In this document: in pieces, positions 1-64,000 of the stretch
Layout of the letters: each line of letters begins with the position of its first letter
Position numbering within the stretch: the first letter of the stretch is position 1
Notes under the pieces: model-generated
The model's input: only the letters and a program-made list of their open reading frames with translations
Databases searched by the model: none
Told to the model about the DNA's origin: nothing
Assembly: GCF_028330965.1 (NCBI RefSeq)
Contig: NZ_JAQMUB010000025.1
Span: forward strand, 1 to 64,000
Source: Oscillatoria sp. CS-180
GTDB lineage: Bacteria > Cyanobacteriota > Cyanobacteriia > Phormidesmidales > Phormidesmidaceae
Direction: 5' to 3'
Length of the DNA stretch: 64,000 nt
Program-made: the position numbers and the translations under genes

Positions 1-181
1 AGTTGTTTGGATAAAAAATTGCCCAATCCAGGAGAAACATGAGTCTGTAGTTGCGCACGAACCGTCTGTTCGATAGTCTCCAAACTATCCATCGGTAGGC
101 CCTGGGTCTGCGCATCGCTATGCAGAATCGCTGCGATTGCGTGGACATGGGAATCCAGTTGCCGACGGTCCTCGAGGTCAT
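1..181 (-). CDS. Unidentified protein, 5' end only, probably frameshifted
   Basis: An open frame runs off the left edge on the minus strand and reads DLEDRRQLDSHVHAIAAIL followed by similar helix-like sequence. No start codon lies in this frame near its beginning. An ATG at 181 lies 6 bases after the strawberry-notch stop but in another frame. One extra base just after that ATG would join the two, matching the one-base deletions seen in neighbouring genes. I do not recognise the family. Confidence 0.35.
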   Translation of the reverse strand, partial: MTSRTVGNWIPMSTQSQRFCIAMRRPRAYRWIVWRLSNRRFVRNYRLMFLLDWAIFYPNN

Positions 182-186
182 GACTA

Positions 187-3075
187 TCACCGAATAGAAA
201 CGATATCTTCTAGGATATTTTTTCTACCATGAGCGGATGACGTGCTCCCTTTCTCAAAAGCCTTGATCAGGTTGCCGGTAAAAATCTGCCGATTCATGCG
301 ACCAGCAGCAGTCTGCTGGTCGAACAAGCCATAGACATCATTGCCCAGCCAATCCTCGGTCTGGACGGTTGCTGCCAAAGCTCCACTGCGTCCGGTATTG
401 AATTTCGAGAGAGGAACCGTGAGTTGCCGGACGGAGTCAGCTACCAGAATCCGGATCTTCCAGCGGTTCGGTGCAGCAGGGCTGCCGGATCGCGGCTTAG
501 CATCAATACTTGCCACCACCCCATAGAAAATGCTTTGGCTGGCTGGAGTAACCAGTCTTAAGGGCGTTCCCGGAGGGAATGCTTCCAGCACTTGGGTGAC
601 GTGGCTGAGCTGCTGGTCGAGGCGATCGTTTAGCTTGTCCCTGGCTTTCCTGTCTTGTCTATCCGCCAGCGCCAGTTGTCGGTATTGCTCTGTTTGAGTT
701 TGGAGGATGGCGATCGCACCATCCGCCTGCCCCCTCGCCCGCTCCTCAACCGCGCCCTGATCGTGCAGCTCAACGGCTTTCACCGTCTTCAACCCCACGG
801 ACTCCCGCACTGCATTGATCATCTGCAACTGGGTCAGGGGCTTGGTCTGACTTTTGGCATCCACCACTTCCAGATATACCGGCCCCGTGAACTCACTGGG
901 CGTATCGCTGTTGTCAGCGACCACCTCCATCCGAGCCAAAGGACGAGCATCCAGGTCGAGCTGATCGGCTTCCAGAATGTTTTCGCCCATCGCCCGCGCC
1001 TGATCTATCAGGTCGCGGTACTCCGATTCAATCAGGCTGTAGAGCGCTTCTTGCTCTGCGATCGGCAATAACGGAATCCGCCCGGTTACTTTCTTGATCA
1101 GAGCAATGTCGGAGGCGTTGTTATCTGCCTGAGCAACGGGGAAATCCAGCTGGGCGTTGAGTTCGGGGTCATCATTCAACAGTTCAGTGACCACCTGCTC
1201 CCCGTAAGAATTCATGAAATCGACGACGGTGTTGAGGGAAATGTCGGTCTCTCGTGCTGCCGTGGTGTTGGCGTTGAGGTTGGCCATCTTACGACAGAGA
1301 ATTGCGCCCGGTCTTTTCTCAGCCGGTAAGTCACCCATCAGCAGGGTGTAGCTCGGCAGGGCGACCTGCCCAGTGCGATGCACGCGCCCCAGCATCTGCA
1401 TGAACACATTGATGTCCCGCTCCGCCTGAGCCACAATCATGTGGCGCGATCTCTGGTCAGCAAACTTTTCCGAGGCATGGAGCGAAATCCCTGTAGAACC
1501 GGAGCAGTTCAGCAGAATGACATCGGCATCGCCCGCATTGAACTTGGTGACCGCGTCAATCTTGCCCTTTGCCGTTGTCTCCTGGTCAGCCCTCACCCGG
1601 TAGGTCATAGAACCATCGGCAACATACTCAATTCCGGCTTTGCGTCCCGTCACCTCCGTAACGCGATACCCAACTCGCTCTAACTGCTGCTCAATGTAGT
1701 CAATGGGGCTGACAGGTATACTGCTGAAGTCGGCTTCTCGAATCGCGTCTAGGGCAGCTTCGTAAGCTATAACGCCCTCGGCTCCCAATTGTTCGTTGGT
1801 GAGGCGCGATCGCGTCGCTTTGCCCCGATAGTCTTTCACGATGACATCGCGGGAGCGTTCCAGATACCGTTCCAGCAAATCGCCGAAGGAGAGATTCAGT
1901 TCATCGCCGGGATTTAAGCCTTGGGCGTCGGCATAGGCCTGAATAAAACTGCCCATGGTGTTGGCAACCGTGATGACCGGCTTTTCGCCCTTTTGCAGCG
2001 CCGCGATCGCTGCTTGTACCGTGGCATCCGCTTTCTGCGCCAGGAGCCCCTGCTCAATGCAGTTGTGCATCAGGGCGGTGAAATTCGTACTCTTCGCTCC
2101 CACTTCGCCGATCGCCCCATCCTCGCCCAGCGCTTTGGCTTCGGCTTTGAGGTCTTTACTGATAGTTTTGACCGCTTTCTGTTTGCCGTCATGCTGCTGA
2201 CGCCGAGCCGCAGGTCGGTGCGGCGAGCGTACAGATCCATCACGTCAGGCCGTTTGGCGTAGGTGGCGGAGGAATAAAAGACGCTGGAGGAGTTGTCGAT
2301 CAACTCCCGCACGTAATCGGCGCGGTCTTGCTTTCCAGCCGCCCTTGCTGCCTCCGGCTTGGTGGGCTTCATCGAGAATTAGGATGGCCTGAGGCACGAG
2401 TTGACGTAGAAAATCGCGCCGCAGGGGTTCTTTCTTCCCAACGGTCTGAAGCTGGCTGTAGGTGGTAAAGATCGCGCTGTAGTGGCCGAGATGGCCCCGT
2501 TGCATCATTGCCCGCATTTCCTGCTGTTGTTTGGCCGCGCCAGCGGTCTTTAAAACACCGCCTCTGGTCAAGGGAATCTCGGTACTGCTGTCGGTGATGA
2601 ACGGGGTAAACCGGCGCATCCCGATGTCGCTGACATCGCGCATCATGTCAGCGTAGAGGGGTTTGTCCTTGGTGATGAAGATGGCGATTTTGCCCTGCTG
2701 CTGGGCATAGCGCATGATGCTGGCGCAGATGCGGCCTTTGCTGATGCCGGTTTGGTCGCCCGTGATGAATCCGGCTCCCTGTTCCAGATTGCTGATGGCG
2801 AGAGGGGCAGCATCCACCTGTTCAGCGCTGAAGTACTGATGCAGTTCTGCGACCGAGCCATAGCCCAAGTGAGTCGCCAGGTATTCATCGATATCGCCGT
2901 GATATTACTCAAAGCGTTCCAAGGCCTGCTGCGCCGCACTGGCCATGTTGAAGGGAACCAGGGTCTGGGTCGAAAATCCCTGGCTTTTAGGTACATACTC
3001 GACCTGCCGAGGCTGGACATCGTAAGCCTCGGCAGACGCTGCCTCAGCGCTACCGGTTGAAAGAGATGTCTTCAT
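187..3075 (-). pseudogene. Strawberry-notch-type SF2 helicase, broken
   Basis: Pieced together, this is a protein of about 960 residues of the strawberry-notch (SBNO) family, nucleic-acid-dependent NTPases found on bacterial plasmids and islands. The N-terminal part has a Walker A-like GDQTGISKGR and a DEAH box (LILDEAHQAGG). The C-terminal helicase domain has the family segments SGSTGISLHASE, QMLGRVHRTGQV and KMANLNANTTAA. The gene is broken three ways: an in-frame TAA at 2905-2907 after ERFE, a frameshift near 2335 just past the DEAH box, and a second near 2195. Each break sits in sequence that continues sensibly on the other side. The start is taken at MKTSLSTGS (3075). It lies downstream of an adenine methylase on the same strand, a common pairing for this family. 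Family assignment is secure; the original function is not known. Confidence 0.85.
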
Positions 3076-3095
3076 CGTGCGTTCGGGGTGAAGAT

Positions 3096-3602
3096 CTACA
3101 GAGTCAGTTCGCTCAGCCACGCTGCCAGCGGAGTTTCGTCGTGCAGGCTCAGCCAGTCGGAGTAATCCGGATAGTGGGGCGTGACGGGCGTCGCCGGAAA
3201 ACTCGCTCCGTAGTGGCTCAGTCGTTCCTGAAACCGCCAGTTGCTCAGAATCAGAGTCTCCGCCCATTGCTGTCGCCAATACTCCAGGGCGAAGTCCCGG
3301 TCCGCGTCGGTTTCCAAGACCGGAATCTCCTGAGCCCAGTCCAACTGGCTGAGGGTGCTGGCCAGCCATTGCTGCGTCTCGCTCTGGGAGGTTTCCGAGA
3401 CGGCGGCCTGAATCATGCTGTCCAGCCGAGTTTGCATCAGCTGCCGGTACGTCGCTTTGCTCAACTGCGCCAATTCTGGTGGCACCTTGACGATGAACAG
3501 CGCCCCGAGGTTCTCCAACGTCCAGAGGTTGGGAAAGTTGGGATACTGGCGGGTCATGAACGGGTAGGTCCAAGGGGATACGGGCAGGGTGGATGGGTTC
3601 AT
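3096..3602 (-). CDS. Hypothetical protein between methylase and helicase
   Basis: This 168-residue protein (start MNPSTLPVSPW) is rich in Trp, Gln and Leu and has no motif I recognise. It starts where the methylase frame should end and stops 21 bases before the strawberry-notch start, so it looks like the middle gene of one minus-strand operon. The methylase and helicase frames are the same, and that frame stays open beneath this gene. A single larger fused gene in the ancestor is therefore possible, with this part shifted. A start at 3626 is also possible. Confidence 0.5.
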   Translation of the reverse strand: MNPSTLPVSPWTYPFMTRQYPNFPNLWTLENLGALFIVKVPPELAQLSKATYRQLMQTRLDSMIQAAVSETSQSETQQWLASTLSQLDWAQEIPVLETDADRDFALEYWRQQWAETLILSNWRFQERLSHYGASFPATPVTPHYPDYSDWLSLHDETPLAAWLSELTL

Positions 3603-4556
3603 GGGGAAGTCGTCCCTTGAGTTCATTGAAAGAGTGATAAATCGTTGGGACGTCGGCAGCAGGTAAGGGGCGCTCAGACGGTCCCCTCCCTGCAATCACA
3701 ATTAAATCGATGGGAAAACCGGCTCCCTACTTGCGGTAGAGGTCGCCGGAGAGGGAGAAATGCTGCGTCACGCAGTAGTGCTGGTAGAGCAGGTAGTAGA
3801 AGGCGCGACTTTCGCGAGTGTTGTAGCGTTGCGAGCGCAAGTCTGTGTCAAGCCCCATTTTGCCCCCCAGAATCAGCACCGCTCGTCCCTCCGGTTTCAT
3901 CACAGATAGAGCATTCAGGGCAATCACCTGGTCGATCTGGGTGGTCCAGGTATCGGCGATGGGGAAACGGCGGGTGTGCAGTTTGGGGTCCTTGACGGAA
4001 CCGAAGGGGGGATTGCAGATGACGACATCCACCTCAGTAGTCGGTCGATAGGTCAGCGCATCTGCCTGGGTGAGTTGACGGAAGCCTCTAGTGGCGAGTT
4101 CAGCCAATCTGCCCTCGTTCAATTCATTCGCGATCACCTGCTGTGGATTGGCTCCAATGAGCAATGCGCCATTGCCCGCTGTCGGTTCATAGACGGTAGT
4201 TGCGGCATCAATACCGGCGAGCACCGAGGCGAGATAGGCGATGGGAATTGGCGTGCTGTAAGCCTGTTGGAGTACCGAAGTCGAAGACCTGACGCTCAGA
4301 TTAGGCTGCCGTTGCAAGAGTCCTACTAAGCGATTATAGGTGTCGTTAATCCCATCGGTACTTTGGACAATGTGCCGACCGGCCCGCACGACTGCCGCTT
4401 CGATGGATTCATCAACGACCTTTGCCAGAGCGGTTCCTGGTCGCACGGGTTCCTTAAAGCCGACGACGCCAACTGTCGAGCTTCCACAATCGATGTGAAG
4501 CCCTGTTCCGAGAGAAAATGTTGGGTAAAGGCATCCACTAGTTCGGGATGACTCAT
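3600..4556 (-). pseudogene. N6-adenine DNA methyltransferase, broken
   Basis: The product would transfer a methyl group from S-adenosylmethionine to adenine in DNA. The SAM-binding motif appears as YEPTAGNGALL and the catalytic motif IV as VICNPPFG. Translation should begin at MSHPELVDAFTQHF (4556), which has a GGAG ribosome site just upstream. That frame is lost near 4455, where one A in a TTAAAGG-like run appears to be missing, and coding resumes in the frame reading EPVRPGTALAKVVDE. A second break is an in-frame TAG at 3727-3729 (DLYRK, stop, GAGFPIDLIVIAG); CAG fits the context. The 3' end is uncertain because the frame stays open into the next gene. Confidence 0.8.
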
Positions 4557-4609
4557 AGGACGCTCCGGACATGAAACAGCCTGGTAGATGCCGGAGCCCT
4601 GTATTCGAC

Positions 4610-5182
4610 CTAACTGATTTCGAGTTGAGATTTGGATGCTGTGAGCGTTTTCTGTTCAACCTGTTGCATTCGCTTTTGCAGCCGACTGAAATAGGCAAAG
4701 TCTTGGGGCGTCAATCGAGAAGAGACCTGACCTTGTTGACGCTCATAGACCACGCCTCGGCCCCACTGATCGATGATGCGCACCGCGTCTGCTTCTCCTA
4801 TTTCAAACTTGAACTGACCGCCGTCTTTGCTCCAGCTGCTGGCTCGAACATGTTTCTGAAGAAAGTTGCGGACAGTCTGTTCTACCTGACGAGTCTTTGC
4901 CACATAAATCGCTGCACTGTCCAGGGTGCTTTGAGGCACTAATTGGCGATTTTGACGGAACCCTTGCAAAGTTTGGCGGTGGATGTCATCGAGGCGATCG
5001 CTCACAGCCTGGACTTGCACCTGCCGCCCTAATCCGACACTACCGGACGCCTGAAACTGCATCAGGACTCCCCGTGCATCCCTGAGGGTGTATTGGTTTG
5101 ATCCTTGGCGGCTGAGGGTGTAGTTACCGATGTGATACGCGCGATCGCCCTTCCTCGCTGAGATCCTAGAATTACTCTTCAC
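4610..5182 (-). CDS. Hypothetical protein, first gene of methylase/helicase block
   Basis: This 190-residue basic protein starts at MKSNSRISARKGDRAY and ends 53 bases before the methylase start on the same strand. The first third looks beta-rich (YHIGNYTLSRQGSNQYTL). The C-terminal part has a helical, Gln-rich stretch (YFSRLQKRMQQVEQK). No enzyme motif is visible. Position suggests it belongs to the same operon as the methylase and strawberry-notch helicase. It appears intact although both neighbours downstream are broken. Confidence 0.5.
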   Translation of the reverse strand: MKSNSRISARKGDRAYHIGNYTLSRQGSNQYTLRDARGVLMQFQASGSVGLGRQVQVQAVSDRLDDIHRQTLQGFRQNRQLVPQSTLDSAAIYVAKTRQVEQTVRNFLQKHVRASSWSKDGGQFKFEIGEADAVRIIDQWGRGVVYERQQGQVSSRLTPQDFAYFSRLQKRMQQVEQKTLTASKSQLEIS

Positions 5183-5238
5183 CAGCGAAGTTGGGGAGCA
5201 ACTGCGAGAGAGTGCTCTAAAGCACCGCTGCGATTGGA

Positions 5239-5547
5239 TTGCCGGAGTCGTTGTGTCCGGAGTTGCTGTCGCCAGATGCGGTCGCTCTCATTTCTGAAGT
5301 CTGGGAAAGTGAATCGCCTGCGCCGCAGTGTGGTTGGAGAACGTTGGCTAGGGTTGCCAATATTACTAGCTCGGAACCTCTGGGATTGCGTACCCGATTT
5401 CAAGAAACTCCTCTTACCTCTGGATGGGAGCGTTTGACAGTTGAGTTTCAAGATGGGCAGGAAGGGGTACTTTACCGTTTTTACGCAACTTATGACGAGG
5501 GATATTGGTGTGAAATTCGAGACAGTTTTCCAGAAGATTGGCTCTAG
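5239..5547 (+). CDS. Small hypothetical protein
   Basis: This frame of about 102 codons has a convincing C-terminal half (VEFQDGQEGVLYRFYATYD and EIRDSFPEDWL) resembling a compact beta-rich small protein. No ATG lies near the beginning. A TTG at 5239 is the only evident start, so the gene could be 5'-truncated. Frames on the opposite strand look like its shadow. No family recognised. Confidence 0.4.
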   Translation: MPESLCPELLSPDAVALISEVWESESPAPQCGWRTLARVANITSSEPLGLRTRFQETPLTSGWERLTVEFQDGQEGVLYRFYATYDEGYWCEIRDSFPEDWL

Positions 5548-5655
5548 AAGATGTATGACAAAACAGCATCCGGCGATATCTCTGCGAAATAAGCTGCGCT
5601 TTACTCTTTCACTTGCTAATGTGTGAGGCTAGCGGTAATAGGACGGAAGTTCTAT

Positions 5656-6876
5656 ATGAGATTTGACCTTCATTTACGATCGCAAGTTCGTGACCAGTTC
5701 CAGGCTCTGGCCAGTGAAATGCAGTCTTGGCAGACCCAGCCTCGTATTCAAGAGGTGGAGGTCGAACGGCTACGGTCTGCGATCGTGAGCTTTGACCACA
5801 CCATTGAGCGTACCAATTTGACTGTTGCAGGAGTAGATGGCAGCGGTGACTTTCCCCTCCTTAGTTACGCAGACTCTTTCATTTATTTGGCTGTGGCGCA
5901 AGGAACGGTTTATCAAGCTGATCGGCTTTGTGGTTTGCGGGAATTGCCCCCTGCTAGGGAGCCACTGTTTCAGACAGTATGGCTGACTGAAGATACAGAA
6001 ATGTCAGATAGTGCCCTCGACCGGGTCTTCGGCGAGCTCGCTGGTATGTCGCCACTGGCAGCCATTCAAGAGTCGGACTATCGCACCCTCAAGGCGCACG
6101 TTTCCGGCAGGCGTCTTAGTTCAGACCGGATGTTGGCAGAACTGATCCGGCCTCATGCCAGTGACGCCAGCAACTTGGCGATCCAACTGCGTTCGACGGC
6201 GGAGTTTGGCGCTGCGCTGCAACTCTTGGCAGGGGGAATTTTGCCGAAATACCTGCTAGTAGACACAACCTTCTCATTGCCGCTGGTTTCTAACGCCGCA
6301 AACTCCCTCTTTTATGAGCACCTGAAACGACTGTGTTGTGTGAGAGCGCGATCTCGAGGGGTGGGCTTCTTTGCCTTATCCAAATCCCACGGCTTGCCTG
6401 CGATGGAGGTCTTGGAAGACATCGTCAGAGATGTTCAGGAACGAGACACGAACGAGGTTGCGGAGCATTGGTATCTCCGAATTCCGAAACCGGAACGGGA
6501 TGGCTGGCAGTTGTCGCTGACGGAGGGGCGGCGGATGCCACCACCGGGGACAGTATCTTATCTAGTGCGGTTTCATCGGACAACTCCGGTGATGCGACTG
6601 GATATGGATTTAGCTTATTGGGAGTCAGCCGTGAAGGGGGCGTCTGAGGCGGAAACGAGATCGCGAGAACGGACCATCTTCGAGGACTTAGACTACGCTT
6701 GCCACGACCAGCGAGTCTATGGCTATCCATATCCCATTAAAGCGGCCCATGATCGCGCATCTTTAACTCAAGCTGAGCGGGTGACCTTCCGCAAACAGCT
6801 CGTTGCAGCAGCCGTAAAGCAAGGCATGAGTCCGTCTCTCTTCCGGGATCCGTCCCGAGCGACCGGACACCGATAG
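5656..6876 (+). CDS. nurA: NurA-domain 5'-3' nuclease
   Basis: This 406-residue protein resembles NurA, the nuclease that works with the HerA translocase to resect DNA ends. The signature is TVAGVDGSGDFPLLSY near residue 60, where the Asp of DGS is the expected first metal ligand in an RNase H-like fold. A second conserved acidic region lies at KYLLVDTTFSLPL. The start is placed at MRFDLHLRS because GGAAG precedes it at good spacing; an earlier in-frame start at 5623 is less likely. It ends 9 bases before herA, so the two are almost certainly co-transcribed. The gene appears intact. In bacteria such pairs serve in repair or phage defence, and the sequence does not decide which. Confidence 0.82.
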   Translation: MRFDLHLRSQVRDQFQALASEMQSWQTQPRIQEVEVERLRSAIVSFDHTIERTNLTVAGVDGSGDFPLLSYADSFIYLAVAQGTVYQADRLCGLRELPPAREPLFQTVWLTEDTEMSDSALDRVFGELAGMSPLAAIQESDYRTLKAHVSGRRLSSDRMLAELIRPHASDASNLAIQLRSTAEFGAALQLLAGGILPKYLLVDTTFSLPLVSNAANSLFYEHLKRLCCVRARSRGVGFFALSKSHGLPAMEVLEDIVRDVQERDTNEVAEHWYLRIPKPERDGWQLSLTEGRRMPPPGTVSYLVRFHRTTPVMRLDMDLAYWESAVKGASEAETRSRERTIFEDLDYACHDQRVYGYPYPIKAAHDRASLTQAERVTFRKQLVAAAVKQGMSPSLFRDPSRATGHR

Positions 6877-6885
6877 GAGGACACC

Positions 6886-8682
6886 ATGGAAACGATGGAT
6901 GCGTTACTCAAAAAGGTGGGCGATCGCTTCGGCGTCTTGGCAGAAAGCGATACGTATCAGCTCACCGTCGTCGCCAAAAATCTGGATGTTGCTGTCGGAG
7001 ATTTGTTTCTGTTGCCCAGTATGCGGGGACCTAAAGATCGGGTTTACGTGTTTCGAGCAAACCAGTATGCCAATGTCATGAACCGGTCACTGGATATGAG
7101 TGACATTGCCCGCAACAAGCTCACGATGGAAAATTCTTACCTGAGTGAAGACCTCGCAGAAGAGTTGCTCATCGAAATGAAGGGCATGGTACTGGGCTAC
7201 TCAGAGCAGCAAGCAGATGGCTGGACCTTTCACCGACCTCGCCGACTCCCGGAACACTTGTCCGACGTGCATCGCGTCGATGCTGACCAGTCCGGCACCC
7301 CAGAAGTGATGCAGGTCTTGATGGGCAGCCAACTGGGGCGAGAGGGGCTCTATGTGGGAGACCTGTTGGCAGGGGAGCGATCGCTGCCTGATGTGAAGGT
7401 CTTTTTGCCCAGCTATGCCTTGTCTCACCATATCGGTGTGTTTGGCCGCACCGGGGCCGGCAAAAGCAATTTGATGATGGTGTTGCTGCAGTCGATCCTG
7501 GAGCACAACCAACAGGTCACCCGCAAACAGACGTTGGGACCGGCAGCGAGCGTGCTGGCGATCGACCCACATGACGAGTTTCGGTTTTGGCACTTGGCGA
7601 CGGGAGGGCGAGATGGGATCCACGGCATTGTAGAAAGCTATTCCGCCAAGGAAAAGGTAGCATTGGTCAACCCTTTCTACTACCTGACGGGACGGCAACT
7701 GGCGAAAGAAGGGTTAGAACGACGAGTCGTTTTCTCACGAGCGGACGTGCTGCCGGAGGATTTGGTCAGTATCAGCGAGTTTTCGGAACAGCAAGTTGCC
7801 TTTGTGAATCAGCAATTTGCTCAGTGGGGCGAGCACTGGATTGGGCGGGTGCTGATGGGCGACACCCAAGGGCCAGGCGGGTTTGAGCAAGGGCCAGACT
7901 TCCTACCGGGTACGGTGTCAGCAGTGCAGCGGCGGCTCGACTTTTTGCGTCGGGGACGATCGCAAGTCTTTGGTCCCTTTGACCCCGAGTTGGGGGCTCC
8001 CTATGAGTCGCTGCTACCGGAGCTGGTGTGTGCTCTCGAACAGGGGCGAGTCGTCATCGTGGATACGACGCTGATGGGAGAGCTGGAGCAGTTTTTGCTA
8101 ACGACAGTAGTGGCGCGGACTTTGTTTACTTTGCGGCGATCGCTGCGAAGCGTCGAAAAGCCTAAGGATTTGGCAGGGGCAATCCGCAGAGCGTTTGGCA
8201 ACGACGAGGATCTGGGGCAAGTCGGATTGCGAACCTTCTCAGATGTGTTGTTAGAAAAGCTCGAAGGGGGCCACTTGTCCTATCTGGAAGGCGATCAGCT
8301 CAAAAGTACCGATCAGCTCCCCTATGTAAATGTGGTGGTGGAAGAAGCCCCGAGTGTGTTGAATCCTGACCGCATGAAGTTTGGGTCGGTTTTCCGAGAC
8401 ATCTCGCGGCAAGGACGGAAGTTTGGTATTGGCTTAACGGTCGTTAGCCAGCAAGTCAGCGAAATCGACAATGGCATCTTGACTCAGCTGAATACGGAAC
8501 TGGTGATGGCGCTAGGCAATGAAGGCGAGCGGAAATCGGCATTGCGTAATGCTTCCGCTGATTTATCTGGTTTTGAGCGAGAGCTTCAAGTAATGGGAAA
8601 AGGACAGGTCATGGTGTCAGGGTCTTATAAGGATGTGCCATTGCCCATTCAGGTCCCTGAATTTGATTCTTGGCAGGATTGA
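6886..8682 (+). CDS. herA: HerA-type ATP-driven DNA translocase
   Basis: This 598-residue protein is a HerA/FtsK-superfamily hexameric ATPase. The N-terminal HAS-barrel-like region is followed by Walker A GVFGRTGAGKSNLMM near residue 185 and a Walker B strand VNVVVEEAPSVL near residue 485. The RQGRKFGIGLTVVSQQ segment is the sensor region typical of the family. The start ATG at 6886 has AGGAGG upstream. It follows nurA by 9 bases. Downstream come broken UvrD, DnaQ-WYL and Cas4-like genes on the same strand, suggesting that the intact ancestor carried a larger DNA-end-processing cassette. Confidence 0.9.
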   Translation: METMDALLKKVGDRFGVLAESDTYQLTVVAKNLDVAVGDLFLLPSMRGPKDRVYVFRANQYANVMNRSLDMSDIARNKLTMENSYLSEDLAEELLIEMKGMVLGYSEQQADGWTFHRPRRLPEHLSDVHRVDADQSGTPEVMQVLMGSQLGREGLYVGDLLAGERSLPDVKVFLPSYALSHHIGVFGRTGAGKSNLMMVLLQSILEHNQQVTRKQTLGPAASVLAIDPHDEFRFWHLATGGRDGIHGIVESYSAKEKVALVNPFYYLTGRQLAKEGLERRVVFSRADVLPEDLVSISEFSEQQVAFVNQQFAQWGEHWIGRVLMGDTQGPGGFEQGPDFLPGTVSAVQRRLDFLRRGRSQVFGPFDPELGAPYESLLPELVCALEQGRVVIVDTTLMGELEQFLLTTVVARTLFTLRRSLRSVEKPKDLAGAIRRAFGNDEDLGQVGLRTFSDVLLEKLEGGHLSYLEGDQLKSTDQLPYVNVVVEEAPSVLNPDRMKFGSVFRDISRQGRKFGIGLTVVSQQVSEIDNGILTQLNTELVMALGNEGERKSALRNASADLSGFERELQVMGKGQVMVSGSYKDVPLPIQVPEFDSWQD

Positions 8683-8909
8683 ATGGTTCCAGATTATTGT
8701 TTTTTGCTATGGATCGCGAAGCAAGGTTGCGCCACGAAGACATTCGACGATCGGTGCAGAGGTATTAATTTTGCGGAGTTTATGAAAGCTTTATCGTTTT
8801 TGTGAGGATCTGAGCTTTCATACTGGGAAAAATACTGAAACAGTAGGTAGCCATTTGGCAATAGAGGATCTTCATGCTCGCTGTAGAGCCCCTTGCCGGA
8901 ACGGGTGGA

Positions 8910-10104
8910 ATGATTTCACTTGAGCAATTTTACCGAGCCTATACAACGGTCAGTCAATATGAGCCTAACAGTGAGCAGCAGGACACGATCAGACCTGCTT
9001 CTACTCAACCTCTCTTCATTGTGGCTGGACCTAGTACAGGAAAGACGACCTGTCTTACGTTGCGCATTCTCAAGTTGATTCTGGTGGATGGAGTGCCGCC
9101 CCAGAGCATCCTGGCGACTACGTTTACTAAAAAAGCGGCAGCCGAATTGCGATCTCGCATTCTGGGCCGGGGTTTTCGCATTTTGGAGGCTCTGGAAGCA
9201 GACCCGACCATCCTAGAAGATACGAACGGTGGCCATCTTTGGGGGACTGTTGCTGGAATGTTTAGATCCTGGAGGAGCGGTCGAGGCTGAAATCCGAGGA
9301 TTAAGCCGGGACATCCAGAGAGTCTTTGAGCAGTGGCGCGAGACCGCAATCAATTTTGTTAATTCCGCTGATGCTCCAGACGGATTGCTGGAATTTGCCC
9401 AAGGTTGGGCGAGACGAGAGCCCCAAAGGACTGAGCTACGATGGCCTCCTAGAGTCCCAGGTTTGGAGTTGATTTACGGACTGGCCCACTTCTTCCCTGC
9501 ACTGCACGACGACCCTGAGGGACAAATTTACCTGGAGGTCTTCACCCGACAAATCTCTGCCTGTGAGCAAGTTGGCGACTTTTCGGGAAGAGTCATCTAC
9601 GACCCCGAAGATACCGGACTGGCGGATGCGTCCACTCGGGAGCTATTGCGGGACTTTCTGGGACCCATTGCCTCTGGCACGGTTAAGGTCAACGAAGACT
9701 TGATGGAGGCTTTTCCTCGCGATCGCCTCAGCATTCTCTCCATCCACCAGTCGAAGGGCTTGGAGTTCCCGCTAGTGATTGTGGATGTGGGGGCAGACTT
9801 TAAAGGCAATCACCACGCCCATCGGTTTAAGCGCTTCCCGAAAGACGGTGGCACACCTCACATCATGGAAGATAGGCTGCGGCCTCACTCAGAACTTAAC
9901 CACCCCATCCGTTCTGGATAAGATCGATCCTTTGACGATCTCTACCGGCAATTTTTCGTGGCCTACAGCCGTCCCCAGCAGGTGCTGTTGCTGGTTGGGC
10001 TGAATGCGACCTTGCCCGAGGGGCGAGTGAATAATGTAGCCACGGGTTGGGACCGCACCGGAAATTGTGCCTGGCGCGGCGACCGTCCGTTTGTGGAAAT
10101 TTGA
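8910..10104 (+). pseudogene. UvrD/PcrA-type helicase, internally deleted
   Basis: The first part is a normal SF1 helicase N-terminus: a Q-motif-like SEQQDTI, Walker A IVAGPSTGKTTC and motif Ia TTFTKKAAAELRSR. Near 9225 it jumps, with a change of frame, to the last third of such a protein: LSILSIHQSKGLEFPLVIV (motif V) and FVAYSRPQQVLLLVG (motif VI). The DEAD-like motif II, motif III and the 1B/2B regions are missing, so several hundred residues have been deleted. An in-frame TAA at 9919-9921 also interrupts the 3' part. The start at MISLEQFYRAY is tentative; MLAVEP at 8874 is an alternative. It cannot be an active helicase. Confidence 0.8.
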
Positions 10105-10112
10105 GGGTGCGC

Positions 10113-10956
10113 GTGAAGGTGGATCGATTGATAGCTGAGACTGCCCTAACCTTTCTGGACGTAGAGACGACCGGCACGTCTCTCAGGCATGGCGACGCAT
10201 TATCGAAATTGCCATGCTCCAGATGCGGGGAAACGATATCGTGGGTCATGTGGATGCGCTGGTGAACCCGCAGCGATCGCTGAAGTTTGGGGCCATGCAG
10301 GTCAACGGCATGACGTCAGAGATGGTGGCGGAGCAGCCCACTTTTGCGGAGGTGCTGCCGGAGGTGCAGGGGCTGTTGGAGGGTACGGTGGTGGTGGGCC
10401 ACAACGTGCGGTTTGACCTCAACTTTTTGCAGGCGGAGTATGTGATCGCGGGTGTGCCGTTCCCGTCGGTGTCTGCGCTGGATACTCTGCCCGTTGCCCG
10501 CAAGCGTACGACTTCCCCTCCAATAGCCTGGAGCAGATTGCTGACTGTTTGGGCATTGTGGGGGACCAGTTTCACCGGGCGATGAGCGATGTGCTAGTGA
10601 CCTATGAGGTATTTGACCACTTCACGACAGACCAGAGCTTTCGGACGGTAGCCGACTGGCTCGATGCCCAGGATGGCCCGGTCTGGAAGCCGGGGACGGT
10701 GAGCTTTGTGCCTCCGGTGACCAACCCTGAGCCGGTGCCCCTGCCCATCGACTTGCCGATTCCGGAGCTGATCGCGGTGGCCATTGGCGAGTGGCGACCG
10801 GTGCAGATTGAGTACACCGACACCCGCAACGGCATCACCCAGCGCACCATCAGCGTCTCGTCCTTCGATGGCGTTACCATTCGCGCCTTTTGTCACCTGC
10901 GGGAGCAGCCCCGATGTTTTGTGCTGGAGCGGGTCTCTAGCGCCTGTTTGTTGTAG
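10113..10956 (+). pseudogene. DnaQ-like 3'-5' exonuclease fused to WYL domain, frameshifted
   Basis: All four DEDDh exonuclease residues are present: FLDVETTG (Asp, Glu), GHNVRFDLNF (Asp) and HRAMSDVLVTYE (His, Asp). The C-terminal part (PVQIEYTDTRNGITQRTIS through REQPRCFVLERV) matches the WYL fold, a ligand-sensing domain of defence regulators. Two one-base deletions split the reading: a missing C near 10197 (HGD then RIIEIAML) and a missing T near 10507 (ARKR then DFPSNSLEQ). Restoring both gives about 280 continuous residues. The start is a GTG at 10113, eight bases after the UvrD remnant stops. The exonuclease-WYL order is unusual; most WYL proteins carry an N-terminal HTH. Confidence 0.78.
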
Positions 10957-10971
10957 TTCTGGCCCAATCCT

Positions 10972-11256
10972 ATGGAACTCTCTGTGCGACCATCTGTCTA
11001 CGCTCGGTTGCGGCGAGCGATTCGGGTGATTCCGGTGACGGAGGGGACAATGGCCCATGCGCTGGAGCAGTTTGACCAGACGGTGGCGAGGATTGAGGTT
11101 TGTCGGGGGAGGGAGTTGGAGGAGGGCAGGGTGTTGAATACGTGGGAGAAGAATCCGGCGGAGGAGAGTACTTGTACGGCTTGTGATGCGAGGACGTTTT
11201 GCCCGAGTTATGGGTCTGAGAATCAGTCGAAGTTGCCGGGAGTAAGGCAGGGATAA
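10972..11256 (+). CDS. C-terminal remnant of Cas4/AddB-like nuclease
   Basis: The last third shows a C-x2-C-x5-C cluster (CTACDARTFC) near the C-terminus, the signature that holds the iron-sulphur cluster in Cas4 and AddB-type PD-(D/E)XK nucleases. An upstream Cys (IEVCRGRELEEGRV) could be the fourth ligand. The PD-(D/E)XK catalytic core itself is absent from the 94 residues, so this is a tail fragment or a gene whose 5' part was deleted. It follows the DnaQ-WYL gene by 15 bases and probably belonged to the same cassette. Confidence 0.5.
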   Translation: MELSVRPSVYARLRRAIRVIPVTEGTMAHALEQFDQTVARIEVCRGRELEEGRVLNTWEKNPAEESTCTACDARTFCPSYGSENQSKLPGVRQG

Positions 11257-11279
11257 AAGGCCATGTGGAGTTCGACGGT

Positions 11280-11642
11280 CTATACCATGGGGTCATGGAG
11301 ATTCAGGTTGGGAATCCAGGCAAAGTCGTCGGTGTCGTGGGTAATGAGCGTCAGACCGTATGACAAGGCAGTGCCTGCAATCAGGGCATCCCCAAGGGAC
11401 ATGCGACGCTGCTGCCTGAGAAGCACTGCTCGTTCAGCAATTTCTGCTGTGATAGGCAAAATCTCTGTAGCGGCAAAAAATTCTTCGAGAAACTGTTTGT
11501 CTTCTAGATCTAAGCGATGAAAGCCCAAAGTTTCGACATAGCTGACGAGCGACGCAGCCGGATTGTTGTCTTTGATGAACTGACGCAGTGCAACTTGAGC
11601 TGGCTCGGCAGCGTAAATGATGATGTTGCTATCAAGCAGCAT
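11280..11642 (-). CDS. vapC: VapC-type PIN-domain toxin
   Basis: This 120-residue PIN-domain ribonuclease shows the expected acidic residues: LLDSNIIIY near the N-terminus, a Glu in VSYVETLGF, an Asp in MSLGDALIAGTA and an Asp pair in THDTDDF. PIN toxins cleave structured RNA when released from their antitoxin. Its ATG shares one base with the antitoxin stop (TAATG), a standard toxin-antitoxin arrangement. Length and motifs are complete, so it should be active. Confidence 0.85.
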   Translation of the reverse strand: MLLDSNIIIYAAEPAQVALRQFIKDNNPAASLVSYVETLGFHRLDLEDKQFLEEFFAATEILPITAEIAERAVLLRQQRRMSLGDALIAGTALSYGLTLITHDTDDFAWIPNLNLHDPMV

Positions 11643-11899
11643 TATTCTCGCCCATGCAGGGGTTTATCTTGGCGAACTTCTCGTTGCCAGGCGATGGGGT
11701 CAACGCCTTTGAAAGCGTTGCGTTGGGCCAGTTTTTCGAGGGCAGCGGCCATGGCGTCTCCCCGCGATCGAGTGCGGGGAAGAGATTGGCTAACGGTGAC
11801 GCTGACTTCGGTGTTTTCGGGCAAGTTGGGGGGAGGATCGAGCCAGATCAGCTGTGAACCCTGGAGGATTGCCCGATAGGTTGGAGGTTGAATCGTCAT
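11642..11899 (-). CDS. Antitoxin of VapC-like pair
   Basis: This 85-residue protein has a beta-rich N-terminal half (TYRAILQGSQLIWLDPPP) and a helical C-terminus with an ALEKLAQRNAF segment and the ending DKPLHGRE, which would wrap the PIN toxin. It is encoded immediately upstream of the toxin with a one-base overlap. A closely similar stand-alone copy lies at 15,607-15,852. The start is taken at MTIQPP (11,899); an ATG at 11,908 is possible. Its promoter must lie in the roughly 20 bases shared with a divergent small gene or overlap that gene. Confidence 0.75.
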   Translation of the reverse strand: MTIQPPTYRAILQGSQLIWLDPPPNLPENTEVSVTVSQSLPRTRSRGDAMAAALEKLAQRNAFKGVDPIAWQREVRQDKPLHGRE

Positions 11900-11919
11900 G
11901 GGAGCCATCTAGAGGAGAA

Positions 11920-12108
11920 ATGGACTTGATTTCTATGCTAACCCGTTGCCAGCTTCTGCCCCTGTCGAAGGTGGCGCGGGTGATTTCGATGGGGTTTTCG
12001 GAGGGGGGAGACTACCTGAAAATGCGGGATGAGTTGTTTGAGGGGGAGACGGTGGAGTCTCTGGCAGCCAAGATTCAGGCGTTTCGGGAAGAGCAAACGA
12101 CAGACTAA
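11920..12108 (+). CDS. Small hypothetical protein, 62 residues
   Basis: A strong AGAGGAG ribosome site sits five bases before ATG 11,920, which supports real translation. The product (MDLISMLTRCQLLP and so on) is mostly helical with an acidic C-terminus (FEGETVESLAAKIQAFREE). It could be an antitoxin-like or regulatory peptide or the tail of an older gene. It starts only 20 bases from the divergent VapB-like antitoxin. No family recognised. Confidence 0.45.
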   Translation: MDLISMLTRCQLLPLSKVARVISMGFSEGGDYLKMRDELFEGETVESLAAKIQAFREEQTTD

Positions 12109-12132
12109 AAATCAATATTCGATCAAATTTTT

Positions 12133-13883
12133 ATGGCGAATGAGACACGCGGACTTTTATTTGAAACAGTTGCAGAAGCAGCCCTACAGCAAGCTGTTCA
12201 ACTTGCTGGCATCCCCGGAACGGTGCGCTGGAATGAAAAACCAGCAGGCATGAGCATAAACCCGGACTTCACGATTGGAAAAGACAAAGATTCGCCCAGT
12301 CATGTTGTATTGGTTACTGCAAGCGGAGCGGAACATAACAGCCACATGAAAATGTGGAGGAATTTAGCTGAAATTTTTGAGGCAAAAGCTCAATTACCAG
12401 CAACAGCAACTGTCATCAGCATTTATGGATTATCTCGACAGAAGAAAAATGTCCGTTCAGTAATTAACGAAATTGTTGACTTAGGTTTTCATTCAGATGA
12501 ACAGATATATTCTGAAGCTCTAAGTCAATGGATTGAGCAAGGAGCAAAGGGAACAAAAAAGGCTAAAGAAGAGAAAAAATCACTGCTGACTCATAGTTCT
12601 CAAGCCAATCTTAAACTTGCTGGTGCTGTTTTATCCTTAGCTAAAGACTTGGCTCAGGTTTTACAACAGCGCAATACAGAACTCGATGCTCTCTGGCAGT
12701 TAATGCGAGAAGACTATACCAAAGCGCACCATCCGCCAGAGGCGAAAACCACTTCAGTGCGTCGGGGATTGGGCAAGCTGTTGGTGCTGGAGCCATCAAT
12801 CCGGCAATTGGTGTATGCCGTTTACAACAAGCGATCGGGCATTCGAGCAGATAACTTACCTCAATATGCCTATGAACTCGGCTTCTTCAAGAAGTCCCTT
12901 GTGGGTGCCCACGTTGATGATCCTGAAATCAAAGCAGCCCTGGATTTACTCGGAGGTGAAACCTGTGAAGCAGTCCTAGAACAAGCCCCTGCCTCAATAG
13001 AAACCTGGATTAATCCACTGCGCGATTTAGCTAGGGTCGCGACCCATGTGGACTTTATTTATGAAAACTACGATCAAATCACTGACTCTGAAGGGTTTAG
13101 AGAACTATTAAGCCGTTGCTTTAATGACCCATCAGGTTTATCTGGTGAACCAGGTGACGAGAAAGTCTGGGTGTACGAGATCATGGTCTCTCTTCTCAAG
13201 GCTGAGACAGGTAGATTGCAGGGCTATGGTTTAGCACAGTTAGCTGAAGATACTGGTTTAGTTGAAACTAGATAGGGTGCTCCACTTGCTCGTTTTATTA
13301 TTCCTAGATTTACTCAACGAGAAGAAATGCTTGAGCCAGACCATCTAAGAATGTTGGCGAATGGCTTAGCTAATCGCTTTCAAACCAACGTCAGTCGTGA
13401 GAAGGTGTTGGCTCTCAAAGCAAAAGTTGAAACTTGGGTGATCAAGGAGAATCTGGAAGATCGGCTGATTCCCTATCGTAATTTTGAGCCGCTGATGTGG
13501 TTACTGATCGCAGAACTGCGCAAGCAAGGTAAAGCTTACGAGGCTAAAAAGCCCTACGTCGGTTGGATCAATGAATACGCCAGCACTGGAAAACGCAGCG
13601 CCACACCCCTTTCGTCAAAGTCGGTTCCACCCTCATCCACTGGAAAACCGTTTCAGACGCAGGCCGAGTGCATAAGAAAAAAGAGCTATCTGCCCGTGCC
13701 CGCAACGTCAAATACCAGTACCATCCATCCAGCAAAACCTTTACCCGTCGCGCCGGAGTCAGCCAACTGGCCCTCATCGTAGACGGCACCTTCACCGACG
13801 ACGATCTCAAAGTTCTCTCGGAATCAGGCTGGGACATCATTGTTTACCCTGATCAAATTGCTGACCTGGTTAGCCAACTTTAG
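12133..13883 (+). pseudogene. Two-domain restriction-like nuclease, broken
   Basis: Reconstructed length is about 583 residues. The N-terminal region has a PD-(D/E)XK-like pattern (INPDFTIGK, then the beta strand HVVLVTASGAE followed by MKMWRNLAEIFEAK). The C-terminal end has a compact domain reading SQLALIVDGTF and ESGWDIIVYPDQ. An in-frame TAG at 13,273-13,275 splits it (LVETR, stop, GAPLARFIIP; CAG would fit). A one-base loss near 13,583 then shifts the frame between WINEYA and the following HWKTQRHTPFVKVG. The order of elements parallels the intact gene at 23,168-25,261. Restriction-type activity is inferred; the catalytic residues cannot be fixed by eye. Confidence 0.6.
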
Positions 13884-13894
13884 GCAGTCTGCAA

Positions 13895-14125
13895 ATGCTT
13901 GAGGCGGAAATGTTGATCAAGACCCATCAGTTTCTCAAAACTGGGCAACTGACGGAGCAGTCCATCTCCCGCCTCTACACAGACGCCCACACTACCCTCC
14001 TCTCCCCCAAAACCCTTTCCCCCTTCCAGCGCTTCACCCTCAACCTCGGCGACTTCGTCATGCCTTCCGACCTCGTCGGCCAACTCACCGACGGTAAAAT
14101 AAGGAAAAGAACCTCCTGGGAATGA
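13895..14125 (+). CDS. Hypothetical fragment
   Basis: This 76-codon frame starts 11 bases after the broken nuclease and ends just before the next gene. The middle (QLTEQSISRLYTDAHTTLL) reads like real protein, but the basic end (KIRKRTSWE) looks accidental. It may be the front of a truncated gene. A frame on the opposite strand covers the same bases and is judged to be a shadow. Confidence 0.33.
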   Translation: MLEAEMLIKTHQFLKTGQLTEQSISRLYTDAHTTLLSPKTLSPFQRFTLNLGDFVMPSDLVGQLTDGKIRKRTSWE

Positions 14126-14126
14126 C

Positions 14127-14468
14127 ATGGCGAAAGTTACGTTAGATATTCCAGATGAACTCATGGCGCAGTTAGCTGACATGGGAGAAGACCCTTCCAA
14201 CTGGCTGCGTCAACAGTTACCTGAGTTAGTACAAGCCAAAATTCAGCCATCAACTCCCCCCAACTCCGTCTATCGCTACATTCTCGACTTCATCGCCAGC
14301 ACCCCCACCCCACAACAAATTGCAGAGTTTAGACCGACCCCAGAAATGCAGGCACGACTGCAACGCCTACTTGAGCTCAATCAATTGGGCCAACTCACCC
14401 CCTCGCAACAAGCAGAACTAGACGAATATGAACGCATCGAACACATTGTGATTATGCTAAAAGCGTAA
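14127..14468 (+). CDS. Conserved cyanobacterial hypothetical, antitoxin-like
   Basis: This 113-residue protein opens with VTLDIPDELMAQLADM, like the ribbon-helix-helix or PIN-associated antitoxins common in cyanobacteria. It continues with YRYILDFIASTPTPQQIAEF and ends ELDEYERIEHIVIMLKA. I recall this layout from cyanobacterial genomes, usually beside a nuclease or PIN gene. Here no toxin follows directly; the next genes are a separate antitoxin/Doc pair. The start ATG immediately follows the previous small frame. Confidence 0.6.
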   Translation: MAKVTLDIPDELMAQLADMGEDPSNWLRQQLPELVQAKIQPSTPPNSVYRYILDFIASTPTPQQIAEFRPTPEMQARLQRLLELNQLGQLTPSQQAELDEYERIEHIVIMLKA

Positions 14469-14505
14469 ACTTAGTCATAATCCTGGTTGAATTGACAATA
14501 CCCCG

Positions 14506-14703
14506 ATGGCAACCATCACCATTACCCTAGCTGACGACCAGCTTGCCCAGCTCAAGGCGATTGCCACCCAGCAAGGGGTAACCGTCGAATCCCTGATTCA
14601 GACGAAGATCGCCACGTTGGTTAATCAGCCTCAACCTAGCTTCCAAGAAGCATCAGATTATGTGCTGCAAAAAAATGCTGCCCTTTACCAGCGCTTAGCT
14701 TGA
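14506..14703 (+). CDS. Antitoxin of Doc pair
   Basis: This 65-residue protein (MATITITLADDQLAQLKAIA) has the N-terminal beta strand and two helices of a ribbon-helix-helix DNA-binding antitoxin. The C-terminal tail (FQEASDYVLQKNAALYQRL) is the likely toxin-neutralising segment. Its TGA shares one base with the Doc ATG. Such antitoxins usually repress their own operon; no operator is obvious in the 37-base upstream gap. Confidence 0.75.
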   Translation: MATITITLADDQLAQLKAIATQQGVTVESLIQTKIATLVNQPQPSFQEASDYVLQKNAALYQRLA

Positions 14704-15092
14704 TGCACTACTTGACTGTTGATCAAGTGATCAACTTGCATACCCGTATCGTTGAGCAGTCAGGCGGAGCACCGGGGCTAGCGAACAAAGGCGCATTAGA
14801 ATCTGCGGTGGCTCAACCTCAAATGACCTTCGCAGGAGCAGACCTGTATTCTACGATTCCTGAAAAAGCCTGTGCTCTTGGTTTTTCCCTCATTCAAAAT
14901 CATCCCTTCATCGACGGCAACAAGCGCATTGGCCATGCCGCCATGGAAGTTTTTCTAGTCCTGAATGGTCATGAGCTCAATGCCTCCGTCGATGAGCAAG
15001 AGCACATTATTCTTCAAGTTGCCTCTGGTGCGATTGATCGTGATGGTTTGGCTCAATGGCTAGCTCGATCAATTGTTCTGCGGCAATCTTGA
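14703..15092 (+). CDS. doc: Doc-type Fic toxin
   Basis: This 129-residue protein has the Fic/Doc active-site motif HPFIDGNKRIGHAAM near residue 62. Doc proteins phosphorylate elongation factor Tu and stop translation. The His, the phosphate-anchor Asn-Lys-Arg and the preceding helix are all present, so it should be active. The start is the ATG in the TGATG overlap with the antitoxin rather than the TTG three bases earlier. Confidence 0.87.
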   Translation: MHYLTVDQVINLHTRIVEQSGGAPGLANKGALESAVAQPQMTFAGADLYSTIPEKACALGFSLIQNHPFIDGNKRIGHAAMEVFLVLNGHELNASVDEQEHIILQVASGAIDRDGLAQWLARSIVLRQS

Positions 15093-15172
15093 GAGTCTTG
15101 AACTGGTTATGCTGGTATTCATTGCAGCTTTTCCCAGGTGCCCAATTTAACCCCTTGTACCAAGATACCCGC

Positions 15173-15476
15173 TTAAGCAGATTCCGCCGATTGCAGCTTT
15201 TCGGTGACCAAGTCTTTGGTGCGGGCTTGCAACTCAGTGGCGATGGCCCTCGGGCCGGTCTTTGACCATCGCGTCAATCTCCTCCGCATCCAGCAGTGAG
15301 CTCAATCCCTCCTGCAAAAGGGCCAAGAGCTTGGCGAGATCGAGGTAGCTTTCCGCACTCACCAGATATGCATCCGCATTGCGCCCCCAATCAAAGCCAG
15401 CCTCCACATCACAGCCAGCGTCCTCCTCAATGCGAGCCATCTCTAGCAGCTCATCCTGGCTAATTGCAAACGCCAT
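15173..15476 (-). pseudogene. Small acidic protein with C-terminal frameshift
   Basis: The frame from ATG 15,476 (MAFAISQDELLEMARIEEDAG) encodes an acidic helical protein and stops at 15,234 after RPEGHRH. One base fewer in the GGG run near 15,245 would continue it as AIATELQARTKDLVTEKLQ and a stop at 15,173, giving about 100 residues of consistent helical composition. The current 80-residue product may still be made. I do not recognise the family. Confidence 0.45.
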
Positions 15477-15606
15477 GATTCTCTCCCTCTCCTTACCCAG
15501 TGCTCAACTAGCAAGACTTTGGCAGCTTCATTAAGCTTTAGTGTAATCTGATCAATCTTTGGTCGGTGGTATGCTTCGATCTATTCCCCCCGATCAAACA
15601 TCCACG

Positions 15607-15852
15607 ATGTCACCTACTTATCGGGCGATCCTCAGAGGCAACCAGGTTATCTGGCTAGACACCCCTCCCACTTTGCCAGAGAGCACAGAAGTGCTGGTCA
15701 CACTCTCGACCGTAGTGCCTCGATCAGATGGCAGAAAAATGGCTGAGAGCCTGGAAAAGTTAGCCACTCGTCATGCCTTTGCAGATATCGATCCAGTTCA
15801 ATGGCAGCGGGAGATGCGCCGCGATCGCCCTCTTCACGGTCGAGAAAATTGA
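15607..15852 (+). CDS. Solitary copy of the VapB-like antitoxin
   Basis: This 81-residue protein closely matches the antitoxin at 11,642-11,899. Shared segments include TYRAIL, the WLD-PP turn, ALEKLA or SLEKLA, and the ending PLHGRE. No PIN gene follows; the 84 bases to the next gene hold no recognisable remnant. It could act as an anti-addiction antitoxin against the nearby VapC or be the leftover of a second pair. The start is taken at MSPTYRAIL; earlier ATGs at 15,571 and 15,559 are possible. Confidence 0.65.
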   Translation: MSPTYRAILRGNQVIWLDTPPTLPESTEVLVTLSTVVPRSDGRKMAESLEKLATRHAFADIDPVQWQREMRRDRPLHGREN

Positions 15853-15936
15853 TTGCTTTCCGACCTAGGAGATTACCCTCAACCTCAGCACCAGCGACCC
15901 CCACCGTGACAAATTACGCTTCAAAGCAGTAAGCAA

Positions 15937-18261
15937 CTAACGCATACGTCTTCTCAGATAAGTAGAAATCTGTTCTGCCTGTTTTCGCCTCAGCCCTAAC
16001 GTGACGAGGCGATCGCTATCTAGCCCCACTAAGTCTTTGAGAGACTGAATCCCAGATTCTTCTAACTTCCGAATGGATTGAATTCCAAGCTTGCGTTCCT
16101 GAGAAGGCAGCATCCGGCGCATCTCCTTGAGCAAACTGCCTAGGGGAGAGCAGTACTTCAAATATTCACGCAACTCATAGGTTTGATACCGCATCTGCCT
16201 GAGGCACCGCTTAATGCGCTTGATGCGTTCCGAGCTAGCCTGACAGTCTCCTTTCAAATGATAGTAAAACGTGCGAATTTCTAAAAGCTTCGCTAGCCCC
16301 GACAGCTTCCACAGCATGTCGTCCCGCCAGCGTTCCTCAATACCTCCCAGGTTTTTGATGCCGTATTGTCGTTCGATTTCGTTGCTGGGGACACCTTGCG
16401 ATCGCAGCCCCAGCACCAGAACTCGCAGCATTGCCAAATAGCTTAGTTGGTGAGCCCACTTGTCAGCCGCTTGTCCCGCTTTGTCAGAAGCAATTCCCAA
16501 AGAACCCAGCACTTCTCCAGCTCTGGACTGTTCGACCGTACCCCAAATCCATTTGCGAAAAAGAATGGGCGTTTGGTTAGGGTTCGCCTCACACCAGCTC
16601 TCAATTTGGCCGGATAGCTTAGCGCTGTAGCGGCGCAAACTGGGAGACTGCTCAGATAGCAAATCCAGTATCAGCAGATGATCCAGAGATCGCCAATCAG
16701 CCAAAAAGGCATCGTCAGGATCGATAGTCATCAGGTCGCGCATTAGTCTCGCAAAACCAGTGGCCAACGGTAAGGGCAAAACGGCTAGCGCAGCTCGCTT
16801 CCCCAGAACTGTCAGGTGGTAATTTTTTTCCTGAAGATCTTGGTAAGCCAGAGTCTCAGATTCGAGCCAGCGTAAAGCTGAAGGCACTTGGGAAACGAGA
16901 TTCTGACTACCCAGCGACTTTTCCAAAAAGCGCTTGATGCTTTCCAAAGACATTCCAGTTTCTGGATGACGCGAAAGTAAAGCCGCAATTTGTATTGTGC
17001 CGGGTGGCATATTCTCTTGAGTACGCCCTCGATGTTCTCGTTCAAAGGCGGACGCAAACTCGGGCAGTATCTCGGTCTTTAGTTCCGACACCAATTCCAG
17101 TTCAGACCAGCTATCGGTCGGTCTGAGCATAACGATTGCGATTCCTGGCTGGTCGCCACGACCCGCTCGCCCCATCATCTGAAGAAGTTCGCCACTGTGG
17201 AGTCGGCCCACGCCTGGGAACGTGATATCGCGAATCAAAACGTGGGTTGCGGGTAAATTCATGCCCATCGCTAGCGCTGTGGTGGTCACGATCGCTCGGC
17301 TCTCTTCTTTCAGAAAAGCCTGCTGCACCTGTTCCCGCTGCCCTTGGCTCATCTGCGCATGGTAAGCCTGGGCGCTTATCCCCTCTGAGGTATTGTTGAT
17401 GGCCTGGGCTAGCTTCTGAGTGGACTGGGTTTGGTAAACAAAAATCAAAATCTGGGCGTTGGGAGACTGTAAAGCTTCGGCAACATAGGCGATCGCGACC
17501 TCGTTGGCCTCTTCTCCTTCCTCCAAAGCCAACACCCATTTCTCTAAAGAAGGCTGTCTCTCCAAGACACTCACTACTGAACAAGGCTTCAGCCATTTCT
17601 GCGCCTTCTCCACATTGCCTAGAGTCGCTGATAACAAGGCCAAACGGGGGGGCGTCGGTAAGCAAAGTAGCGAGGTCACCAGATACTCCAGAGTCGGTCC
17701 CCGCTTCGGAGAACTGATTAGGTGAGCTTCATCCACACAGACGGCACCGACAGTCTCAAACCATTTGGCGTTAGCCGGATTGCGCAGCAAGGCTTCCAAC
17801 CGCTCAGGCGTCGCGACTAAGATCTCGCCCCCCGGTGGAGGACCAAACGGCAGTTCGTCTTCGATGCGATAGTCACCTGTCGAAATTTTCAGGCTGATGG
17901 GCTGCTGCAGAATGAGGCTGAGCTGTGGCGTCAGTCGCTCAAGCTCGTCAACCATTTGGCGAGCCAATGCCCTTAGGGGCTCTAGCAAAATGGCTCGCTT
18001 CCCTTGTCTCACCGCGTCTAGCAAAATTAACCAGCCGACCAGTGTTTTACCGCTATTGGTGGGAGACGACACGATAAGGTTTTGGTTGGTGTCCAAGATT
18101 TTGTGGTCTCTGAGAGCCATAAGCTGAACTGGCCGAAGCGATCGCTGCGGACATAGCAATTCCAATACCGCTGGCCAGGGAGGGGAAAGCTCCAATTCGT
18201 CCCAGCTCGCTTGTTGACCGCTTTGACTCGTTCCTGATGTGCCGCAAAAGATTGGTCGCAT
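15937..18261 (-). CDS. Ski2-like SF2 helicase with C-terminal HhH
   Basis: This 774-residue DEAD/DEAH-box protein is related to Ski2/Hel308 helicases. Walker A is SSPTNSGKTLVGW, motif II is VCVDEAHLISS, motif III is LLSATLGN and motif VI is QMMGRAGRG. A winged-helix-like middle is followed by a helix-hairpin-helix region at the C-terminus (IQSIRKLEESGIQSLKDLVG). It is the third gene of a minus-strand operon. The TGT-like gene upstream stops at 18,266 and the ATG at 18,261 lies two bases after that stop. A GTG at 18,273 would overlap it instead. It unwinds or remodels nucleic acid; the partner TGT-like enzyme suggests a substrate linked to modified guanine. Confidence 0.85.
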   Translation of the reverse strand: MRPIFCGTSGTSQSGQQASWDELELSPPWPAVLELLCPQRSLRPVQLMALRDHKILDTNQNLIVSSPTNSGKTLVGWLILLDAVRQGKRAILLEPLRALARQMVDELERLTPQLSLILQQPISLKISTGDYRIEDELPFGPPPGGEILVATPERLEALLRNPANAKWFETVGAVCVDEAHLISSPKRGPTLEYLVTSLLCLPTPPRLALLSATLGNVEKAQKWLKPCSVVSVLERQPSLEKWVLALEEGEEANEVAIAYVAEALQSPNAQILIFVYQTQSTQKLAQAINNTSEGISAQAYHAQMSQGQREQVQQAFLKEESRAIVTTTALAMGMNLPATHVLIRDITFPGVGRLHSGELLQMMGRAGRGDQPGIAIVMLRPTDSWSELELVSELKTEILPEFASAFEREHRGRTQENMPPGTIQIAALLSRHPETGMSLESIKRFLEKSLGSQNLVSQVPSALRWLESETLAYQDLQEKNYHLTVLGKRAALAVLPLPLATGFARLMRDLMTIDPDDAFLADWRSLDHLLILDLLSEQSPSLRRYSAKLSGQIESWCEANPNQTPILFRKWIWGTVEQSRAGEVLGSLGIASDKAGQAADKWAHQLSYLAMLRVLVLGLRSQGVPSNEIERQYGIKNLGGIEERWRDDMLWKLSGLAKLLEIRTFYYHLKGDCQASSERIKRIKRCLRQMRYQTYELREYLKYCSPLGSLLKEMRRMLPSQERKLGIQSIRKLEESGIQSLKDLVGLDSDRLVTLGLRRKQAEQISTYLRRRMR

Positions 18262-18265
18262 TGCT

Positions 18266-19204
18266 CTACCCACGCTGAGCTGACCGTAGCGTCGAAAAGG
18301 TGATTTGTGCCGCCGAAAGCGGTAATGTGTGTCCCGTTGCCATTGCTAAATTGCAGAGTGCCAAATGTAGCCGATCAGTAGGAGAAGGGTCTTTCAGTTG
18401 CAGGTTCGGATCTGCCCACAGCTTACCGTTTGCGGCGTATTGCACGTAGGAGCTGCTGTCCACGGAGTCTGCTCCGGCTTTGTAGATTTCCTGGAGAAAC
18501 TTGGGGTTGCCTAATCCGAGGACGTGGAGCGGCAAGTCGCCAATGACTTCTCGGACGGTACGAATGATAGCCAAGACGAGCTCCTGATTCTGCGATCGCG
18601 GCACTAGTCCCCCAATTGCCACACCGTCAAACCCTTTCCCGATATAAGCTTCTGCACAAGCTTTGGCAGAGTCCACATCCCAGGCTTGAAGGCAAGCGTA
18701 AAGGCAAAGGTCTGGGCGACGACGGTTGGCTAATGCCCACAACGCATTGGCGATCGTCAATTTTTGACGACGTTGAGATTCCCGTTTGGGTAGTCCGGGA
18801 GGGATGGGAAAATCGAGCGTTAGAGCCACGTCAGCCTGGGATTCTTGAAACGTCAAAATATCCTTAGGATGCAGAACTTCTACTTCTTCTCCTCTGGTGA
18901 TTTGGAGCAGCCCAATATCCCCTTTTTTCTGGATTTTGGCACCTTCGAACAAAGCGGCAAAACCTCCTGAATCGACCCACATGGGCAATCGAGGACGCTG
19001 TTCTGGCTGCATTTGTTGAGCGTAGTAGTAGCTCACCATCACTCCTGAAGCCAGCCGGGGTAGATAAGGACGAATGAGATCGTCTAAGGGATACTTTTTG
19101 CCAAAGGTGGTTACTGGTAGGTAAGCCGGAAATAAAATCTCTCCCCGTCGGGTTTGGAGCGATCGCGATTGACTGATGCACGTTTCAGTTTGTGGTGGAG
19201 TCAT
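18266..19204 (-). CDS. TGT-family (DpdA-like) transglycosylase
   Basis: This 312-residue protein has the tRNA-guanine-transglycosylase barrel: MWVDSGGFAALFEG (the DSGGF base-recognition Asp), VAIGGLVPRS (the guanine-binding GGL loop) and GLGNPKFLQEIYKAGADSVDSSSY, where the Asp of SVDSSS is the expected nucleophile. It is about 60 residues shorter than bacterial TGT and lacks the C-x-C-x2-C zinc site. It therefore resembles the DNA-acting DpdA group more than tRNA enzymes. Its ATG overlaps the upstream helicase stop (ATGA) with a GGAGG site before it, so translation is coupled. It sits between two helicases. Substrate (DNA or RNA, preQ0 or another base) is inference. Confidence 0.83.
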   Translation of the reverse strand: MTPPQTETCISQSRSLQTRRGEILFPAYLPVTTFGKKYPLDDLIRPYLPRLASGVMVSYYYAQQMQPEQRPRLPMWVDSGGFAALFEGAKIQKKGDIGLLQITRGEEVEVLHPKDILTFQESQADVALTLDFPIPPGLPKRESQRRQKLTIANALWALANRRRPDLCLYACLQAWDVDSAKACAEAYIGKGFDGVAIGGLVPRSQNQELVLAIIRTVREVIGDLPLHVLGLGNPKFLQEIYKAGADSVDSSSYVQYAANGKLWADPNLQLKDPSPTDRLHLALCNLAMATGHTLPLSAAQITFSTLRSAQRG

Positions 19205-21567
19205 CGATTCCCCCTCCACCAAAGACTGAAGAGATCGAGCGGGTCTTCAGCTTTGGCCTCAGTCAAGTCATTGGCGAGTTGGCGAAGAGATGCGTCTCCC
19301 TGAAAGAGGCGCACTTGTAGGACGTGCTTGCAAAGGTGTCCTTTGGCATAGTCAGGACAATCACAAGCCAGTTCTCCTTGTCGAAACTGAACGGCATGGG
19401 GATCAAGTCCGCCGATAACCCGAAAGACGTTGCCGTCCTGTCCCGCAACCTTGAGCTCTAAGGCTCGACGCAACCGATACGGATCCATGTCTTTAGGCCA
19501 TTCAGATCGCTTAAGCGTGTGGCTTGAGGCCTCTTCACGGTATCGAAAGGCTGATAGATGCCCATCCACCATTTCTTCGGCACCAGTTAGCCAACTTTCC
19601 GCTCGCTTCAGACCGATGCCCGGCACCTTCAGAAGATCATCAATTTCTGCGAGGGCTAAGTCTTCAACGTCCTCAATGCCTGCTTCTTTCAACTGTCGGG
19701 CAAATTTTGCTCCCAGCCCCGGGACTAGGGTTAAGGTGACCGACTGCTCATCGAGACCGCAAGCGATCATCTTCTCCAAAACCCGAATGCGTTCTAACAG
19801 AGCTGGTCCCTCAGACGCAGGCACCTCTTCTTTTTGAAAAACGGAGAAGAGATCGACCATGGCTGCCAGCAGTCTTTGCAACGACTCACAAAGGCATTGC
19901 ACTTCAAAGGCATAGCACCCATGGCGATCAGCAACCCCTTCAGCATTTCCCATGCGAGTCCAGGTCCGGCCAATTAGGGCTGTATGAAGCGCTGACAGTA
20001 AGCGTTTGCCTTCAATGCCCAGGAGCTGAGTGATTCGGTTTTCAGAAAGCGTCAGCAGAAAAGAAGGTGCTTGGTTGAGCTGATCAGACAGCTCATCAAG
20101 CTGCTCAAAATCTACCGGAATCAGAGGTTGGCAATCAGAGCTACTCGCCGCCAGCACAAGCAAATCCAAGAAGGTCAGCTGGGGATGCGACTCCAGCACT
20201 CGCCGAAATAACAGAACCGTTTGGGGGCGCAACATGTGTCGCACTGCAACATGTCCCAGGCGAGTGGCCCGCAGTAAGACTCGACGATCATCTTCAATCG
20301 TCACCAACATTTCGGCTGCCAGCATTTCATCCACTAATCGGTGAATTGATGGCAGCTTTCCTTGTTGGGCAGCCAAGCTATGGGAAAAGTTCGCCACTAG
20401 CTGGCCTTCTGTACAGCTCAACCCACAGGCAACTTCGGCAACAATTTGCTCAGCTAACGCCGCAGCTTGGCCTAGACCAGACTGCAACGGTTCAAAATTG
20501 CCCTGGGGGTAGTGATCTGTCTGTCCCCAAGTGGGGGCTATTAGCACAACTTCGCCGATCTCATCAAGGCCTGGGCGGCCAGCCCGTCCTGCCCGTTGCC
20601 AGACATTATTGACCGGGAGCGGCACAAAGTCTTGCCCGTCGAACCCCTGTAAGTCATAGAGGATGGCTTGTCGAACAGGCAGATTAAGGCCCATTTCTAG
20701 GGTTGCAGTGGCTATCAACACGTCAAATTGCCCAGTTCGAAACGCAGATTCAACGTTGCGGCGAGCTGGGTGATCCAATCCAGCATGATGGTGAGCGACT
20801 TGAATACCCGCTTCTTGAAGCTGGGCCGATAACGCCTCAGCACGTCGCCGACTTTGCACAAAGACCAAACTTTGTCCTCCGTCCCGCAAATTGCGCTGCA
20901 GCTCACGCAGCAATAGGTTGGGTTTGTCATCAGCACGCTTATAGCGAACGGTAGACCATTGAAGCGGAACGGGTCTTTCTGTAGAAGCGTATTCGATGCC
21001 TTTGAGCCAGTCTGTCAACTCGGCACGATTACCTAAGGTCGCTGACAGCCCCAGGATGCGGATGAATGGATTGAGGCGCATCATCCGTAGCAGAGCCCCC
21101 TCTAAGCGGGGACCTCGATTAGAGTCTCCCAGCAGGTGAAACTCGTCGATCGCCATCAGACTGACGTTAGGTAGCCAGTTCCAGTGCGATCGCCAATTTC
21201 GCGTACAGGCATCCAGCTTCTCAGGCGTCATCACCAGCAGCTGCGCCTCTTGAAACGAAACGGGATATTTGCCGCCAGCATAGTCACCTGTAAAGACGCC
21301 AACAGCGTGACCGCTAAAACGCTTTTGCCAACGATCGCAGAGTTCATCGGCTAGGGCTCTTAGAGGTGTCAGATAGATTGCTCTTTGCCCCTGGCCCAGG
21401 GTGTGGGCGATCGCTTGCTCCGCCAACCAGGTTTTGCCGCTGCCCGTTGGCATTTGCAGAATGCAGTTGAACCCAGAAGTGAGTAATCCTGCCTGCAATA
21501 TGTTGGCTTGGGCCAAGGAGGGTTTCCAGCCGACCTTTGCTGACGTAGCCACCCCAGAAACCATCAT
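19201..21567 (-). CDS. Hel308-like helicase with SWIM zinc finger
   Basis: This 788-residue Ski2-like helicase has Walker A LQMPTGSGKTWLAEQ, motif II MAIDEFHLLGD (DEFH in place of DEAH), motif III LGLSATLGN and motif VI WQRAGRAGRPG. Downstream are a helix-hairpin-helix pair (LLKVPGIGLKRAESWL) and a C-terminal SWIM finger (ACDCPDYAKGHLCKH). SWIM fingers bind DNA or protein partners. It is the first gene of the helicase/TGT/helicase operon, and its stop overlaps the TGT start. The start is the ATG at 21,567; a GTG two codons earlier is also in frame. A divergent gene begins about 120 bases away. Confidence 0.87.
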   Translation of the reverse strand: MMVSGVATSAKVGWKPSLAQANILQAGLLTSGFNCILQMPTGSGKTWLAEQAIAHTLGQGQRAIYLTPLRALADELCDRWQKRFSGHAVGVFTGDYAGGKYPVSFQEAQLLVMTPEKLDACTRNWRSHWNWLPNVSLMAIDEFHLLGDSNRGPRLEGALLRMMRLNPFIRILGLSATLGNRAELTDWLKGIEYASTERPVPLQWSTVRYKRADDKPNLLLRELQRNLRDGGQSLVFVQSRRRAEALSAQLQEAGIQVAHHHAGLDHPARRNVESAFRTGQFDVLIATATLEMGLNLPVRQAILYDLQGFDGQDFVPLPVNNVWQRAGRAGRPGLDEIGEVVLIAPTWGQTDHYPQGNFEPLQSGLGQAAALAEQIVAEVACGLSCTEGQLVANFSHSLAAQQGKLPSIHRLVDEMLAAEMLVTIEDDRRVLLRATRLGHVAVRHMLRPQTVLLFRRVLESHPQLTFLDLLVLAASSSDCQPLIPVDFEQLDELSDQLNQAPSFLLTLSENRITQLLGIEGKRLLSALHTALIGRTWTRMGNAEGVADRHGCYAFEVQCLCESLQRLLAAMVDLFSVFQKEEVPASEGPALLERIRVLEKMIACGLDEQSVTLTLVPGLGAKFARQLKEAGIEDVEDLALAEIDDLLKVPGIGLKRAESWLTGAEEMVDGHLSAFRYREEASSHTLKRSEWPKDMDPYRLRRALELKVAGQDGNVFRVIGGLDPHAVQFRQGELACDCPDYAKGHLCKHVLQVRLFQGDASLRQLANDLTEAKAEDPLDLFSLWWRGNR

Positions 21568-21687
21568 GCACACCCACTTTCACACCACTTTAGCAGTGAA
21601 TTATAGAATTTATTGCTTCGCTTTTAGCTTGCTAAAAACAAAAATAAAGGGAACTTTGTTTCCTGGCGATTGAGATACAGTTGAAGG

Positions 21688-22362
21688 ATGAGCAACTTTT
21701 CAGCCAATCTCCGATTTCTGCTGTGGCGCAGGCAAGTGCCACCCAAAGAATGGGCTGCAACGGTTGCTCAGTGGATAGAGGGACAATCTTTTGAGCAGCC
21801 TACAAGCGTTTATCGACCACAAGCTGACTGGCATGCTCGTCAGCGGCAGAACGAGACGGTTGCGACTACCGAGACAATGGGATCAGTACGGGGCGATCGC
21901 CGCCGCGCTCATGAGTTGCTGACGACTAGTGACCCCTCAGAACAAGAAGTCCACCAGATTGCTCAGACTGTAGGACTGGAAACGCAGGAACTGTTCTACA
22001 CCGATCTGCTGGAACAAAGCGACATCGACATTTGGCGAGAAAATGTGGCGCATTTGGTGAAGTCGCTCAAGCGGGGGGAGCAAAGCAAGTTGGTGGCCTA
22101 TCTGGGCTTACGCTCTCTAGGCACCGTCACGAAGTGGAAATCGAAACAAGCTAATCCGGAGAAAAAGCATAAGCAGGGACTCCAAAACTTTTTTGGATTG
22201 CCCTTATCGGTGGATCTGGAGCAGACCCCTCTATTTTTGTCTCTCAGTCCGGTTGATGTAGTGTCCCAAAGAGCTTGGCTGCATGATCACATTGACCAAC
22301 TGGGCGACCTCACCCTTCGCAACCTGTTTCCAGCCTTGGAACGCTTACTCCGCGATCCCTAA
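21688..22362 (+). CDS. Possible HTH regulator, divergent from helicase operon
   Basis: This 224-residue protein has two segments that look like XRE-type helix-turn-helix units: MSNFSANLRFLLWRRQVPPKEW at the N-terminus and LVAYLGLRSLGTVTKWKSKQ near residue 140. A middle helix (VHQIAQTVGLETQELFYTD) resembles a HTH core as well. The ATG has GAAGG upstream. Head-to-head placement with the helicase/TGT operon suggests it may control that operon. No family is identified with certainty. Its stop overlaps the end of a minus-strand toxin remnant. Confidence 0.5.
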   Translation: MSNFSANLRFLLWRRQVPPKEWAATVAQWIEGQSFEQPTSVYRPQADWHARQRQNETVATTETMGSVRGDRRRAHELLTTSDPSEQEVHQIAQTVGLETQELFYTDLLEQSDIDIWRENVAHLVKSLKRGEQSKLVAYLGLRSLGTVTKWKSKQANPEKKHKQGLQNFFGLPLSVDLEQTPLFLSLSPVDVVSQRAWLHDHIDQLGDLTLRNLFPALERLLRDP

Positions 22363-22745
22363 TTTTCCAGCAGATTTTCCAACTCGTTTAGCAATTGCAG
22401 AATACTGCGTGGTTCTGACGGTTCGACAACGTCCTCAGCACCTACATGCACGTGATGGGGAAAGTGAGGCAAATTCGGAAAATGAGGCACGTTATCCTAT
22501 CGGTTGCGAAGAGTTTGATGGGTCTTGTCCATCCATTGATAGCGGTAGCGCTCTGGCTGAGGCTGCCCATCAACGATGACAAAATATTCAGCAATTTCTA
22601 AAAAGTCAGTATTGACCAACTGAACTCGGGCACGAAAATAGCCGCAATCGTTCAAGTCTTTTTCTTCGACGATGGCAAAGCTCGCCGCGATCGAGCTGGC
22701 AATTAGCCGCGACTTAATTTCGGTCAGGTACTGCTGTGCATCCAT
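22359..22745 (-). pseudogene. TumE/DUF6516-type toxin with in-frame amber stop
   Basis: The frame from MDAQQYLTEIKSRL reads like a TumE-family toxin (FLEIAEYFVI, RYRYQWMD) and stops at TAG 22,497-22,499 after LRNR. Beyond the stop the same frame continues DNVPHFPNLPHFPHHVHVG and ends at 22,359. The family pattern at this point is R-W-D-N followed by His-rich FPHH, so TGG changed to TAG is the likely event. Full length would be 128 residues. The His-rich tail is probably the active part, so the present product is probably inactive. Its ATG overlaps the antitoxin stop. Confidence 0.7.
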
Positions 22746-23068
22746 CAGCGGGTGGCAAATTGCAAAACCTCTAGCCGCGCTTGCACAGATTGCCACATAT
22801 CGTAGAAGGCGCTCCACTCAAAAAAGTCCATGCTGTCCCCGAGTGTCCCGGCATTAAACTGCTGGTAAAAAGCCTCGGAAGACATCTGATATTGAGTTTC
22901 GTAGTGCTTTAGCTTGGCTTCCAGTTCGGTGGCTTGTTGCAGGGCATGACTGCGTTCGAGTTCAATGATTTTGGTGAGGGCGCGTTCCATCAAATCGCTG
23001 TGGTAGCCCTGCTGAGATAGCGTATTGAGTATTTGCAACTGATGGGTAAAGCTACTTGGTGCAGTCAT
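22745..23068 (-). CDS. TumA-like antitoxin
   Basis: This 107-residue helical protein lies directly upstream of the TumE-type toxin and overlaps it by one base. Residues 30-65 form an amphipathic helix (ALTKIIELERSHALQQATEL). The C-terminal YQMSSEAFYQQFNAGTLGD followed by DFFEW is the pattern I associate with antitoxins of this group. The frame is intact although the toxin is not. Confidence 0.65.
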   Translation of the reverse strand: MTAPSSFTHQLQILNTLSQQGYHSDLMERALTKIIELERSHALQQATELEAKLKHYETQYQMSSEAFYQQFNAGTLGDSMDFFEWSAFYDMWQSVQARLEVLQFATR

Positions 23069-23167
23069 GGTTGCTGGCCCAAAACGTCGCTAGAGCTTCA
23101 GTGTAGCCTAAACCGCTTAGCGCTTGACCCACTGGCTTTGGGGCTGACGAACGCACGTCGCTTGCCG

Positions 23168-25261
23168 CTAAGACGGTTGAATGAGCTGACGTAATTCCTG
23201 GAGTTGAGAGACGTCGCCGACCCAGTTCCACCCAGCTTCGTAGAGGTTACGCTTTTTGGTGACATCCCAATCGCCATCGAGCACGAGAGCCAGCTTGGGC
23301 AAAGGGCGCAGGCTAAAAGACCACTCATCGCGGTTCCGGGGATCATTACCGTGGGACCAAGCTAGCCGCAACGCCCGACACCGACCCGCCAATTCTTTGG
23401 TTTTGTGCCCTTCATTGCCATCCTGCGACGACTGCACCTTGATTAGCCACTGCCTATTCCGCGACACCCCCTCCATCCACGTCTCCAGCGGTCGCCCATT
23501 CCAAATTGTATTAATCACATCCGTCTGCCAGGATGGGCAAATTCTAGCCTTGAGTTCTTCTGAATAGTCTGAGGTGTCTTCTGTAAATTGGAGATAGCAA
23601 ATATCTCCCAAAAAATGCTCAACCATGATGTAAAAACCATTGAGGTCAGAGCTAATAACCCGCATCGATTTGTTGCCCTGATACTTCTGAATCACAGTTT
23701 CAGAGGGATAAATAATGCGATTCTCATCCCGAAAGCCCTGAATAATACATTGGGCAATGGTGCGCCAGCTCAAAGTGCGAAACTCTTCGGCGCTGAGGGT
23801 ACGTCTGCGGCTAGAGTCTGACCATTGTTCGCTGATATCGCGACCTTGCAGCAGAAAGGCAACCGTCTGTGCATGTCCTCCATAGGGAGCATGGGGTCGA
23901 ACTCGGTGTCCTGATCGCTCAAAATTAGCCTTGAAGCGCTTTTGAATATCCTCAGCACTGTTGAGTCCTGAGATGTAGAGCAGCATCTCAAACACCCAAT
24001 TTTGCTGATGCTCAGAGATTTCTAGGCGTTCCTCACTCAGAACTTTAGCGTGAAGCTGTAGTTGCTCGTTGAGAGCATCTTCATCCTCTAATACACTCAA
24101 AAAATGGGCTCTCACAAACGCCTCTTTAGCCGACACCAAAGCTGGATCAGCTAAGTCATCCAATGCTTCTTCAATCCCAAAAGTTTGATCAAACCGTTCA
24201 AATGAGCGATAGACAGAACTGGCAAAACTGCTGTCTTGAATGTGCTCTCGCAGGTCTTGCATACAAAGCTGAAAGTCAGGATTGAATTTGGCTCGATAAA
24301 CTGTTGCGTCGGCAATTGGGTTAGAAAAGGTCTGTAGCGTGCAAAAGGTTTTGGCATTTTTGCCTTTTCGCACATAAATCTGAGCCAACTGTTCAAACAC
24401 TTGAACGAGCCGCTCCAATCCCATTGCAGCCAAAGCGGGTTGGGTTGCCAGTCGGTTGACATGCACTCGGTCATTGGTCGTTTCTACCAAAGTTGATACA
24501 AAATCTTCCAGGCTGGGCGCACGGTCATGAGCAACCCTTTGGACTAACCGATAGAACAAATAAACGTGCAAAAGCCCAATGCGATAACGACTACGGGTGT
24601 TCTGTACTTGAGGTAAGTTTTCGAAGGCTGTATGCCGAATTCCTTGAAGTATCTGCCACTGAGAGATAAAGCAGGGCTTGATGTCAGCTTCCAATACCTC
24701 AGCCAGCAAGTCAGTGGTTGTCGGATCGTGGTTGCCTTCTACGGAGTGGTCTAATTCAAAGACTGGCGCATACCCAACCGGAAAAATAATTGAAATATCG
24801 AAAGCTTCAATCATCGCCCAGCCAATGCCAGGATCCCAGCCATTAAGCTGAATGGGGACATCTTCCTCACGAGTCTGGTCTCTCGGTAACTCATGCGAGG
24901 TTCTGTAAACGGCAGGTTGCGAACCTGATGGCAGCGCTTCAAAAATACAGTTAATCGTCAGAATTTCTTGGGAGACAGCCAGCTTTTGTTGCACGGATTC
25001 TTCCCAGGTTCGCCAAAACTTTTTCTTCGATGATCTCGTTTCGCTCCAGTGAGTGGAGTAAATGATCGCTTGAACTTCTCGACCTTCTCGAACGACAATA
25101 TCTGGCTGAATATAAGTGTCAGGAATAATGATATTTTTGGCTCGTTTTGATGGGTGCAAATAGTTTTTGCCAACCGTGCTGCCTAGCTCATAGCCCAAAT
25201 GAAGGAGTGATGCGGCCAAAATCTGCTCATAACTGTCACCTGTTCGATCTTGCTTGGGCAT
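23168..25261 (-). CDS. Large two-domain nuclease-like protein
   Basis: This 697-residue protein opens with SYEQILAASLLHLGYELG and reaches QPDIVVREGREVQAIIYST near residue 55. The spacing of the Asp, the EVQ strand and following basic residues resembles a PD-(D/E)XK core with Glu in an E-x-Q arrangement. The middle is helical with no motif I know. The C-terminus ends in LPKLALVLDGDW and EAGWNWVGDV, matching the end of the broken nuclease at 12,133-13,883. It stands between the helicase/TGT operon and the dpdA operon, on the same strand. Inference: the restriction arm of a modification system. It could also be a stand-alone restriction enzyme. Confidence 0.55.
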   Translation of the reverse strand: MPKQDRTGDSYEQILAASLLHLGYELGSTVGKNYLHPSKRAKNIIIPDTYIQPDIVVREGREVQAIIYSTHWSETRSSKKKFWRTWEESVQQKLAVSQEILTINCIFEALPSGSQPAVYRTSHELPRDQTREEDVPIQLNGWDPGIGWAMIEAFDISIIFPVGYAPVFELDHSVEGNHDPTTTDLLAEVLEADIKPCFISQWQILQGIRHTAFENLPQVQNTRSRYRIGLLHVYLFYRLVQRVAHDRAPSLEDFVSTLVETTNDRVHVNRLATQPALAAMGLERLVQVFEQLAQIYVRKGKNAKTFCTLQTFSNPIADATVYRAKFNPDFQLCMQDLREHIQDSSFASSVYRSFERFDQTFGIEEALDDLADPALVSAKEAFVRAHFLSVLEDEDALNEQLQLHAKVLSEERLEISEHQQNWVFEMLLYISGLNSAEDIQKRFKANFERSGHRVRPHAPYGGHAQTVAFLLQGRDISEQWSDSSRRRTLSAEEFRTLSWRTIAQCIIQGFRDENRIIYPSETVIQKYQGNKSMRVISSDLNGFYIMVEHFLGDICYLQFTEDTSDYSEELKARICPSWQTDVINTIWNGRPLETWMEGVSRNRQWLIKVQSSQDGNEGHKTKELAGRCRALRLAWSHGNDPRNRDEWSFSLRPLPKLALVLDGDWDVTKKRNLYEAGWNWVGDVSQLQELRQLIQPS

Positions 25262-25397
25262 GTTGGGCTAGCGTGCTGGCGTCTACGGATTGCGGCTATA
25301 GGTTCTTTTGTCTCAATTAAGTAAGCCCTCCTGCAACACGACATAACGCTAGGATCAGCAAATAGTATTCTTCCTTACACAGGCAACAATTTTATTC

Positions 25398-26057
25398 ATG
25401 GTTGCTTCCCCCGTCACCATCCCCATCAAACAGCTTCAGCTAGCCCCCGGCAGTCTAGCCACCCTTTCTGACGTTACCTGGGACGCTTACGAAGCCATCC
25501 TCACCGAACTAGGGGCCGAGCGACGGGTGCCCCGCATCACCTACAGCAACGGCATCCTGGAACTTATGTCTCCCCTGCCCCGACACGAACGCCCCCACAA
25601 GCTCATTGGCTACATCGTCACCACCCTCCTAGATGCCGCCGAACAAGACTGGGAAGACTTCGGCTCCACCACCTTCAAACGCCCAGACAAGCAAGCTGGC
25701 TTAGAACCCGACACCTGCTTTTACATCCAAAACGCCGCTCAGGTCCGTGACTGTCAGCGCATGGATTTGAGCACCTATCCCCCTCCTGATCTGGCCATCG
25801 AATCGGACGTCACCTCCAAAACCACCCTGGAAGCCTACCAGCGCATCGGCATCCCCGAACTCTGGATTTACGAAGCGGGAGCACTCACGATTTATCGGCT
25901 CAATCAAGACGAGTACGTACAATCAGAGACCAGTCCCCTCTTTCCTGACTATGCAATTCCCTCCCTGATCCCACAACTGATTGAGGAAGCCTTTGCCGTC
26001 GGCAGCAGCCAAATGTTACGCAACCTGCGATCGCGTCTCACTCAAGGGCAACTCTAA
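25398..26057 (+). CDS. Uma2-family endonuclease-fold protein (DUF820)
   Basis: This 219-residue protein belongs to the Uma2 family, abundant in cyanobacteria and built on a PD-(D/E)XK fold. The family features are visible: ELMSPLPRHERPHKLIG, the acidic pair GLEPDTCFYIQ, the core strand PPDLAIESDVTS and GIPELWIYEAG. Function is unknown for most members. It is transcribed towards dpdA and their stop codons overlap by four bases. It is probably unrelated to the modification genes. Confidence 0.87.
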   Translation: MVASPVTIPIKQLQLAPGSLATLSDVTWDAYEAILTELGAERRVPRITYSNGILELMSPLPRHERPHKLIGYIVTTLLDAAEQDWEDFGSTTFKRPDKQAGLEPDTCFYIQNAAQVRDCQRMDLSTYPPPDLAIESDVTSKTTLEAYQRIGIPELWIYEAGALTIYRLNQDEYVQSETSPLFPDYAIPSLIPQLIEEAFAVGSSQMLRNLRSRLTQGQL

Positions 26058-28141
26058 CGTTTAGACAGCTTTGCCAAGAGCTCCTGAAAGCGCTTATAAA
26101 AGGCCCGTGTGTTGTGGAACCCCCGTCTGCGGTTGCGATCGTTCCCACGGAAAATGACCACTTCGACTCCAACCTCATTACAAATCACGCAGTCGCACTG
26201 CTGCCAAGGGCGATCCTCCAGCAGCTCTCGGTACATACGCTCATGCTTTACCCGTCGCTTTGCCTGCTCTGCCGGGTCAGCCTTGCCATCCTTCGGTAGC
26301 TCCAGCAGCTCGTCATAGGCTAAAAGCGCTTCTAGGGTTTCTTCCAGACCCAACCCTGCCTGATCGAACGCTCGCAGTGCCTTGAGAGCATTTTGCTCTA
26401 GTCCTTTGAGCGTGTCGCGATCAGCGACACCTGCTTCAATGAGCCGCTTCACCCGTACTCCATGGCCATCAACGGGTGGAATGCGGACAGCAGTGTACAT
26501 TCTGCTGGAGGAGGTGTGGTAGTTAGCTCCCGAACCTAGCCAAGCTCGTCGGAGGGGACTGGCCGAATCAAAGCTGGTGATGCCCAAATGCCGAAAAACT
26601 GGAATCGCGTTGATGCGGGCCACTCCAAATAGGTGTAGTCGGGTATTCGGCGTCAGATGAGGACGCACCTCCTTCATGATTTCGATAATTTCTTTGCTCT
26701 GGGCTCTGGCTAACCCACCCAGCGCGATGTAGTCGTACCCTACTCGAATATTCTCTTTGACGGATTCGGCGTAGGTTTCGGGGCTCCAGCCTTGAGCGAC
26801 ACCGATAGGAGTGAAGGAATAACCTGCTGTCTGGTGCTTCTCGAAGAACTCCCGCGCATTCTTCATCGTGAGTTCGTACCGCTTTTCGCGAATGCCTGGG
26901 ATAGCAAAGGGGCCGACGATCAGGTGGTCGATACTGACCCCGTAGTCGAATCCCAGGTTTTCGTAGTAATCCAGAATTTCAACCGTGTTGTAGGGTGGTT
27001 TCTCTTCTTTGACATAGCCGAATGCGCCGCAGTCACCCATGACTGGTCCTGAGTATCGAATAAAGTCGTGGATGCCGATCGCTTCAATCCGTGCCCTTTT
27101 CTTCTTGCTGCTGTCTACGACGACCTTCGACACTAGGATGCCGTCGTAGTTGGGGGTGTTGTAAATCTGGTGGGCGTAGACCTCATCATGGTGGGGATCA
27201 CGTCCCGGAGTGAGACGGTCATTCAGAAAATCGTAGTTGGGGTCTACATGGTCATCCCATTCGGGAATGTAGTACTGCATGCCCAAATCAATGTTGGCGG
27301 CTGGGGGCACATCGGGAATGGGCAAAAATTCGTCTTTGCCTGGGCGATCGCCCCCGGTCTTTCCACTCGCCTTGGAGGGTTTTGGCGTTGTGGGTACTTG
27401 ATCCAGTAAAGTCGTGAAGGCAAGCTGCTGAGGTGGAGGCTCAATATCGCCCTCAATGACTTGTCGAAAGATTCCGGGATTGTCTTGAACCTTGTTCAGC
27501 AGTTCCGGTTCTGCGGCAACGGCTTCGGCGAACTGCTTGAAGAGGAACCCTTTGAGCCCAACCAATCCGTATCGGTAACGCTTCGCGTCTTGATTAGAAA
27601 GCGGCAGCACAAAGGTCTTGGCTGCCAGGTCAGGAATCTTTTTGGCTGAACCGCCAGAGGCTAAGAAGACGAGGGTCTGATCAGGTCGGGTTTGAATGGG
27701 GAGCTGGAGCGATCGCAGGTAGTTATCCCCCAGCAAAAAAAAGACCAGGTCTGCTAGCTCTAGCCGTTGCTCTACCGCATCGTGAATGCCCAACTGCTGC
27801 CCCCACAGGTCCACCTCACCCGCTTTCATGCCGTTGAAGGTGACTTCGTAGGGGACAACTTTTTGGTGCTCTGCAATCAGCCCATAACCAGCCGAGAGAA
27901 TATCGACATCTAAGACTTCTGGCCCTAAGGTATCCCTTAACGCCTGTACTCCCTCCATTAGCCGCAGATGTTGTTGCCCAGTGTACAGCTCTCCAGCGGG
28001 GCAGGCGAAAACGGCCAGCTCAGCCTCGCGATCGCGCAACCGTTTCACGTCGCGAAAGTCTTCGAGGGTCAGTTGGTTCTCAGGTTTGGAGCGTTTTTCC
28101 CCAGTGCAGGACGTAATGACTAGGACACGGGGGTCGGGCAT
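26054..28141 (-). CDS. dpdA: DpdA, DNA-guanine transglycosylase with N-terminal DUF6884-like domain
   Basis: This 695-residue protein is built of two parts. Residues 1 to about 150 ([37 protein letters not shown]) match the DUF6884/YaaA-like domain fused to some DpdA proteins. From about 290 onward comes a TGT barrel: [22 protein letters not shown] and [14 protein letters not shown], with the Asp of FDSAS as expected nucleophile. A zinc site C-D-C-x2-C with a His 22 residues later ([10 protein letters not shown] ... GFHNT) closes the protein. DpdA exchanges guanine in DNA for preQ0. It overlaps queC by 22 bases as the last gene of the preQ0 operon, which places substrate synthesis and use together. 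No QueF follows, consistent with preQ0 as the substrate. Confidence 0.9.
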
Positions 28142-28842
28142 TCGGTCTCCTGAGCGTGTAGATTTCGGCCTATCAACGTTGCCAGATCGGGGCGTCCAGC
28201 GTCAATCAGGGCCTTGTCACGAATGCGGCAAGAGTCGCAGAGTCCACAGGGTTCTTCCCCTCCCTGGTAGCAGGACCAGGTTTCCTCAATGGGAACGCCG
28301 AGTCGCAGGGCTCGCCGCACGATCGCTTCCTTGGTATCTCTTACCAGCGGAGCCACCAGGATTGGTGCATTACCCTCCAGACCTGCCTTGGAGGACAAGC
28401 TGGCGAGTTGCTGAAACGCTTCGAGATACTCGGGACGGCAATCGGGATAGCCGGAGTAGTCAACGGCGTTGATCCCTAGGTAGATGGCTTGAGCTGACTT
28501 AGCTTCAGCTAGGGATAGGGCAAGAGAAATGAAGACCGTGTTGCGTCCCGGCACATAGGTTGAGGGAATCTGATCGGGCTGAACACCTGCTTGGGGCAAC
28601 GTCTCATCCAGATCCGTCAAAGAAGACCCGCCCCACTGAGCCAGGTTCACATCCAGAACGTAGTGTTCTTGGATGCCGAGGTGAGCGGCGACTTTTTGGG
28701 CTGCTTCGAGCTCGCGCTCATGGCGTTGTCCATAGCGAAACGAGAGCGCAACGGGGGCGTAGTCGTCGGCAATCGCCTGGGCTGCAGCAGTAGCAGAATC
28801 CAGACCTCCGGATAGGAGAACGATGGCTTTGGGTTGGGGCAT
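28120..28842 (-). CDS. queC: QueC, 7-cyano-7-deazaguanine synthase
   Basis: This 240-residue ATP-dependent enzyme converts 7-carboxy-7-deazaguanine to preQ0. The PP-loop [11 protein letters not shown] is at the N-terminus, [17 protein letters not shown] is the family substrate segment, and the zinc-binding cluster [15 protein letters not shown] is near the C-terminus. Length is normal. It starts two bases after queE ends and overlaps dpdA, so the four genes form one transcript. Confidence 0.95.
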
Positions 28843-28844
28843 GG

Positions 28845-29492
28845 CTATTGGACTCCTAGAAATTTATGAGTTTGCAGGCTAACGCGCCATTCGGAATGCT
28901 TCAAGACGTAACTGAACACAATTTCCTGACTGCCGGGAGTTTCCCATTCGGGCTGGAGCAGCTTGACTGCGGTTGGGGGAACCTGGGCGGCTTGCTGTTC
29001 GGCCCATTCCAGATCGGACTCGTCAGCGATGACGACTTTGAGTTCGCTGACGTGGGGATAAATACTGGGGTGAGGTGGTTTGAAGCGTTTGGGAGAGCAG
29101 GTCACCCAGTCAAAGTTGCCGCTTAAGGGGTGAGCACCCGACGTTTCCAGGTGAACCTGTAGTCCCTCGACCTGGAGCTGCTGAGTGAGCACTGTCAGGT
29201 CATGCATGAGCGGTTCCCCTCCGGTAATCACGACGATTTGAGGATTCGCCGCTTGGGCTGCAGCCACCAACTCATCAATCTCGCGTTGGGGTTGTCGCTT
29301 CGGATTCCAGGAATGTTTGGTGTCGCACCAGGGACAGCCGACATCGCAACCAGCCAGCCGGATAAAAAAGGCGTTGGTGCCCGTCCATGAGCCTTCGCCT
29401 TGTATGGAGTGGAACATCTCAACGATGGGCAGGGGTGAGGATGCTTTGCTCGATAGGGCTGCTGGGGATTGGGTGGCAGTTGGGCTAGTCAT
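28845..29492 (-). CDS. queE: QueE, 7-carboxy-7-deazaguanine synthase
   Basis: This 215-residue radical-SAM enzyme makes the 7-deazaguanine ring. The cluster motif C-x3-C-x2-C is in [15 protein letters not shown], preceded by the FHSIQGEG substrate loop and followed by [13 protein letters not shown]. The start MTSPTATQ is chosen because it lies one base after the queD stop. A longer frame exists but overlaps queD by over 100 bases. Confidence 0.92.
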
Positions 29493-29493
29493 C

Positions 29494-29886
29494 TTAGTCG
29501 TCGTCCTCGTACTCGACCCAGGAGTTCGGTGTCTCAGAAACGCAAACTTTGAGCTTGACGCCTTCCGGTACTTCTTTCTTCGTTCTCTCGTGGATGTACT
29601 GGGCAATCATCTCTGCGGTGGTTTCGTAGCCTTCGGGCAGCACCTCATTGAGGACGCAGTGGTCGAGCCCTCCTTTGAGCAGGTCGCGTTTGGCCCAGCG
29701 CAGGGTGCGGAAGTCGCTCACCATAACGGAGTGGGGACAGTATTGGGAGGAGTGGAGCTGGCTGGAGGTGGCTTCAATGCGCACTCGGTAGGTATGGCCG
29801 TGCATGCGTCCGCAGGGGCCATCGTAGTCGCGGATGAAGTGCGCGGCGTCAAAGGTAAATTCGGTTGAGAGCTTCCACTTAGGCAT
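29494..29886 (-). CDS. queD: QueD, 6-carboxytetrahydropterin synthase
   Basis: This 130-residue enzyme converts dihydroneopterin triphosphate to carboxytetrahydropterin. The zinc ligands appear in FDAAHFIRDYDG and MHGHTYRV, the catalytic Cys in the intervening PCGRM, and LDHCVLNEV and the TTAEMIAQYI segment complete the family pattern. It is the first gene of queD-queE-queC-dpdA. FolE is not in the cluster and must be supplied from elsewhere. The bases before the ATG show no clear Shine-Dalgarno sequence. Confidence 0.94.
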   Translation of the reverse strand: MPKWKLSTEFTFDAAHFIRDYDGPCGRMHGHTYRVRIEATSSQLHSSQYCPHSVMVSDFRTLRWAKRDLLKGGLDHCVLNEVLPEGYETTAEMIAQYIHERTKKEVPEGVKLKVCVSETPNSWVEYEDDD

Positions 29887-30044
29887 GGGGAGATTTAAGG
29901 ATTAAAAGGCAAAAACGCTACATGTAGAATTCAGAAGCAGGGAACGGACTAGATATAGAGCCTAGTTTTAGCACAACTTGCCTATTAGATCATTGTAGTT
30001 TGTTTGAACTATAAAAGTGTTTTTGAAGTTATCGTGTCACCTCG

Positions 30045-30054
30045 TAGAGTGCGG
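30045..30054 (+). repeat. Direct repeat TAGAGTGCGG, left copy
   Basis: The 10-mer TAGAGTGCGG occurs here, 36 bases before the small helical gene, and again at 32,981-32,990 in the last codons of the NACHT gene. Each is preceded by CCT two bases upstream. The two copies frame the AT-rich pair almost exactly. It may be a recombination scar or chance. Confidence 0.5.
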
Positions 30055-30090
30055 TTATAAAGGTACTGAGAAGTTGCTGAGCAGATACCC

Positions 30091-30525
30091 ATGGAGCCTT
30101 TGACATTAGCTGCGACTGCGATCGCCGCCACAATCATGACTAAGTTTTGGGAGAAAACAGGGGAGAAGCTCAGCGAAGAATTGTTTGAGAAAAGCGAAGA
30201 GTTTTACAAGTCACTGCAACAGAAGACTCCTGAAACCGCTTCAGCAATTGAGAAGTTGCCTCAAAATTCTTCGGCATATGGCCAGGCGGTACTGGAAGTT
30301 AGAGCGATCGCTGATAGTGATGTCGAACTTGTTGAAGAGATGGAGTCACTTGCGGCAGTTGCTCAGAATGAGCCTAATGAGCAGTTACAGCGAATAATTG
30401 GAGAGATTCTTGACACCCTGCAAAACCAGCAACCCACAGTACAGAACATCGGTAAAGTGGCTGACAAGATTGGGTTGCTTGTCCAAGGAGGGACAGTCAA
30501 TATTCAGAATTTCTCTGTTGAATAA
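30091..30525 (+). CDS. Small helical protein paired with NACHT gene
   Basis: This 144-residue protein begins with a hydrophobic helix (MEPLTLAATAIAATIMTKFW), continues with amphipathic helices rich in Glu and Lys, and ends in a short beta segment, GGTVNIQNFSVE. The NACHT protein encoded 29 bases downstream carries SQVNIKNLSIGKD close to its own N-terminus. Paired short motifs at the C-terminus of a helical effector and the N-terminus of an adjacent NLR-like protein are the layout of bacterial amyloid-signalling (BASS/Bell) pairs. That role is inference; I did not match a named motif. Base composition is AT-rich, like its partner. Confidence 0.55.
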   Translation: MEPLTLAATAIAATIMTKFWEKTGEKLSEELFEKSEEFYKSLQQKTPETASAIEKLPQNSSAYGQAVLEVRAIADSDVELVEEMESLAAVAQNEPNEQLQRIIGEILDTLQNQQPTVQNIGKVADKIGLLVQGGTVNIQNFSVE

Positions 30526-30554
30526 AGGTAGCTTGCTGGGGAAAAAGCTTGAAA

Positions 30555-33002
30555 ATGAATCATAACCAGGACAGAGATCCAAGAAAGATTGGAGTTTATG
30601 CATTAAACAGCCAGGTAAATATCAAAAATCTTTCGATTGGTAAAGATAGCAAGAAAGAACTTCGTAGAAGGGTTTCTTTACTTACAAAAGTTGACAGCGA
30701 AATTACTGGCAGGCTGGAGCAATCACTCCACAACCAAGTACTTATGAAGGTTTCGAGCGAATATCGAGCTCAAGATGTAAAAAGGATATGGGATGTCGAA
30801 GTTAAGGTTAGGGGTCGATCTGAGACCAAGAATATTGACGATAAGGACATCATAGATATTCTTGATTGGACATCTATTGCTGGTAGATTGCTCATACTTG
30901 GAAAAATAGGATCAGGAAAGACAACCAGTCTTCTAAAAGTGGCAAAAAAGTTGGTTGAGAGAGCCTCAATAGATCAAAACGAACCTTTGCCCATTATTCT
31001 AAGCCTTTCATCTTGGAAGGATGAAGACCTTTTATACACTTGGCTGCAAACCGAGACAAGACTCAAGTATGGAATTAGAAAGAAACAATTCTCCAAATGG
31101 CTTCAAGGGGACATGTTGTTCCCCTTACTAGATGGACTAGACGAATTAGAACCAACAGTTCAGGAAAAATGCATCTTAGCCATAAATGAATTTCTTTCAA
31201 GTGAAAAGCAAACGACAAGCCTTTTAGTTTGCTGTAGGTCAGAAGATTATAAAAATCATAGAAAAACATCTCTTAATCTGAATGGGGCTGTCTTTCTTAA
31301 ACCTCTCAGCAGCAATCAGATATCCGAGTACTTAAGAAAGGTAGACCTTGAAACTCTATGGATTAGCATTAGTGATTCTCCAAGCATATTGAATTTAATA
31401 AACTCTCCGCTGTTTTTAAGCATGATGGTTCTCGCTTACAAACAAATATCTCTTGATGAATGGCGAAATTGCAATACACCTGCAAGATGTAAAGAGTATT
31501 TGTTAAGCGTTTACATCAACTATATGCTATCTAGAAGGGGTAAAAGCAGAGCGTTTGCCAATGAATCAATTGTAGATCCCTCAAGAAATCATCGTTGGCT
31601 TATTTTTTTGGCTCAGAAATTGAGCAGAAGTAGTAGAAGTATTTTTTCAATAGAACAACTGCAACCCTCTTGGCTTGAAACTGCAAAACAAAGACTTGTT
31701 TATCGCTTGATTGTTGCATTAACTGGTGGAATGTCTCTTGCCTTGATCATTATTCCGATTACTGGAGTAGTATGGGGTTGTCTAATATCAAACTTGCTTT
31801 GGTTATGTTTGACGCCATACGAGATAACTTCAGAACCGAACTTGAATATTTCTTGGAAAGTACTGTTTAAAAACACAAGATCAAATTTCCAGTCTTATCT
31901 AAAAATAAATATACTTTTATGCACGATCTTCGTCTTCCTGAATAGTCTTTTTGGGACTCAGAAAGAGTTTTGGATTGCGTTAATTACCGGAGCGCTGGGG
32001 GGCATGCTCATCGGAACCACCCTCACGATTTTAATAGGGGCAATACCTAGTTTAATTGCAGGAGTTTTTTCTTCCTTCCAATATTCGGAACTAGGCTCCG
32101 AAATATCTCCAATAAAAGTAGCAATCAAAACCACTCGTGGTGCAGGAATTCTAGGTATTGGGTTCTGTGTACTTTTCGGTGTACTAACTGCTTTGTTTCT
32201 CGGTTCTACTTTCGGTATGCTTTTGGGTTTAATATTTGGAACCGTAATTTTCCTGATTGGTTGCAGATCCTTGATTCAAATCTTAGGACTTCGTCTAGTT
32301 CTCTGGAGATATGGCTTCATCCCCTGGAACTATATGGAATTTTTAACCGTTTCAACAGAAAGAATCATCTTGCAGAGAACTGGAAACAGTTTTAGTTTTA
32401 TTCATTCTTCTTTGCAGGAACATCTAGCCAACAATCCTCTTTTTCCTGGCAAGCAAGATGTCTTTTCAAATCAACATCGCAACCAAAAGCGCAGACTTAG
32501 ATGGCTTTTGCCCATTTTCTTCCTTTACTTTTCTAGAACTTTTATCTTGGAAGCTAGATATGTGGCCTCGGTAGACTATATGAATCCATCATACCAAATA
32601 AACGATAGAATTCTTGTTGATAAGCTAACTTATAGCATCTTCAACCCTAAGCGTGGAGATGTTATTTTGTTTGATAGCAAAAGAGCTTACTATGAAAATA
32701 TTAGAGAGCAAAGCTTTTATTTTCGGAGGATTATTGGACTTCCTGGAGAAAAAGTAGAGATCAAAGATGGAAATCTTTATGTTGATGGTCGTTTTGTAGA
32801 GGAGTCCTATTTAATTAATGCCAGTACTGGCTCTTCCATTAGTGAAAGCGAGACTATAATCCCAAAGTCAGAATATCTTGTGCTAGGAGATGATCGGCAA
32901 CAGGGAAAAGCCATTTATTTAGAATTGGTTCCCAAAAAAAATATTTTAGGGAAAGGTGTCTTTCGAATGTGGCCGCCTTATAGAGTGCGGAGGCTTTGGT
33001 AA
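30555..33002 (+). CDS. NACHT NTPase fused to degenerate signal peptidase I domain
   Basis: This protein has 815 residues. A short VNIKNLSIG segment lies near residue 20. The NACHT domain has Walker A LILGKIGSGKTTSLLK near residue 115, Walker B FPLLDGLDEL near 195 and a VCCRSEDYK sensor. The region from about 385 to 580 holds several transmembrane helices. From about 650 there is a signal-peptidase-I fold: NDRILVDKLTYSIFNPKRG, RRIIGLPGEKVEIKDG, LGDDRQQGKA and NILGKGVFRMWPP. The catalytic Ser of the S-M-x-P motif is Tyr (DYMNPSY) and the catalytic Lys before R-x-x-GLPG is Arg. Peptidase activity is therefore unlikely. The start is ATG 30,555. AT-rich codon use differs sharply from the next gene. 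Confidence 0.85.
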   Translation: MNHNQDRDPRKIGVYALNSQVNIKNLSIGKDSKKELRRRVSLLTKVDSEITGRLEQSLHNQVLMKVSSEYRAQDVKRIWDVEVKVRGRSETKNIDDKDIIDILDWTSIAGRLLILGKIGSGKTTSLLKVAKKLVERASIDQNEPLPIILSLSSWKDEDLLYTWLQTETRLKYGIRKKQFSKWLQGDMLFPLLDGLDELEPTVQEKCILAINEFLSSEKQTTSLLVCCRSEDYKNHRKTSLNLNGAVFLKPLSSNQISEYLRKVDLETLWISISDSPSILNLINSPLFLSMMVLAYKQISLDEWRNCNTPARCKEYLLSVYINYMLSRRGKSRAFANESIVDPSRNHRWLIFLAQKLSRSSRSIFSIEQLQPSWLETAKQRLVYRLIVALTGGMSLALIIIPITGVVWGCLISNLLWLCLTPYEITSEPNLNISWKVLFKNTRSNFQSYLKINILLCTIFVFLNSLFGTQKEFWIALITGALGGMLIGTTLTILIGAIPSLIAGVFSSFQYSELGSEISPIKVAIKTTRGAGILGIGFCVLFGVLTALFLGSTFGMLLGLIFGTVIFLIGCRSLIQILGLRLVLWRYGFIPWNYMEFLTVSTERIILQRTGNSFSFIHSSLQEHLANNPLFPGKQDVFSNQHRNQKRRLRWLLPIFFLYFSRTFILEARYVASVDYMNPSYQINDRILVDKLTYSIFNPKRGDVILFDSKRAYYENIREQSFYFRRIIGLPGEKVEIKDGNLYVDGRFVEESYLINASTGSSISESETIIPKSEYLVLGDDRQQGKAIYLELVPKKNILGKGVFRMWPPYRVRRLW

Positions 33003-33012
33003 GTACTAGGTA

Positions 33013-34887
33013 ATGTCCAACATTTCCCAAATATACAGCAGCTACGGCGAAGCCCTCGACTTCTCCCGCGACAAGTTCGACGACCTCTACACCAGTCGCG
33101 CCCATAACGCCAGCGACTTCTATCACACCTTCTTCCACCACCTCATCTGCCCCCTCCACCCCCACTTCACCAACCCCGCCTCCCTCCGCACCCTCCATCG
33201 CCATATCGAGCGCTTCTTCGGCACCCGCCAACTCGACTTCGTTGCCATCGATGGCACCTGCGGCAAAGACCCTTTCCAAGACTTCATTGTCTTCTCCGCC
33301 TGCGCCTATGGGGCCAAAGGCCAAATCAACCTCGACGACGACCCACCCACCGTCCGCTACCAAAAGTGGTCCCTGGACAAAGACGTCTCCATGGTTACCT
33401 ACATCCCCGTACCCTTTTCCGAGTTCGCCGACGTCGTAGACCAAGACCGTCCCGAAACCTTCCTCGTCTCCGACAACGAGCGGGTAGACCTCTCCAGCAT
33501 CGATACCAAAATGATGGAGCTGGCCGAAATCTACCTCGCCTACAACGTCGCCACCTCCTCTGCCCTCGAAGCGCCCAAGGTCATCCTCCTCGATCGTTCC
33601 CCCTCCAGCATCCTAGCGAGCGTGGCCGTGCAGCCCGAAGCCATCCCCATGCTCAACTTCCCCTTCGATCGCCGCCACCTCACCGTCGATGACGCCACTG
33701 TTGCCCTGGCCCACCCTTTCAACCCCGTCCTCGGCATCCCCACTACCAAAAAGTTTAGCCAGTACATGGCCCTCATCGCCGAATTGCACCACCAGCGCAC
33801 TCGGTCCCTCAACCTTGATGAGTTTGCCGCTCGCCAACACCTCACCACCGACGACCTGCAAGGGGCTATTCGCTACCTCACCAAAGAACGCCGCCGAGGG
33901 CAAGATCCCCTCCCGCCCTTCGCCCGGCTCGAACCTCACCAGGGCAGCACCACCCTCACCACTGACGTCAACTGCGTTGCCTCCTGGGACTACTGTGTGG
34001 CTCTCTTCGAACACATCTGCCGTCGCCTTTTCGTCGAAAAAGACCAGCAAGCCCTCGTCTACGAAGCTCCCGACGAATACGGTGTCGTCCGCCAGCGCTG
34101 GATGTCTCCCAACGACGTCGGCTTCCTGATTGCCGTCGGCATCCGCGCCCTGATCGAAGAATGCTGGCAGCGCAAAATCCTCCTCACCGGCATCATCAAA
34201 GACTCCGCTTCTCGCTACCTCACCCGCAACTACTTGGGCGTCATGAAGCAGCTCGGTCAACAGGGCTACCCTGACCTCGCCACCCTGGACGTGCGCCAGC
34301 TCCCCTGGACTGATCGCATCTTCCTCGAACTCCTCCCCCTCGCCGACGAAACCCTCACCGCTCCCTGGTCCTCCATCGAGTTCGACTCCACCTACATGAC
34401 CCTCCACGCTCGCGCCAGTGCGGACGGCAACCCCGAGATATCTGGCGTGCAGGGGTTCATCGTGGCACCAGAGCGGTTGTTTGCGCGTTCCCTGGCCCAA
34501 TTTTTCTTAAAGCGAGATAAAGCCACCCCCCTCATGGGGCATGTTGTGTTTATAGACCGGCTCATCTACCCCGAGTGGGACCAGCCAGGGCTTGACCAGG
34601 TCACCATCCAGACGAATGCCTTGGGGCGTATCCAGCCCTTCTGCTATCGCACCAAAGATGAAACCAATCTGGCCCAGTTCATTAACATGTACCTACTCAA
34701 CGTCCTCACCCGTAACCACTTCCCCGAGGTGATCGGCTACCCCGATCCCCTCCATAAGGCCGATTGGGGAGCCAAGACCGTCGGCAAACGCATCCAGGGC
34801 ATCATCCGCTCCTCCGCCTACTCCTTCCGTTCCCAGCCGTTGAGCAAAACCTTCCGCAGTATCCGCGATTCCTTCCACCGCTCCTGA
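33013..34887 (+). CDS. Large NurA-like nuclease, second NurA/HerA pair
   Basis: This 624-residue protein has FVAIDGTCGKDPFQDFIVF near residue 75, matching the NurA signature with DGT in place of DGS. Further acidic strands follow at APKVILLDRSP and HVVFIDRLIYP. It is about 200 residues longer than the NurA at 5,656. The extra sequence includes a winged-helix-like region around residue 260 (LDEFAARQHLTTDDLQGAI). It lies 12 bases before a HerA gene. Codon use is GC-rich and unlike the NACHT gene 10 bases upstream, so these are separate acquisitions. Confidence 0.75.
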   Translation: MSNISQIYSSYGEALDFSRDKFDDLYTSRAHNASDFYHTFFHHLICPLHPHFTNPASLRTLHRHIERFFGTRQLDFVAIDGTCGKDPFQDFIVFSACAYGAKGQINLDDDPPTVRYQKWSLDKDVSMVTYIPVPFSEFADVVDQDRPETFLVSDNERVDLSSIDTKMMELAEIYLAYNVATSSALEAPKVILLDRSPSSILASVAVQPEAIPMLNFPFDRRHLTVDDATVALAHPFNPVLGIPTTKKFSQYMALIAELHHQRTRSLNLDEFAARQHLTTDDLQGAIRYLTKERRRGQDPLPPFARLEPHQGSTTLTTDVNCVASWDYCVALFEHICRRLFVEKDQQALVYEAPDEYGVVRQRWMSPNDVGFLIAVGIRALIEECWQRKILLTGIIKDSASRYLTRNYLGVMKQLGQQGYPDLATLDVRQLPWTDRIFLELLPLADETLTAPWSSIEFDSTYMTLHARASADGNPEISGVQGFIVAPERLFARSLAQFFLKRDKATPLMGHVVFIDRLIYPEWDQPGLDQVTIQTNALGRIQPFCYRTKDETNLAQFINMYLLNVLTRNHFPEVIGYPDPLHKADWGAKTVGKRIQGIIRSSAYSFRSQPLSKTFRSIRDSFHRS

Positions 34888-34899
34888 CCGAGGTGACCC

Positions 34900-36804
34900 A
34901 TGTTCGTAAGCGACCTAAGCGGCATTCTCATGAAAATTGAGGAAAACGAGATCACCCGCTACCGCTACGAACTGTGGTTCGACTACACCCGCAAAGCGAT
35001 GAACACCATCGCTGAAGGAGCCATGCTCGCGGTGCCCAACTTCGCCAGCGACCAGCGTGAGACCCGCTACAGCATCCTCGAAGTCACCGGCATCCTACCC
35101 ATGCACTACGCCCTCGGCACCGACACCGGCGGCTACCCCGGCTTCATCACCGAGGCCGCCCGCAACGCCGGACAAGACTGGATCACTCAAGACACCCTCT
35201 CCACCGAAGACACCACCAAAATTCGCTGCATCGCCATCCCCACCAACCTGGAAATTGTCGAGCAAGCCTTTTCCCCTAACGGCACGGGTCCCCAGATTCA
35301 GGAAGAAAGCAACCTGCCCATGGTCGGCCATGAGGTTCACCTGCTCAACACCGACATGACCGAGCAAGTCGCCAACCTCTCCCTCGACCTGGAGCAAGAC
35401 ACCCTGATCCACATTGGTTCCCTCGTCCGCGACGAAAACGTCCGAGTCCATCTACGGGTCGAGGAACTCATCAAAGTCCACTTCGGTATCTTCGGCTTCA
35501 CCGGGGCCGGTAAGTCAAACCTGCTGAGCACCCTGGTGCGCAAGCTACTCTCTGAGGTCAAAACTGAGCCGGTCAAGATCGTCATCTTCGACCTAATGAG
35601 TGAGTACACTGGGCTGCTGCTAGATCAGCTCGTGGAGCTAGACGAAGGCTTCATCGTCAACATCGGGGCGCAGACGACCCCCGAATCCGTCATCACTTAC
35701 TACAGCGAACTGAATCGGTCCAACGCTGAGCAAAAACAAAACCTCAAAGAAGCCACCATCGACTTCGTCAACTCCACCGTCCTCCCCAAGGCCCTTAAAC
35801 GCCGACAGCCCGACCTGCACCGACCGGCTGCCATCTTTCTCAAACAACGCAAGATGCGGTTCTGGCAGCAGAGAACAGTCGTGAGCGATGCTATTAAAAC
35901 TGCCAGAGACCAGTTCAAAGGCAATATGGGTGGCTGCGGTCGAGACGTCTACAAGTTTCTGAAGGATTTAGATAAACGCCACGGCAGTAAAGGGATTGAT
36001 GCTGCGATCGTCGAAACTATTGAGCAAGAAGTGGAGGATTTCATCGACGATTACAACGAAAACCCAGCCAATAAAAAAGCGAAGAAATCCATCACCTCCA
36101 CGGCTCAAACTAACTTAGACGCAGTAGTTAGCGTCCTCACGTCTCAAGCTCAACAATCGAGAGTCGATATCCCTGCCAACGTCACGGTCTCGATGCCCCA
36201 AATCGTTGAATGGCTGAACGACGAAACCCAAAGCAGCCTGATCATCGTTCAAGCTCACAACCCTGACGAACTGCGGGACTTTGCTGCCAAGCTCTCCTAT
36301 GTCGCCTACGAGTCCCGTCGCCGCAGTGGCCGCATCGTGCCCCTGGTTTCCTTCATCTTTGACGAAGCCGACGAATTCATCCCCGGTAAGAGCAACAGCG
36401 ACAGCCAGAAGAGTTCTAAGGCCGCCGTCATGACCCTCGCCCGCCGAGGCCGGAAGTTTGGCTTGGGCATCGGCATCTCCACCCAGCGCATCGCCAACCT
36501 CGACGTCAACACCCTGGCCCAGCCCCACACCTACTTCGTGTCGAAGCTACCCAGAGAGTACGACCGACGGGCGATCGCGGAAGCCTTCGGCATCTCTGAA
36601 GACATGTTCCGCCAAACTTTCAAGTTCAAGAAAGGCGACTGGTTGCTGGCCAGCTACGATGCAACTGGTTTAGAGGCCCTTCCTATTCCTATCCATACAG
36701 AAGATGCGAATCAGAAAATCTTGCAATTTGTAGAAGCTCAATCATCCCTTTCCGCAGCGAAGCAAGAGATGACTGAGAAAAAATCTCGTAATAGTCTTGT
36801 TTAG
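34900..36804 (+). CDS. herA: HerA-type DNA translocase, second pair
   Basis: This 634-residue protein has Walker A GIFGFTGAGKSNLLS near residue 200, Walker B SFIFDEADEFI near residue 485 and the family segment ARRGRKFGLGIGISTQR. The N-terminus is a HAS-barrel-like domain. The insertion between the two Walker strands is helical and Lys-rich. It starts 12 bases after the NurA-like gene, so the two should act as one resection machine. It shares family but little evident sequence with the HerA at 6,886. Confidence 0.9.
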   Translation: MFVSDLSGILMKIEENEITRYRYELWFDYTRKAMNTIAEGAMLAVPNFASDQRETRYSILEVTGILPMHYALGTDTGGYPGFITEAARNAGQDWITQDTLSTEDTTKIRCIAIPTNLEIVEQAFSPNGTGPQIQEESNLPMVGHEVHLLNTDMTEQVANLSLDLEQDTLIHIGSLVRDENVRVHLRVEELIKVHFGIFGFTGAGKSNLLSTLVRKLLSEVKTEPVKIVIFDLMSEYTGLLLDQLVELDEGFIVNIGAQTTPESVITYYSELNRSNAEQKQNLKEATIDFVNSTVLPKALKRRQPDLHRPAAIFLKQRKMRFWQQRTVVSDAIKTARDQFKGNMGGCGRDVYKFLKDLDKRHGSKGIDAAIVETIEQEVEDFIDDYNENPANKKAKKSITSTAQTNLDAVVSVLTSQAQQSRVDIPANVTVSMPQIVEWLNDETQSSLIIVQAHNPDELRDFAAKLSYVAYESRRRSGRIVPLVSFIFDEADEFIPGKSNSDSQKSSKAAVMTLARRGRKFGLGIGISTQRIANLDVNTLAQPHTYFVSKLPREYDRRAIAEAFGISEDMFRQTFKFKKGDWLLASYDATGLEALPIPIHTEDANQKILQFVEAQSSLSAAKQEMTEKKSRNSLV

Positions 36805-37103
36805 ACACGCGGAAAGTATTTCACCAGCATTTTCATCGACTCTCCAGGTTGACATCGAAGGGGACGTTCTGGAGTTGGGGCAGGCATAAAATCCGTCCAT
36901 TCAAAAATTTCAGCAAAGCCACAGACATGAAGCTGCTGCACGATCGCCTGAATAGCTGGGCGAGAGCCAATCACCAGAAGTTTGACAGGATCTCTGTCAG
37001 CCTTGGGATAATTTCCCAATTTCTGCCTGATTTCAACGCTGACCAAAACATCAGCATCGGCATCAGACGCTTCAGAACCCACGAAAGCAGTCGGAATTAG
37101 CAC
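36801..37103 (-). CDS. Conserved hypothetical, cyanobacterial
   Basis: This 100-residue protein contains a clear alpha/beta core (PVKLLVIGSRPAIQAIVQQL, then CGFAEIFEWTDFMPAP) and ends GESMKMLVKYFPRV. Similar short proteins with an LVIGSRPA core are common in cyanobacteria and have no assigned role. The start is a GTG at 37,103. It converges on herA with a four-base overlap of stop codons. Confidence 0.6.
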   Translation of the reverse strand: MLIPTAFVGSEASDADADVLVSVEIRQKLGNYPKADRDPVKLLVIGSRPAIQAIVQQLHVCGFAEIFEWTDFMPAPTPERPLRCQPGESMKMLVKYFPRV

Positions 37104-37125
37104 ACCAGCATCCTCAGAGACATCA

Positions 37126-37177
37126 CAGCAAAACGAGTCACATGTGACAACGTTAGCATATATGACTCGTTTTGCTG
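37126..37177. promoter_or_regulatory. Inverted-repeat operator candidate before XRE gene
   Basis: Perfect 15-base arms CAGCAAAACGAGTCA (37,126-37,140) and TGACTCGTTTTGCTG (37,163-37,177) enclose 22 bases. A 12-base palindrome GTCACATGTGAC (37,137-37,148) overlaps the left arm. The structure lies between divergent genes, 24 bases before the XRE start. An autoregulatory operator is the likeliest reading. No T-run follows, so a terminator is unlikely. Confidence 0.6.
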
Positions 37178-37201
37178 CTAAACCTCTGAAAAGATGAGGT
37201 T

Positions 37202-37435
37202 ATGGGCAAAGCAGGCGACATTCTCAAACAAGTACTGGAGAAATACGACATTACCCAGTACAGATTTGCTGCCACGATGGGAGTTGATCGCACCAGCGTC
37301 TACCGTTGGTGTAGCGGCAAGATCGACCCTACGGGTGACACCATCTTAGAAATTGTGCGGGTACTAAAATCGATGGATCCAGACGCAGCTTCCGAATTTG
37401 TTAACCAATATCTAGGACATGAACTAGAAGAGTAG
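37202..37435 (+). CDS. XRE-family transcription regulator
   Basis: This 77-residue protein consists of one Cro/C1-type helix-turn-helix: QYRFAATMGVDRTSVYRWCSG with the following DTILEIVRVLKSM helix. It is short and has no partner domain. As the last gene before the tRNA scar, it may control element functions or the divergent gene across the inverted repeat. A ribosome site (AAAGATGAGG) precedes the ATG. Confidence 0.85.
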   Translation: MGKAGDILKQVLEKYDITQYRFAATMGVDRTSVYRWCSGKIDPTGDTILEIVRVLKSMDPDAASEFVNQYLGHELEE

Positions 37436-37563
37436 TCCCCTGGATCCTTCGAAGTAATCTTGGCTTGATTGTTCAGCAACTTTACTGCCGATCATCAAGC
37501 TGGCTTCCAAGTCGTCTGAGCCCAGCTTGACGGATTTGGTTGGATCCAACTCAATTGCCCCAA

Positions 37564-37628
37564 TACCCCAATATAATTTACAAAAATCAAGAAAATAAGT
37601 TTTTGGGGGTGAAGCTTTTATTGGGGTA
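37564..37628. repeat. Inverted repeat near attachment scar
   Basis: Ten-base arms TACCCCAATA (37,564-37,573) and TATTGGGGTA (37,619-37,628) are perfect complements with 45 AT-rich bases between them. The site is about 60 bases inside the island end. It could be a recombinase or excisionase arm site, or a weak terminator. Confidence 0.4.
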
Positions 37629-37686
37629 AGTTTGGGATAAATTGAAGAGGCACTACGCTGAAAGCCTTGAAAAGTAAGGGTTTATA

Positions 37687-37733
37687 GAGGTCTGCAAAAC
37701 CTCCATTCCCCAGTTCGAATCTGGGTGCCGCCT
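37687..37733 (+). other. 3' half of tRNA-Cys(GCA), attachment-site scar
   Basis: The anticodon arm pairs GAGGT with ACCTC around the loop CTGCAAA, giving anticodon GCA. The T arm pairs CCCAG with CTGGG around TTCGAAT. The 3' acceptor strand TGCCGCC plus discriminator T follows without an encoded CCA. The matching GGCGGCA 5' strand and D arm are absent upstream, so this is not a working tRNA gene. Such 3' duplicates form when an element integrates within a tRNA gene and replaces its 3' end. Confidence 0.82.
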
Positions 37734-38263
37734 TCAGAGATGATTAAGGGGTTCCTTAGTGGTGCAATCAGCCACAAAAATAACAGGCTTATCCTTTTAC
37801 CTGAATTTGTGCAATAGGCATCGTCATGTCGGTCTTAGTGCTCTGTGGCTAAGTCTATGACACGCCTTTAGATTGTGCGATTTGGCTCAAAGGGCTGTCT
37901 TATCAGGCCGAGGCAACTGTAAACGTGAATTCCTTAGATGGAAAGCGATCTGTTTAAGGAACTTTTGTGAACTTACTGTCAACTGCTTCTACAGGCGTAT
38001 GTAGATATAGGAGCAACCTGATAACTTAAAGGCAATTTGTTCGACAGTTTGTTGCCAAAGCTTTGTGTGCTGTCTAATATTCCGTTTAAGTCTCTTATTA
38101 GTTAAGACCATCCTCGCTGTTTTGGTTAACTTTAGTTATCACCACAGCAAAAGTTGCGGTGGATAATGAAAGTAACAAAACCAAGACGCTGTTTGGTGAT
38201 GTGAGATTTTCTGTGGAATCACGGGAATTCTGCAAGCGTGTCCTTCCTAGTTAATTAATTTCT
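37734..38263. other. Intergenic region before UDP-glucuronate decarboxylase
   Basis: There is no convincing gene here. The stretch is AT-rich with short T-runs and no long open frame. It must hold the promoter for the sugar-nucleotide genes. I could not single out -35/-10 boxes with confidence. Confidence 0.5.
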
Positions 38264-39226
38264 ATGAGAATTTTAGTAACTGGTGGTGCTGGGTTTATTG
38301 GCTCTCACCTGATTGATCGCCTTATGCATGCTGGTCACGATGTTATCTGTGTAGATAATTTCTTCACAGGTCACAAGCGTAATATTCAGCACTGGTTTGG
38401 CAATCCTAACTTTGAGCTGATTCGCCACGACATTACCGAACCTATTAAGCTTGAAGTCGACCAGATTTATCACTTAGCGTGTCCGGCATCTCCTGTCCAT
38501 TACCAGTACAACCCTGTCAAAACCATCAAGACTAACGTGATGGGGACGCTCTATATGCTGGGCTTAGCAAAGCGCATCAAGGCTAGAATTCTGCTGGCAT
38601 CCACTTCCGAAGTCTACGGTGATCCTGAAGTTCACCCCCAGTCGGAGGACTATCGTGGCAATGTTAATCCTATTGGGATCCGCAGCTGCTATGACGAAGG
38701 CAAGCGAGTGGCTGAAACGCTTGCGTTTGATTATCACCGCCAAAATGGTGTGGATATTCGAGTGGCACGGATCTTTAACACCTATGGTCCCCGCATGTTA
38801 GAGAATGATGGGCGAGTCGTGAGCAATTTTGTTGGGCAGGCCCTGAAAGATATCCCACTGACAGTTTATGGTGATGGTTCTCAGACACGTAGTTTTTGCT
38901 ATGTTTCTGATTTGGTTGAAGGGCTGATGCGCCTTATGAATGGCGACTTTATTGGACCAGTCAATCTGGGTAACCCCGACGAGTATACGATTCTTGAGTT
39001 GGCTCAAACCATTCAGAGTATGGTGAATCCAGATGCTGACGTTAAGTTTGAAGCCTTGCCACAAGATGACCCTAAGCGGCGTAAGCCAGATATTACGAGG
39101 GCCAAAACCTACTTGGATTGGGAACCATCAATTCCTTTGGAGACGGGTCTACAGAAGACTATCGATGATTTCAAGACTCGCTTACAAGCAGAAAAACGGT
39201 TATCCCTCGAAACAACGCTTTCGTAG
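38264..39226 (+). CDS. UDP-glucuronate decarboxylase (UXS type)
   Basis: This 320-residue short-chain dehydrogenase converts UDP-glucuronate to UDP-xylose using bound NAD. The Rossmann motif [10 protein letters not shown] is at residue 8, the Ser-Tyr-Lys triad is in [12 protein letters not shown] and [11 protein letters not shown], and [10 protein letters not shown] is the family segment. Its substrate is made by the UDP-glucose dehydrogenase encoded next. Both feed polysaccharide synthesis. The gene is intact. Confidence 0.92.
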
Positions 39227-39431
39227 AGGGTTTTGCTGACTAAGGTGGTAATTTTTCACCGGTGGAATCTTGTTGGTGTATACAATTTTCTAACTCTAAA
39301 GTGGCTTACCTTAGTTGGGAATTTGACTGTATTTCTGCCTAATTGATGGGAATGATAGACCTGTCTGAGGACGATTCCTAAGATGGGCATTGATTCTGGT
39401 AACTCACCTATTACTATGAGGACTGAATATT

Positions 39432-40817
39432 ATGCGTGTGTGTGTCATTGGAACTGGCTATGTTGGTCTTGTAACAGGTGTTTGCCTGTCCCATATAGGG
39501 CATGACGTCATCTGTGTTGACAACAACGAAGAGAAAGTTAAGTTAATGCAATCCGGCCAATCTCCTATCTACGAGCCGGGATTGTCAGAATTAATGAAAT
39601 CTTCCATGGAAGAGGGACGTCTCCAATTCACGAGCGATCTCTCCAGGGGGGTGAAGCACGGCGAAATTTTGTTCATTGCTGTAGGTACGCCACCTCTACC
39701 CACTGGAGAAAGCGACACTCGATATGTCGAAGCGGTCGCTCGGGGAATCGGTGCTCACCTCAACGGTGGCTACAAGGTTATCGTTAACAAATCTACGGTA
39801 CCCATTGGCTCGGGTGATTGGGTTCGTATGATTGTTATGGACGGTATCACCGAGCGCAAGCAATCCTTGGTAGGGGCAGGCGCTCCGGCAACTGACACCG
39901 AAGATATTAAGGCTGATTTTGATGTTGTGAGCAACCCTGAGTTTCTGCGCGAAGGTTCTGCTGTATACGACACCTTTAACCCTGACCGTATTGTTCTAGG
40001 TAGCAACAATCCTAAGGCGATCCAAAAGATGCAAGAACTTTACGCTCCGTTGGTAGAGCGTAAGTTTGCTGAAGATTCTTCTCTTCCTGAGGTCCCAGTT
40101 GTTGTCACTGATCTGAGCTCTGCTGAGATGGTGAAATATGCTTCAAACGCGTTCTTGGCAACCAAGATTAGCTTTATCAATGAAGTTGCTAATATTTGCG
40201 ATCGCGTCGGCGCAGATGTCACCCAAGTCGCTGCGGGTATTGGGCTAGACTCCCGCATTGGCAAAAAATTCCTACAGGCCGGTATTGGCTGGGGGGGGTC
40301 TTGTTTTCCGAAGGACGTTCTGGCGCTGCTGCATACGGCTAACGACTATGGCTACGAAGCTGAATTGCTGAAAGCAACTGTTAGCGTCAACAAGCACCAG
40401 CGGACGATCGCCCTTGAGAAACTTCAGCAGGAATTGAAAATTCTGAAAGGTAAGACGGTTGGTCTGCTGGGCCTCACCTTCAAGCCAGACACCGATGATA
40501 TGCGAGATGCTCCAGCACTGACTCTGATTGAGCAGCTGAATCGTCTGGGTGCCAAGGTCAAGGCTTACGACCCCATTGTTTCCCAGAGCGGCCTGCGCGA
40601 TGGACTATCAGGCGTCATCGTTGAAACAGATCCTGAGCGTTTAGCAGATGGTTGCGATGCGCTGGTGCTGGTCACAGATTGGAAACAGTTTGAGTCTCTC
40701 GATTACGGTAAGATGGCTAGCCTGATGAATACGGCAATCATGATTGATGGCCGTAACTTCCTCTCACAGCCTAAGTTGGAAGAGTTGGGATTCCGTTATT
40801 TAGGAATCGGTCGCTAA
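39432..40817 (+). CDS. ugd: UDP-glucose 6-dehydrogenase
   Basis: This 461-residue enzyme oxidises UDP-glucose to UDP-glucuronate with two NAD. The N-terminal GTGYVGLVTGVCLS binds NAD. The catalytic Cys lies in GGSCFPKDV and the substrate-binding NEVANICDRVGAD follows the family pattern. The C-terminal UDP-binding domain includes LTFKPDTDDMRDAPA. It is followed by a strong terminator. Together with the previous gene it forms a short UDP-xylose pathway. Confidence 0.95.
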   Translation: MRVCVIGTGYVGLVTGVCLSHIGHDVICVDNNEEKVKLMQSGQSPIYEPGLSELMKSSMEEGRLQFTSDLSRGVKHGEILFIAVGTPPLPTGESDTRYVEAVARGIGAHLNGGYKVIVNKSTVPIGSGDWVRMIVMDGITERKQSLVGAGAPATDTEDIKADFDVVSNPEFLREGSAVYDTFNPDRIVLGSNNPKAIQKMQELYAPLVERKFAEDSSLPEVPVVVTDLSSAEMVKYASNAFLATKISFINEVANICDRVGADVTQVAAGIGLDSRIGKKFLQAGIGWGGSCFPKDVLALLHTANDYGYEAELLKATVSVNKHQRTIALEKLQQELKILKGKTVGLLGLTFKPDTDDMRDAPALTLIEQLNRLGAKVKAYDPIVSQSGLRDGLSGVIVETDPERLADGCDALVLVTDWKQFESLDYGKMASLMNTAIMIDGRNFLSQPKLEELGFRYLGIGR

Positions 40818-40850
40818 GCTGAGCAACTATTGCTAAGTCTTATTGAACGA

Positions 40851-40886
40851 ATGCGAGGATCAGGATAGGCCTGTCCTCGCATTTTT
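40851..40886 (+). terminator. Rho-independent terminator after ugd
   Basis: A perfect nine-base stem ATGCGAGGA / TCCTCGCAT encloses 14 bases and is followed by a run of five T. It begins 33 bases after the ugd stop. Confidence 0.85.
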
Positions 40887-40919
40887 GTGATGGAAAACAA
40901 CTCAAACAGGACCTAAACA

Positions 40920-40970
40920 TTGAATCCGGCTTTGGCCTCTTAACCCCTAAATAGGGTAAGCCGGATTCAA
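40920..40970. repeat. Long hairpin, 13-base arms
   Basis: TTGAATCCGGCTT (40,920-40,932) pairs perfectly with AAGCCGGATTCAA (40,958-40,970). An inner ACCC/GGGT pair strengthens the loop. No T-run follows. It stands between two terminators in a region with no gene. A mobile repeat, a small RNA or an RNA-stability hairpin are all possible. Confidence 0.6.
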
Positions 40971-41019
40971 CGTTTCTCAAAAGTGCAGATACAAGGAGAG
41001 CTAGGCTTAAGGTCTAGCA

Positions 41020-41068
41020 AAAAAATTGACGTATTGCTTCTTCATTGAGAAAGCAATACGTCATTTTG
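41020..41068 (-). terminator. Terminator of cysC, possibly bidirectional
   Basis: TGACGTATTGCTT (41,027-41,039) pairs with AAGCAATACGTCA (41,051-41,063). On the minus strand the stem is followed by a run of at least seven T; on the plus strand by four. It lies about 60 bases beyond the cysC stop. Confidence 0.78.
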
Positions 41069-41127
41069 AGAAGAATCAGCAAGGGTTGATGCACAGTGGT
41101 TTAGAGCCGCTGTGCGGAAATCACAGG

Positions 41128-41676
41128 CTAAGCAGTGACGGCCATGGAAGACAAATACCCCATTTCTTCCAGCTTATTGATGACCTTATCAACACTCTCA
41201 TCCAGGGACTCGACGTGGGTCTCGCAGACAACCTCAGGGTTGAGGGGCGGCTCGTAGGGATCATCAATCCCGGTAAACTGTTTGATTTCCCCTGCTCGTG
41301 CCTTTTTATATAGACCCTTCACGTCACGAGATTCGCAAACATTCAAAGGAGCACTCGCATAGACTTCGAAGAAATCGCCAATTTTCTCGCGCACTTCATC
41401 CCGTACCGCTCGGTAAGGAGAAATCGCTGAAACTAGGACGATCACACCATTTCGGGTAAGCAGATGGGAGACAAAGCCGATACGACGAATATTAGTGTCT
41501 CTATCTTCTTTGCTAAACCCCAAACCTTTGGTCAGATTGGTACGGACAATGTCGCCGTCTAACACTTCAATTTTGCAATCGCGATCGCGCAAGCGCTGTG
41601 CCAAAGCTTGAGTAATGGTACTTTTACCTGAACCGCTGAGGCCGGTGAACCAAATCGTTACGCCACGTTGTTTCAT
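41128..41676 (-). CDS. cysC: Adenylylsulfate kinase
   Basis: This 182-residue enzyme phosphorylates adenylylsulfate to PAPS for sulfate assimilation and sulfation. The P-loop is [12 protein letters not shown], the substrate loop is [19 protein letters not shown] and the lid contains [11 protein letters not shown]. The start [10 protein letters not shown] matches the usual cyanobacterial N-terminus; a start eight codons earlier would add an unconserved tail. Confidence 0.95.
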
Positions 41677-41700
41677 ATCTTTACTATATTCTCCTAACAA

Positions 41701-42210
41701 CTTTACTTAGAGAATTTCCTTACCATTCATAAGTTGTGCTCCCTAGAGTGCCCAACTCCTTTTATCTAGTACGGATCTGAATAGTCAGTTGCACCATTAT
41801 TGCGGACGCGATGAACTTATAGATAAATCCATCTATCCAACCTATCAGGTGATGAGACACTATCCCTTGTGGTCTCCTGTCTCACAAACCTTAAAGCAAT
41901 TAAAGCAATTACTTTTCCAGACGAAAATAGCCTTCTACGGTACATGCTAGCGACCTTTCTGCACGATCTTTGCGAAGCCTTTAAAAGTACGGCTGAATTG
42001 TAGATAAGACTTAAAGAGTTCCTACATCTTGGCTGCTATTCACCTGTCGGTTTCTCTTATTGATGGTTTTTGTGATTGTACTGGCTTTCCTTCAGTGCTA
42101 TGTGGATTTTTCCTAGTCTGACAGCGTCTATGACATCACGCTTTCGTTTCCCATATCTGCTATAGATGAATTGAGCACGTTTTTTCAAACCTGCCGAGGA
42201 TAGAGTCCGA
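41701..42210. other. Intergenic region between cysC and transporter
   Basis: About 510 bases separate two divergent genes. A tandem pair of AAAGCAATT occurs near 41,893. No open frame of note and no RNA gene is recognisable. Promoters for both genes should lie here. Confidence 0.45.
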
Positions 42211-43362
42211 ATGTCCCCGAATGAACAGCGTATCTCGCTATCGATCAGCAGTCTTGTCTGGTTGCTACTGTCAGTACCGTTACTCTTGCTTTTATGGCAG
42301 CTGCGCAGTCTTTTCCTGTTAGTCATGATTGCTATTGTGCTAGCAGCATCGATCGCACCCGTTGTTGATTGGGCAGAGCGCTATCGGATTCCTCGCTGGC
42401 TAAGCGTTGTACTCACCTATCTAACTATCATTGCCATTATTACGGGAGTCGGTCTCTGGGTTGGTCCGACCGTTGTGGAACAAATTCAACGGCTAATTCG
42501 ACAAATTCCGGTCTCCCTCAAGCAATTCTTAGGCTATGCAGAAACCTGGATCATGTCCTTCAATGACGAGCGACCGGGCATTACCAGTGAATTAATCAAT
42601 CAGTTTGTTGATGTTCAAGGGCTAACACGATGGGTTATTCGCTCTAGTCAGCAGCTCCTTGTCCGGTCCTACGGCGTCACGACGGGTATCCTAGGAAGTT
42701 TTTTTAGCCTGATTTTGGCGCTCTTTCTATCAGGTTATCTATTGGCTGACAGCCGCACCCTGTTGAAAAATTTTGTACGACTCTTGCCGCAACCTTGGGA
42801 CGATCGCATTGCTGCTCAGGTAGGACCCATCAGCAATCGCATGGGCAGTTACATTCGTGGGCGGCTTTTGGTGTCATCGGTGCTGTCGATCGCAACTACG
42901 GTGAGTCTAACTACACTCGGCCTCTCGGACTTTGCCCTGGGTCTCGGAGCAATTGCTGGTTTCACTAACTTAATTCCCTTTTTAGGTCCCATCCTGGGAG
43001 CAATTCCAGCGTTAGTCGTTGCCTTTTCACAGGGGGGATGGACGTTCCTGTGGGTCCTCATCCTGTACATCGTTATTCAAAACATAGAAACCTATGTGCT
43101 AGATCCTTTGCTAGTGGGAACGTCTGTTGGTGTTCATCCGCTGTATCAGTTGTTAGCAGTCCTGGGTGGCACACAGGTTTTGGGCATTATCGGAGCGCTG
43201 ATTGTTCCGCCGTGGGTCGCTGGTGGAGCGGTTGTGCTAGAGAATTTGTACCTCCGGCCTAAATTGATGGCAGAACGCCAGCAGCGATCGCGCCCTACTA
43301 CGCTTAAGGATCCACGCATGCAAGCTAGCTCGTCATCCAAGGCCATGATTATAGACGGTTAA
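42211..43362 (+). CDS. AI-2E/PerM-family transporter
   Basis: This 383-residue membrane protein has about eight transmembrane segments, beginning with LVWLLLSVPLLLLLWQL and LFLLVMIAIVLAASIAPVVDW. The family's large soluble part follows (VGPTVVEQIQRLIRQIP), then the GFTNLIPFLGPILGAIPALV signature and a final helix before a charged tail. Members export small molecules or act as permeases; the substrate here is unknown. No operon partner. Confidence 0.87.
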   Translation: MSPNEQRISLSISSLVWLLLSVPLLLLLWQLRSLFLLVMIAIVLAASIAPVVDWAERYRIPRWLSVVLTYLTIIAIITGVGLWVGPTVVEQIQRLIRQIPVSLKQFLGYAETWIMSFNDERPGITSELINQFVDVQGLTRWVIRSSQQLLVRSYGVTTGILGSFFSLILALFLSGYLLADSRTLLKNFVRLLPQPWDDRIAAQVGPISNRMGSYIRGRLLVSSVLSIATTVSLTTLGLSDFALGLGAIAGFTNLIPFLGPILGAIPALVVAFSQGGWTFLWVLILYIVIQNIETYVLDPLLVGTSVGVHPLYQLLAVLGGTQVLGIIGALIVPPWVAGGAVVLENLYLRPKLMAERQQRSRPTTLKDPRMQASSSSKAMIIDG

Positions 43363-43458
43363 AGAAGACTTGGGTTAAAAAGCCTCTACAAGAGGTGGTA
43401 AAGCCAGAAGGATGTGTCAATATAGGGAGCTATATTGGCTGTTCTTTGTGGTGTGCTG

Positions 43459-44199
43459 ATGTCTGTAATCAAAGCGCTTCAGCGTTGGGGGTTGGCAACT
43501 GCGTTAATTGCCGGAGGAGGGGTTGCGCCTCGCGCGATCGCCGATGAGTTTCCACCTTGTGCACCACCTGGAACAGGTGAATATTTATTGCTGGTGCAAG
43601 GAGAGACCGTTGAGGCCCGCGATCGCATCCAAAATTTGCTGCCTGCTACGACAAGCGTTAGCGTGTGCCGCTATCTGGATGACATTGTAGTTAGGGCTGG
43701 TGGGTTTACCAGTCTTGAAAACGCCAATGCTTGGGCACAATATTTGACCGAAGTAGAAGGAAATCAGGCTTTTGTTGCTAGACCAGCTGCTCCTGGAGAA
43801 GTTGCGCCAAGTGAACCTATTGCCGCTGAGCCGGTTGAACCTGTTCCTGAAACTCCGGTAGAAACCGTATCTTCTGAACCTGAAACCCCGCCTGAAGTGA
43901 CCGGAACGCCTGCACCCGATGCAGTCGTGGCTTATGCACCCAAACTGTTAGGAGAGGGATATGCCGTATTGGTGGATTACAGCAATGATCCTGAAATCGC
44001 CAAGCAGCTCCAACAAACGCTCAATCAGCCGATTGGCCTTGCGGTGTATGAGCAGCAGCCCTTTCTCCTGGCGACTCAAAGTACGGATGCCCAAGAGGCC
44101 GCTCAGGTCCTACAAACGCTCAGCAATGGTCGCTTCGGTGCATTTATCGTCGATAGCAGCAAGGTCGTTCTCCTGTCGTCTGCTGTGGCAACCCCTTAG
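43459..44199 (+). CDS. Secreted hypothetical protein with Pro/Glu-rich linker
   Basis: This 246-residue protein starts with a signal peptide (MSVIKALQRWGLATALIAG, cleavage expected near AIADEF). A globular domain to about residue 110 has two Cys (FPPCAPPG and VSVCRYLDD) that could form a disulphide. A Pro-Glu-Val-rich linker follows, then a second alpha/beta domain (GYAVLVDYSNDPEIAKQL). Both domains resemble SPOR-like repeats that process a query such as YLLLVQGE and YAVLVDY. The role is probably periplasmic. The start at 43,459 is preferred because it gives a normal signal peptide. Confidence 0.7.
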   Translation: MSVIKALQRWGLATALIAGGGVAPRAIADEFPPCAPPGTGEYLLLVQGETVEARDRIQNLLPATTSVSVCRYLDDIVVRAGGFTSLENANAWAQYLTEVEGNQAFVARPAAPGEVAPSEPIAAEPVEPVPETPVETVSSEPETPPEVTGTPAPDAVVAYAPKLLGEGYAVLVDYSNDPEIAKQLQQTLNQPIGLAVYEQQPFLLATQSTDAQEAAQVLQTLSNGRFGAFIVDSSKVVLLSSAVATP

Positions 44200-44231
44200 G
44201 GGTAATTTTGATTAGCACTGCATGCTTGAAC

Positions 44232-45287
44232 TTATCGCGTTGGAATACCCGTAATTGAACCATCGCCTGCAATTATCGAGCCAATTTGATAAGCTCCTAC
44301 GCCCTGCTGCTGAAAATGGGCGATCGCCTGCTCGGCTGCGCTGTCGGGGACAACTACGACAAAGCCAATTCCCATGTTGAAGGTATTAAACATATCAGCT
44401 GTGGACACTCGGCCTGCTTGTAGCAGCCATTGGAAGATAGGCAGAATAGGCCAACTTAGGGGGTCTATCTTGATGGAATGGTGAGGACTCAAACAGCGGG
44501 GCAAGTTTTCTGGCAGTCCACCCCCAGTAATATGGGCCATCGCGTGAATCGGAAGACCGGTTCTCAGGGCAGAGAGGATAGGTTGGACATAAATTTGAGT
44601 TGGGGTCAGCAAAACGTCTGCTAGGGAAGGTCCATTTAAGAGTTCAGGGCACTCACTCCAGTCATATCCAGGAGCGTCGCGATCGCTCCTACCCGCCTCA
44701 GCTACGATCTTACGCACCAGGCTGTAGCCATTGCTATGAATCCCCTGACTGGCGAGACCAATGGCAACATCCCCTAAGGCTATTTGAGAGCCATCGATGA
44801 TCTTGGCTTTCTCAACAATTCCGACACAAAAGCCAGCTAAATCATATTCTCCTGCTTGATAGAAACCGGGCATTTCTGCCGTTTCTCCTCCAATCAAGGC
44901 ACATCCTGCTTGATGACAGCCAGCAGCAATCCCTTCGACGACAGCTGCTAGCTGTTCTGGATTCAAAGATCCGGTTGCAAGGTAGTCGAGAAAGAACAGG
45001 GGTTCTGCACCGCTGGTCAACACATCGTTAACGCACATGGCTACTAGGTCAATGCCAACGGAGTCATGACGGTTGAGCATATGGGCCACCTTGAGCTTGG
45101 TGCCAACGCCATCAGTGCCAGAGACCAGGACTGGACTTTGATAGCCTGCTGGCATTTCGAAAAAACCACCAAAGCCACCTAACCCTCCCAAAACCTCAGG
45201 GCGATGGGTGCTAGTGACTACTTCTCGAATGCGATCAACAAATGCTCGACCTGCTTCAACATCAACTCCGGCCTGACGATAGTCCAT
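44232..45287 (-). CDS. purM: Phosphoribosylformylglycinamidine cyclo-ligase
   Basis: This 351-residue enzyme closes the imidazole ring of AIR in purine synthesis. The N-terminal [13 protein letters not shown], the ATP-binding [27 protein letters not shown] and [11 protein letters not shown] are family signatures. The start at MDYRQAG is standard; an upstream extension of 21 residues is unlikely. It converges on the preceding secreted-protein gene. Confidence 0.95.
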
Positions 45288-46018
45288 ACACTTTCCCTCA
45301 ACTGCAAATAATCTGCCCAGTTCTATCCGGCTGGCATTGATTGCACTCAATTCCCAAGCTATCTATTTGAGGTACTTGGAATCAACAGCCCTTGAACGGG
45401 ATTAGCTGAAACAGGTCCCGTTGTCCTGCGTCCCCAATGTGTTATTACTTATGGCTGCTCAATCTTAAGAGCTAAATTCGCCGAAAGACTGTCATTTCAA
45501 TGATGGACTAGCCCAAGAAACGTTTTTTTAATAAGAAGAAATCAACTCAAAAATAATGCTGACTTATTGAAAAAATAGATTTCTGAAGAAATCGTCTATC
45601 GTGCTGCCACTGCAATTTGTTGCAGTTAGATGCCAACATTTCAAAAATAGCAGGATCATTCTCCCAGGGCGACCGATTTTATTTTCAAAAGTTCCCTATC
45701 TCGCTACATAAGTTTTGTTAACTGTATTGGCGATCGCTATATTCCATGAAAAAAGCACGGCGTAAGGATCAGACGATGCGTTTTATTTTTTCTAAAGATT
45801 TGAAGAAACTGCCTCAGTCATCCTTTTTTGATCTTCTGCGGATTGCCAATTGAAATCTTCGTGTTAACGTACGGGTCGTTCAAAAATTACAGAAGGTTAC
45901 GTCATGACAAGTGCAGTTCGAGGCAGTTTATCTGAACGACTCCTAGAGTCTTTGGATCTGTTTCACTCGGGAACTCGCCGATGTCTCTGTGCTTGTTTGT
46001 TGAGCTCTTGTGACAACT
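45288..46018. other. Intergenic region upstream of rlpA
   Basis: About 730 AT-rich bases separate the divergent purM and rlpA. A short frame beginning at ATG 45,903 overlaps the rlpA start and looks accidental. No RNA gene or strong repeat was seen. The rlpA promoter is presumably within the last 200 bases. Confidence 0.45.
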
Positions 46019-47134
46019 ATGAATCGAAACCTGTGTCGTAGTTTTGCGACTGCCGTTTTGGTATGTGCCGCCGGTATCCCATTATCAGCAAGTGCTGAAG
46101 AAATGACCTCGGATGTCTCCGTTCGTTCCCAAGAGGGGCTTGATATTGCAGCTGATGCAACGGAGCCTGCAGATTCTAAGTCATTTGAATTAATTCCTGA
46201 GAATTCCCAACTGATTGAACTAGATGCTTTCGCCGATCCTTCCATGCCATCTGAGGTTACGGCACTTCAGGAAAGGGATGCTGCTGTCGAACTTCAAAGG
46301 GCAGCCCAAGGCGAAGTGACTGATCCTGTCGAGGTCGAAGCCGCAGAACTGCCTGACATTGTAGATATTACTGCTCACGACTTAGACGGTGTCCGTGTTG
46401 CCATTTTATCGGTTGACTCTTTGCCCGTGCTGACCTTTGTGGAGGAAGCCTCGGATGTTGCTTCTACACCCAAGGACAATGCTGAATCCGAGAGTGACGT
46501 CGACGGCGTGGCTGTAGATTCCATAGTTCGAGCTGAGGAAGCCGCGCGTCAAATTGGTGAGTTTTATCAGTCTGAAGCAGATGCGGATGCAATTCGAGTT
46601 CGCTGGGAAACGGAGTTAGAAGAATATGTCGTTTCTCTGGATGGAGAAACCCTGGTTCTCATCAACGACGATACACAGTATTTCAATACGACGGGTAATC
46701 ATTCGGTTGATGCTTTGCAAGCAACCAACCGTCTCCGTGCTCTGTTAGGCGGTGCTACACCACTTCGTGAAGTCGAAGGACGTCCCCCTGAGCCAGAACC
46801 TGAACCAGAGGCAGTTGTAGAAGACAACTGGGGCGTCTCGTCGGTATTCTCGGGTCAAGCTTCATGGTATGGTCCTGGCTTCCATGGTCGGCATACGGCA
46901 AGCGGAGAGGTATTTAACCAAAATGCAATGACCGCAGCTCACCGTACTTTGCCCTTCGGTACCCGTGTGCGAGTGACTAACCTCAGCAACAACCGTCAAG
47001 TTGTGGTTCGGATCAACGATCGCGGTCCGTTTTCCCGGGGTCGGGTCATTGACCTTTCAGCGGCTGCGGCTCGCGAGATTGGTCTACAGCGCGCAGGTGT
47101 AGGTCCTGTCCGTGTTGAAGTCCTGTCTGACTAG
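46019..47134 (+). CDS. rlpA: RlpA-like double-psi beta-barrel protein
   Basis: This 371-residue exported protein has a signal peptide ([19 protein letters not shown], cleavage near SASAEE). A long acidic region from about 25 to 270 follows. The C-terminal double-psi barrel has [38 protein letters not shown] and [17 protein letters not shown]. RlpA proteins are septal lytic transglycosylases acting on peptidoglycan stripped of side chains. No C-terminal SPOR domain is present. The start MNRNLC is preferred over an ATG three codons earlier. Confidence 0.88.
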
Positions 47135-47140
47135 GTGATT

Positions 47141-47176
47141 CCAAGCCGTGCTTTGTCTTTGCAAAGCGCGGCTTGG
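47141..47176. terminator. Hairpin between convergent rlpA and PPTase genes
   Basis: CCAAGCCGTGCTTTG (47,141-47,155) pairs with CAAAGCGCGGCTTGG (47,162-47,176) with a single G-T wobble and a six-base loop. No long T-run follows on either side. Position between two converging genes suggests a shared terminator. Confidence 0.6.
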
Positions 47177-47191
47177 TTGCAAGGTGGAGTT

Positions 47192-47914
47192 TCATGCGAT
47201 GACTGAACGAATTGCAGATGTTCTAGAGGTCCCACCGACGCAGCTAGCAGCAACTGAGTTTGCGTCTGGATACCACAGCTTTATCGTCCAGGTCTGAATA
47301 GTTTCGTCAGCAATCTGACCTGCGATCGCCAAGTAGGGCTCAGGTTGAAATTCAACTTGAACCTCCGTCATCGGATAGCTGAGTCCCAATCCTAGTGCCT
47401 TTAGATGAGCTTCTTTAATGGTCCAATACTTCAGGAAGCCGGTTAGCCGAGTCGATTTGGATTCTTCAAGGGATATTTTTTCCTGAGTGGTGAGGCATCT
47501 CTGAATCAGCGATTCTAGATAGGTGCGCTCAACCTTCTCTTCTACATCGACACCAATCCATTGGCAAAGGCTGAATCCATAAACGACCCATGCGCCACTA
47601 TGGGCTAGATTAAAGTGAATTCTTCGATAAGCGTGGGGCAAGCTGGGTTTGCCATAGGCACTATAGGAAAACGTGAACGATTGAGGCGAATCACCCAAGT
47701 AGCGAGCCAAAAGATAGCGTAGACCTCCTCGACTCAAGACGAAGCGATCGCGGTCCACGTCCCGAAAGAATCTTTGTGCACGATCACGTTCATCTTCAGA
47801 AAGCCAGGTGAACCATTGATCGCGATTGCGCTTTGCAGCAGGCAGATATAACTGCCAAAGATGAGTTTCCTGGGGATTTGGCAATGCTATTGCCGATAGA
47901 GGACAGTCGTTCAT
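47192..47914 (-). CDS. 4'-phosphopantetheinyl transferase, Sfp/HetI type
   Basis: This 240-residue enzyme loads the phosphopantetheine arm onto carrier proteins. The magnesium-binding GVDVEEKVER and the catalytic WTIKEAHLKALGLGL motifs are in the expected order, with FNLAHSGAWVVYGF before them. In cyanobacteria one such enzyme usually serves both fatty acid and polyketide/peptide carriers. The start MNDCPLSAI is preferred over an ATG three codons earlier. Confidence 0.9.
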   Translation of the reverse strand: MNDCPLSAIALPNPQETHLWQLYLPAAKRNRDQWFTWLSEDERDRAQRFFRDVDRDRFVLSRGGLRYLLARYLGDSPQSFTFSYSAYGKPSLPHAYRRIHFNLAHSGAWVVYGFSLCQWIGVDVEEKVERTYLESLIQRCLTTQEKISLEESKSTRLTGFLKYWTIKEAHLKALGLGLSYPMTEVQVEFQPEPYLAIAGQIADETIQTWTIKLWYPDANSVAASCVGGTSRTSAIRSVIA

Positions 47915-48434
47915 GAACTTCACGGGTGCGATCGCATAAATATATTGTCACATCGCCTCAAATTGTTTGAGCATCAAGGATCCAGAGGCCTCTAGACGAT
48001 TTTCTCTGGAGATTTAGACACAGTAAAGCTTAATCCTGGGGCAATAAAAATTCTCCTATTTATCTTTGAACTGGTTCTTTTTGCTCCGGAATAAGGAATA
48101 CTTGTATAGCTTTTGCTGAAGCTCTCGAATAGCAAGGTGTGCTAATCAAGCCTTTTCTATATTGAGTAATCCTGACCTGAGCGGTCAGGTCAGTAGATAG
48201 GGTACAGCCGCGATGATATTTTGAGACTCAGTGTTTAGTTGTCATGACTGCTAGGAGATGTTGAGGGCTATCTCCATCATTGCGATGAGAGATAAGGCCG
48301 GCTAAATCGCTGGAGTGATGATTCAACCGCGCTATAAATTTGGCACGAACCGATGCTTGTTAGTCCTGTGTTCGTACTGTCTGCTTTGGTCTCTCAACCC
48401 TCGTATCTGCCCGTTGTTCCGTTGCGATTAACCT
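47915..48434. other. Intergenic region before DUF3370 gene
   Basis: About 520 bases with no convincing gene. A small inverted repeat CCTGACC-TGAGC-GGTCAGG lies at 48,171-48,189 and could be a protein-binding site. Promoters for both flanking divergent genes are expected here. Confidence 0.45.
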
Positions 48435-50183
48435 ATGTTGACTGCACTTGTATGGCTCCCCTTTGCCCAGGCTCTCGCGATCGCTCCCTTGCCTCAGGAG
48501 CCTGCGTTACTCGCTTCAGTTCCCGCAATTGAAGGGCAGGCACTACCCAGAATTCCCAACGAAGTTACTCGCTTTCAGGAAGTTCGTCCCCTGCCCGGAC
48601 AGCTTGATGAAACGCCTGTTTTCAATAGCAACAGTCCAGAAGTCATCCAGCAGGATGGCATATTGCTGTCGACTTTTCCTGGCGACCAGATGGCAAACAG
48701 TTCTGCTCACCTGGATTATGCCTTCGACGGACGGTTTGATTTTTTTGCCCACCATATTGCCCGTGGAGTGGCTTATGATGACCGTCGTACCTTATTTGTC
48801 GGCGGTGTTGTCTATAATCCTAATTCTGAACCCGTCACGCTAGAGATTTTGCAAGGGGTCAGTTATCTCAGTCAGGAAGCCCCTTTCCGAGACTTACCTT
48901 CGATTCGCTTCAATCCCGATGGTGATGTTTTTGCCGGCCCAGGTAGCCGAACCGTTACAGACTTCTTAATGGGTCGACGACAGTTGCAATGGCCACGGCG
49001 AATCACAATTCCACCGGAACGGGCCTATCTGCTGATGAACGCACCGATTCCACTGCGAAGGTTGCCGTTTTCGGCAGATGCCACCCTGCCCCCAGGCTCG
49101 GTATTGCCCGGTCAGATCAGCAACTATACAGATGATCCTGTAGCGTCTATTGCACCCACTAGCGGGGGTCGTCCGTTACCCAGCAATGGGCGATCGCTGC
49201 TGCTGCATCTGTCCAGCGATGCTCCGGTCTATGCTGCTACGTTAGCTATGTATGCTCCACGGACACTGCAAGGACAAGAGCGAGCACCTACGCTTCAGGA
49301 ATGGCTACTCCTGCTTGTCAATGGTGATCTAGCAGGTCCTCGTGACATTCCTCCTACCGATCCAGAAGGGTACGATAACCAAGGCCGCTTTTTCTATGGT
49401 CGGGTTGCAGGAGTGGCCCGAGGTTCCCAGTGGGAAGCGGTTTTAGAAGACGAACCAGCCGTAAATCGTTTGACCATTCCCGAACCAGGAGATGCAGTCT
49501 CCTATGTACTCAGTACTGTTGATCACAATACGTTTGGCACCGAACAGATTCAGAGTGCGCCCATGCTGGCCCGATATTCGGATACAGCGTATCGGGCCCA
49601 CGGCAACTATGGCATTCATTACCGTATTAAGCTGCCGCTATACAATGATTCCAGTGCTGATCAGGCAGTCATTCTGCGGCTTCAAACACCCTTGCAGGAT
49701 GAAACCATTCTATATGGCCTAAGATTCTTGCGAAATCCTGCTGATCGCATTTTCTTCAGAGGAACGATGCGGATTAGCTATCAGTCTGACTCCGGGCAGG
49801 AGCAGACTCGCTATATGCATGTTGTGCAGAGGCAAGGCGAAGAGGGAGAACCGATTCTGCGATTAAATCTACCACCGGATGCCCGACGCGACGTCACGGT
49901 TGAATTTATTTATCCTCCAGACGCTACCCCCCCTCAGGTGCTCACGATCGCAACGTCTGGTATCGCTAATGGACGCTCCTCAATTCCTGTTGAAGGGGAG
50001 TCTAACCAAGTTATTGAATTGAACCCTGAGGAGCAAGGACCTGTTGAATCGCCTGAGGTTCCTGCTCAGGATGTTGAAACTACAGCGCCATTGCCTCCTC
50101 AAGACTCTGAAACGGATGCCAATGAAGATACTGACACGTCTGATAGACCTAACAATCGGCGAATGGGCGAAGTAGCACCTTAG
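48435..50183 (+). CDS. DUF3370 domain protein
   Basis: This 582-residue cyanobacterial protein has the DUF3370 signature FQEVRPLPGQLDETPVFNS and the repeated beta-rich core (YAFDGRFDFFAHHIARG, RTLFVGGVVYNPN). A short hydrophobic N-terminus (MLTALVWLPFAQALAIA) is a probable signal peptide. The last 60 residues are acidic, Pro-rich and disordered. The function of the family is unknown; a surface or periplasmic role is likely. No operon partner. Confidence 0.88.
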   Translation: MLTALVWLPFAQALAIAPLPQEPALLASVPAIEGQALPRIPNEVTRFQEVRPLPGQLDETPVFNSNSPEVIQQDGILLSTFPGDQMANSSAHLDYAFDGRFDFFAHHIARGVAYDDRRTLFVGGVVYNPNSEPVTLEILQGVSYLSQEAPFRDLPSIRFNPDGDVFAGPGSRTVTDFLMGRRQLQWPRRITIPPERAYLLMNAPIPLRRLPFSADATLPPGSVLPGQISNYTDDPVASIAPTSGGRPLPSNGRSLLLHLSSDAPVYAATLAMYAPRTLQGQERAPTLQEWLLLLVNGDLAGPRDIPPTDPEGYDNQGRFFYGRVAGVARGSQWEAVLEDEPAVNRLTIPEPGDAVSYVLSTVDHNTFGTEQIQSAPMLARYSDTAYRAHGNYGIHYRIKLPLYNDSSADQAVILRLQTPLQDETILYGLRFLRNPADRIFFRGTMRISYQSDSGQEQTRYMHVVQRQGEEGEPILRLNLPPDARRDVTVEFIYPPDATPPQVLTIATSGIANGRSSIPVEGESNQVIELNPEEQGPVESPEVPAQDVETTAPLPPQDSETDANEDTDTSDRPNNRRMGEVAP

Positions 50184-50386
50184 GCTCTGGCCTCTAGTGC
50201 TTTGTCCAACGTTCAAAATAAGGTATTTGCAGGTTGGCGTAAAACGACGTGAAACTCCACATTGATGAGGGATACGTTAGATTTTTGACAATAACTCAAC
50301 CTACAAATTCAACTCAGCAAACGGTTAGGTCTGTGCAACTTTAAACGGAGTATTCTCAGCAAGCGTTGAGAGTACTGTAATGGGTT

Positions 50387-50638
50387 CTATGCCTGAGACA
50401 TCGTGCCAGTAGGACTGTCACCCGGCGTTGTGCCTCCTTCAGCACGATGGTGCCATTGACCGTCACTACCTTGCTCGTAGCTATTTTTAACAGAGCTCCA
50501 AGCAACCTCATGAGCAGCGCTATCACTCATGCCATCAGAAGATGCACTGTTAAAAGCAGCCATGAAGATTTGCTGAGCGCTTTGAGGTAGCTTATCTTGT
50601 ACATCTTGAGGCAGTGTTTCTAAGCTTTCATACGGCAT
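50387..50638 (-). CDS. chaB: ChaB family protein
   Basis: This 83-residue protein has the ChaB core: MPYESLETLPQDVQDKLP followed by AQQIFMAAFNSAS and AAHEVAWSSVKNSYEQ. ChaB was named for a link to the ChaA cation exchanger, but its function is unproven. A disordered Gly/Thr-rich tail follows. The start MPYESL is standard for the family. Confidence 0.82.
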   Translation of the reverse strand: MPYESLETLPQDVQDKLPQSAQQIFMAAFNSASSDGMSDSAAHEVAWSSVKNSYEQGSDGQWHHRAEGGTTPGDSPTGTMSQA

Positions 50639-50933
50639 TGTCGTTGTTCCTTTTTTGCAATACGTACTCTCTAGGAATAACGAAACCTTATCGAGAGCAA
50701 CATCTATCGCAAGCATTAACAGCAGGTAGGGTGAGCGCGCGCAGCTTCTACCTTACGTATGCCAGCTATCCAGGCTATGCGCTGCACCTGGGCGACTTGA
50801 TGAATGGTACGCTACGGCAGAAATAGGCTCACCATTCAAAACCCTGAGAAAGCTTATCTGCCTTAGTTTTGAATTCTGTAGAGCTTTGCTCTTCTCGCAG
50901 AGTATTCTGAATTTTGAATTCCGCTTGGCGGTA

Positions 50934-51323
50934 CTAGTGTTTTATTTCATAGAGCTCCAGCGGCAAGTGATCGGGGTCTTGAAAGAACGTGAACCGCTTT
51001 CCAGTGGTTTCGTCTACGCGGACGGGTTCAGTGTGAACGCCGTGATGTGTGAGTCGAGCCATTACGGTGTCTAAATCAGACACTACAAGAGCCAAGTGTC
51101 GTAGACCACAGGCTTCGGGATAGCTGGGTCGAGCAGGCGGATTGGGGAATGAAAACAGTTCGATTTGGTCGCGATCGCCCACCCGCAAATCTAGCTTGTA
51201 GGAATCTCGCTCAGCTCGATAGGTTTCCTTCAGTATTTCAAAGCCTAAAACTTCTGTGTAGAAGGTCTTGGAGCGATCATAATCAGAACAAATAATAGCA
51301 ACATGATGAATGGCAGAAATCAT
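50934..51323 (-). CDS. VOC-family (glyoxalase-like) protein
   Basis: This 129-residue protein has the two beta-alpha-beta-beta-beta modules of the vicinal-oxygen-chelate fold. Metal ligands are likely in IHHVAIICSDY, DQIELFSF, LRHLALVVSDL and PLELYEIKH. Substrate unknown; the layout resembles SMU1112c-type glyoxalase-like proteins. Its start lies 18 bases from the divergent cupin gene. Confidence 0.87.
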   Translation of the reverse strand: MISAIHHVAIICSDYDRSKTFYTEVLGFEILKETYRAERDSYKLDLRVGDRDQIELFSFPNPPARPSYPEACGLRHLALVVSDLDTVMARLTHHGVHTEPVRVDETTGKRFTFFQDPDHLPLELYEIKH

Positions 51324-51341
51324 TAAATTAAATTGACGCTG

Positions 51342-51677
51342 ATGAAGTATGTTTCTCTGAATACTGTTCCCACCCAAAGTGTTTCTCACAATACCGCTAT
51401 TCACAAACAGACAATGTTGGAAAAAGGTGACCTTCCCCACCTAATACAGTTTGCGCAGGCTCGGTTTGCACCAGGTCAAGTCGCATCTGCCCACGCTCAC
51501 ATCGATATGCACGAGGTTTTTTTTGTCCAGTCGGGTTGCGGCACTATGGTGATCAACAATCAAGTGCATACTCTTGAACCTGGCGCCTGTATCTCAGTCG
51601 CTCCTGGAGAAGTCCATGAAGTCAGCAATACAGGAGACGAGGTTTTGGTGTTGACTTACTTTGGCATCGCTGAATGA
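51342..51677 (+). CDS. Cupin domain protein
   Basis: This 111-residue single cupin has motif 1 as AHAHIDMHEVFFVQSG and motif 2 as PGEVHEVSNTG, with the His and Glu metal ligands present. It could be a sensor, isomerase or dioxygenase; no substrate can be assigned. The start MKYVSL is taken at 51,342. It shares a very short promoter region with the divergent VOC gene, so the two may be regulated together. Confidence 0.87.
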   Translation: MKYVSLNTVPTQSVSHNTAIHKQTMLEKGDLPHLIQFAQARFAPGQVASAHAHIDMHEVFFVQSGCGTMVINNQVHTLEPGACISVAPGEVHEVSNTGDEVLVLTYFGIAE

Positions 51678-51805
51678 AATCAATGAAGGATTTTTAACGC
51701 TTTCATTGAAAACGTGGACACTGCTTAACTTACATACAGATAAATTTAAGGCAGTGCCAAGGATGGGAAGGCTAAACTCAAAGAAGCATTCTAGGCATAT
51801 CTGTT

Positions 51806-52141
51806 ATGGCAACTCCAGCTGAATTCAGCTATTGCTGGCTTGATGTATTGACTCAGCACTATCGTCTCAGCCAGTTCAAACAACAGCTCCCAGGTCCGGT
51901 GCAAAACTGGTTAAATGACTGTGAGTGGACGCTAATGGCGGATGCTGGCCAGGCTAAAGTGCCGCTATTGATTTTGCGTACTCCGGGCAGAATCCAGCTG
52001 CGCAATCCATTGCTGCTACAGCTTGCCGAAAGTGTTCACAATAGCTGGGGACCGCTAGATTTTTCTCTTTTCTCTGCTGAGAGCCAAGAACCTGTCAGGG
52101 TATTAAGTCAAACGCTAGTTGATATCAATCGTCGACAATAA
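51806..52141 (+). CDS. Hypothetical protein, 111 residues
   Basis: The frame is intact with ordinary codon use and reads as a compact alpha/beta protein (FSYCWLDVLTQHYRLSQF, VPLLILRTPGRIQLRNP). No motif is recognised. It lies 128 bases after the cupin gene on the same strand. Confidence 0.6.
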   Translation: MATPAEFSYCWLDVLTQHYRLSQFKQQLPGPVQNWLNDCEWTLMADAGQAKVPLLILRTPGRIQLRNPLLLQLAESVHNSWGPLDFSLFSAESQEPVRVLSQTLVDINRRQ

Positions 52142-52167
52142 ACCAATTCATCTGATATCAGCAGGGC

Positions 52168-52386
52168 TTAGTAGCTCAGTTTCAGAGCACTGACGGGAAC
52201 ATCGTCCCACGATGATACGGTGCGTATGCGAGCGACCCAACCCTCCGCCTTTTGTTCTGGTGATAAGTTCGCTTCGAATGAGGCATGACAGTCTTCTGCT
52301 TGCTGTTGATCACAGCAGGCAATGCAAGAATAGACGATACCGCAAGGATCAATCTGCTCGTTCACCCAGATCATAGGCTCAGACAT
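52168..52386 (-). CDS. Small Cys-rich hypothetical protein
   Basis: This 72-residue protein has four Cys in the first half (DPCGIVYSCIACCDQQQ and EDCHAS), which could bind a metal or form disulphides. It ends WDDVPVSALKLSY. It follows hmpF on the same strand after 74 bases. No family assigned. Confidence 0.6.
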   Translation of the reverse strand: MSEPMIWVNEQIDPCGIVYSCIACCDQQQAEDCHASFEANLSPEQKAEGWVARIRTVSSWDDVPVSALKLSY

Positions 52387-52460
52387 TCAAGATGTGCGTA
52401 TTCACAACGCCTCCTATCCTCTCACAAGTATTCTGTCTCACAACCAGGTGTGAAAGGTCT

Positions 52461-54218
52461 TTAAGCCGAGATGACTTCAGAGGAGTCATTGGCGGCCAAG
52501 GTAGACACCAACTGCTTGACCTCAGCGATCGCTTGCAATTGGTAATCGCTGGCTTCTTGGAATTGCGATAAGGACTGTGTGGCATCGTCTAACTTCTGAC
52601 GTAAATCATTAGCTTGTTCTTGTAAAGGAGACAGAAGTTCTGAAAGCACCTGCACTCGACCCTCTAAAGCACCAACCTCCATTTGCTGCTGCTTCAGTTG
52701 ACCGTCCTGCTGCTTGAGTTCCTCACGGCTTCCGAGCTGCTCGTTAGATTTTTGCTCAATTTCTTGCTTAAGCGCCTCGATTTGTGCCTGAATCTCTTTG
52801 ATTTCTGCCTCAGTGTGTTGCAAGGTCTCCGTGATGGCCTGCCGGGACGTATCAATCTGTTTCAGAATCGGTTCTAGATCCACCACTGGCATCGCTGTTT
52901 CTTCAGTTGCTAGTCCCTGACGACGTCTCAAAACAGCCTGATGCTGAGTCAGCACTTCTTCTCGTTCCAGAAGATTGCGACGCTGACCGACTAGCGTCTC
53001 ATTCAACATTTGATAGCGGTCTTGCTCGTCAACCAGCTCCGGCTCCATCTGTAGGCGATCGAACTCACTCACTTCCTCCATCTTCCGCTTAACGTCTTCG
53101 ATGGTTTGCTGCTGAAGATTGAGTTCCTCTTCCTGGTCGCTGACAAAGCGCGACATCTTCTCTAAATCTTTTTCCAAGTCAGAGACTAACGTTTGTAGCT
53201 CTTCTAAAGGCATGGCATCTAATGCGCCAACATCTACTTTGTTGCTGAGCCGTACTTTATCTGTCGTGTTTAGCAGCTCGTAAACCTTTTTATAGAGATT
53301 ACTTTGGGATTGCAATTGCTGAGAAAGCGATTGAACACTTTCCTGCTTATCACCTAATAATTGCTGCTGTGACTTGAGGTCTGCTTTGCGTCCATTCAAT
53401 ACCGCTTCGGCTTCGTGCCATCCCCGCCAGCGCTCAGTTAAGGCCGTGTAGTCCTGTTGAAGCTGGTCTCGCCTTGCGTCCAGCGTTTGTTGTTGTTCTC
53501 CGATGGACTGATTCCGTTCTGCGATCGCTGCTTGTTGTTGATCAAGGACCTCGCGAGCAGCATTGAGTTGTTCACGCATACTCTCTGTTGGTGTGACCGC
53601 AGTGGTCAAGCGATCCAATGCGCCTTGAAGCTGCTGAATTTGTGCTTCATCTACGCCAACGTGTTGCGATGCGTCTTCCTGTCTCTCTTCAAACCGCCTG
53701 ACCTCACCGTTGAGATGATCCCAGGCTCCCTGCAATTCCTGATGTTTGCGATCAAGCTCGTCTCTCAGCTGATTAATTTCCTGCTCAGCCGTTTCGACTT
53801 CTTGACGCTGGGCTTCAAGCTTTTCTAAATCAGCTTCTGCCTGTTCAACTTGCTCTTGCCGGGTTTCTAACTCAAGTTCGCGTCGATTCAATTCTTGACT
53901 TTGGAAGGTCAAAGATTGCTTCCACTGATCAATCTCTTCCTCTTGTGACTTGGACTTCTTCGCTTGGTTTGAAAAATTCTGCAGAATACCGACCAAAGGG
54001 CGGCCTGCATCGTAATGGCGTTGAACTTGACGGTTGTTATTGAGTTCCACCATCACCAAAGCACCAGCCCCATAGTTGGCATCGTCAGGTGCAGAAATGG
54101 TTTCCTCGCCGGGTACTCCTGTCCAGGTATCCCCCCGCTGACAAGCTAAAAGCTTAAAGTCCGCCTTACCACCGCCGATGAATCCAGATTTTTTTTGAAC
54201 CTCAGCCAGATAAAGCAC
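52461..54218 (-). CDS. hmpF: HmpF, coiled-coil pilus motility protein
   Basis: This 585-residue protein starts with the HmpF-type N-terminal segment MLYLAEVQKKSGFIGGGKA and a small globular region to about residue 95. It then runs as almost continuous coiled coil rich in Glu, Gln and Leu to near residue 560. In Nostoc and other cyanobacteria HmpF is needed for type IV pilus assembly and gliding and localises to cell poles. It is divergent from the hmp chemotaxis-like operon, whose products regulate the same motility, so the assignment is supported by context. Confidence 0.87.
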   Translation of the reverse strand: MLYLAEVQKKSGFIGGGKADFKLLACQRGDTWTGVPGEETISAPDDANYGAGALVMVELNNNRQVQRHYDAGRPLVGILQNFSNQAKKSKSQEEEIDQWKQSLTFQSQELNRRELELETRQEQVEQAEADLEKLEAQRQEVETAEQEINQLRDELDRKHQELQGAWDHLNGEVRRFEERQEDASQHVGVDEAQIQQLQGALDRLTTAVTPTESMREQLNAAREVLDQQQAAIAERNQSIGEQQQTLDARRDQLQQDYTALTERWRGWHEAEAVLNGRKADLKSQQQLLGDKQESVQSLSQQLQSQSNLYKKVYELLNTTDKVRLSNKVDVGALDAMPLEELQTLVSDLEKDLEKMSRFVSDQEEELNLQQQTIEDVKRKMEEVSEFDRLQMEPELVDEQDRYQMLNETLVGQRRNLLEREEVLTQHQAVLRRRQGLATEETAMPVVDLEPILKQIDTSRQAITETLQHTEAEIKEIQAQIEALKQEIEQKSNEQLGSREELKQQDGQLKQQQMEVGALEGRVQVLSELLSPLQEQANDLRQKLDDATQSLSQFQEASDYQLQAIAEVKQLVSTLAANDSSEVISA

Positions 54219-54767
54219 GCTAGTCTTCCTCTTTCCGTGTCGTGATTACTGGGTGCCTATAACATTGAAATGTTTAACCCAGGAGAACCGTAGTCTTCAA
54301 TACAAGAATGAAGCTCTCAACTTAAACGAAGGCCCACTTAGGCGCTGGTTGGACCTATCGTCATGGCTGATGTCCCTGCAATTCTCATCTGTTCATAAAC
54401 TAACTCATGTTGTCGTAGATAGCGCGAACCCACGCCATTTATCTGCGATTATCGATAATTGTAACGTCACTGTTCAATTCCCGTGCGAATCGCTTTGTCT
54501 ACTTGTGGTCGGTAGCTTACTGTCCATCTGACACCGGTGGCTCTTGGAGAATGTGGAATGAGCACGATCGCCAACTATTCTTCTGAGTATGACTCTGCAA
54601 AGTGTGCTTAAGCCGGTGAAAGCGCATACCATTGATTTGAAGGATTGAAATCTTAAAGCTGAGATAAATTTTTAAGCAGTGCGAAGAAGCTGAGTCATTT
54701 GATACTCCATATCGTCAATAAAACTTCAACGTTCCAACCTGGTTATTTAAGAGCTAATTAAACGTAT
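54219..54767. other. Divergent promoter region of hmpF and hmp operon
   Basis: About 550 bases separate the two operons. A 92-codon frame at 54,253-54,531 has no protein-like composition and is not called. In Nostoc hmp genes depend on the sigma factor SigJ; I could not identify its box by eye. Confidence 0.45.
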
Positions 54768-56027
54768 ATGCAGGGGCAACTCGCTGAAATTGATATTCGC
54801 AGTATTTTGCAGCTAATTAAGTTAGGGCAACGTACTGGAGAGTTGTATGTCGAGGCCTACATCCCTGCATCGCTGACTGGAAACACGAGCTCATTACCCC
54901 AGTGCCACTTACCGTCTCAGTCGTGGCTAGTTTTCTTTTTCAACGGTCAGATTATTTATGCGGGCACAACTGATGGACAACTCAACCGTCTGAGTGACTA
55001 TATCCATCGGTATGAGCTTGATGAGGCCTTACATAATTTGGACGTGCCGGCGATCGCAACTTTTAATTCCCCCGAATATGGCTATCTTTGGGCACTACTA
55101 GAGAATCATAGTCTGACACCGCAACAGGGCCGTACGATTCTCAACGGTATGGTTCACGAAACGCTGTTCGACCTGTTGAGTTTGCATCAAGGGACGTTTG
55201 TGTTCAAGCTGGCAGCAGGTCTCAGCCCGCAGCTAACAACCTTTGATATTGACTCCCTGGTAGCAGCACTCACGACCCAAATACAAGCTTGGAAGCAGTT
55301 TTATCCGCATATTCAGTCGCCCCATCAGTGCCCTATCGTGACTGAGAAATCACAGTCCAATTCTAGGGAAGATGTCAAAACAGCTCGTATTCTTCAATGG
55401 ATGGACGGTGAAACCTCAATCCAACAAATCTCCCGTTATCTTAATCGCAGCGTTTTTACGGTTGCTAAAGGAATCTATCCCTATGTGCGGCAGGGGCTGA
55501 TTCATCTATCAGACATCAATCATCTTCAGCCACCAGATGATACGTCCGAGGAATGGCACGCGACCCGAGTACCCCGTATCGTTTGTATTGATGATGGTTT
55601 GACCATTCGTCAAACGGTGGAACAAATTTTGGACGAGCACGGTTATGAAGTGACCTCGATTAGCAATCCCTTGCGGGCCCTCAGCTTACTCTTTCAGCTA
55701 CGCCCTGATCTGATTCTCTGTGACATTGTGATGCCAGAGCTAGAAGGCTATCAGGTTTGTGCCATGTTGAGGCAGTCAACGGTCTTTCGGCAAACGCCGA
55801 TCGTGATGTTAACGGGCAAAGATGGATTTATTGATCGCGTTAAGGCGCGTATGGCTGGAGCCACAGACTATCTCACCAAACCATTTGGTGCTCAAGAGTT
55901 GCTGACCCTCGTTGAAAAATATGTCGGTTTGGGGAACCCGGCTCGCCCAAAACCAGATCGCTTGCTAGCAGAGGCTATCAAAGATGATTTGGAGCTAGAG
56001 ACCACTTCATCTCCATTCCTCGATTAG
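54768..56027 (+). CDS. PatA/PilG-type response regulator with DUF4388
   Basis: This 419-residue protein has an N-terminal DUF4388 domain (MQGQLAEIDIRSILQLIKLG), a middle winged-helix-like region (LQWMDGETSIQQISRYL) and a C-terminal receiver domain. The phospho-acceptor Asp is in LILCDIVMPELEGY, the Thr in VMLTGKDG and the Lys in DYLTKPFG. It is the first gene of the hmp operon and corresponds to HmpA/PilG. PatA-type proteins control pilus and heterocyst patterning output. Confidence 0.87.
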   Translation: MQGQLAEIDIRSILQLIKLGQRTGELYVEAYIPASLTGNTSSLPQCHLPSQSWLVFFFNGQIIYAGTTDGQLNRLSDYIHRYELDEALHNLDVPAIATFNSPEYGYLWALLENHSLTPQQGRTILNGMVHETLFDLLSLHQGTFVFKLAAGLSPQLTTFDIDSLVAALTTQIQAWKQFYPHIQSPHQCPIVTEKSQSNSREDVKTARILQWMDGETSIQQISRYLNRSVFTVAKGIYPYVRQGLIHLSDINHLQPPDDTSEEWHATRVPRIVCIDDGLTIRQTVEQILDEHGYEVTSISNPLRALSLLFQLRPDLILCDIVMPELEGYQVCAMLRQSTVFRQTPIVMLTGKDGFIDRVKARMAGATDYLTKPFGAQELLTLVEKYVGLGNPARPKPDRLLAEAIKDDLELETTSSPFLD

Positions 56028-56443
56028 ACGGCTGTTTTAGCTATCACCAGTTCCATTAGGACAAAACGGGCGAGCCATTGGGCTATGCGCTGCGGACCCA
56101 GATGCTATTGGGCACATAAACTTAGATGGCTAAAGTAGTATAAAAAACGGTCAGTTGCAGAATTTTCGATTGAGCGATATCGTTGCTTCGCTTTGTAGAA
56201 ATCGCTTTGATTGGGTGAGAATTTCCTGCTGGCTGACTTCCGAAGATGATCTTTAACTGGAGCCGTGATCAAAGACTGCTGGTTTCCCTGAGCAGGCAAA
56301 TAGTAAGCGTTTTCTGAGTTTGAGGGTACCTTAAAAAAGCATGGAACAATAATTGAGATTGCCGCTGTCGCAATCTTCAGATACAGGTGAAACAAGCTTT
56401 AGAAATTGCATCAGGGAAGCTATTTTGCGAGTCATTGAATACT
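56028..56443. other. Gap between PatA-like and CheY-like genes
   Basis: About 415 bases. A minus-strand frame at 56,105-56,395 looks like noise. There is no clear terminator, so a second promoter for the downstream genes is plausible. Confidence 0.4.
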
Positions 56444-56812
56444 ATGAGCATGGTTTTAGTTGTAGAGGACAGCATTCCCCAGCGAAGAATGATCACTGAA
56501 TTGTTGCAAGGAAACGGATTAGAGGTGGCGGCAGCCTGTGATGGTGTAGAAGCACTGGAGCATATCCAGGCAGGTCGACACCCAGATCTGGTTGTGCTGG
56601 ATATTGTGATGCCTCGGATGAATGGTTATGAAGTTTGCCGTCGTCTAAAGGCCGATCCGATTACCCAAAACGTTCCTGTGATTCTGTGTTCTTCTAAAGG
56701 GGAGGAGTTCGATCGCTATTGGGGCATGAAGCAAGGAGCGGATGCTTATATTGCTAAGCCTTTTCAGCCAACAGAGCTGGTCGGTACAGTAAAGCAGTTA
56801 CTTCGGGGATAG
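56444..56812 (+). CDS. hmpB: CheY-like response regulator (PilH/HmpB)
   Basis: This 122-residue single receiver domain has the acidic pair VVEDSIPQRR, the phospho-acceptor Asp in LVVLDIVMPRMNGYE and the conserved Lys in YIAKPFQP. It lies directly before the CheW-like gene. The start MSMVLVVED is chosen because upstream codons are not conserved in kind. Confidence 0.9.
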   Translation: MSMVLVVEDSIPQRRMITELLQGNGLEVAAACDGVEALEHIQAGRHPDLVVLDIVMPRMNGYEVCRRLKADPITQNVPVILCSSKGEEFDRYWGMKQGADAYIAKPFQPTELVGTVKQLLRG

Positions 56813-56841
56813 TGTCAGGGGATAGAGGAGACGACGGGACG

Positions 56842-57375
56842 ATGGTTGGCAATCCTGATTTTTTAATGGGTAAAGGTCAAGAGCAAGGACCAGAGCTACA
56901 AGAACTAGAAACTCCAGAGGGTGAACTGTATCTCCGATTTTTTGTCACCTCCGGAGATGAATTTGCACTTCCTGCCACGGGAATTCGACGTATTATTGAG
57001 CATCCGCCTGATAGGATTACCGCCGTTCCAAACGTGTCTCCCTTGTTATTAGGTACGCTTAATGAACAAGGCAGGGTCATTTGGGTCGCAGATTTAGGTC
57101 AGTTTCTGGGATATTCGACTCAGTTAAATACTGATAGACCAGAGATTCCAGTTATTGCGGTTGAAGATCAAGGAACTATGTTAGGCTTAGCGGTTAATCA
57201 GATCGTTGGGACGGATTGGATGGATCTGGAGAGACTTAATCTCTCTCAAAGTACCCCAGATACGATGGCTCCCTTTTTGAAGGGAGAGTGGTCTGTTGGT
57301 AACGACGGCTCAAATCGCGTGGTTCGATTACTTGATCACATCGCTGTTTTAAGGTCTGCCCGCTGGGCTGCCTAG
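56842..57375 (+). CDS. hmpC: CheW-like coupling protein (PilI/HmpC)
   Basis: This 177-residue protein is a CheW domain linking the receptor to the CheA kinase. Typical features are FALPATGIRRIIEHPP, LGTLNEQGRVIWVADLGQFLG and MLGLAVNQIVG. The ATG at 56,842 has GAGGAG nine bases upstream; a GTG overlapping the previous stop (56,812) is also in frame but lacks such a site. It is followed after 38 bases by the receptor gene. Confidence 0.88.
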   Translation: MVGNPDFLMGKGQEQGPELQELETPEGELYLRFFVTSGDEFALPATGIRRIIEHPPDRITAVPNVSPLLLGTLNEQGRVIWVADLGQFLGYSTQLNTDRPEIPVIAVEDQGTMLGLAVNQIVGTDWMDLERLNLSQSTPDTMAPFLKGEWSVGNDGSNRVVRLLDHIAVLRSARWAA

Positions 57376-57413
57376 CAGCTGTAGTTAGATTGCTTAAGGC
57401 AGGAGATTAAGAC

Positions 57414-60200
57414 ATGGCATCGGGCACTGATTACACGCAAGCATATCAGAAAGCTGAGCGAGCCTACATGCAGGGTAGCTACGAAAATGCTGCTGCGATT
57501 ATTGATCAGCTTGCTGCCGACTATCCGACTGATCCCAGTGTGCTTCTTCTTAGAGGGCATATCTATTGCTACGGCTTGCATCGCTATAACGAAGCTCTTG
57601 AGCAATACAAGGCTGTCCTAGATGTGACTACCGATCCTGAGTTCGTTGACTTTGCCAACAATGGCTTGGCCTATGCTGAGGAGCAATCTTCGTTTGGTGC
57701 TGATGACGTAGAACGTGACGATTACGGGGCTGCCAGCGCGACGCTCGTTGATAGCTCTCCGCCGTTGGAAGATTCCCCGGACAGCGATTCCGATATTCCA
57801 GATATTTTTGACGATCAAGATCTAACTGACTTTCGATTGGATTCAGTTGACTTAGGTCTAGACCTGTCTCCAGATCTATCTGAAACAGACTTTGCGCTTG
57901 ACAATCCTTTTGAGGAGCCTGCTGCTGGAGAAGAGGCTCCGTTAGACGCTGAGCAGGAAGATATGTTCGCCGCAGCTGATCCGTTTGCGGCTCCTAGCGT
58001 TTCAGAGCCTGAGCCATTTCAGCTATCAGATGATGATGACCCTTTCGGAGACGGGGTAGATCTGTCTGAGATGGATATGCCTGACTCAGAAATGGCAGAA
58101 GACGATCCGTTTTCTGCTTTTGAAAATCTCGAAACGGCTGAGACTGATCCTGAGCCTGTTGCTGAACCTGATCTCATGGATTTGGGATCGGCTCCTACTG
58201 AGATGGAAGAGATTCCTGAATATACTGAAGACGTCGTCCCTGATACGCCTCCTTTGGGAACGGTGGAAGACCAGACGCTTTTCATGTCTGAGCCCTCGGT
58301 CGAGATGGCGGAATCCCCTCTCGAACCGTTGGACGAGTTTTCCTATGACTCTGAGACAGAAGATATTGCGAGTGCTTCTTTGCCGGAGTCCTCGGCGACC
58401 CACGAGACCTATGACGATCGCGACTTTGTTGATAATGGTGCTGCGATCGCAGAAGACAATACCGATAGCCATAGCAATGTTGATTTCTTAGATGATTTCG
58501 ATGAATTTGACGACTTGGGAAGTATTCCCGATTTTGATTTGACGGACAGTTCTGCTGGGTTTACCAGTCCATCAGTCGGAACCTCGGGCATTGGTGCGAT
58601 CGATGATAATGCGGACAACAGCTTCGGGGCATCCGATTTTGCACTGGAAGATGACTCTTCTACGATTGATAACGAAGAGATTTTTAGCCTCTCGAATGCT
58701 GCTAGCCAGCTACCTGCTTTTGCGCAAGTCGATGAAGAGGACACGCCTTCTCCGCAGGTTGAGCAGGGCGGACTCGCGTTTTTAGAAAATGCTCCCATTG
58801 ATAAGAAGCAGCTTATTGTTGCTGGGATCACAGGGGTAACATCGGCGATCGCCGTTGCCATCGTCAACTTCGCTGCAACCAGTATTCTGCCTGACCAAAA
58901 GCTGCCTCGGGGAGTGCCGCCTGCGATGGCGGTTGCAGCTGGGCTCACAGGGTTTGGGACGGCTGCAACTGTCGGTCACTTGGCGACCCGCCGGACTAAG
59001 CAGGGAATTCAGGATCTTCAGACCCAGTTCTCGTCTGTTTCGCAAGGCAACTTGAATGCCCGTGCGACCATCTATGCCGAGGACGATGTTGGTCAACTGG
59101 CAACCGGCTTTAACCAGATGGCCCGAGTTATTTTGACTACTACGAGCGAGGCTCAGCGTAAAGCCCAGGAGCAGGAGCAGGCTAAGGAAGATCTCCAGCG
59201 TCAAGTGATTCGCTTGCTAGACGATGTCGAAGGAGCAGCCCGGGGCGACTTGACTGTCCAAGCAGAAGTGACGGCTGATGTCCTAGGTGCGGTCGCTGAT
59301 TCGTTCAACCTAACGATTCAAAACCTGCAAGAGATCGTGCAGCAGGTAAGCGCGGCAGCGCGGCAGGTGAGTAAAGCGTCTGCTGAGAATGAGACGTTTG
59401 CACGCAGTCTATCGGCTGATGCCCTACGCCAGGCCGAAGAGCTAGCCGTCACGCTGAACTCAGTCCAGGTGATGACGGACTCAATTCAGCGAGTAGCTGA
59501 GAGCGCTCGTGAGGCGGAAGAAGTGGCTCGTTCAGCTTCTGCGACTGCCCTACGCGGTGGTGAGTCGGTAGAGCGAACCGTAGCAGGGATTCTAGAAATT
59601 CGAGAGACTGTTGCTGAGACCACACGAAAGGTCAAACGCTTAGCAGAGTCTTCTCAAGAGATTTCGAAGATCGTGGCGTTGATCTCTCAGATTGCCTCTC
59701 GAACGAACTTGCTCGCCCTTAACGCCAGTATTGAAGCCGCCCGAGCGGGAGAAGCTGGGCGAGGCTTTGCGATTGTCGCCGATGAAGTGCGCCAACTGGC
59801 GGATAGAGCCGCCAAAGCGTCGAAAGAGATCGAGCAGATTGTCTTGCAGATTCAGAGTGAGACGAGCGGCGTGATGACGGCGATGGAAGAGGGTACTCAG
59901 CAGGTGATTGAAGGAACCCGATTGGCTGAGCAAGCCAAGCGATCGCTGGAGGACATTATTCAAGTCTCGAACCGGATTGACGTTTTGGTGCGATCAATTA
60001 CAGCGGATACAGTGGAACAAACGGAGACATCCCGTACGGTTGCTCAGGTTATGCAATCAGTTGAATTGACCGCTCAAGAGACTTCTCAAGAATCTCAGCG
60101 AGTGTCAGCTTCTTTACAAAATCTGGTGGGTGTGGCGCGAGACTTGCTCACTTCAGTCGATCGCTTCAAAGTTGATACGCGGGAGGAACGACCAAACTAA
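57414..60200 (+). CDS. hmpD: Methyl-accepting chemotaxis protein (PilJ/HmpD)
   Basis: This 928-residue receptor has unusual order. A TPR-like N-terminus ([19 protein letters not shown]) is followed by a very long acidic disordered region to about residue 455. Two transmembrane segments ([19 protein letters not shown] and [17 protein letters not shown]) come next, then two HAMP-like units and the signalling domain with the hairpin tip [18 protein letters not shown]. There is no periplasmic sensing domain between the two membrane segments, so input is probably cytoplasmic. It matches cyanobacterial PilJ/HmpD. Confidence 0.93.
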
Positions 60201-60240
60201 ATGGAGTACGTTTATCTCATTCACTCTTTAAAGCGCTAAA

Positions 60241-60255
60241 GTGCTGTTACAGCAC
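60241..60255. promoter_or_regulatory. Small palindrome before CheA gene
   Basis: GTGCTGTTACAGCAC has seven-base perfect arms around one base. It lies 41 bases after the receptor gene and about 140 before the CheA start. It could be an operator or a weak hairpin. Confidence 0.35.
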
Positions 60256-60393
60256 GTATTCACCCACAGATGTCTCAATAAAAGGGCGCATTGAGCCATT
60301 CAGGCTGATTGAGAAGACATTTGCAGGTAGATCTCTACCGTTCTAACGGACCCATACGGGCACTACACACGAGCACGAGGGGGATAATCCGCC

Positions 60394-63300
60394 ATGATGC
60401 CTGAACAGCAGCAAAGGATTCTAGGCTACTTCATTGAAGAAGCTAAAGACCACCTTAATACGATTGAGCAGGGACTGCTGAATCTTCAAGCAACCATACA
60501 AGACTCGGAGATGATGAACGAGGTCTTCCGAGCCGCTCACTCGGTCAAAGGGGGCGCGGCTATGTTGAGTTTGGGTAGCATCCAGCGCACATCCCACCGT
60601 TTGGAGGACTACTTTAAAGCGCTGAAAGATGCTCCGGGAACCGAGGTTGATCGAGATCTGGAGACGATGTTCTTGCAGGTTTTTGACGGTTTGCAGGCCC
60701 TCCTGGAAGAATTGCAAGGTCCCTTCGGCTTGACCGAAGATAAGGCTCAGGAAATCATGGCGGACGTTGAGCCTGTCTTTGAACGTTTGGAGAACCATCT
60801 CAATCACCTAGTGGCTCATGCAGCACCCACTGCGGAAGCTGTCCCAGAAATCCTGATGACCGCTCCTGTTGCTGAGGTGCTCGTTCCGCAGGCAGTCTCT
60901 TCCACTGGCGAGGAAAGTGCGCTGAAACTGGTCTTCAGCAGCGATATCCCCAGTAACTTGCGCGAAATGTTGACTTTATTCAAGCAGCCTGACACGGAGG
61001 TCAGCCGTACTGCTTTGCAGCTGTGTTGTGACGCTCTGAAACAGACGGGAGAGCAGTTTGACCTGAATGCCTGGTGTCAGCTTGTGACTGCCGTGCGTAG
61101 GGCTGTTGGCAACTCTGAGCAATCCTATCGCTCGCTTGCACCAGTGGTTATCAAAGAGCTGAAGCGGGCACAAGAGCAGGTGTTGTCTGGACAGGCTGTA
61201 GCGATCGCGATTTCCAGCGACCTAGAGTCTTTGATTCCGCTAGCGATCGAAGAAGAATCTTTTGATGATGTAGCCGCTCTGCTAGACGAAGTTGCTGTAA
61301 CACCTACTTCAGACGCCGATTTAGCAGATCTGTTCGAGACCGAGCCTGTTGCTGAGGTCACTGGAACGGATACTGACTGGCTTGAGCTATCAAGCGCTGA
61401 TAGCAGTGAATCCAGCGATTTGAATGCAGATGATCTGCTGACAGCCTTTTCAAATGAGGAGCCAACCTCTGCAAGTGGGAGACCAACACGTGACCGTGAG
61501 CCTGCCGTAGGAGCCGCTGAGTTAAATAGTTTAGCTGATTTGTTTGAAGGTGAAGTTTCAGGCTTAGGTTCTCCTTGGGAGGAGATGTCTGAAACGGACG
61601 ACGTACTTGCTGATAGCATCAGCCCTGATATCGATATTTCCGATGACTTCTCGGATTTGCTGGATACAGCTTCAGGTGAAGAGGAAACCCAGCAAGATCT
61701 CGCTGACCTGTTTGGCGATGCAGCCGCCCTTGAAGATCCAGCCGATCTTTTAGACGGTGTTTCTGAAGATTTTGGGGCTTCGGATGAAGCTATTGCCGAG
61801 ACTGACTTTGATGATCTTCTCAGCCTGCCGGAAACAGAGACGGCTGAGGCTGAAGCAGAGGCAACCTCCGAAGTAGACGACTTGGACGATTTGCTGGATG
61901 ATCTCCCCGACGATTCCAGTGACGAAGACGATGTTGCCCTTGGGTTTGATGCTTCTGCTACCGTCGGTGTGGCCGATCTCTCCTTTGATGCGATCGCAGA
62001 TCCCTGGTCAACCCAAGACGGTGACGACGATACCGATGAATCAGCTTTAGAGGCACTTGATGATCTTTGGACAGAGGGCCAACCTCCCGAAGCAGGCCAG
62101 ACCGTTGTTCAAGACCATACGATTGTTCAAGCAGAAGGCACAGCGGACTTTAGCGATTTCCCAGAGCTAGAGCTTGAAGACACACCTGATGCGACGGCTG
62201 TCGTTGCGGATGTTGAGGGGGCACCAATGGCTGCCCCTGTCGCGGAAGGCAATGATTTTGACGATTTGTTTGCCGATGAGGGTGAAGCTCTGTCCGAAGA
62301 CGATTTAGCCACTATGCTGAGCAATTCTGAAGCGGATGTTGCCGATTTTTCTGACGGTTTACCTGATGTTGACGCAGAAGACAGCGAGCTTGACGCTTTG
62401 CTAGCCGATGATGATGTCTCCTTTGCTGATAGCGACTTGGCTGACGTGCTGAGCGATAGTGAGGGCGAAGCGGTTATTGCTGATCTCGCAGACCCATTTG
62501 CTGAGGCAGACGTTTCCTTAGACCTCGAACTGCCAGAAAGCAGTGAGCTACAGCTGGATGTTCCGGCAAATGAAGAGGCTACTCTAGACTTTCTGGCTTC
62601 GGAATCGGATGTTTCCGACTTAGACGATCTTTTTTCATCAGTAGATACAGCTGAAACTGGCCTGGATGCTGATGCCCTGAATTTGGATGACCTGGACAGC
62701 GAACTGGGATCTGACGACATTATTACCGAGAACTCGACCCCACAGTTTGCAGACGATCTGGACAGTTTGCTGGCGTCTCCGGCTGCAACGACTCCAGTAG
62801 AAGAGATTACGTTCGTTCAGCCTGAGGCGGTTGAACTGGGGGATATGCAAACGAACCCTGATGAAATCATCGAAAGCGATGCTGATTTAGACGCGCTTTT
62901 GGAAACAGCAGAGGTTGCTCCAGAAAACCAAGATTTTGATCTGTCGTTTGTCGAGACAGACGATGCTACGACGCTGGACAGCACAACTCAAGAGCGAACT
63001 CTGCCTGACGAATCACCGGCAGAGCTTGACACGATTGATTTTTCAATTGCTGATGACGATCTCTTGCTAGATGAGGCAATAGGCGCGATCGCCGACAATG
63101 AGTCTTCTGAGGATGACTTTTTTAATCTAGATGCGTCTTCATCTCAGACACCTGCCGAAGCCTTTGTCGCGGACACTGATGATGGTTCAGAGATGGCTTC
63201 AGCCGAAGCGATCATTGAAGACTTCTTTGATACGCCACCGGTGGAAACCAGTCCAGAAACTCCTGTTGAAAGCCTAGAAGAGATGGGGGAGAGCGCAGAT

Positions 63301-64000
63301 AGTCTCGACGATTTTTCAGAAGATGACCTCTCTGTCAATGCTCCTGTCGAGACACCTCAGCTTGAGACTGAAGCTGATGATCTTTGGAACAATGACCTGG
63401 AGCCTGAAACTGGGACCAGCGACTTAACTGATAGCGCCTCTCCTGAACCCGAGGCAGAAAGTACTGCTCTAGCAGACTTAGGTGTTGATGACATCGAGAC
63501 GACTTTTGTTCAAGAACCTGAGGCAGAAGGTACTGTTCTGTCAGACTTGGGTGTCGATGACATCGAGACAACCTTTGTTCAAGAACCTGAGGCAGAAGGT
63601 ACTGTTCTGTCAGACTTGGGTGTCGATGACATCGAGACAACCTTTGTTCAAGGACCCGAGGCAGAAGGTACTGTTCTGGCAGACTTGGGTATTGATGACA
63701 TCGAGGCAACCTTTGTTCAAGGACCGGACGAAGCCATAGCTGAAGTCGTCGCTGACGAGGAACTCCTAAGTCTAGATCTGGATGAGAATGAGCCTCTATC
63801 CGATGAATCATTGGGTGACGATCTCTTCAGTGCTGATTTATCCGTTGATGTTGATAACGAATCAGAGATTCAGATAGACGATCTACCCTCCCTCGATTTA
63901 GGCGGTGGTGAAGCTGAGAGTGCTGATCTGGAAAACGGATTAGAGGCTTTAGATTTTGGGGATGTTGCTACTCCAATAGAGGACTCTCTGAATGGCGATC
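60394..64000 (+). CDS. hmpE: CheA-type hybrid kinase (PilL/HmpE), 3' end outside window
   Basis: The visible 1,202 codons begin MMPEQQQRILGYFIEEAKD, with an HPt domain whose phospho-His lies in VFRAAHSVKGGAAM. A region at about 170-260 is helical. The rest, about 900 residues, is an extremely acidic linker full of DLDDLL-like motifs and includes four tandem 23-residue repeats. The dimerisation, kinase and CheW domains and any receiver must lie beyond the right edge. ACGAGGGGG precedes the ATG. It closes the hmp operon. Confidence 0.9.
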   Translation, partial: MMPEQQQRILGYFIEEAKDHLNTIEQGLLNLQATIQDSEMMNEVFRAAHSVKGGAAMLSLGSIQRTSHRLEDYFKALKDAPGTEVDRDLETMFLQVFDGLQALLEELQGPFGLTEDKAQEIMADVEPVFERLENHLNHLVAHAAPTAEAVPEILMTAPVAEVLVPQAVSSTGEESALKLVFSSDIPSNLREMLTLFKQPDTEVSRTALQLCCDALKQTGEQFDLNAWCQLVTAVRRAVGNSEQSYRSLAPVVIKELKRAQEQVLSGQAVAIAISSDLESLIPLAIEEESFDDVAALLDEVAVTPTSDADLADLFETEPVAEVTGTDTDWLELSSADSSESSDLNADDLLTAFSNEEPTSASGRPTRDREPAVGAAELNSLADLFEGEVSGLGSPWEEMSETDDVLADSISPDIDISDDFSDLLDTASGEEETQQDLADLFGDAAALEDPADLLDGVSEDFGASDEAIAETDFDDLLSLPETETAEAEAEATSEVDDLDDLLDDLPDDSSDEDDVALGFDASATVGVADLSFDAIADPWSTQDGDDDTDESALEALDDLWTEGQPPEAGQTVVQDHTIVQAEGTADFSDFPELELEDTPDATAVVADVEGAPMAAPVAEGNDFDDLFADEGEALSEDDLATMLSNSEADVADFSDGLPDVDAEDSELDALLADDDVSFADSDLADVLSDSEGEAVIADLADPFAEADVSLDLELPESSELQLDVPANEEATLDFLASESDVSDLDDLFSSVDTAETGLDADALNLDDLDSELGSDDIITENSTPQFADDLDSLLASPAATTPVEEITFVQPEAVELGDMQTNPDEIIESDADLDALLETAEVAPENQDFDLSFVETDDATTLDSTTQERTLPDESPAELDTIDFSIADDDLLLDEAIGAIADNESSEDDFFNLDASSSQTPAEAFVADTDDGSEMASAEAIIEDFFDTPPVETSPETPVESLEEMGESADSLDDFSEDDLSVNAPVETPQLETEADDLWNNDLEPETGTSDLTDSASPEPEAESTALADLGVDDIETTFVQEPEAEGTVLSDLGVDDIETTFVQEPEAEGTVLSDLGVDDIETTFVQGPEAEGTVLADLGIDDIEATFVQGPDEAIAEVVADEELLSLDLDENEPLSDESLGDDLFSADLSVDVDNESEIQIDDLPSLDLGGGEAESADLENGLEALDFGDVATPIEDSLNGD
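63472..63735 (+). repeat. Tandem 69-base repeats in CheA linker
   Basis: Copies start at 63,472, 63,541, 63,610 and 63,679; the last is partial. Each encodes 23 residues of the form DLGVDDIETTFVQEPEAEG plus four. Copies two and three are nearly identical at DNA level, indicating recent duplication. The repeat keeps the reading frame. Confidence 0.88.

Follow-up and report, generated by a model that had tools for sequence, protein, structure and literature searches.

A displaced tRNA-Cys fragment in Oscillatoria sp. CS-180 as the likely right end of a tRNA-targeted genomic island

The 64,000-nucleotide stretch of Oscillatoria sp. CS-180 DNA analyzed here (the first 64 kb of contig C63; hereafter the window) contains a displaced 3′ part of tRNA-Cys(GCA) that we read, with a probability of roughly 95%, as the attR of an island targeted to a tRNA gene and inserted by a tyrosine integrase at the only tRNA-Cys gene detected in this genome. 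The fragment spans 37686..37734 on the forward strand, starting at the anticodon stem and ending one base beyond the tRNA, and is identical at 49 of 49 positions to the intact gene and its next base on another contig of the same genome (C9:67895-67943, E 1.3e-18). It comprises the anticodon arm, variable region, T arm and 3′ acceptor strand and lacks the D arm and the 5′ strand. The initial annotation had placed a tRNA-Cys(GCA) 3′ half at 37687-37733 and expected about the last 47 bases of an intact tRNA-Cys to match it; both statements hold, with the extent corrected to the 49 bp given above.

The intact tRNA-Cys(GCA) was detected on C9 by ARAGORN and by Rfam (C9:67871-67942, 66.4 bits), and a search of the genome with a tRNA-Cys query (E ≤ 0.001) returned two places in total, this gene and the window fragment. 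Since neither ARAGORN nor Rfam detects a tRNA in the window, the copy there is not an intact gene. That the window tRNA is only partial would also fit an origin independent of integration, through decay of a duplicated gene or as a split or intron-containing tRNA-Cys gene. We regard such an origin as exceedingly improbable, as an intact copy exists elsewhere in the genome, neither program reports a gene at the fragment, and fragments recur in other genomes with nearly the same start position in the tRNA and the same flanking repeats.

The fragment had further been described as lying where accessory gene content changes to core, which the distribution of the neighboring genes bears out. The DpdA protein encoded to its left has matches in 12 of 143 genomes, Oscillatoria sp. 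CS-180 included (six of these within a 59-genome set by our reading), while the UDP-glucose/GDP-mannose dehydrogenase encoded to its right (39432..40817, forward strand) has them in 57 of 59 genomes (E ≤ 0.001, paralogues included). The proposal that the fragment is the island's right end is supported by the intact tRNA-Cys, an integrase remnant, an empty site and repeats flanking both tRNA pieces. The right end can now be placed to within a few bases and the likely integrase clade named.

The intact tRNA-Cys gene and the integrase remnant behind it

To the left of the intact tRNA-Cys, C9 carries ORFs that we take to be nadC-like and DUF2237-like genes. On its other side, a tyrosine integrase ORF begins about 215 bp after the tRNA, of which a remnant is present (C9:68159-69058). 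The open part scores 22.1 bits against Pfam Phage_integrase, under the cut-off of 27.1, and its residues 1-297 are 96% identical to an intact 413-aa integrase that stands behind tRNA-Cys in another genome of the same genus (G005). The C9 gene carries an in-frame stop and a second lesion, which appears as a one-base gap in the DNA alignment and as a stop in the other search, and is then truncated by an insertion sequence (IS); no match to integrase residues beyond about 300 of the 413 was found in the genome. With its own integrase broken, the island is probably no longer self-mobile. Both an intact tRNA-Cys and an integrase had been predicted to the left of the window. Both were found, the integrase as a remnant; their position to the left is deduced from the empty site and the matching of IS ends, C9 and C63 being unjoined.

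In a DNA alignment of C9 with G005, identity is 70.5% over the nearest 1.2 kb to the left of the tRNA and 72-84% in shorter pieces farther left, compared with 93.9% over the segment that starts 25 bp before the tRNA and includes the integrase. We read this jump in identity at the tRNA as a trace of horizontal transfer. Beyond the integrase, G005 carries other genes, and when window positions 1-38000 were compared with the two G005 stretches read, the tRNA copy was the sole match. G005 possesses the integrase behind its tRNA-Cys, yet no 3′ fragment was detected there at E ≤ 0.001. The tRNA of G005 (L054:4833-4905) and that of Oscillatoria sp. CS-180 (L003:9873-9944) differ at three sites in the 3′ part, two of which compensate each other in the T stem, and the third pairs with a change in the 5′ half; about 90 bases of element DNA just after the tRNA are identical between the two genomes.

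CRISPR-associated transposons of cyanobacteria are known for homing to sites near tRNA genes, and the island might on these grounds be a Tn7-like or CRISPR-associated transposon inserted near such a gene instead of a tyrosine-integrase element. The chance of this appears minute: a tyrosine-integrase remnant lies behind the tRNA-Cys, a 49-bp copy of the tRNA 3′ part is unlike a short target-site duplication, and Pfam detects no TnsB/TniQ-type family in 23 island ORFs.

The empty site and the contig junction

An unoccupied locus is found in G012 (locus L045), which belongs to the same family and another genus. Within about 5 kb, it contains a DUF2237-like gene on the minus strand followed on the plus strand by tRNA-Cys, an epimerase gene and a dehydrogenase gene. 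Its tRNA matches C9 at 74 of 74 bp, and the epimerase and dehydrogenase genes are 78.5% and 76.7% identical in DNA to the right flank of the window, where an NAD-dependent epimerase (GDP_Man_Dehyd/Epimerase; 38264..39226, forward strand) corresponds to the first gene after tRNA-Cys in G012. Judged by gene order and sequence identity, G012 is the left flank of C9 set beside the right flank of the window, with tRNA-Cys between them. By our reading this arrangement occurs in one of the 59 genomes, many others being too fragmented to tell; in the five genomes of the same genus as Oscillatoria sp. CS-180 the two flanks lie on separate contigs or, in G005, 1.39 Mb apart.

The end of C9 and the start of C63 both lie inside an IS repeat, C9 terminating in the left-end type and the window opening with the right-end type (1..249). 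A direct overlap between the C9 end and the window was considered and rejected, as the two share no 20-mers besides the tRNA copy and are opposite ends of one IS family. Six left and five right ends of this IS were found in the genome. Exact 8-bp duplications pair C12 with C83, C22 with C60, C56 with C16 and C79 with C84 (four of the six left with four of the five right ends), and among the 30 possible pairs no others share at least six of eight bases. The left ends on C9 and C77 and the right end on C63 are unpaired, leaving C9 or C77 as the candidate left neighbor of the window. Each of the two shares three of eight duplication bases with C63, which is chance level. Since neither C9 nor C77 shares an 8-bp duplication with C63, the junction is not a simple IS insertion. 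This suggests an IS-mediated deletion or rearrangement at the C9/C63 junction, which perhaps also removed the C-terminal part of the integrase. From the IS ends and the empty site together we infer a direct link in the order C9-IS-C63, which we consider quite likely, the contigs being unjoined in the assembly. Both tRNA pieces would then have the same chromosomal orientation, as follows from this contig order and the empty site.

In our preferred reading, the attP of the incoming element would have carried a tRNA-Cys copy beginning near the anticodon stem and continuing to the 3′ end. Crossover, at an exact point that we infer to lie within this shared block, would have produced an intact tRNA-Cys at the left end (attL, on C9) and moved the 3′ copy to the other end of the island, next to the core gene originally located behind the tRNA.

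Repeats beside the tRNA pieces and the integrase clade

To the left of the fragment lies a tandem arm-type pair, TTGGGGTAA and TTGGGATAA (37621..37640, forward strand), the copies being 11 bp apart and 65 and 54 bp from the fragment. TTGGGGTAA occurs in exact form once in the 64-kb window (37621), its one-mismatch copy TTGGGATAA starts at 37632, and no other such pair is present in the window. On C9, three copies of TTGGGGTAA stand 105, 117 and 128 bp after the tRNA-Cys, and the same distances are found in G005. When up to one mismatch is allowed, the single motif has 17 matches in the window against a shuffle mean of 9.95, and one of 100 shuffles reached 17. This enrichment is mild; more conspicuous than the frequency of the single motif are its clustering next to the fragment and the fixed position of this cluster. 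No tandem repeats were found at score 50 in window positions 1-40000. A second arm-like pair, inverted, with one mismatch in each copy and 8 bp apart, lies at 37555..37571 on the reverse strand; no inverted copy is present within 250 bp of 11 further fragments from our collection, and its role is uncertain. Also adjoining attR is a 77-aa ORF (37202..37435, forward strand), which is helix-turn-helix-like by eye.

This collection comprised 12 tRNA-Cys 3′ fragments, window included, taken as all matches reaching the tRNA 3′ end. The tandem pair is present at -65/-66 and -54/-55 in five of the 12 (the window, G149, G158b, G144 and G159), the other four being within 1 bp of the place in the window, and is missing at seven (G158a, G164, G032, G016, G047, G054 and G002). 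A relative of the integrase is present in all five pair-bearing genomes and also in three of the seven pairless cases (G158, the genome of G158a, as well as G164 and G032); the fragments in G032 and G158a precede an integrase of the family. Of the 46 distinct pairs detected in 1.15 Mb of DNA, a set biased towards integrase loci, 41 have a tRNA-Cys piece within 450 bp, a zone making up about 4% of the bases, and five sit away from tRNA-Cys. In Scytonema NIES-4073, an arm-like repeat set (L139:3995-4015) lies 14.8 kb from tRNA-Cys without an adjoining tRNA-Cys piece. The position of the repeats at both island ends is consistent with putative arm sites: during insertion, the TTGGGGTAA-type repeats flanking the core on either side were probably the binding sites of the integrase. 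A tRNA-Cys tail with a tandem repeat at a fixed distance can further serve as a signature for some such island ends in fragmented cyanobacterial genomes.

The repeats also bear on whether fragment and C9 integrase belong to the same element. The fragment could be the end of a different or older tandem element in a composite island of several insertions. Tandem arrays at tRNA-Cys do occur, as in G158, where an intact tRNA and two 3′ fragments share one contig, and in G032, where an intact tRNA is followed by a fragment and then by an integrase of the family; in addition, the C9-C63 junction is unassembled. However, the window pair has the motif of the three copies that follow the C9 tRNA-Cys, its position matches that at fragments in four other genomes with the same integrase clade, and only a single fragment was found in the genome. 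We thus consider a composite origin unlikely and favor a single island inserted by the C9 integrase.

A scan of genome contigs for the integrase clade yielded 25 loci, 22 of them with a tRNA-Cys piece upstream (21 intact, one a fragment). The three loci without tRNA-Cys are L118, whose contig starts 190 bp before the match, and L119 and L120, which are N-terminally partial matches. The hosts include Leptolyngbya, Nostoc, Scytonema, Chlorogloeopsis, Calothrix, Amazonocrinis and Plectonema, and viral contigs gave one remote match of 21% identity with no tRNA-Cys. Among six more distant relatives examined out of many (46-49% identity), three have a tRNA-Phe just upstream, and in the other three the available sequence starts under 100 bp ahead of the match. 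At L065, L066 and L068, integrases with 47-49% identity to the clade adjoin tRNA-Phe, and L066 also has a similar repeat pair.

Both element ends lie on one contig in Nostoc desertorum (G149), spanning 70.7 kb. In Amazonocrinis nigriterrae (G158), 53.5 kb lie between fragments a and b, after a 66-kb stretch that starts at the intact tRNA. The T arm of this intact tRNA-Cys differs from that of both displaced fragments on the same contig (L126, L129, L132), as would be expected had the functional gene received a new 3′ half through an insertion. In Calothrix brevissima NIES-22, 36 bp located 27.8 kb before the intact gene (G154:C1:6359143-6359178) match the 5′ part of tRNA-Cys exactly; the usual fragments come from the other half.

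The cargo of these elements varies. The G158 element encodes DpdA, 54-57% identical to that of the window, together with DpdD, E, F, G, H and J (eight ORFs scanned), and the G149 element carries baseplate-J and eCIS-core genes (10 ORFs scanned). When 22 island proteins were compared with the tRNA-Cys element stretches, several of them partial, only DpdA matched at E ≤ 1e-10, in G158. We lean towards viewing the clade as a dedicated tRNA-Cys delivery vehicle with exchangeable cargo and a constant arrangement of arm sites: on the cargo side a tandem YTGGGGTAA-type pair, its copies 11 bp apart, is located 65-66 bp from the core, and the integrase side carries arrays of this motif. If this is true, the cargo would include Dpd-type DNA modification (our island and Amazonocrinis), contractile-injection-type genes (N. 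desertorum) and haemagglutinin-like proteins (G005, by eye), and comparison with the distant relatives that use tRNA-Phe, of which one has a similar motif, could reveal how the target tRNA of an integrase changes. Among the papers listed by literature searches, judged by titles or the beginnings of abstracts, none describes this integrase clade or its arm layout.

Island cargo and comparison with known systems

The island cargo in the window occupies 250..37620, with many ORFs of defence type. Scores against NCBIfam-type models identify a 7-deazaguanine DNA-modification-type module on the reverse strand (26054..29606). It consists of DpdA with a DUF6884 part (26054-28141; NF041059, 488.9 bits, cut-off 200), QueC (28120-28842; TIGR00364, 227.7 bits, cut-off 150.3) and a QueE-like radical SAM protein (28845-29606), for which the QueE models stay under cut-off (best 134.3 bits versus 200). 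On the same strand at 15937..21573, two Hel308-like helicases, both under NCBIfam cut-offs, flank a second TGT-family protein (18266-19222); homologues of this region in genome G013 are 74.7-79.2% identical. Further cargo includes a HerA-type ATPase (34900..36804, forward strand; PADLOC HerA 335.7 bits, Pfam DUF87 74.2 bits), a second HerA-type ATPase, a NACHT protein and a Uma2 protein. A Strawberry-notch-type helicase gene at 187-2868 is truncated by the IS end and may have a broken frame near 2.1-2.2 kb, and a UvrD-type helicase with a GajB-like N-terminal part, present as two short ORFs at 8874-9921, is apparently broken. Pfam revealed no conjugation or virion genes in 23 island ORFs, and PHROGs searches with 10 island ORFs either matched helicase, methyltransferase or unknown families or had no match.

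DpdA, a component of the canonical Dpd island, is recognized above its cut-off here. Since DpdB, D, E, G, H and J are not among the matches listed by PADLOC for 20 island ORFs (for the helicases, the best 25 of 42 and of 50 families), we do not file the island as a canonical Dpd island. Both helicases give weak DpdF-type scores (for one, NCBIfam DpdF 35.5 bits at a cut-off of 550), weak DpdC-type scores fall on the DUF6884 part of DpdA itself, and no other Dpd model is among the matches listed. The genes at 15937-29606 form the set QueE-QueC-DpdA(DUF6884-TGT)-Hel308-TGT-Hel308, which is without most canonical Dpd partners. A contig of G013 (L090) carries a homologous QueE-QueC-DpdA-helicase-TGT-helicase set together, 74.7-86.5% identical, with no tRNA-Cys or integrase within the 20 of 29 kb read. 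This set is possibly a distinct Dpd-like system, and its presence on the island suggests one route by which 7-deazaguanine DNA-modification genes travel among cyanobacteria.

For Dpd islands, PMC11888242 gives leuX of Salmonella enterica as a site of insertion and describes its one cyanobacterial Dpd island as being without any restriction genes. As far as this description goes, our island has in common with them DpdA and preQ0 genes on a horizontally moved island and, as in the cyanobacterial one, missing restriction genes. It differs in that no DpdB, D, E, G, H or J is among the matches listed for the scanned ORFs, and it adds two Hel308-like helicases and a second TGT-family protein. The Amazonocrinis tRNA-Cys element, which is of the same integrase clade, does carry DpdA, D, E, F, G, H and J.

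A small island of Synechococcus elongatus PCC 7942 is described in PMC3025956 as eight genes with the integrase-like Synpcc7942_1205, flanked by two tRNA-Cys. Both islands are cyanobacterial and combine tRNA-Cys, an integrase-like gene and accessory genes between; the cargo differs from ours. Islander catalogues genomic islands in tRNA genes (tDNAs), and the features given in PMC4383910, namely tyrosine-integrase insertion at a tRNA gene with the regenerated target and a displaced fragment at the ends, are shared by our island. It has an intact tRNA at one end, a displaced 3′ fragment at the other, an integrase remnant between and an empty site in one genome. By that account nothing differs in principle, apart from the broken integrase of our island and the placement of its two ends on separate contigs. 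The mechanism is the textbook one, and what is new is a well-documented further case with an integrase remnant, likely docking sites and an empty site.
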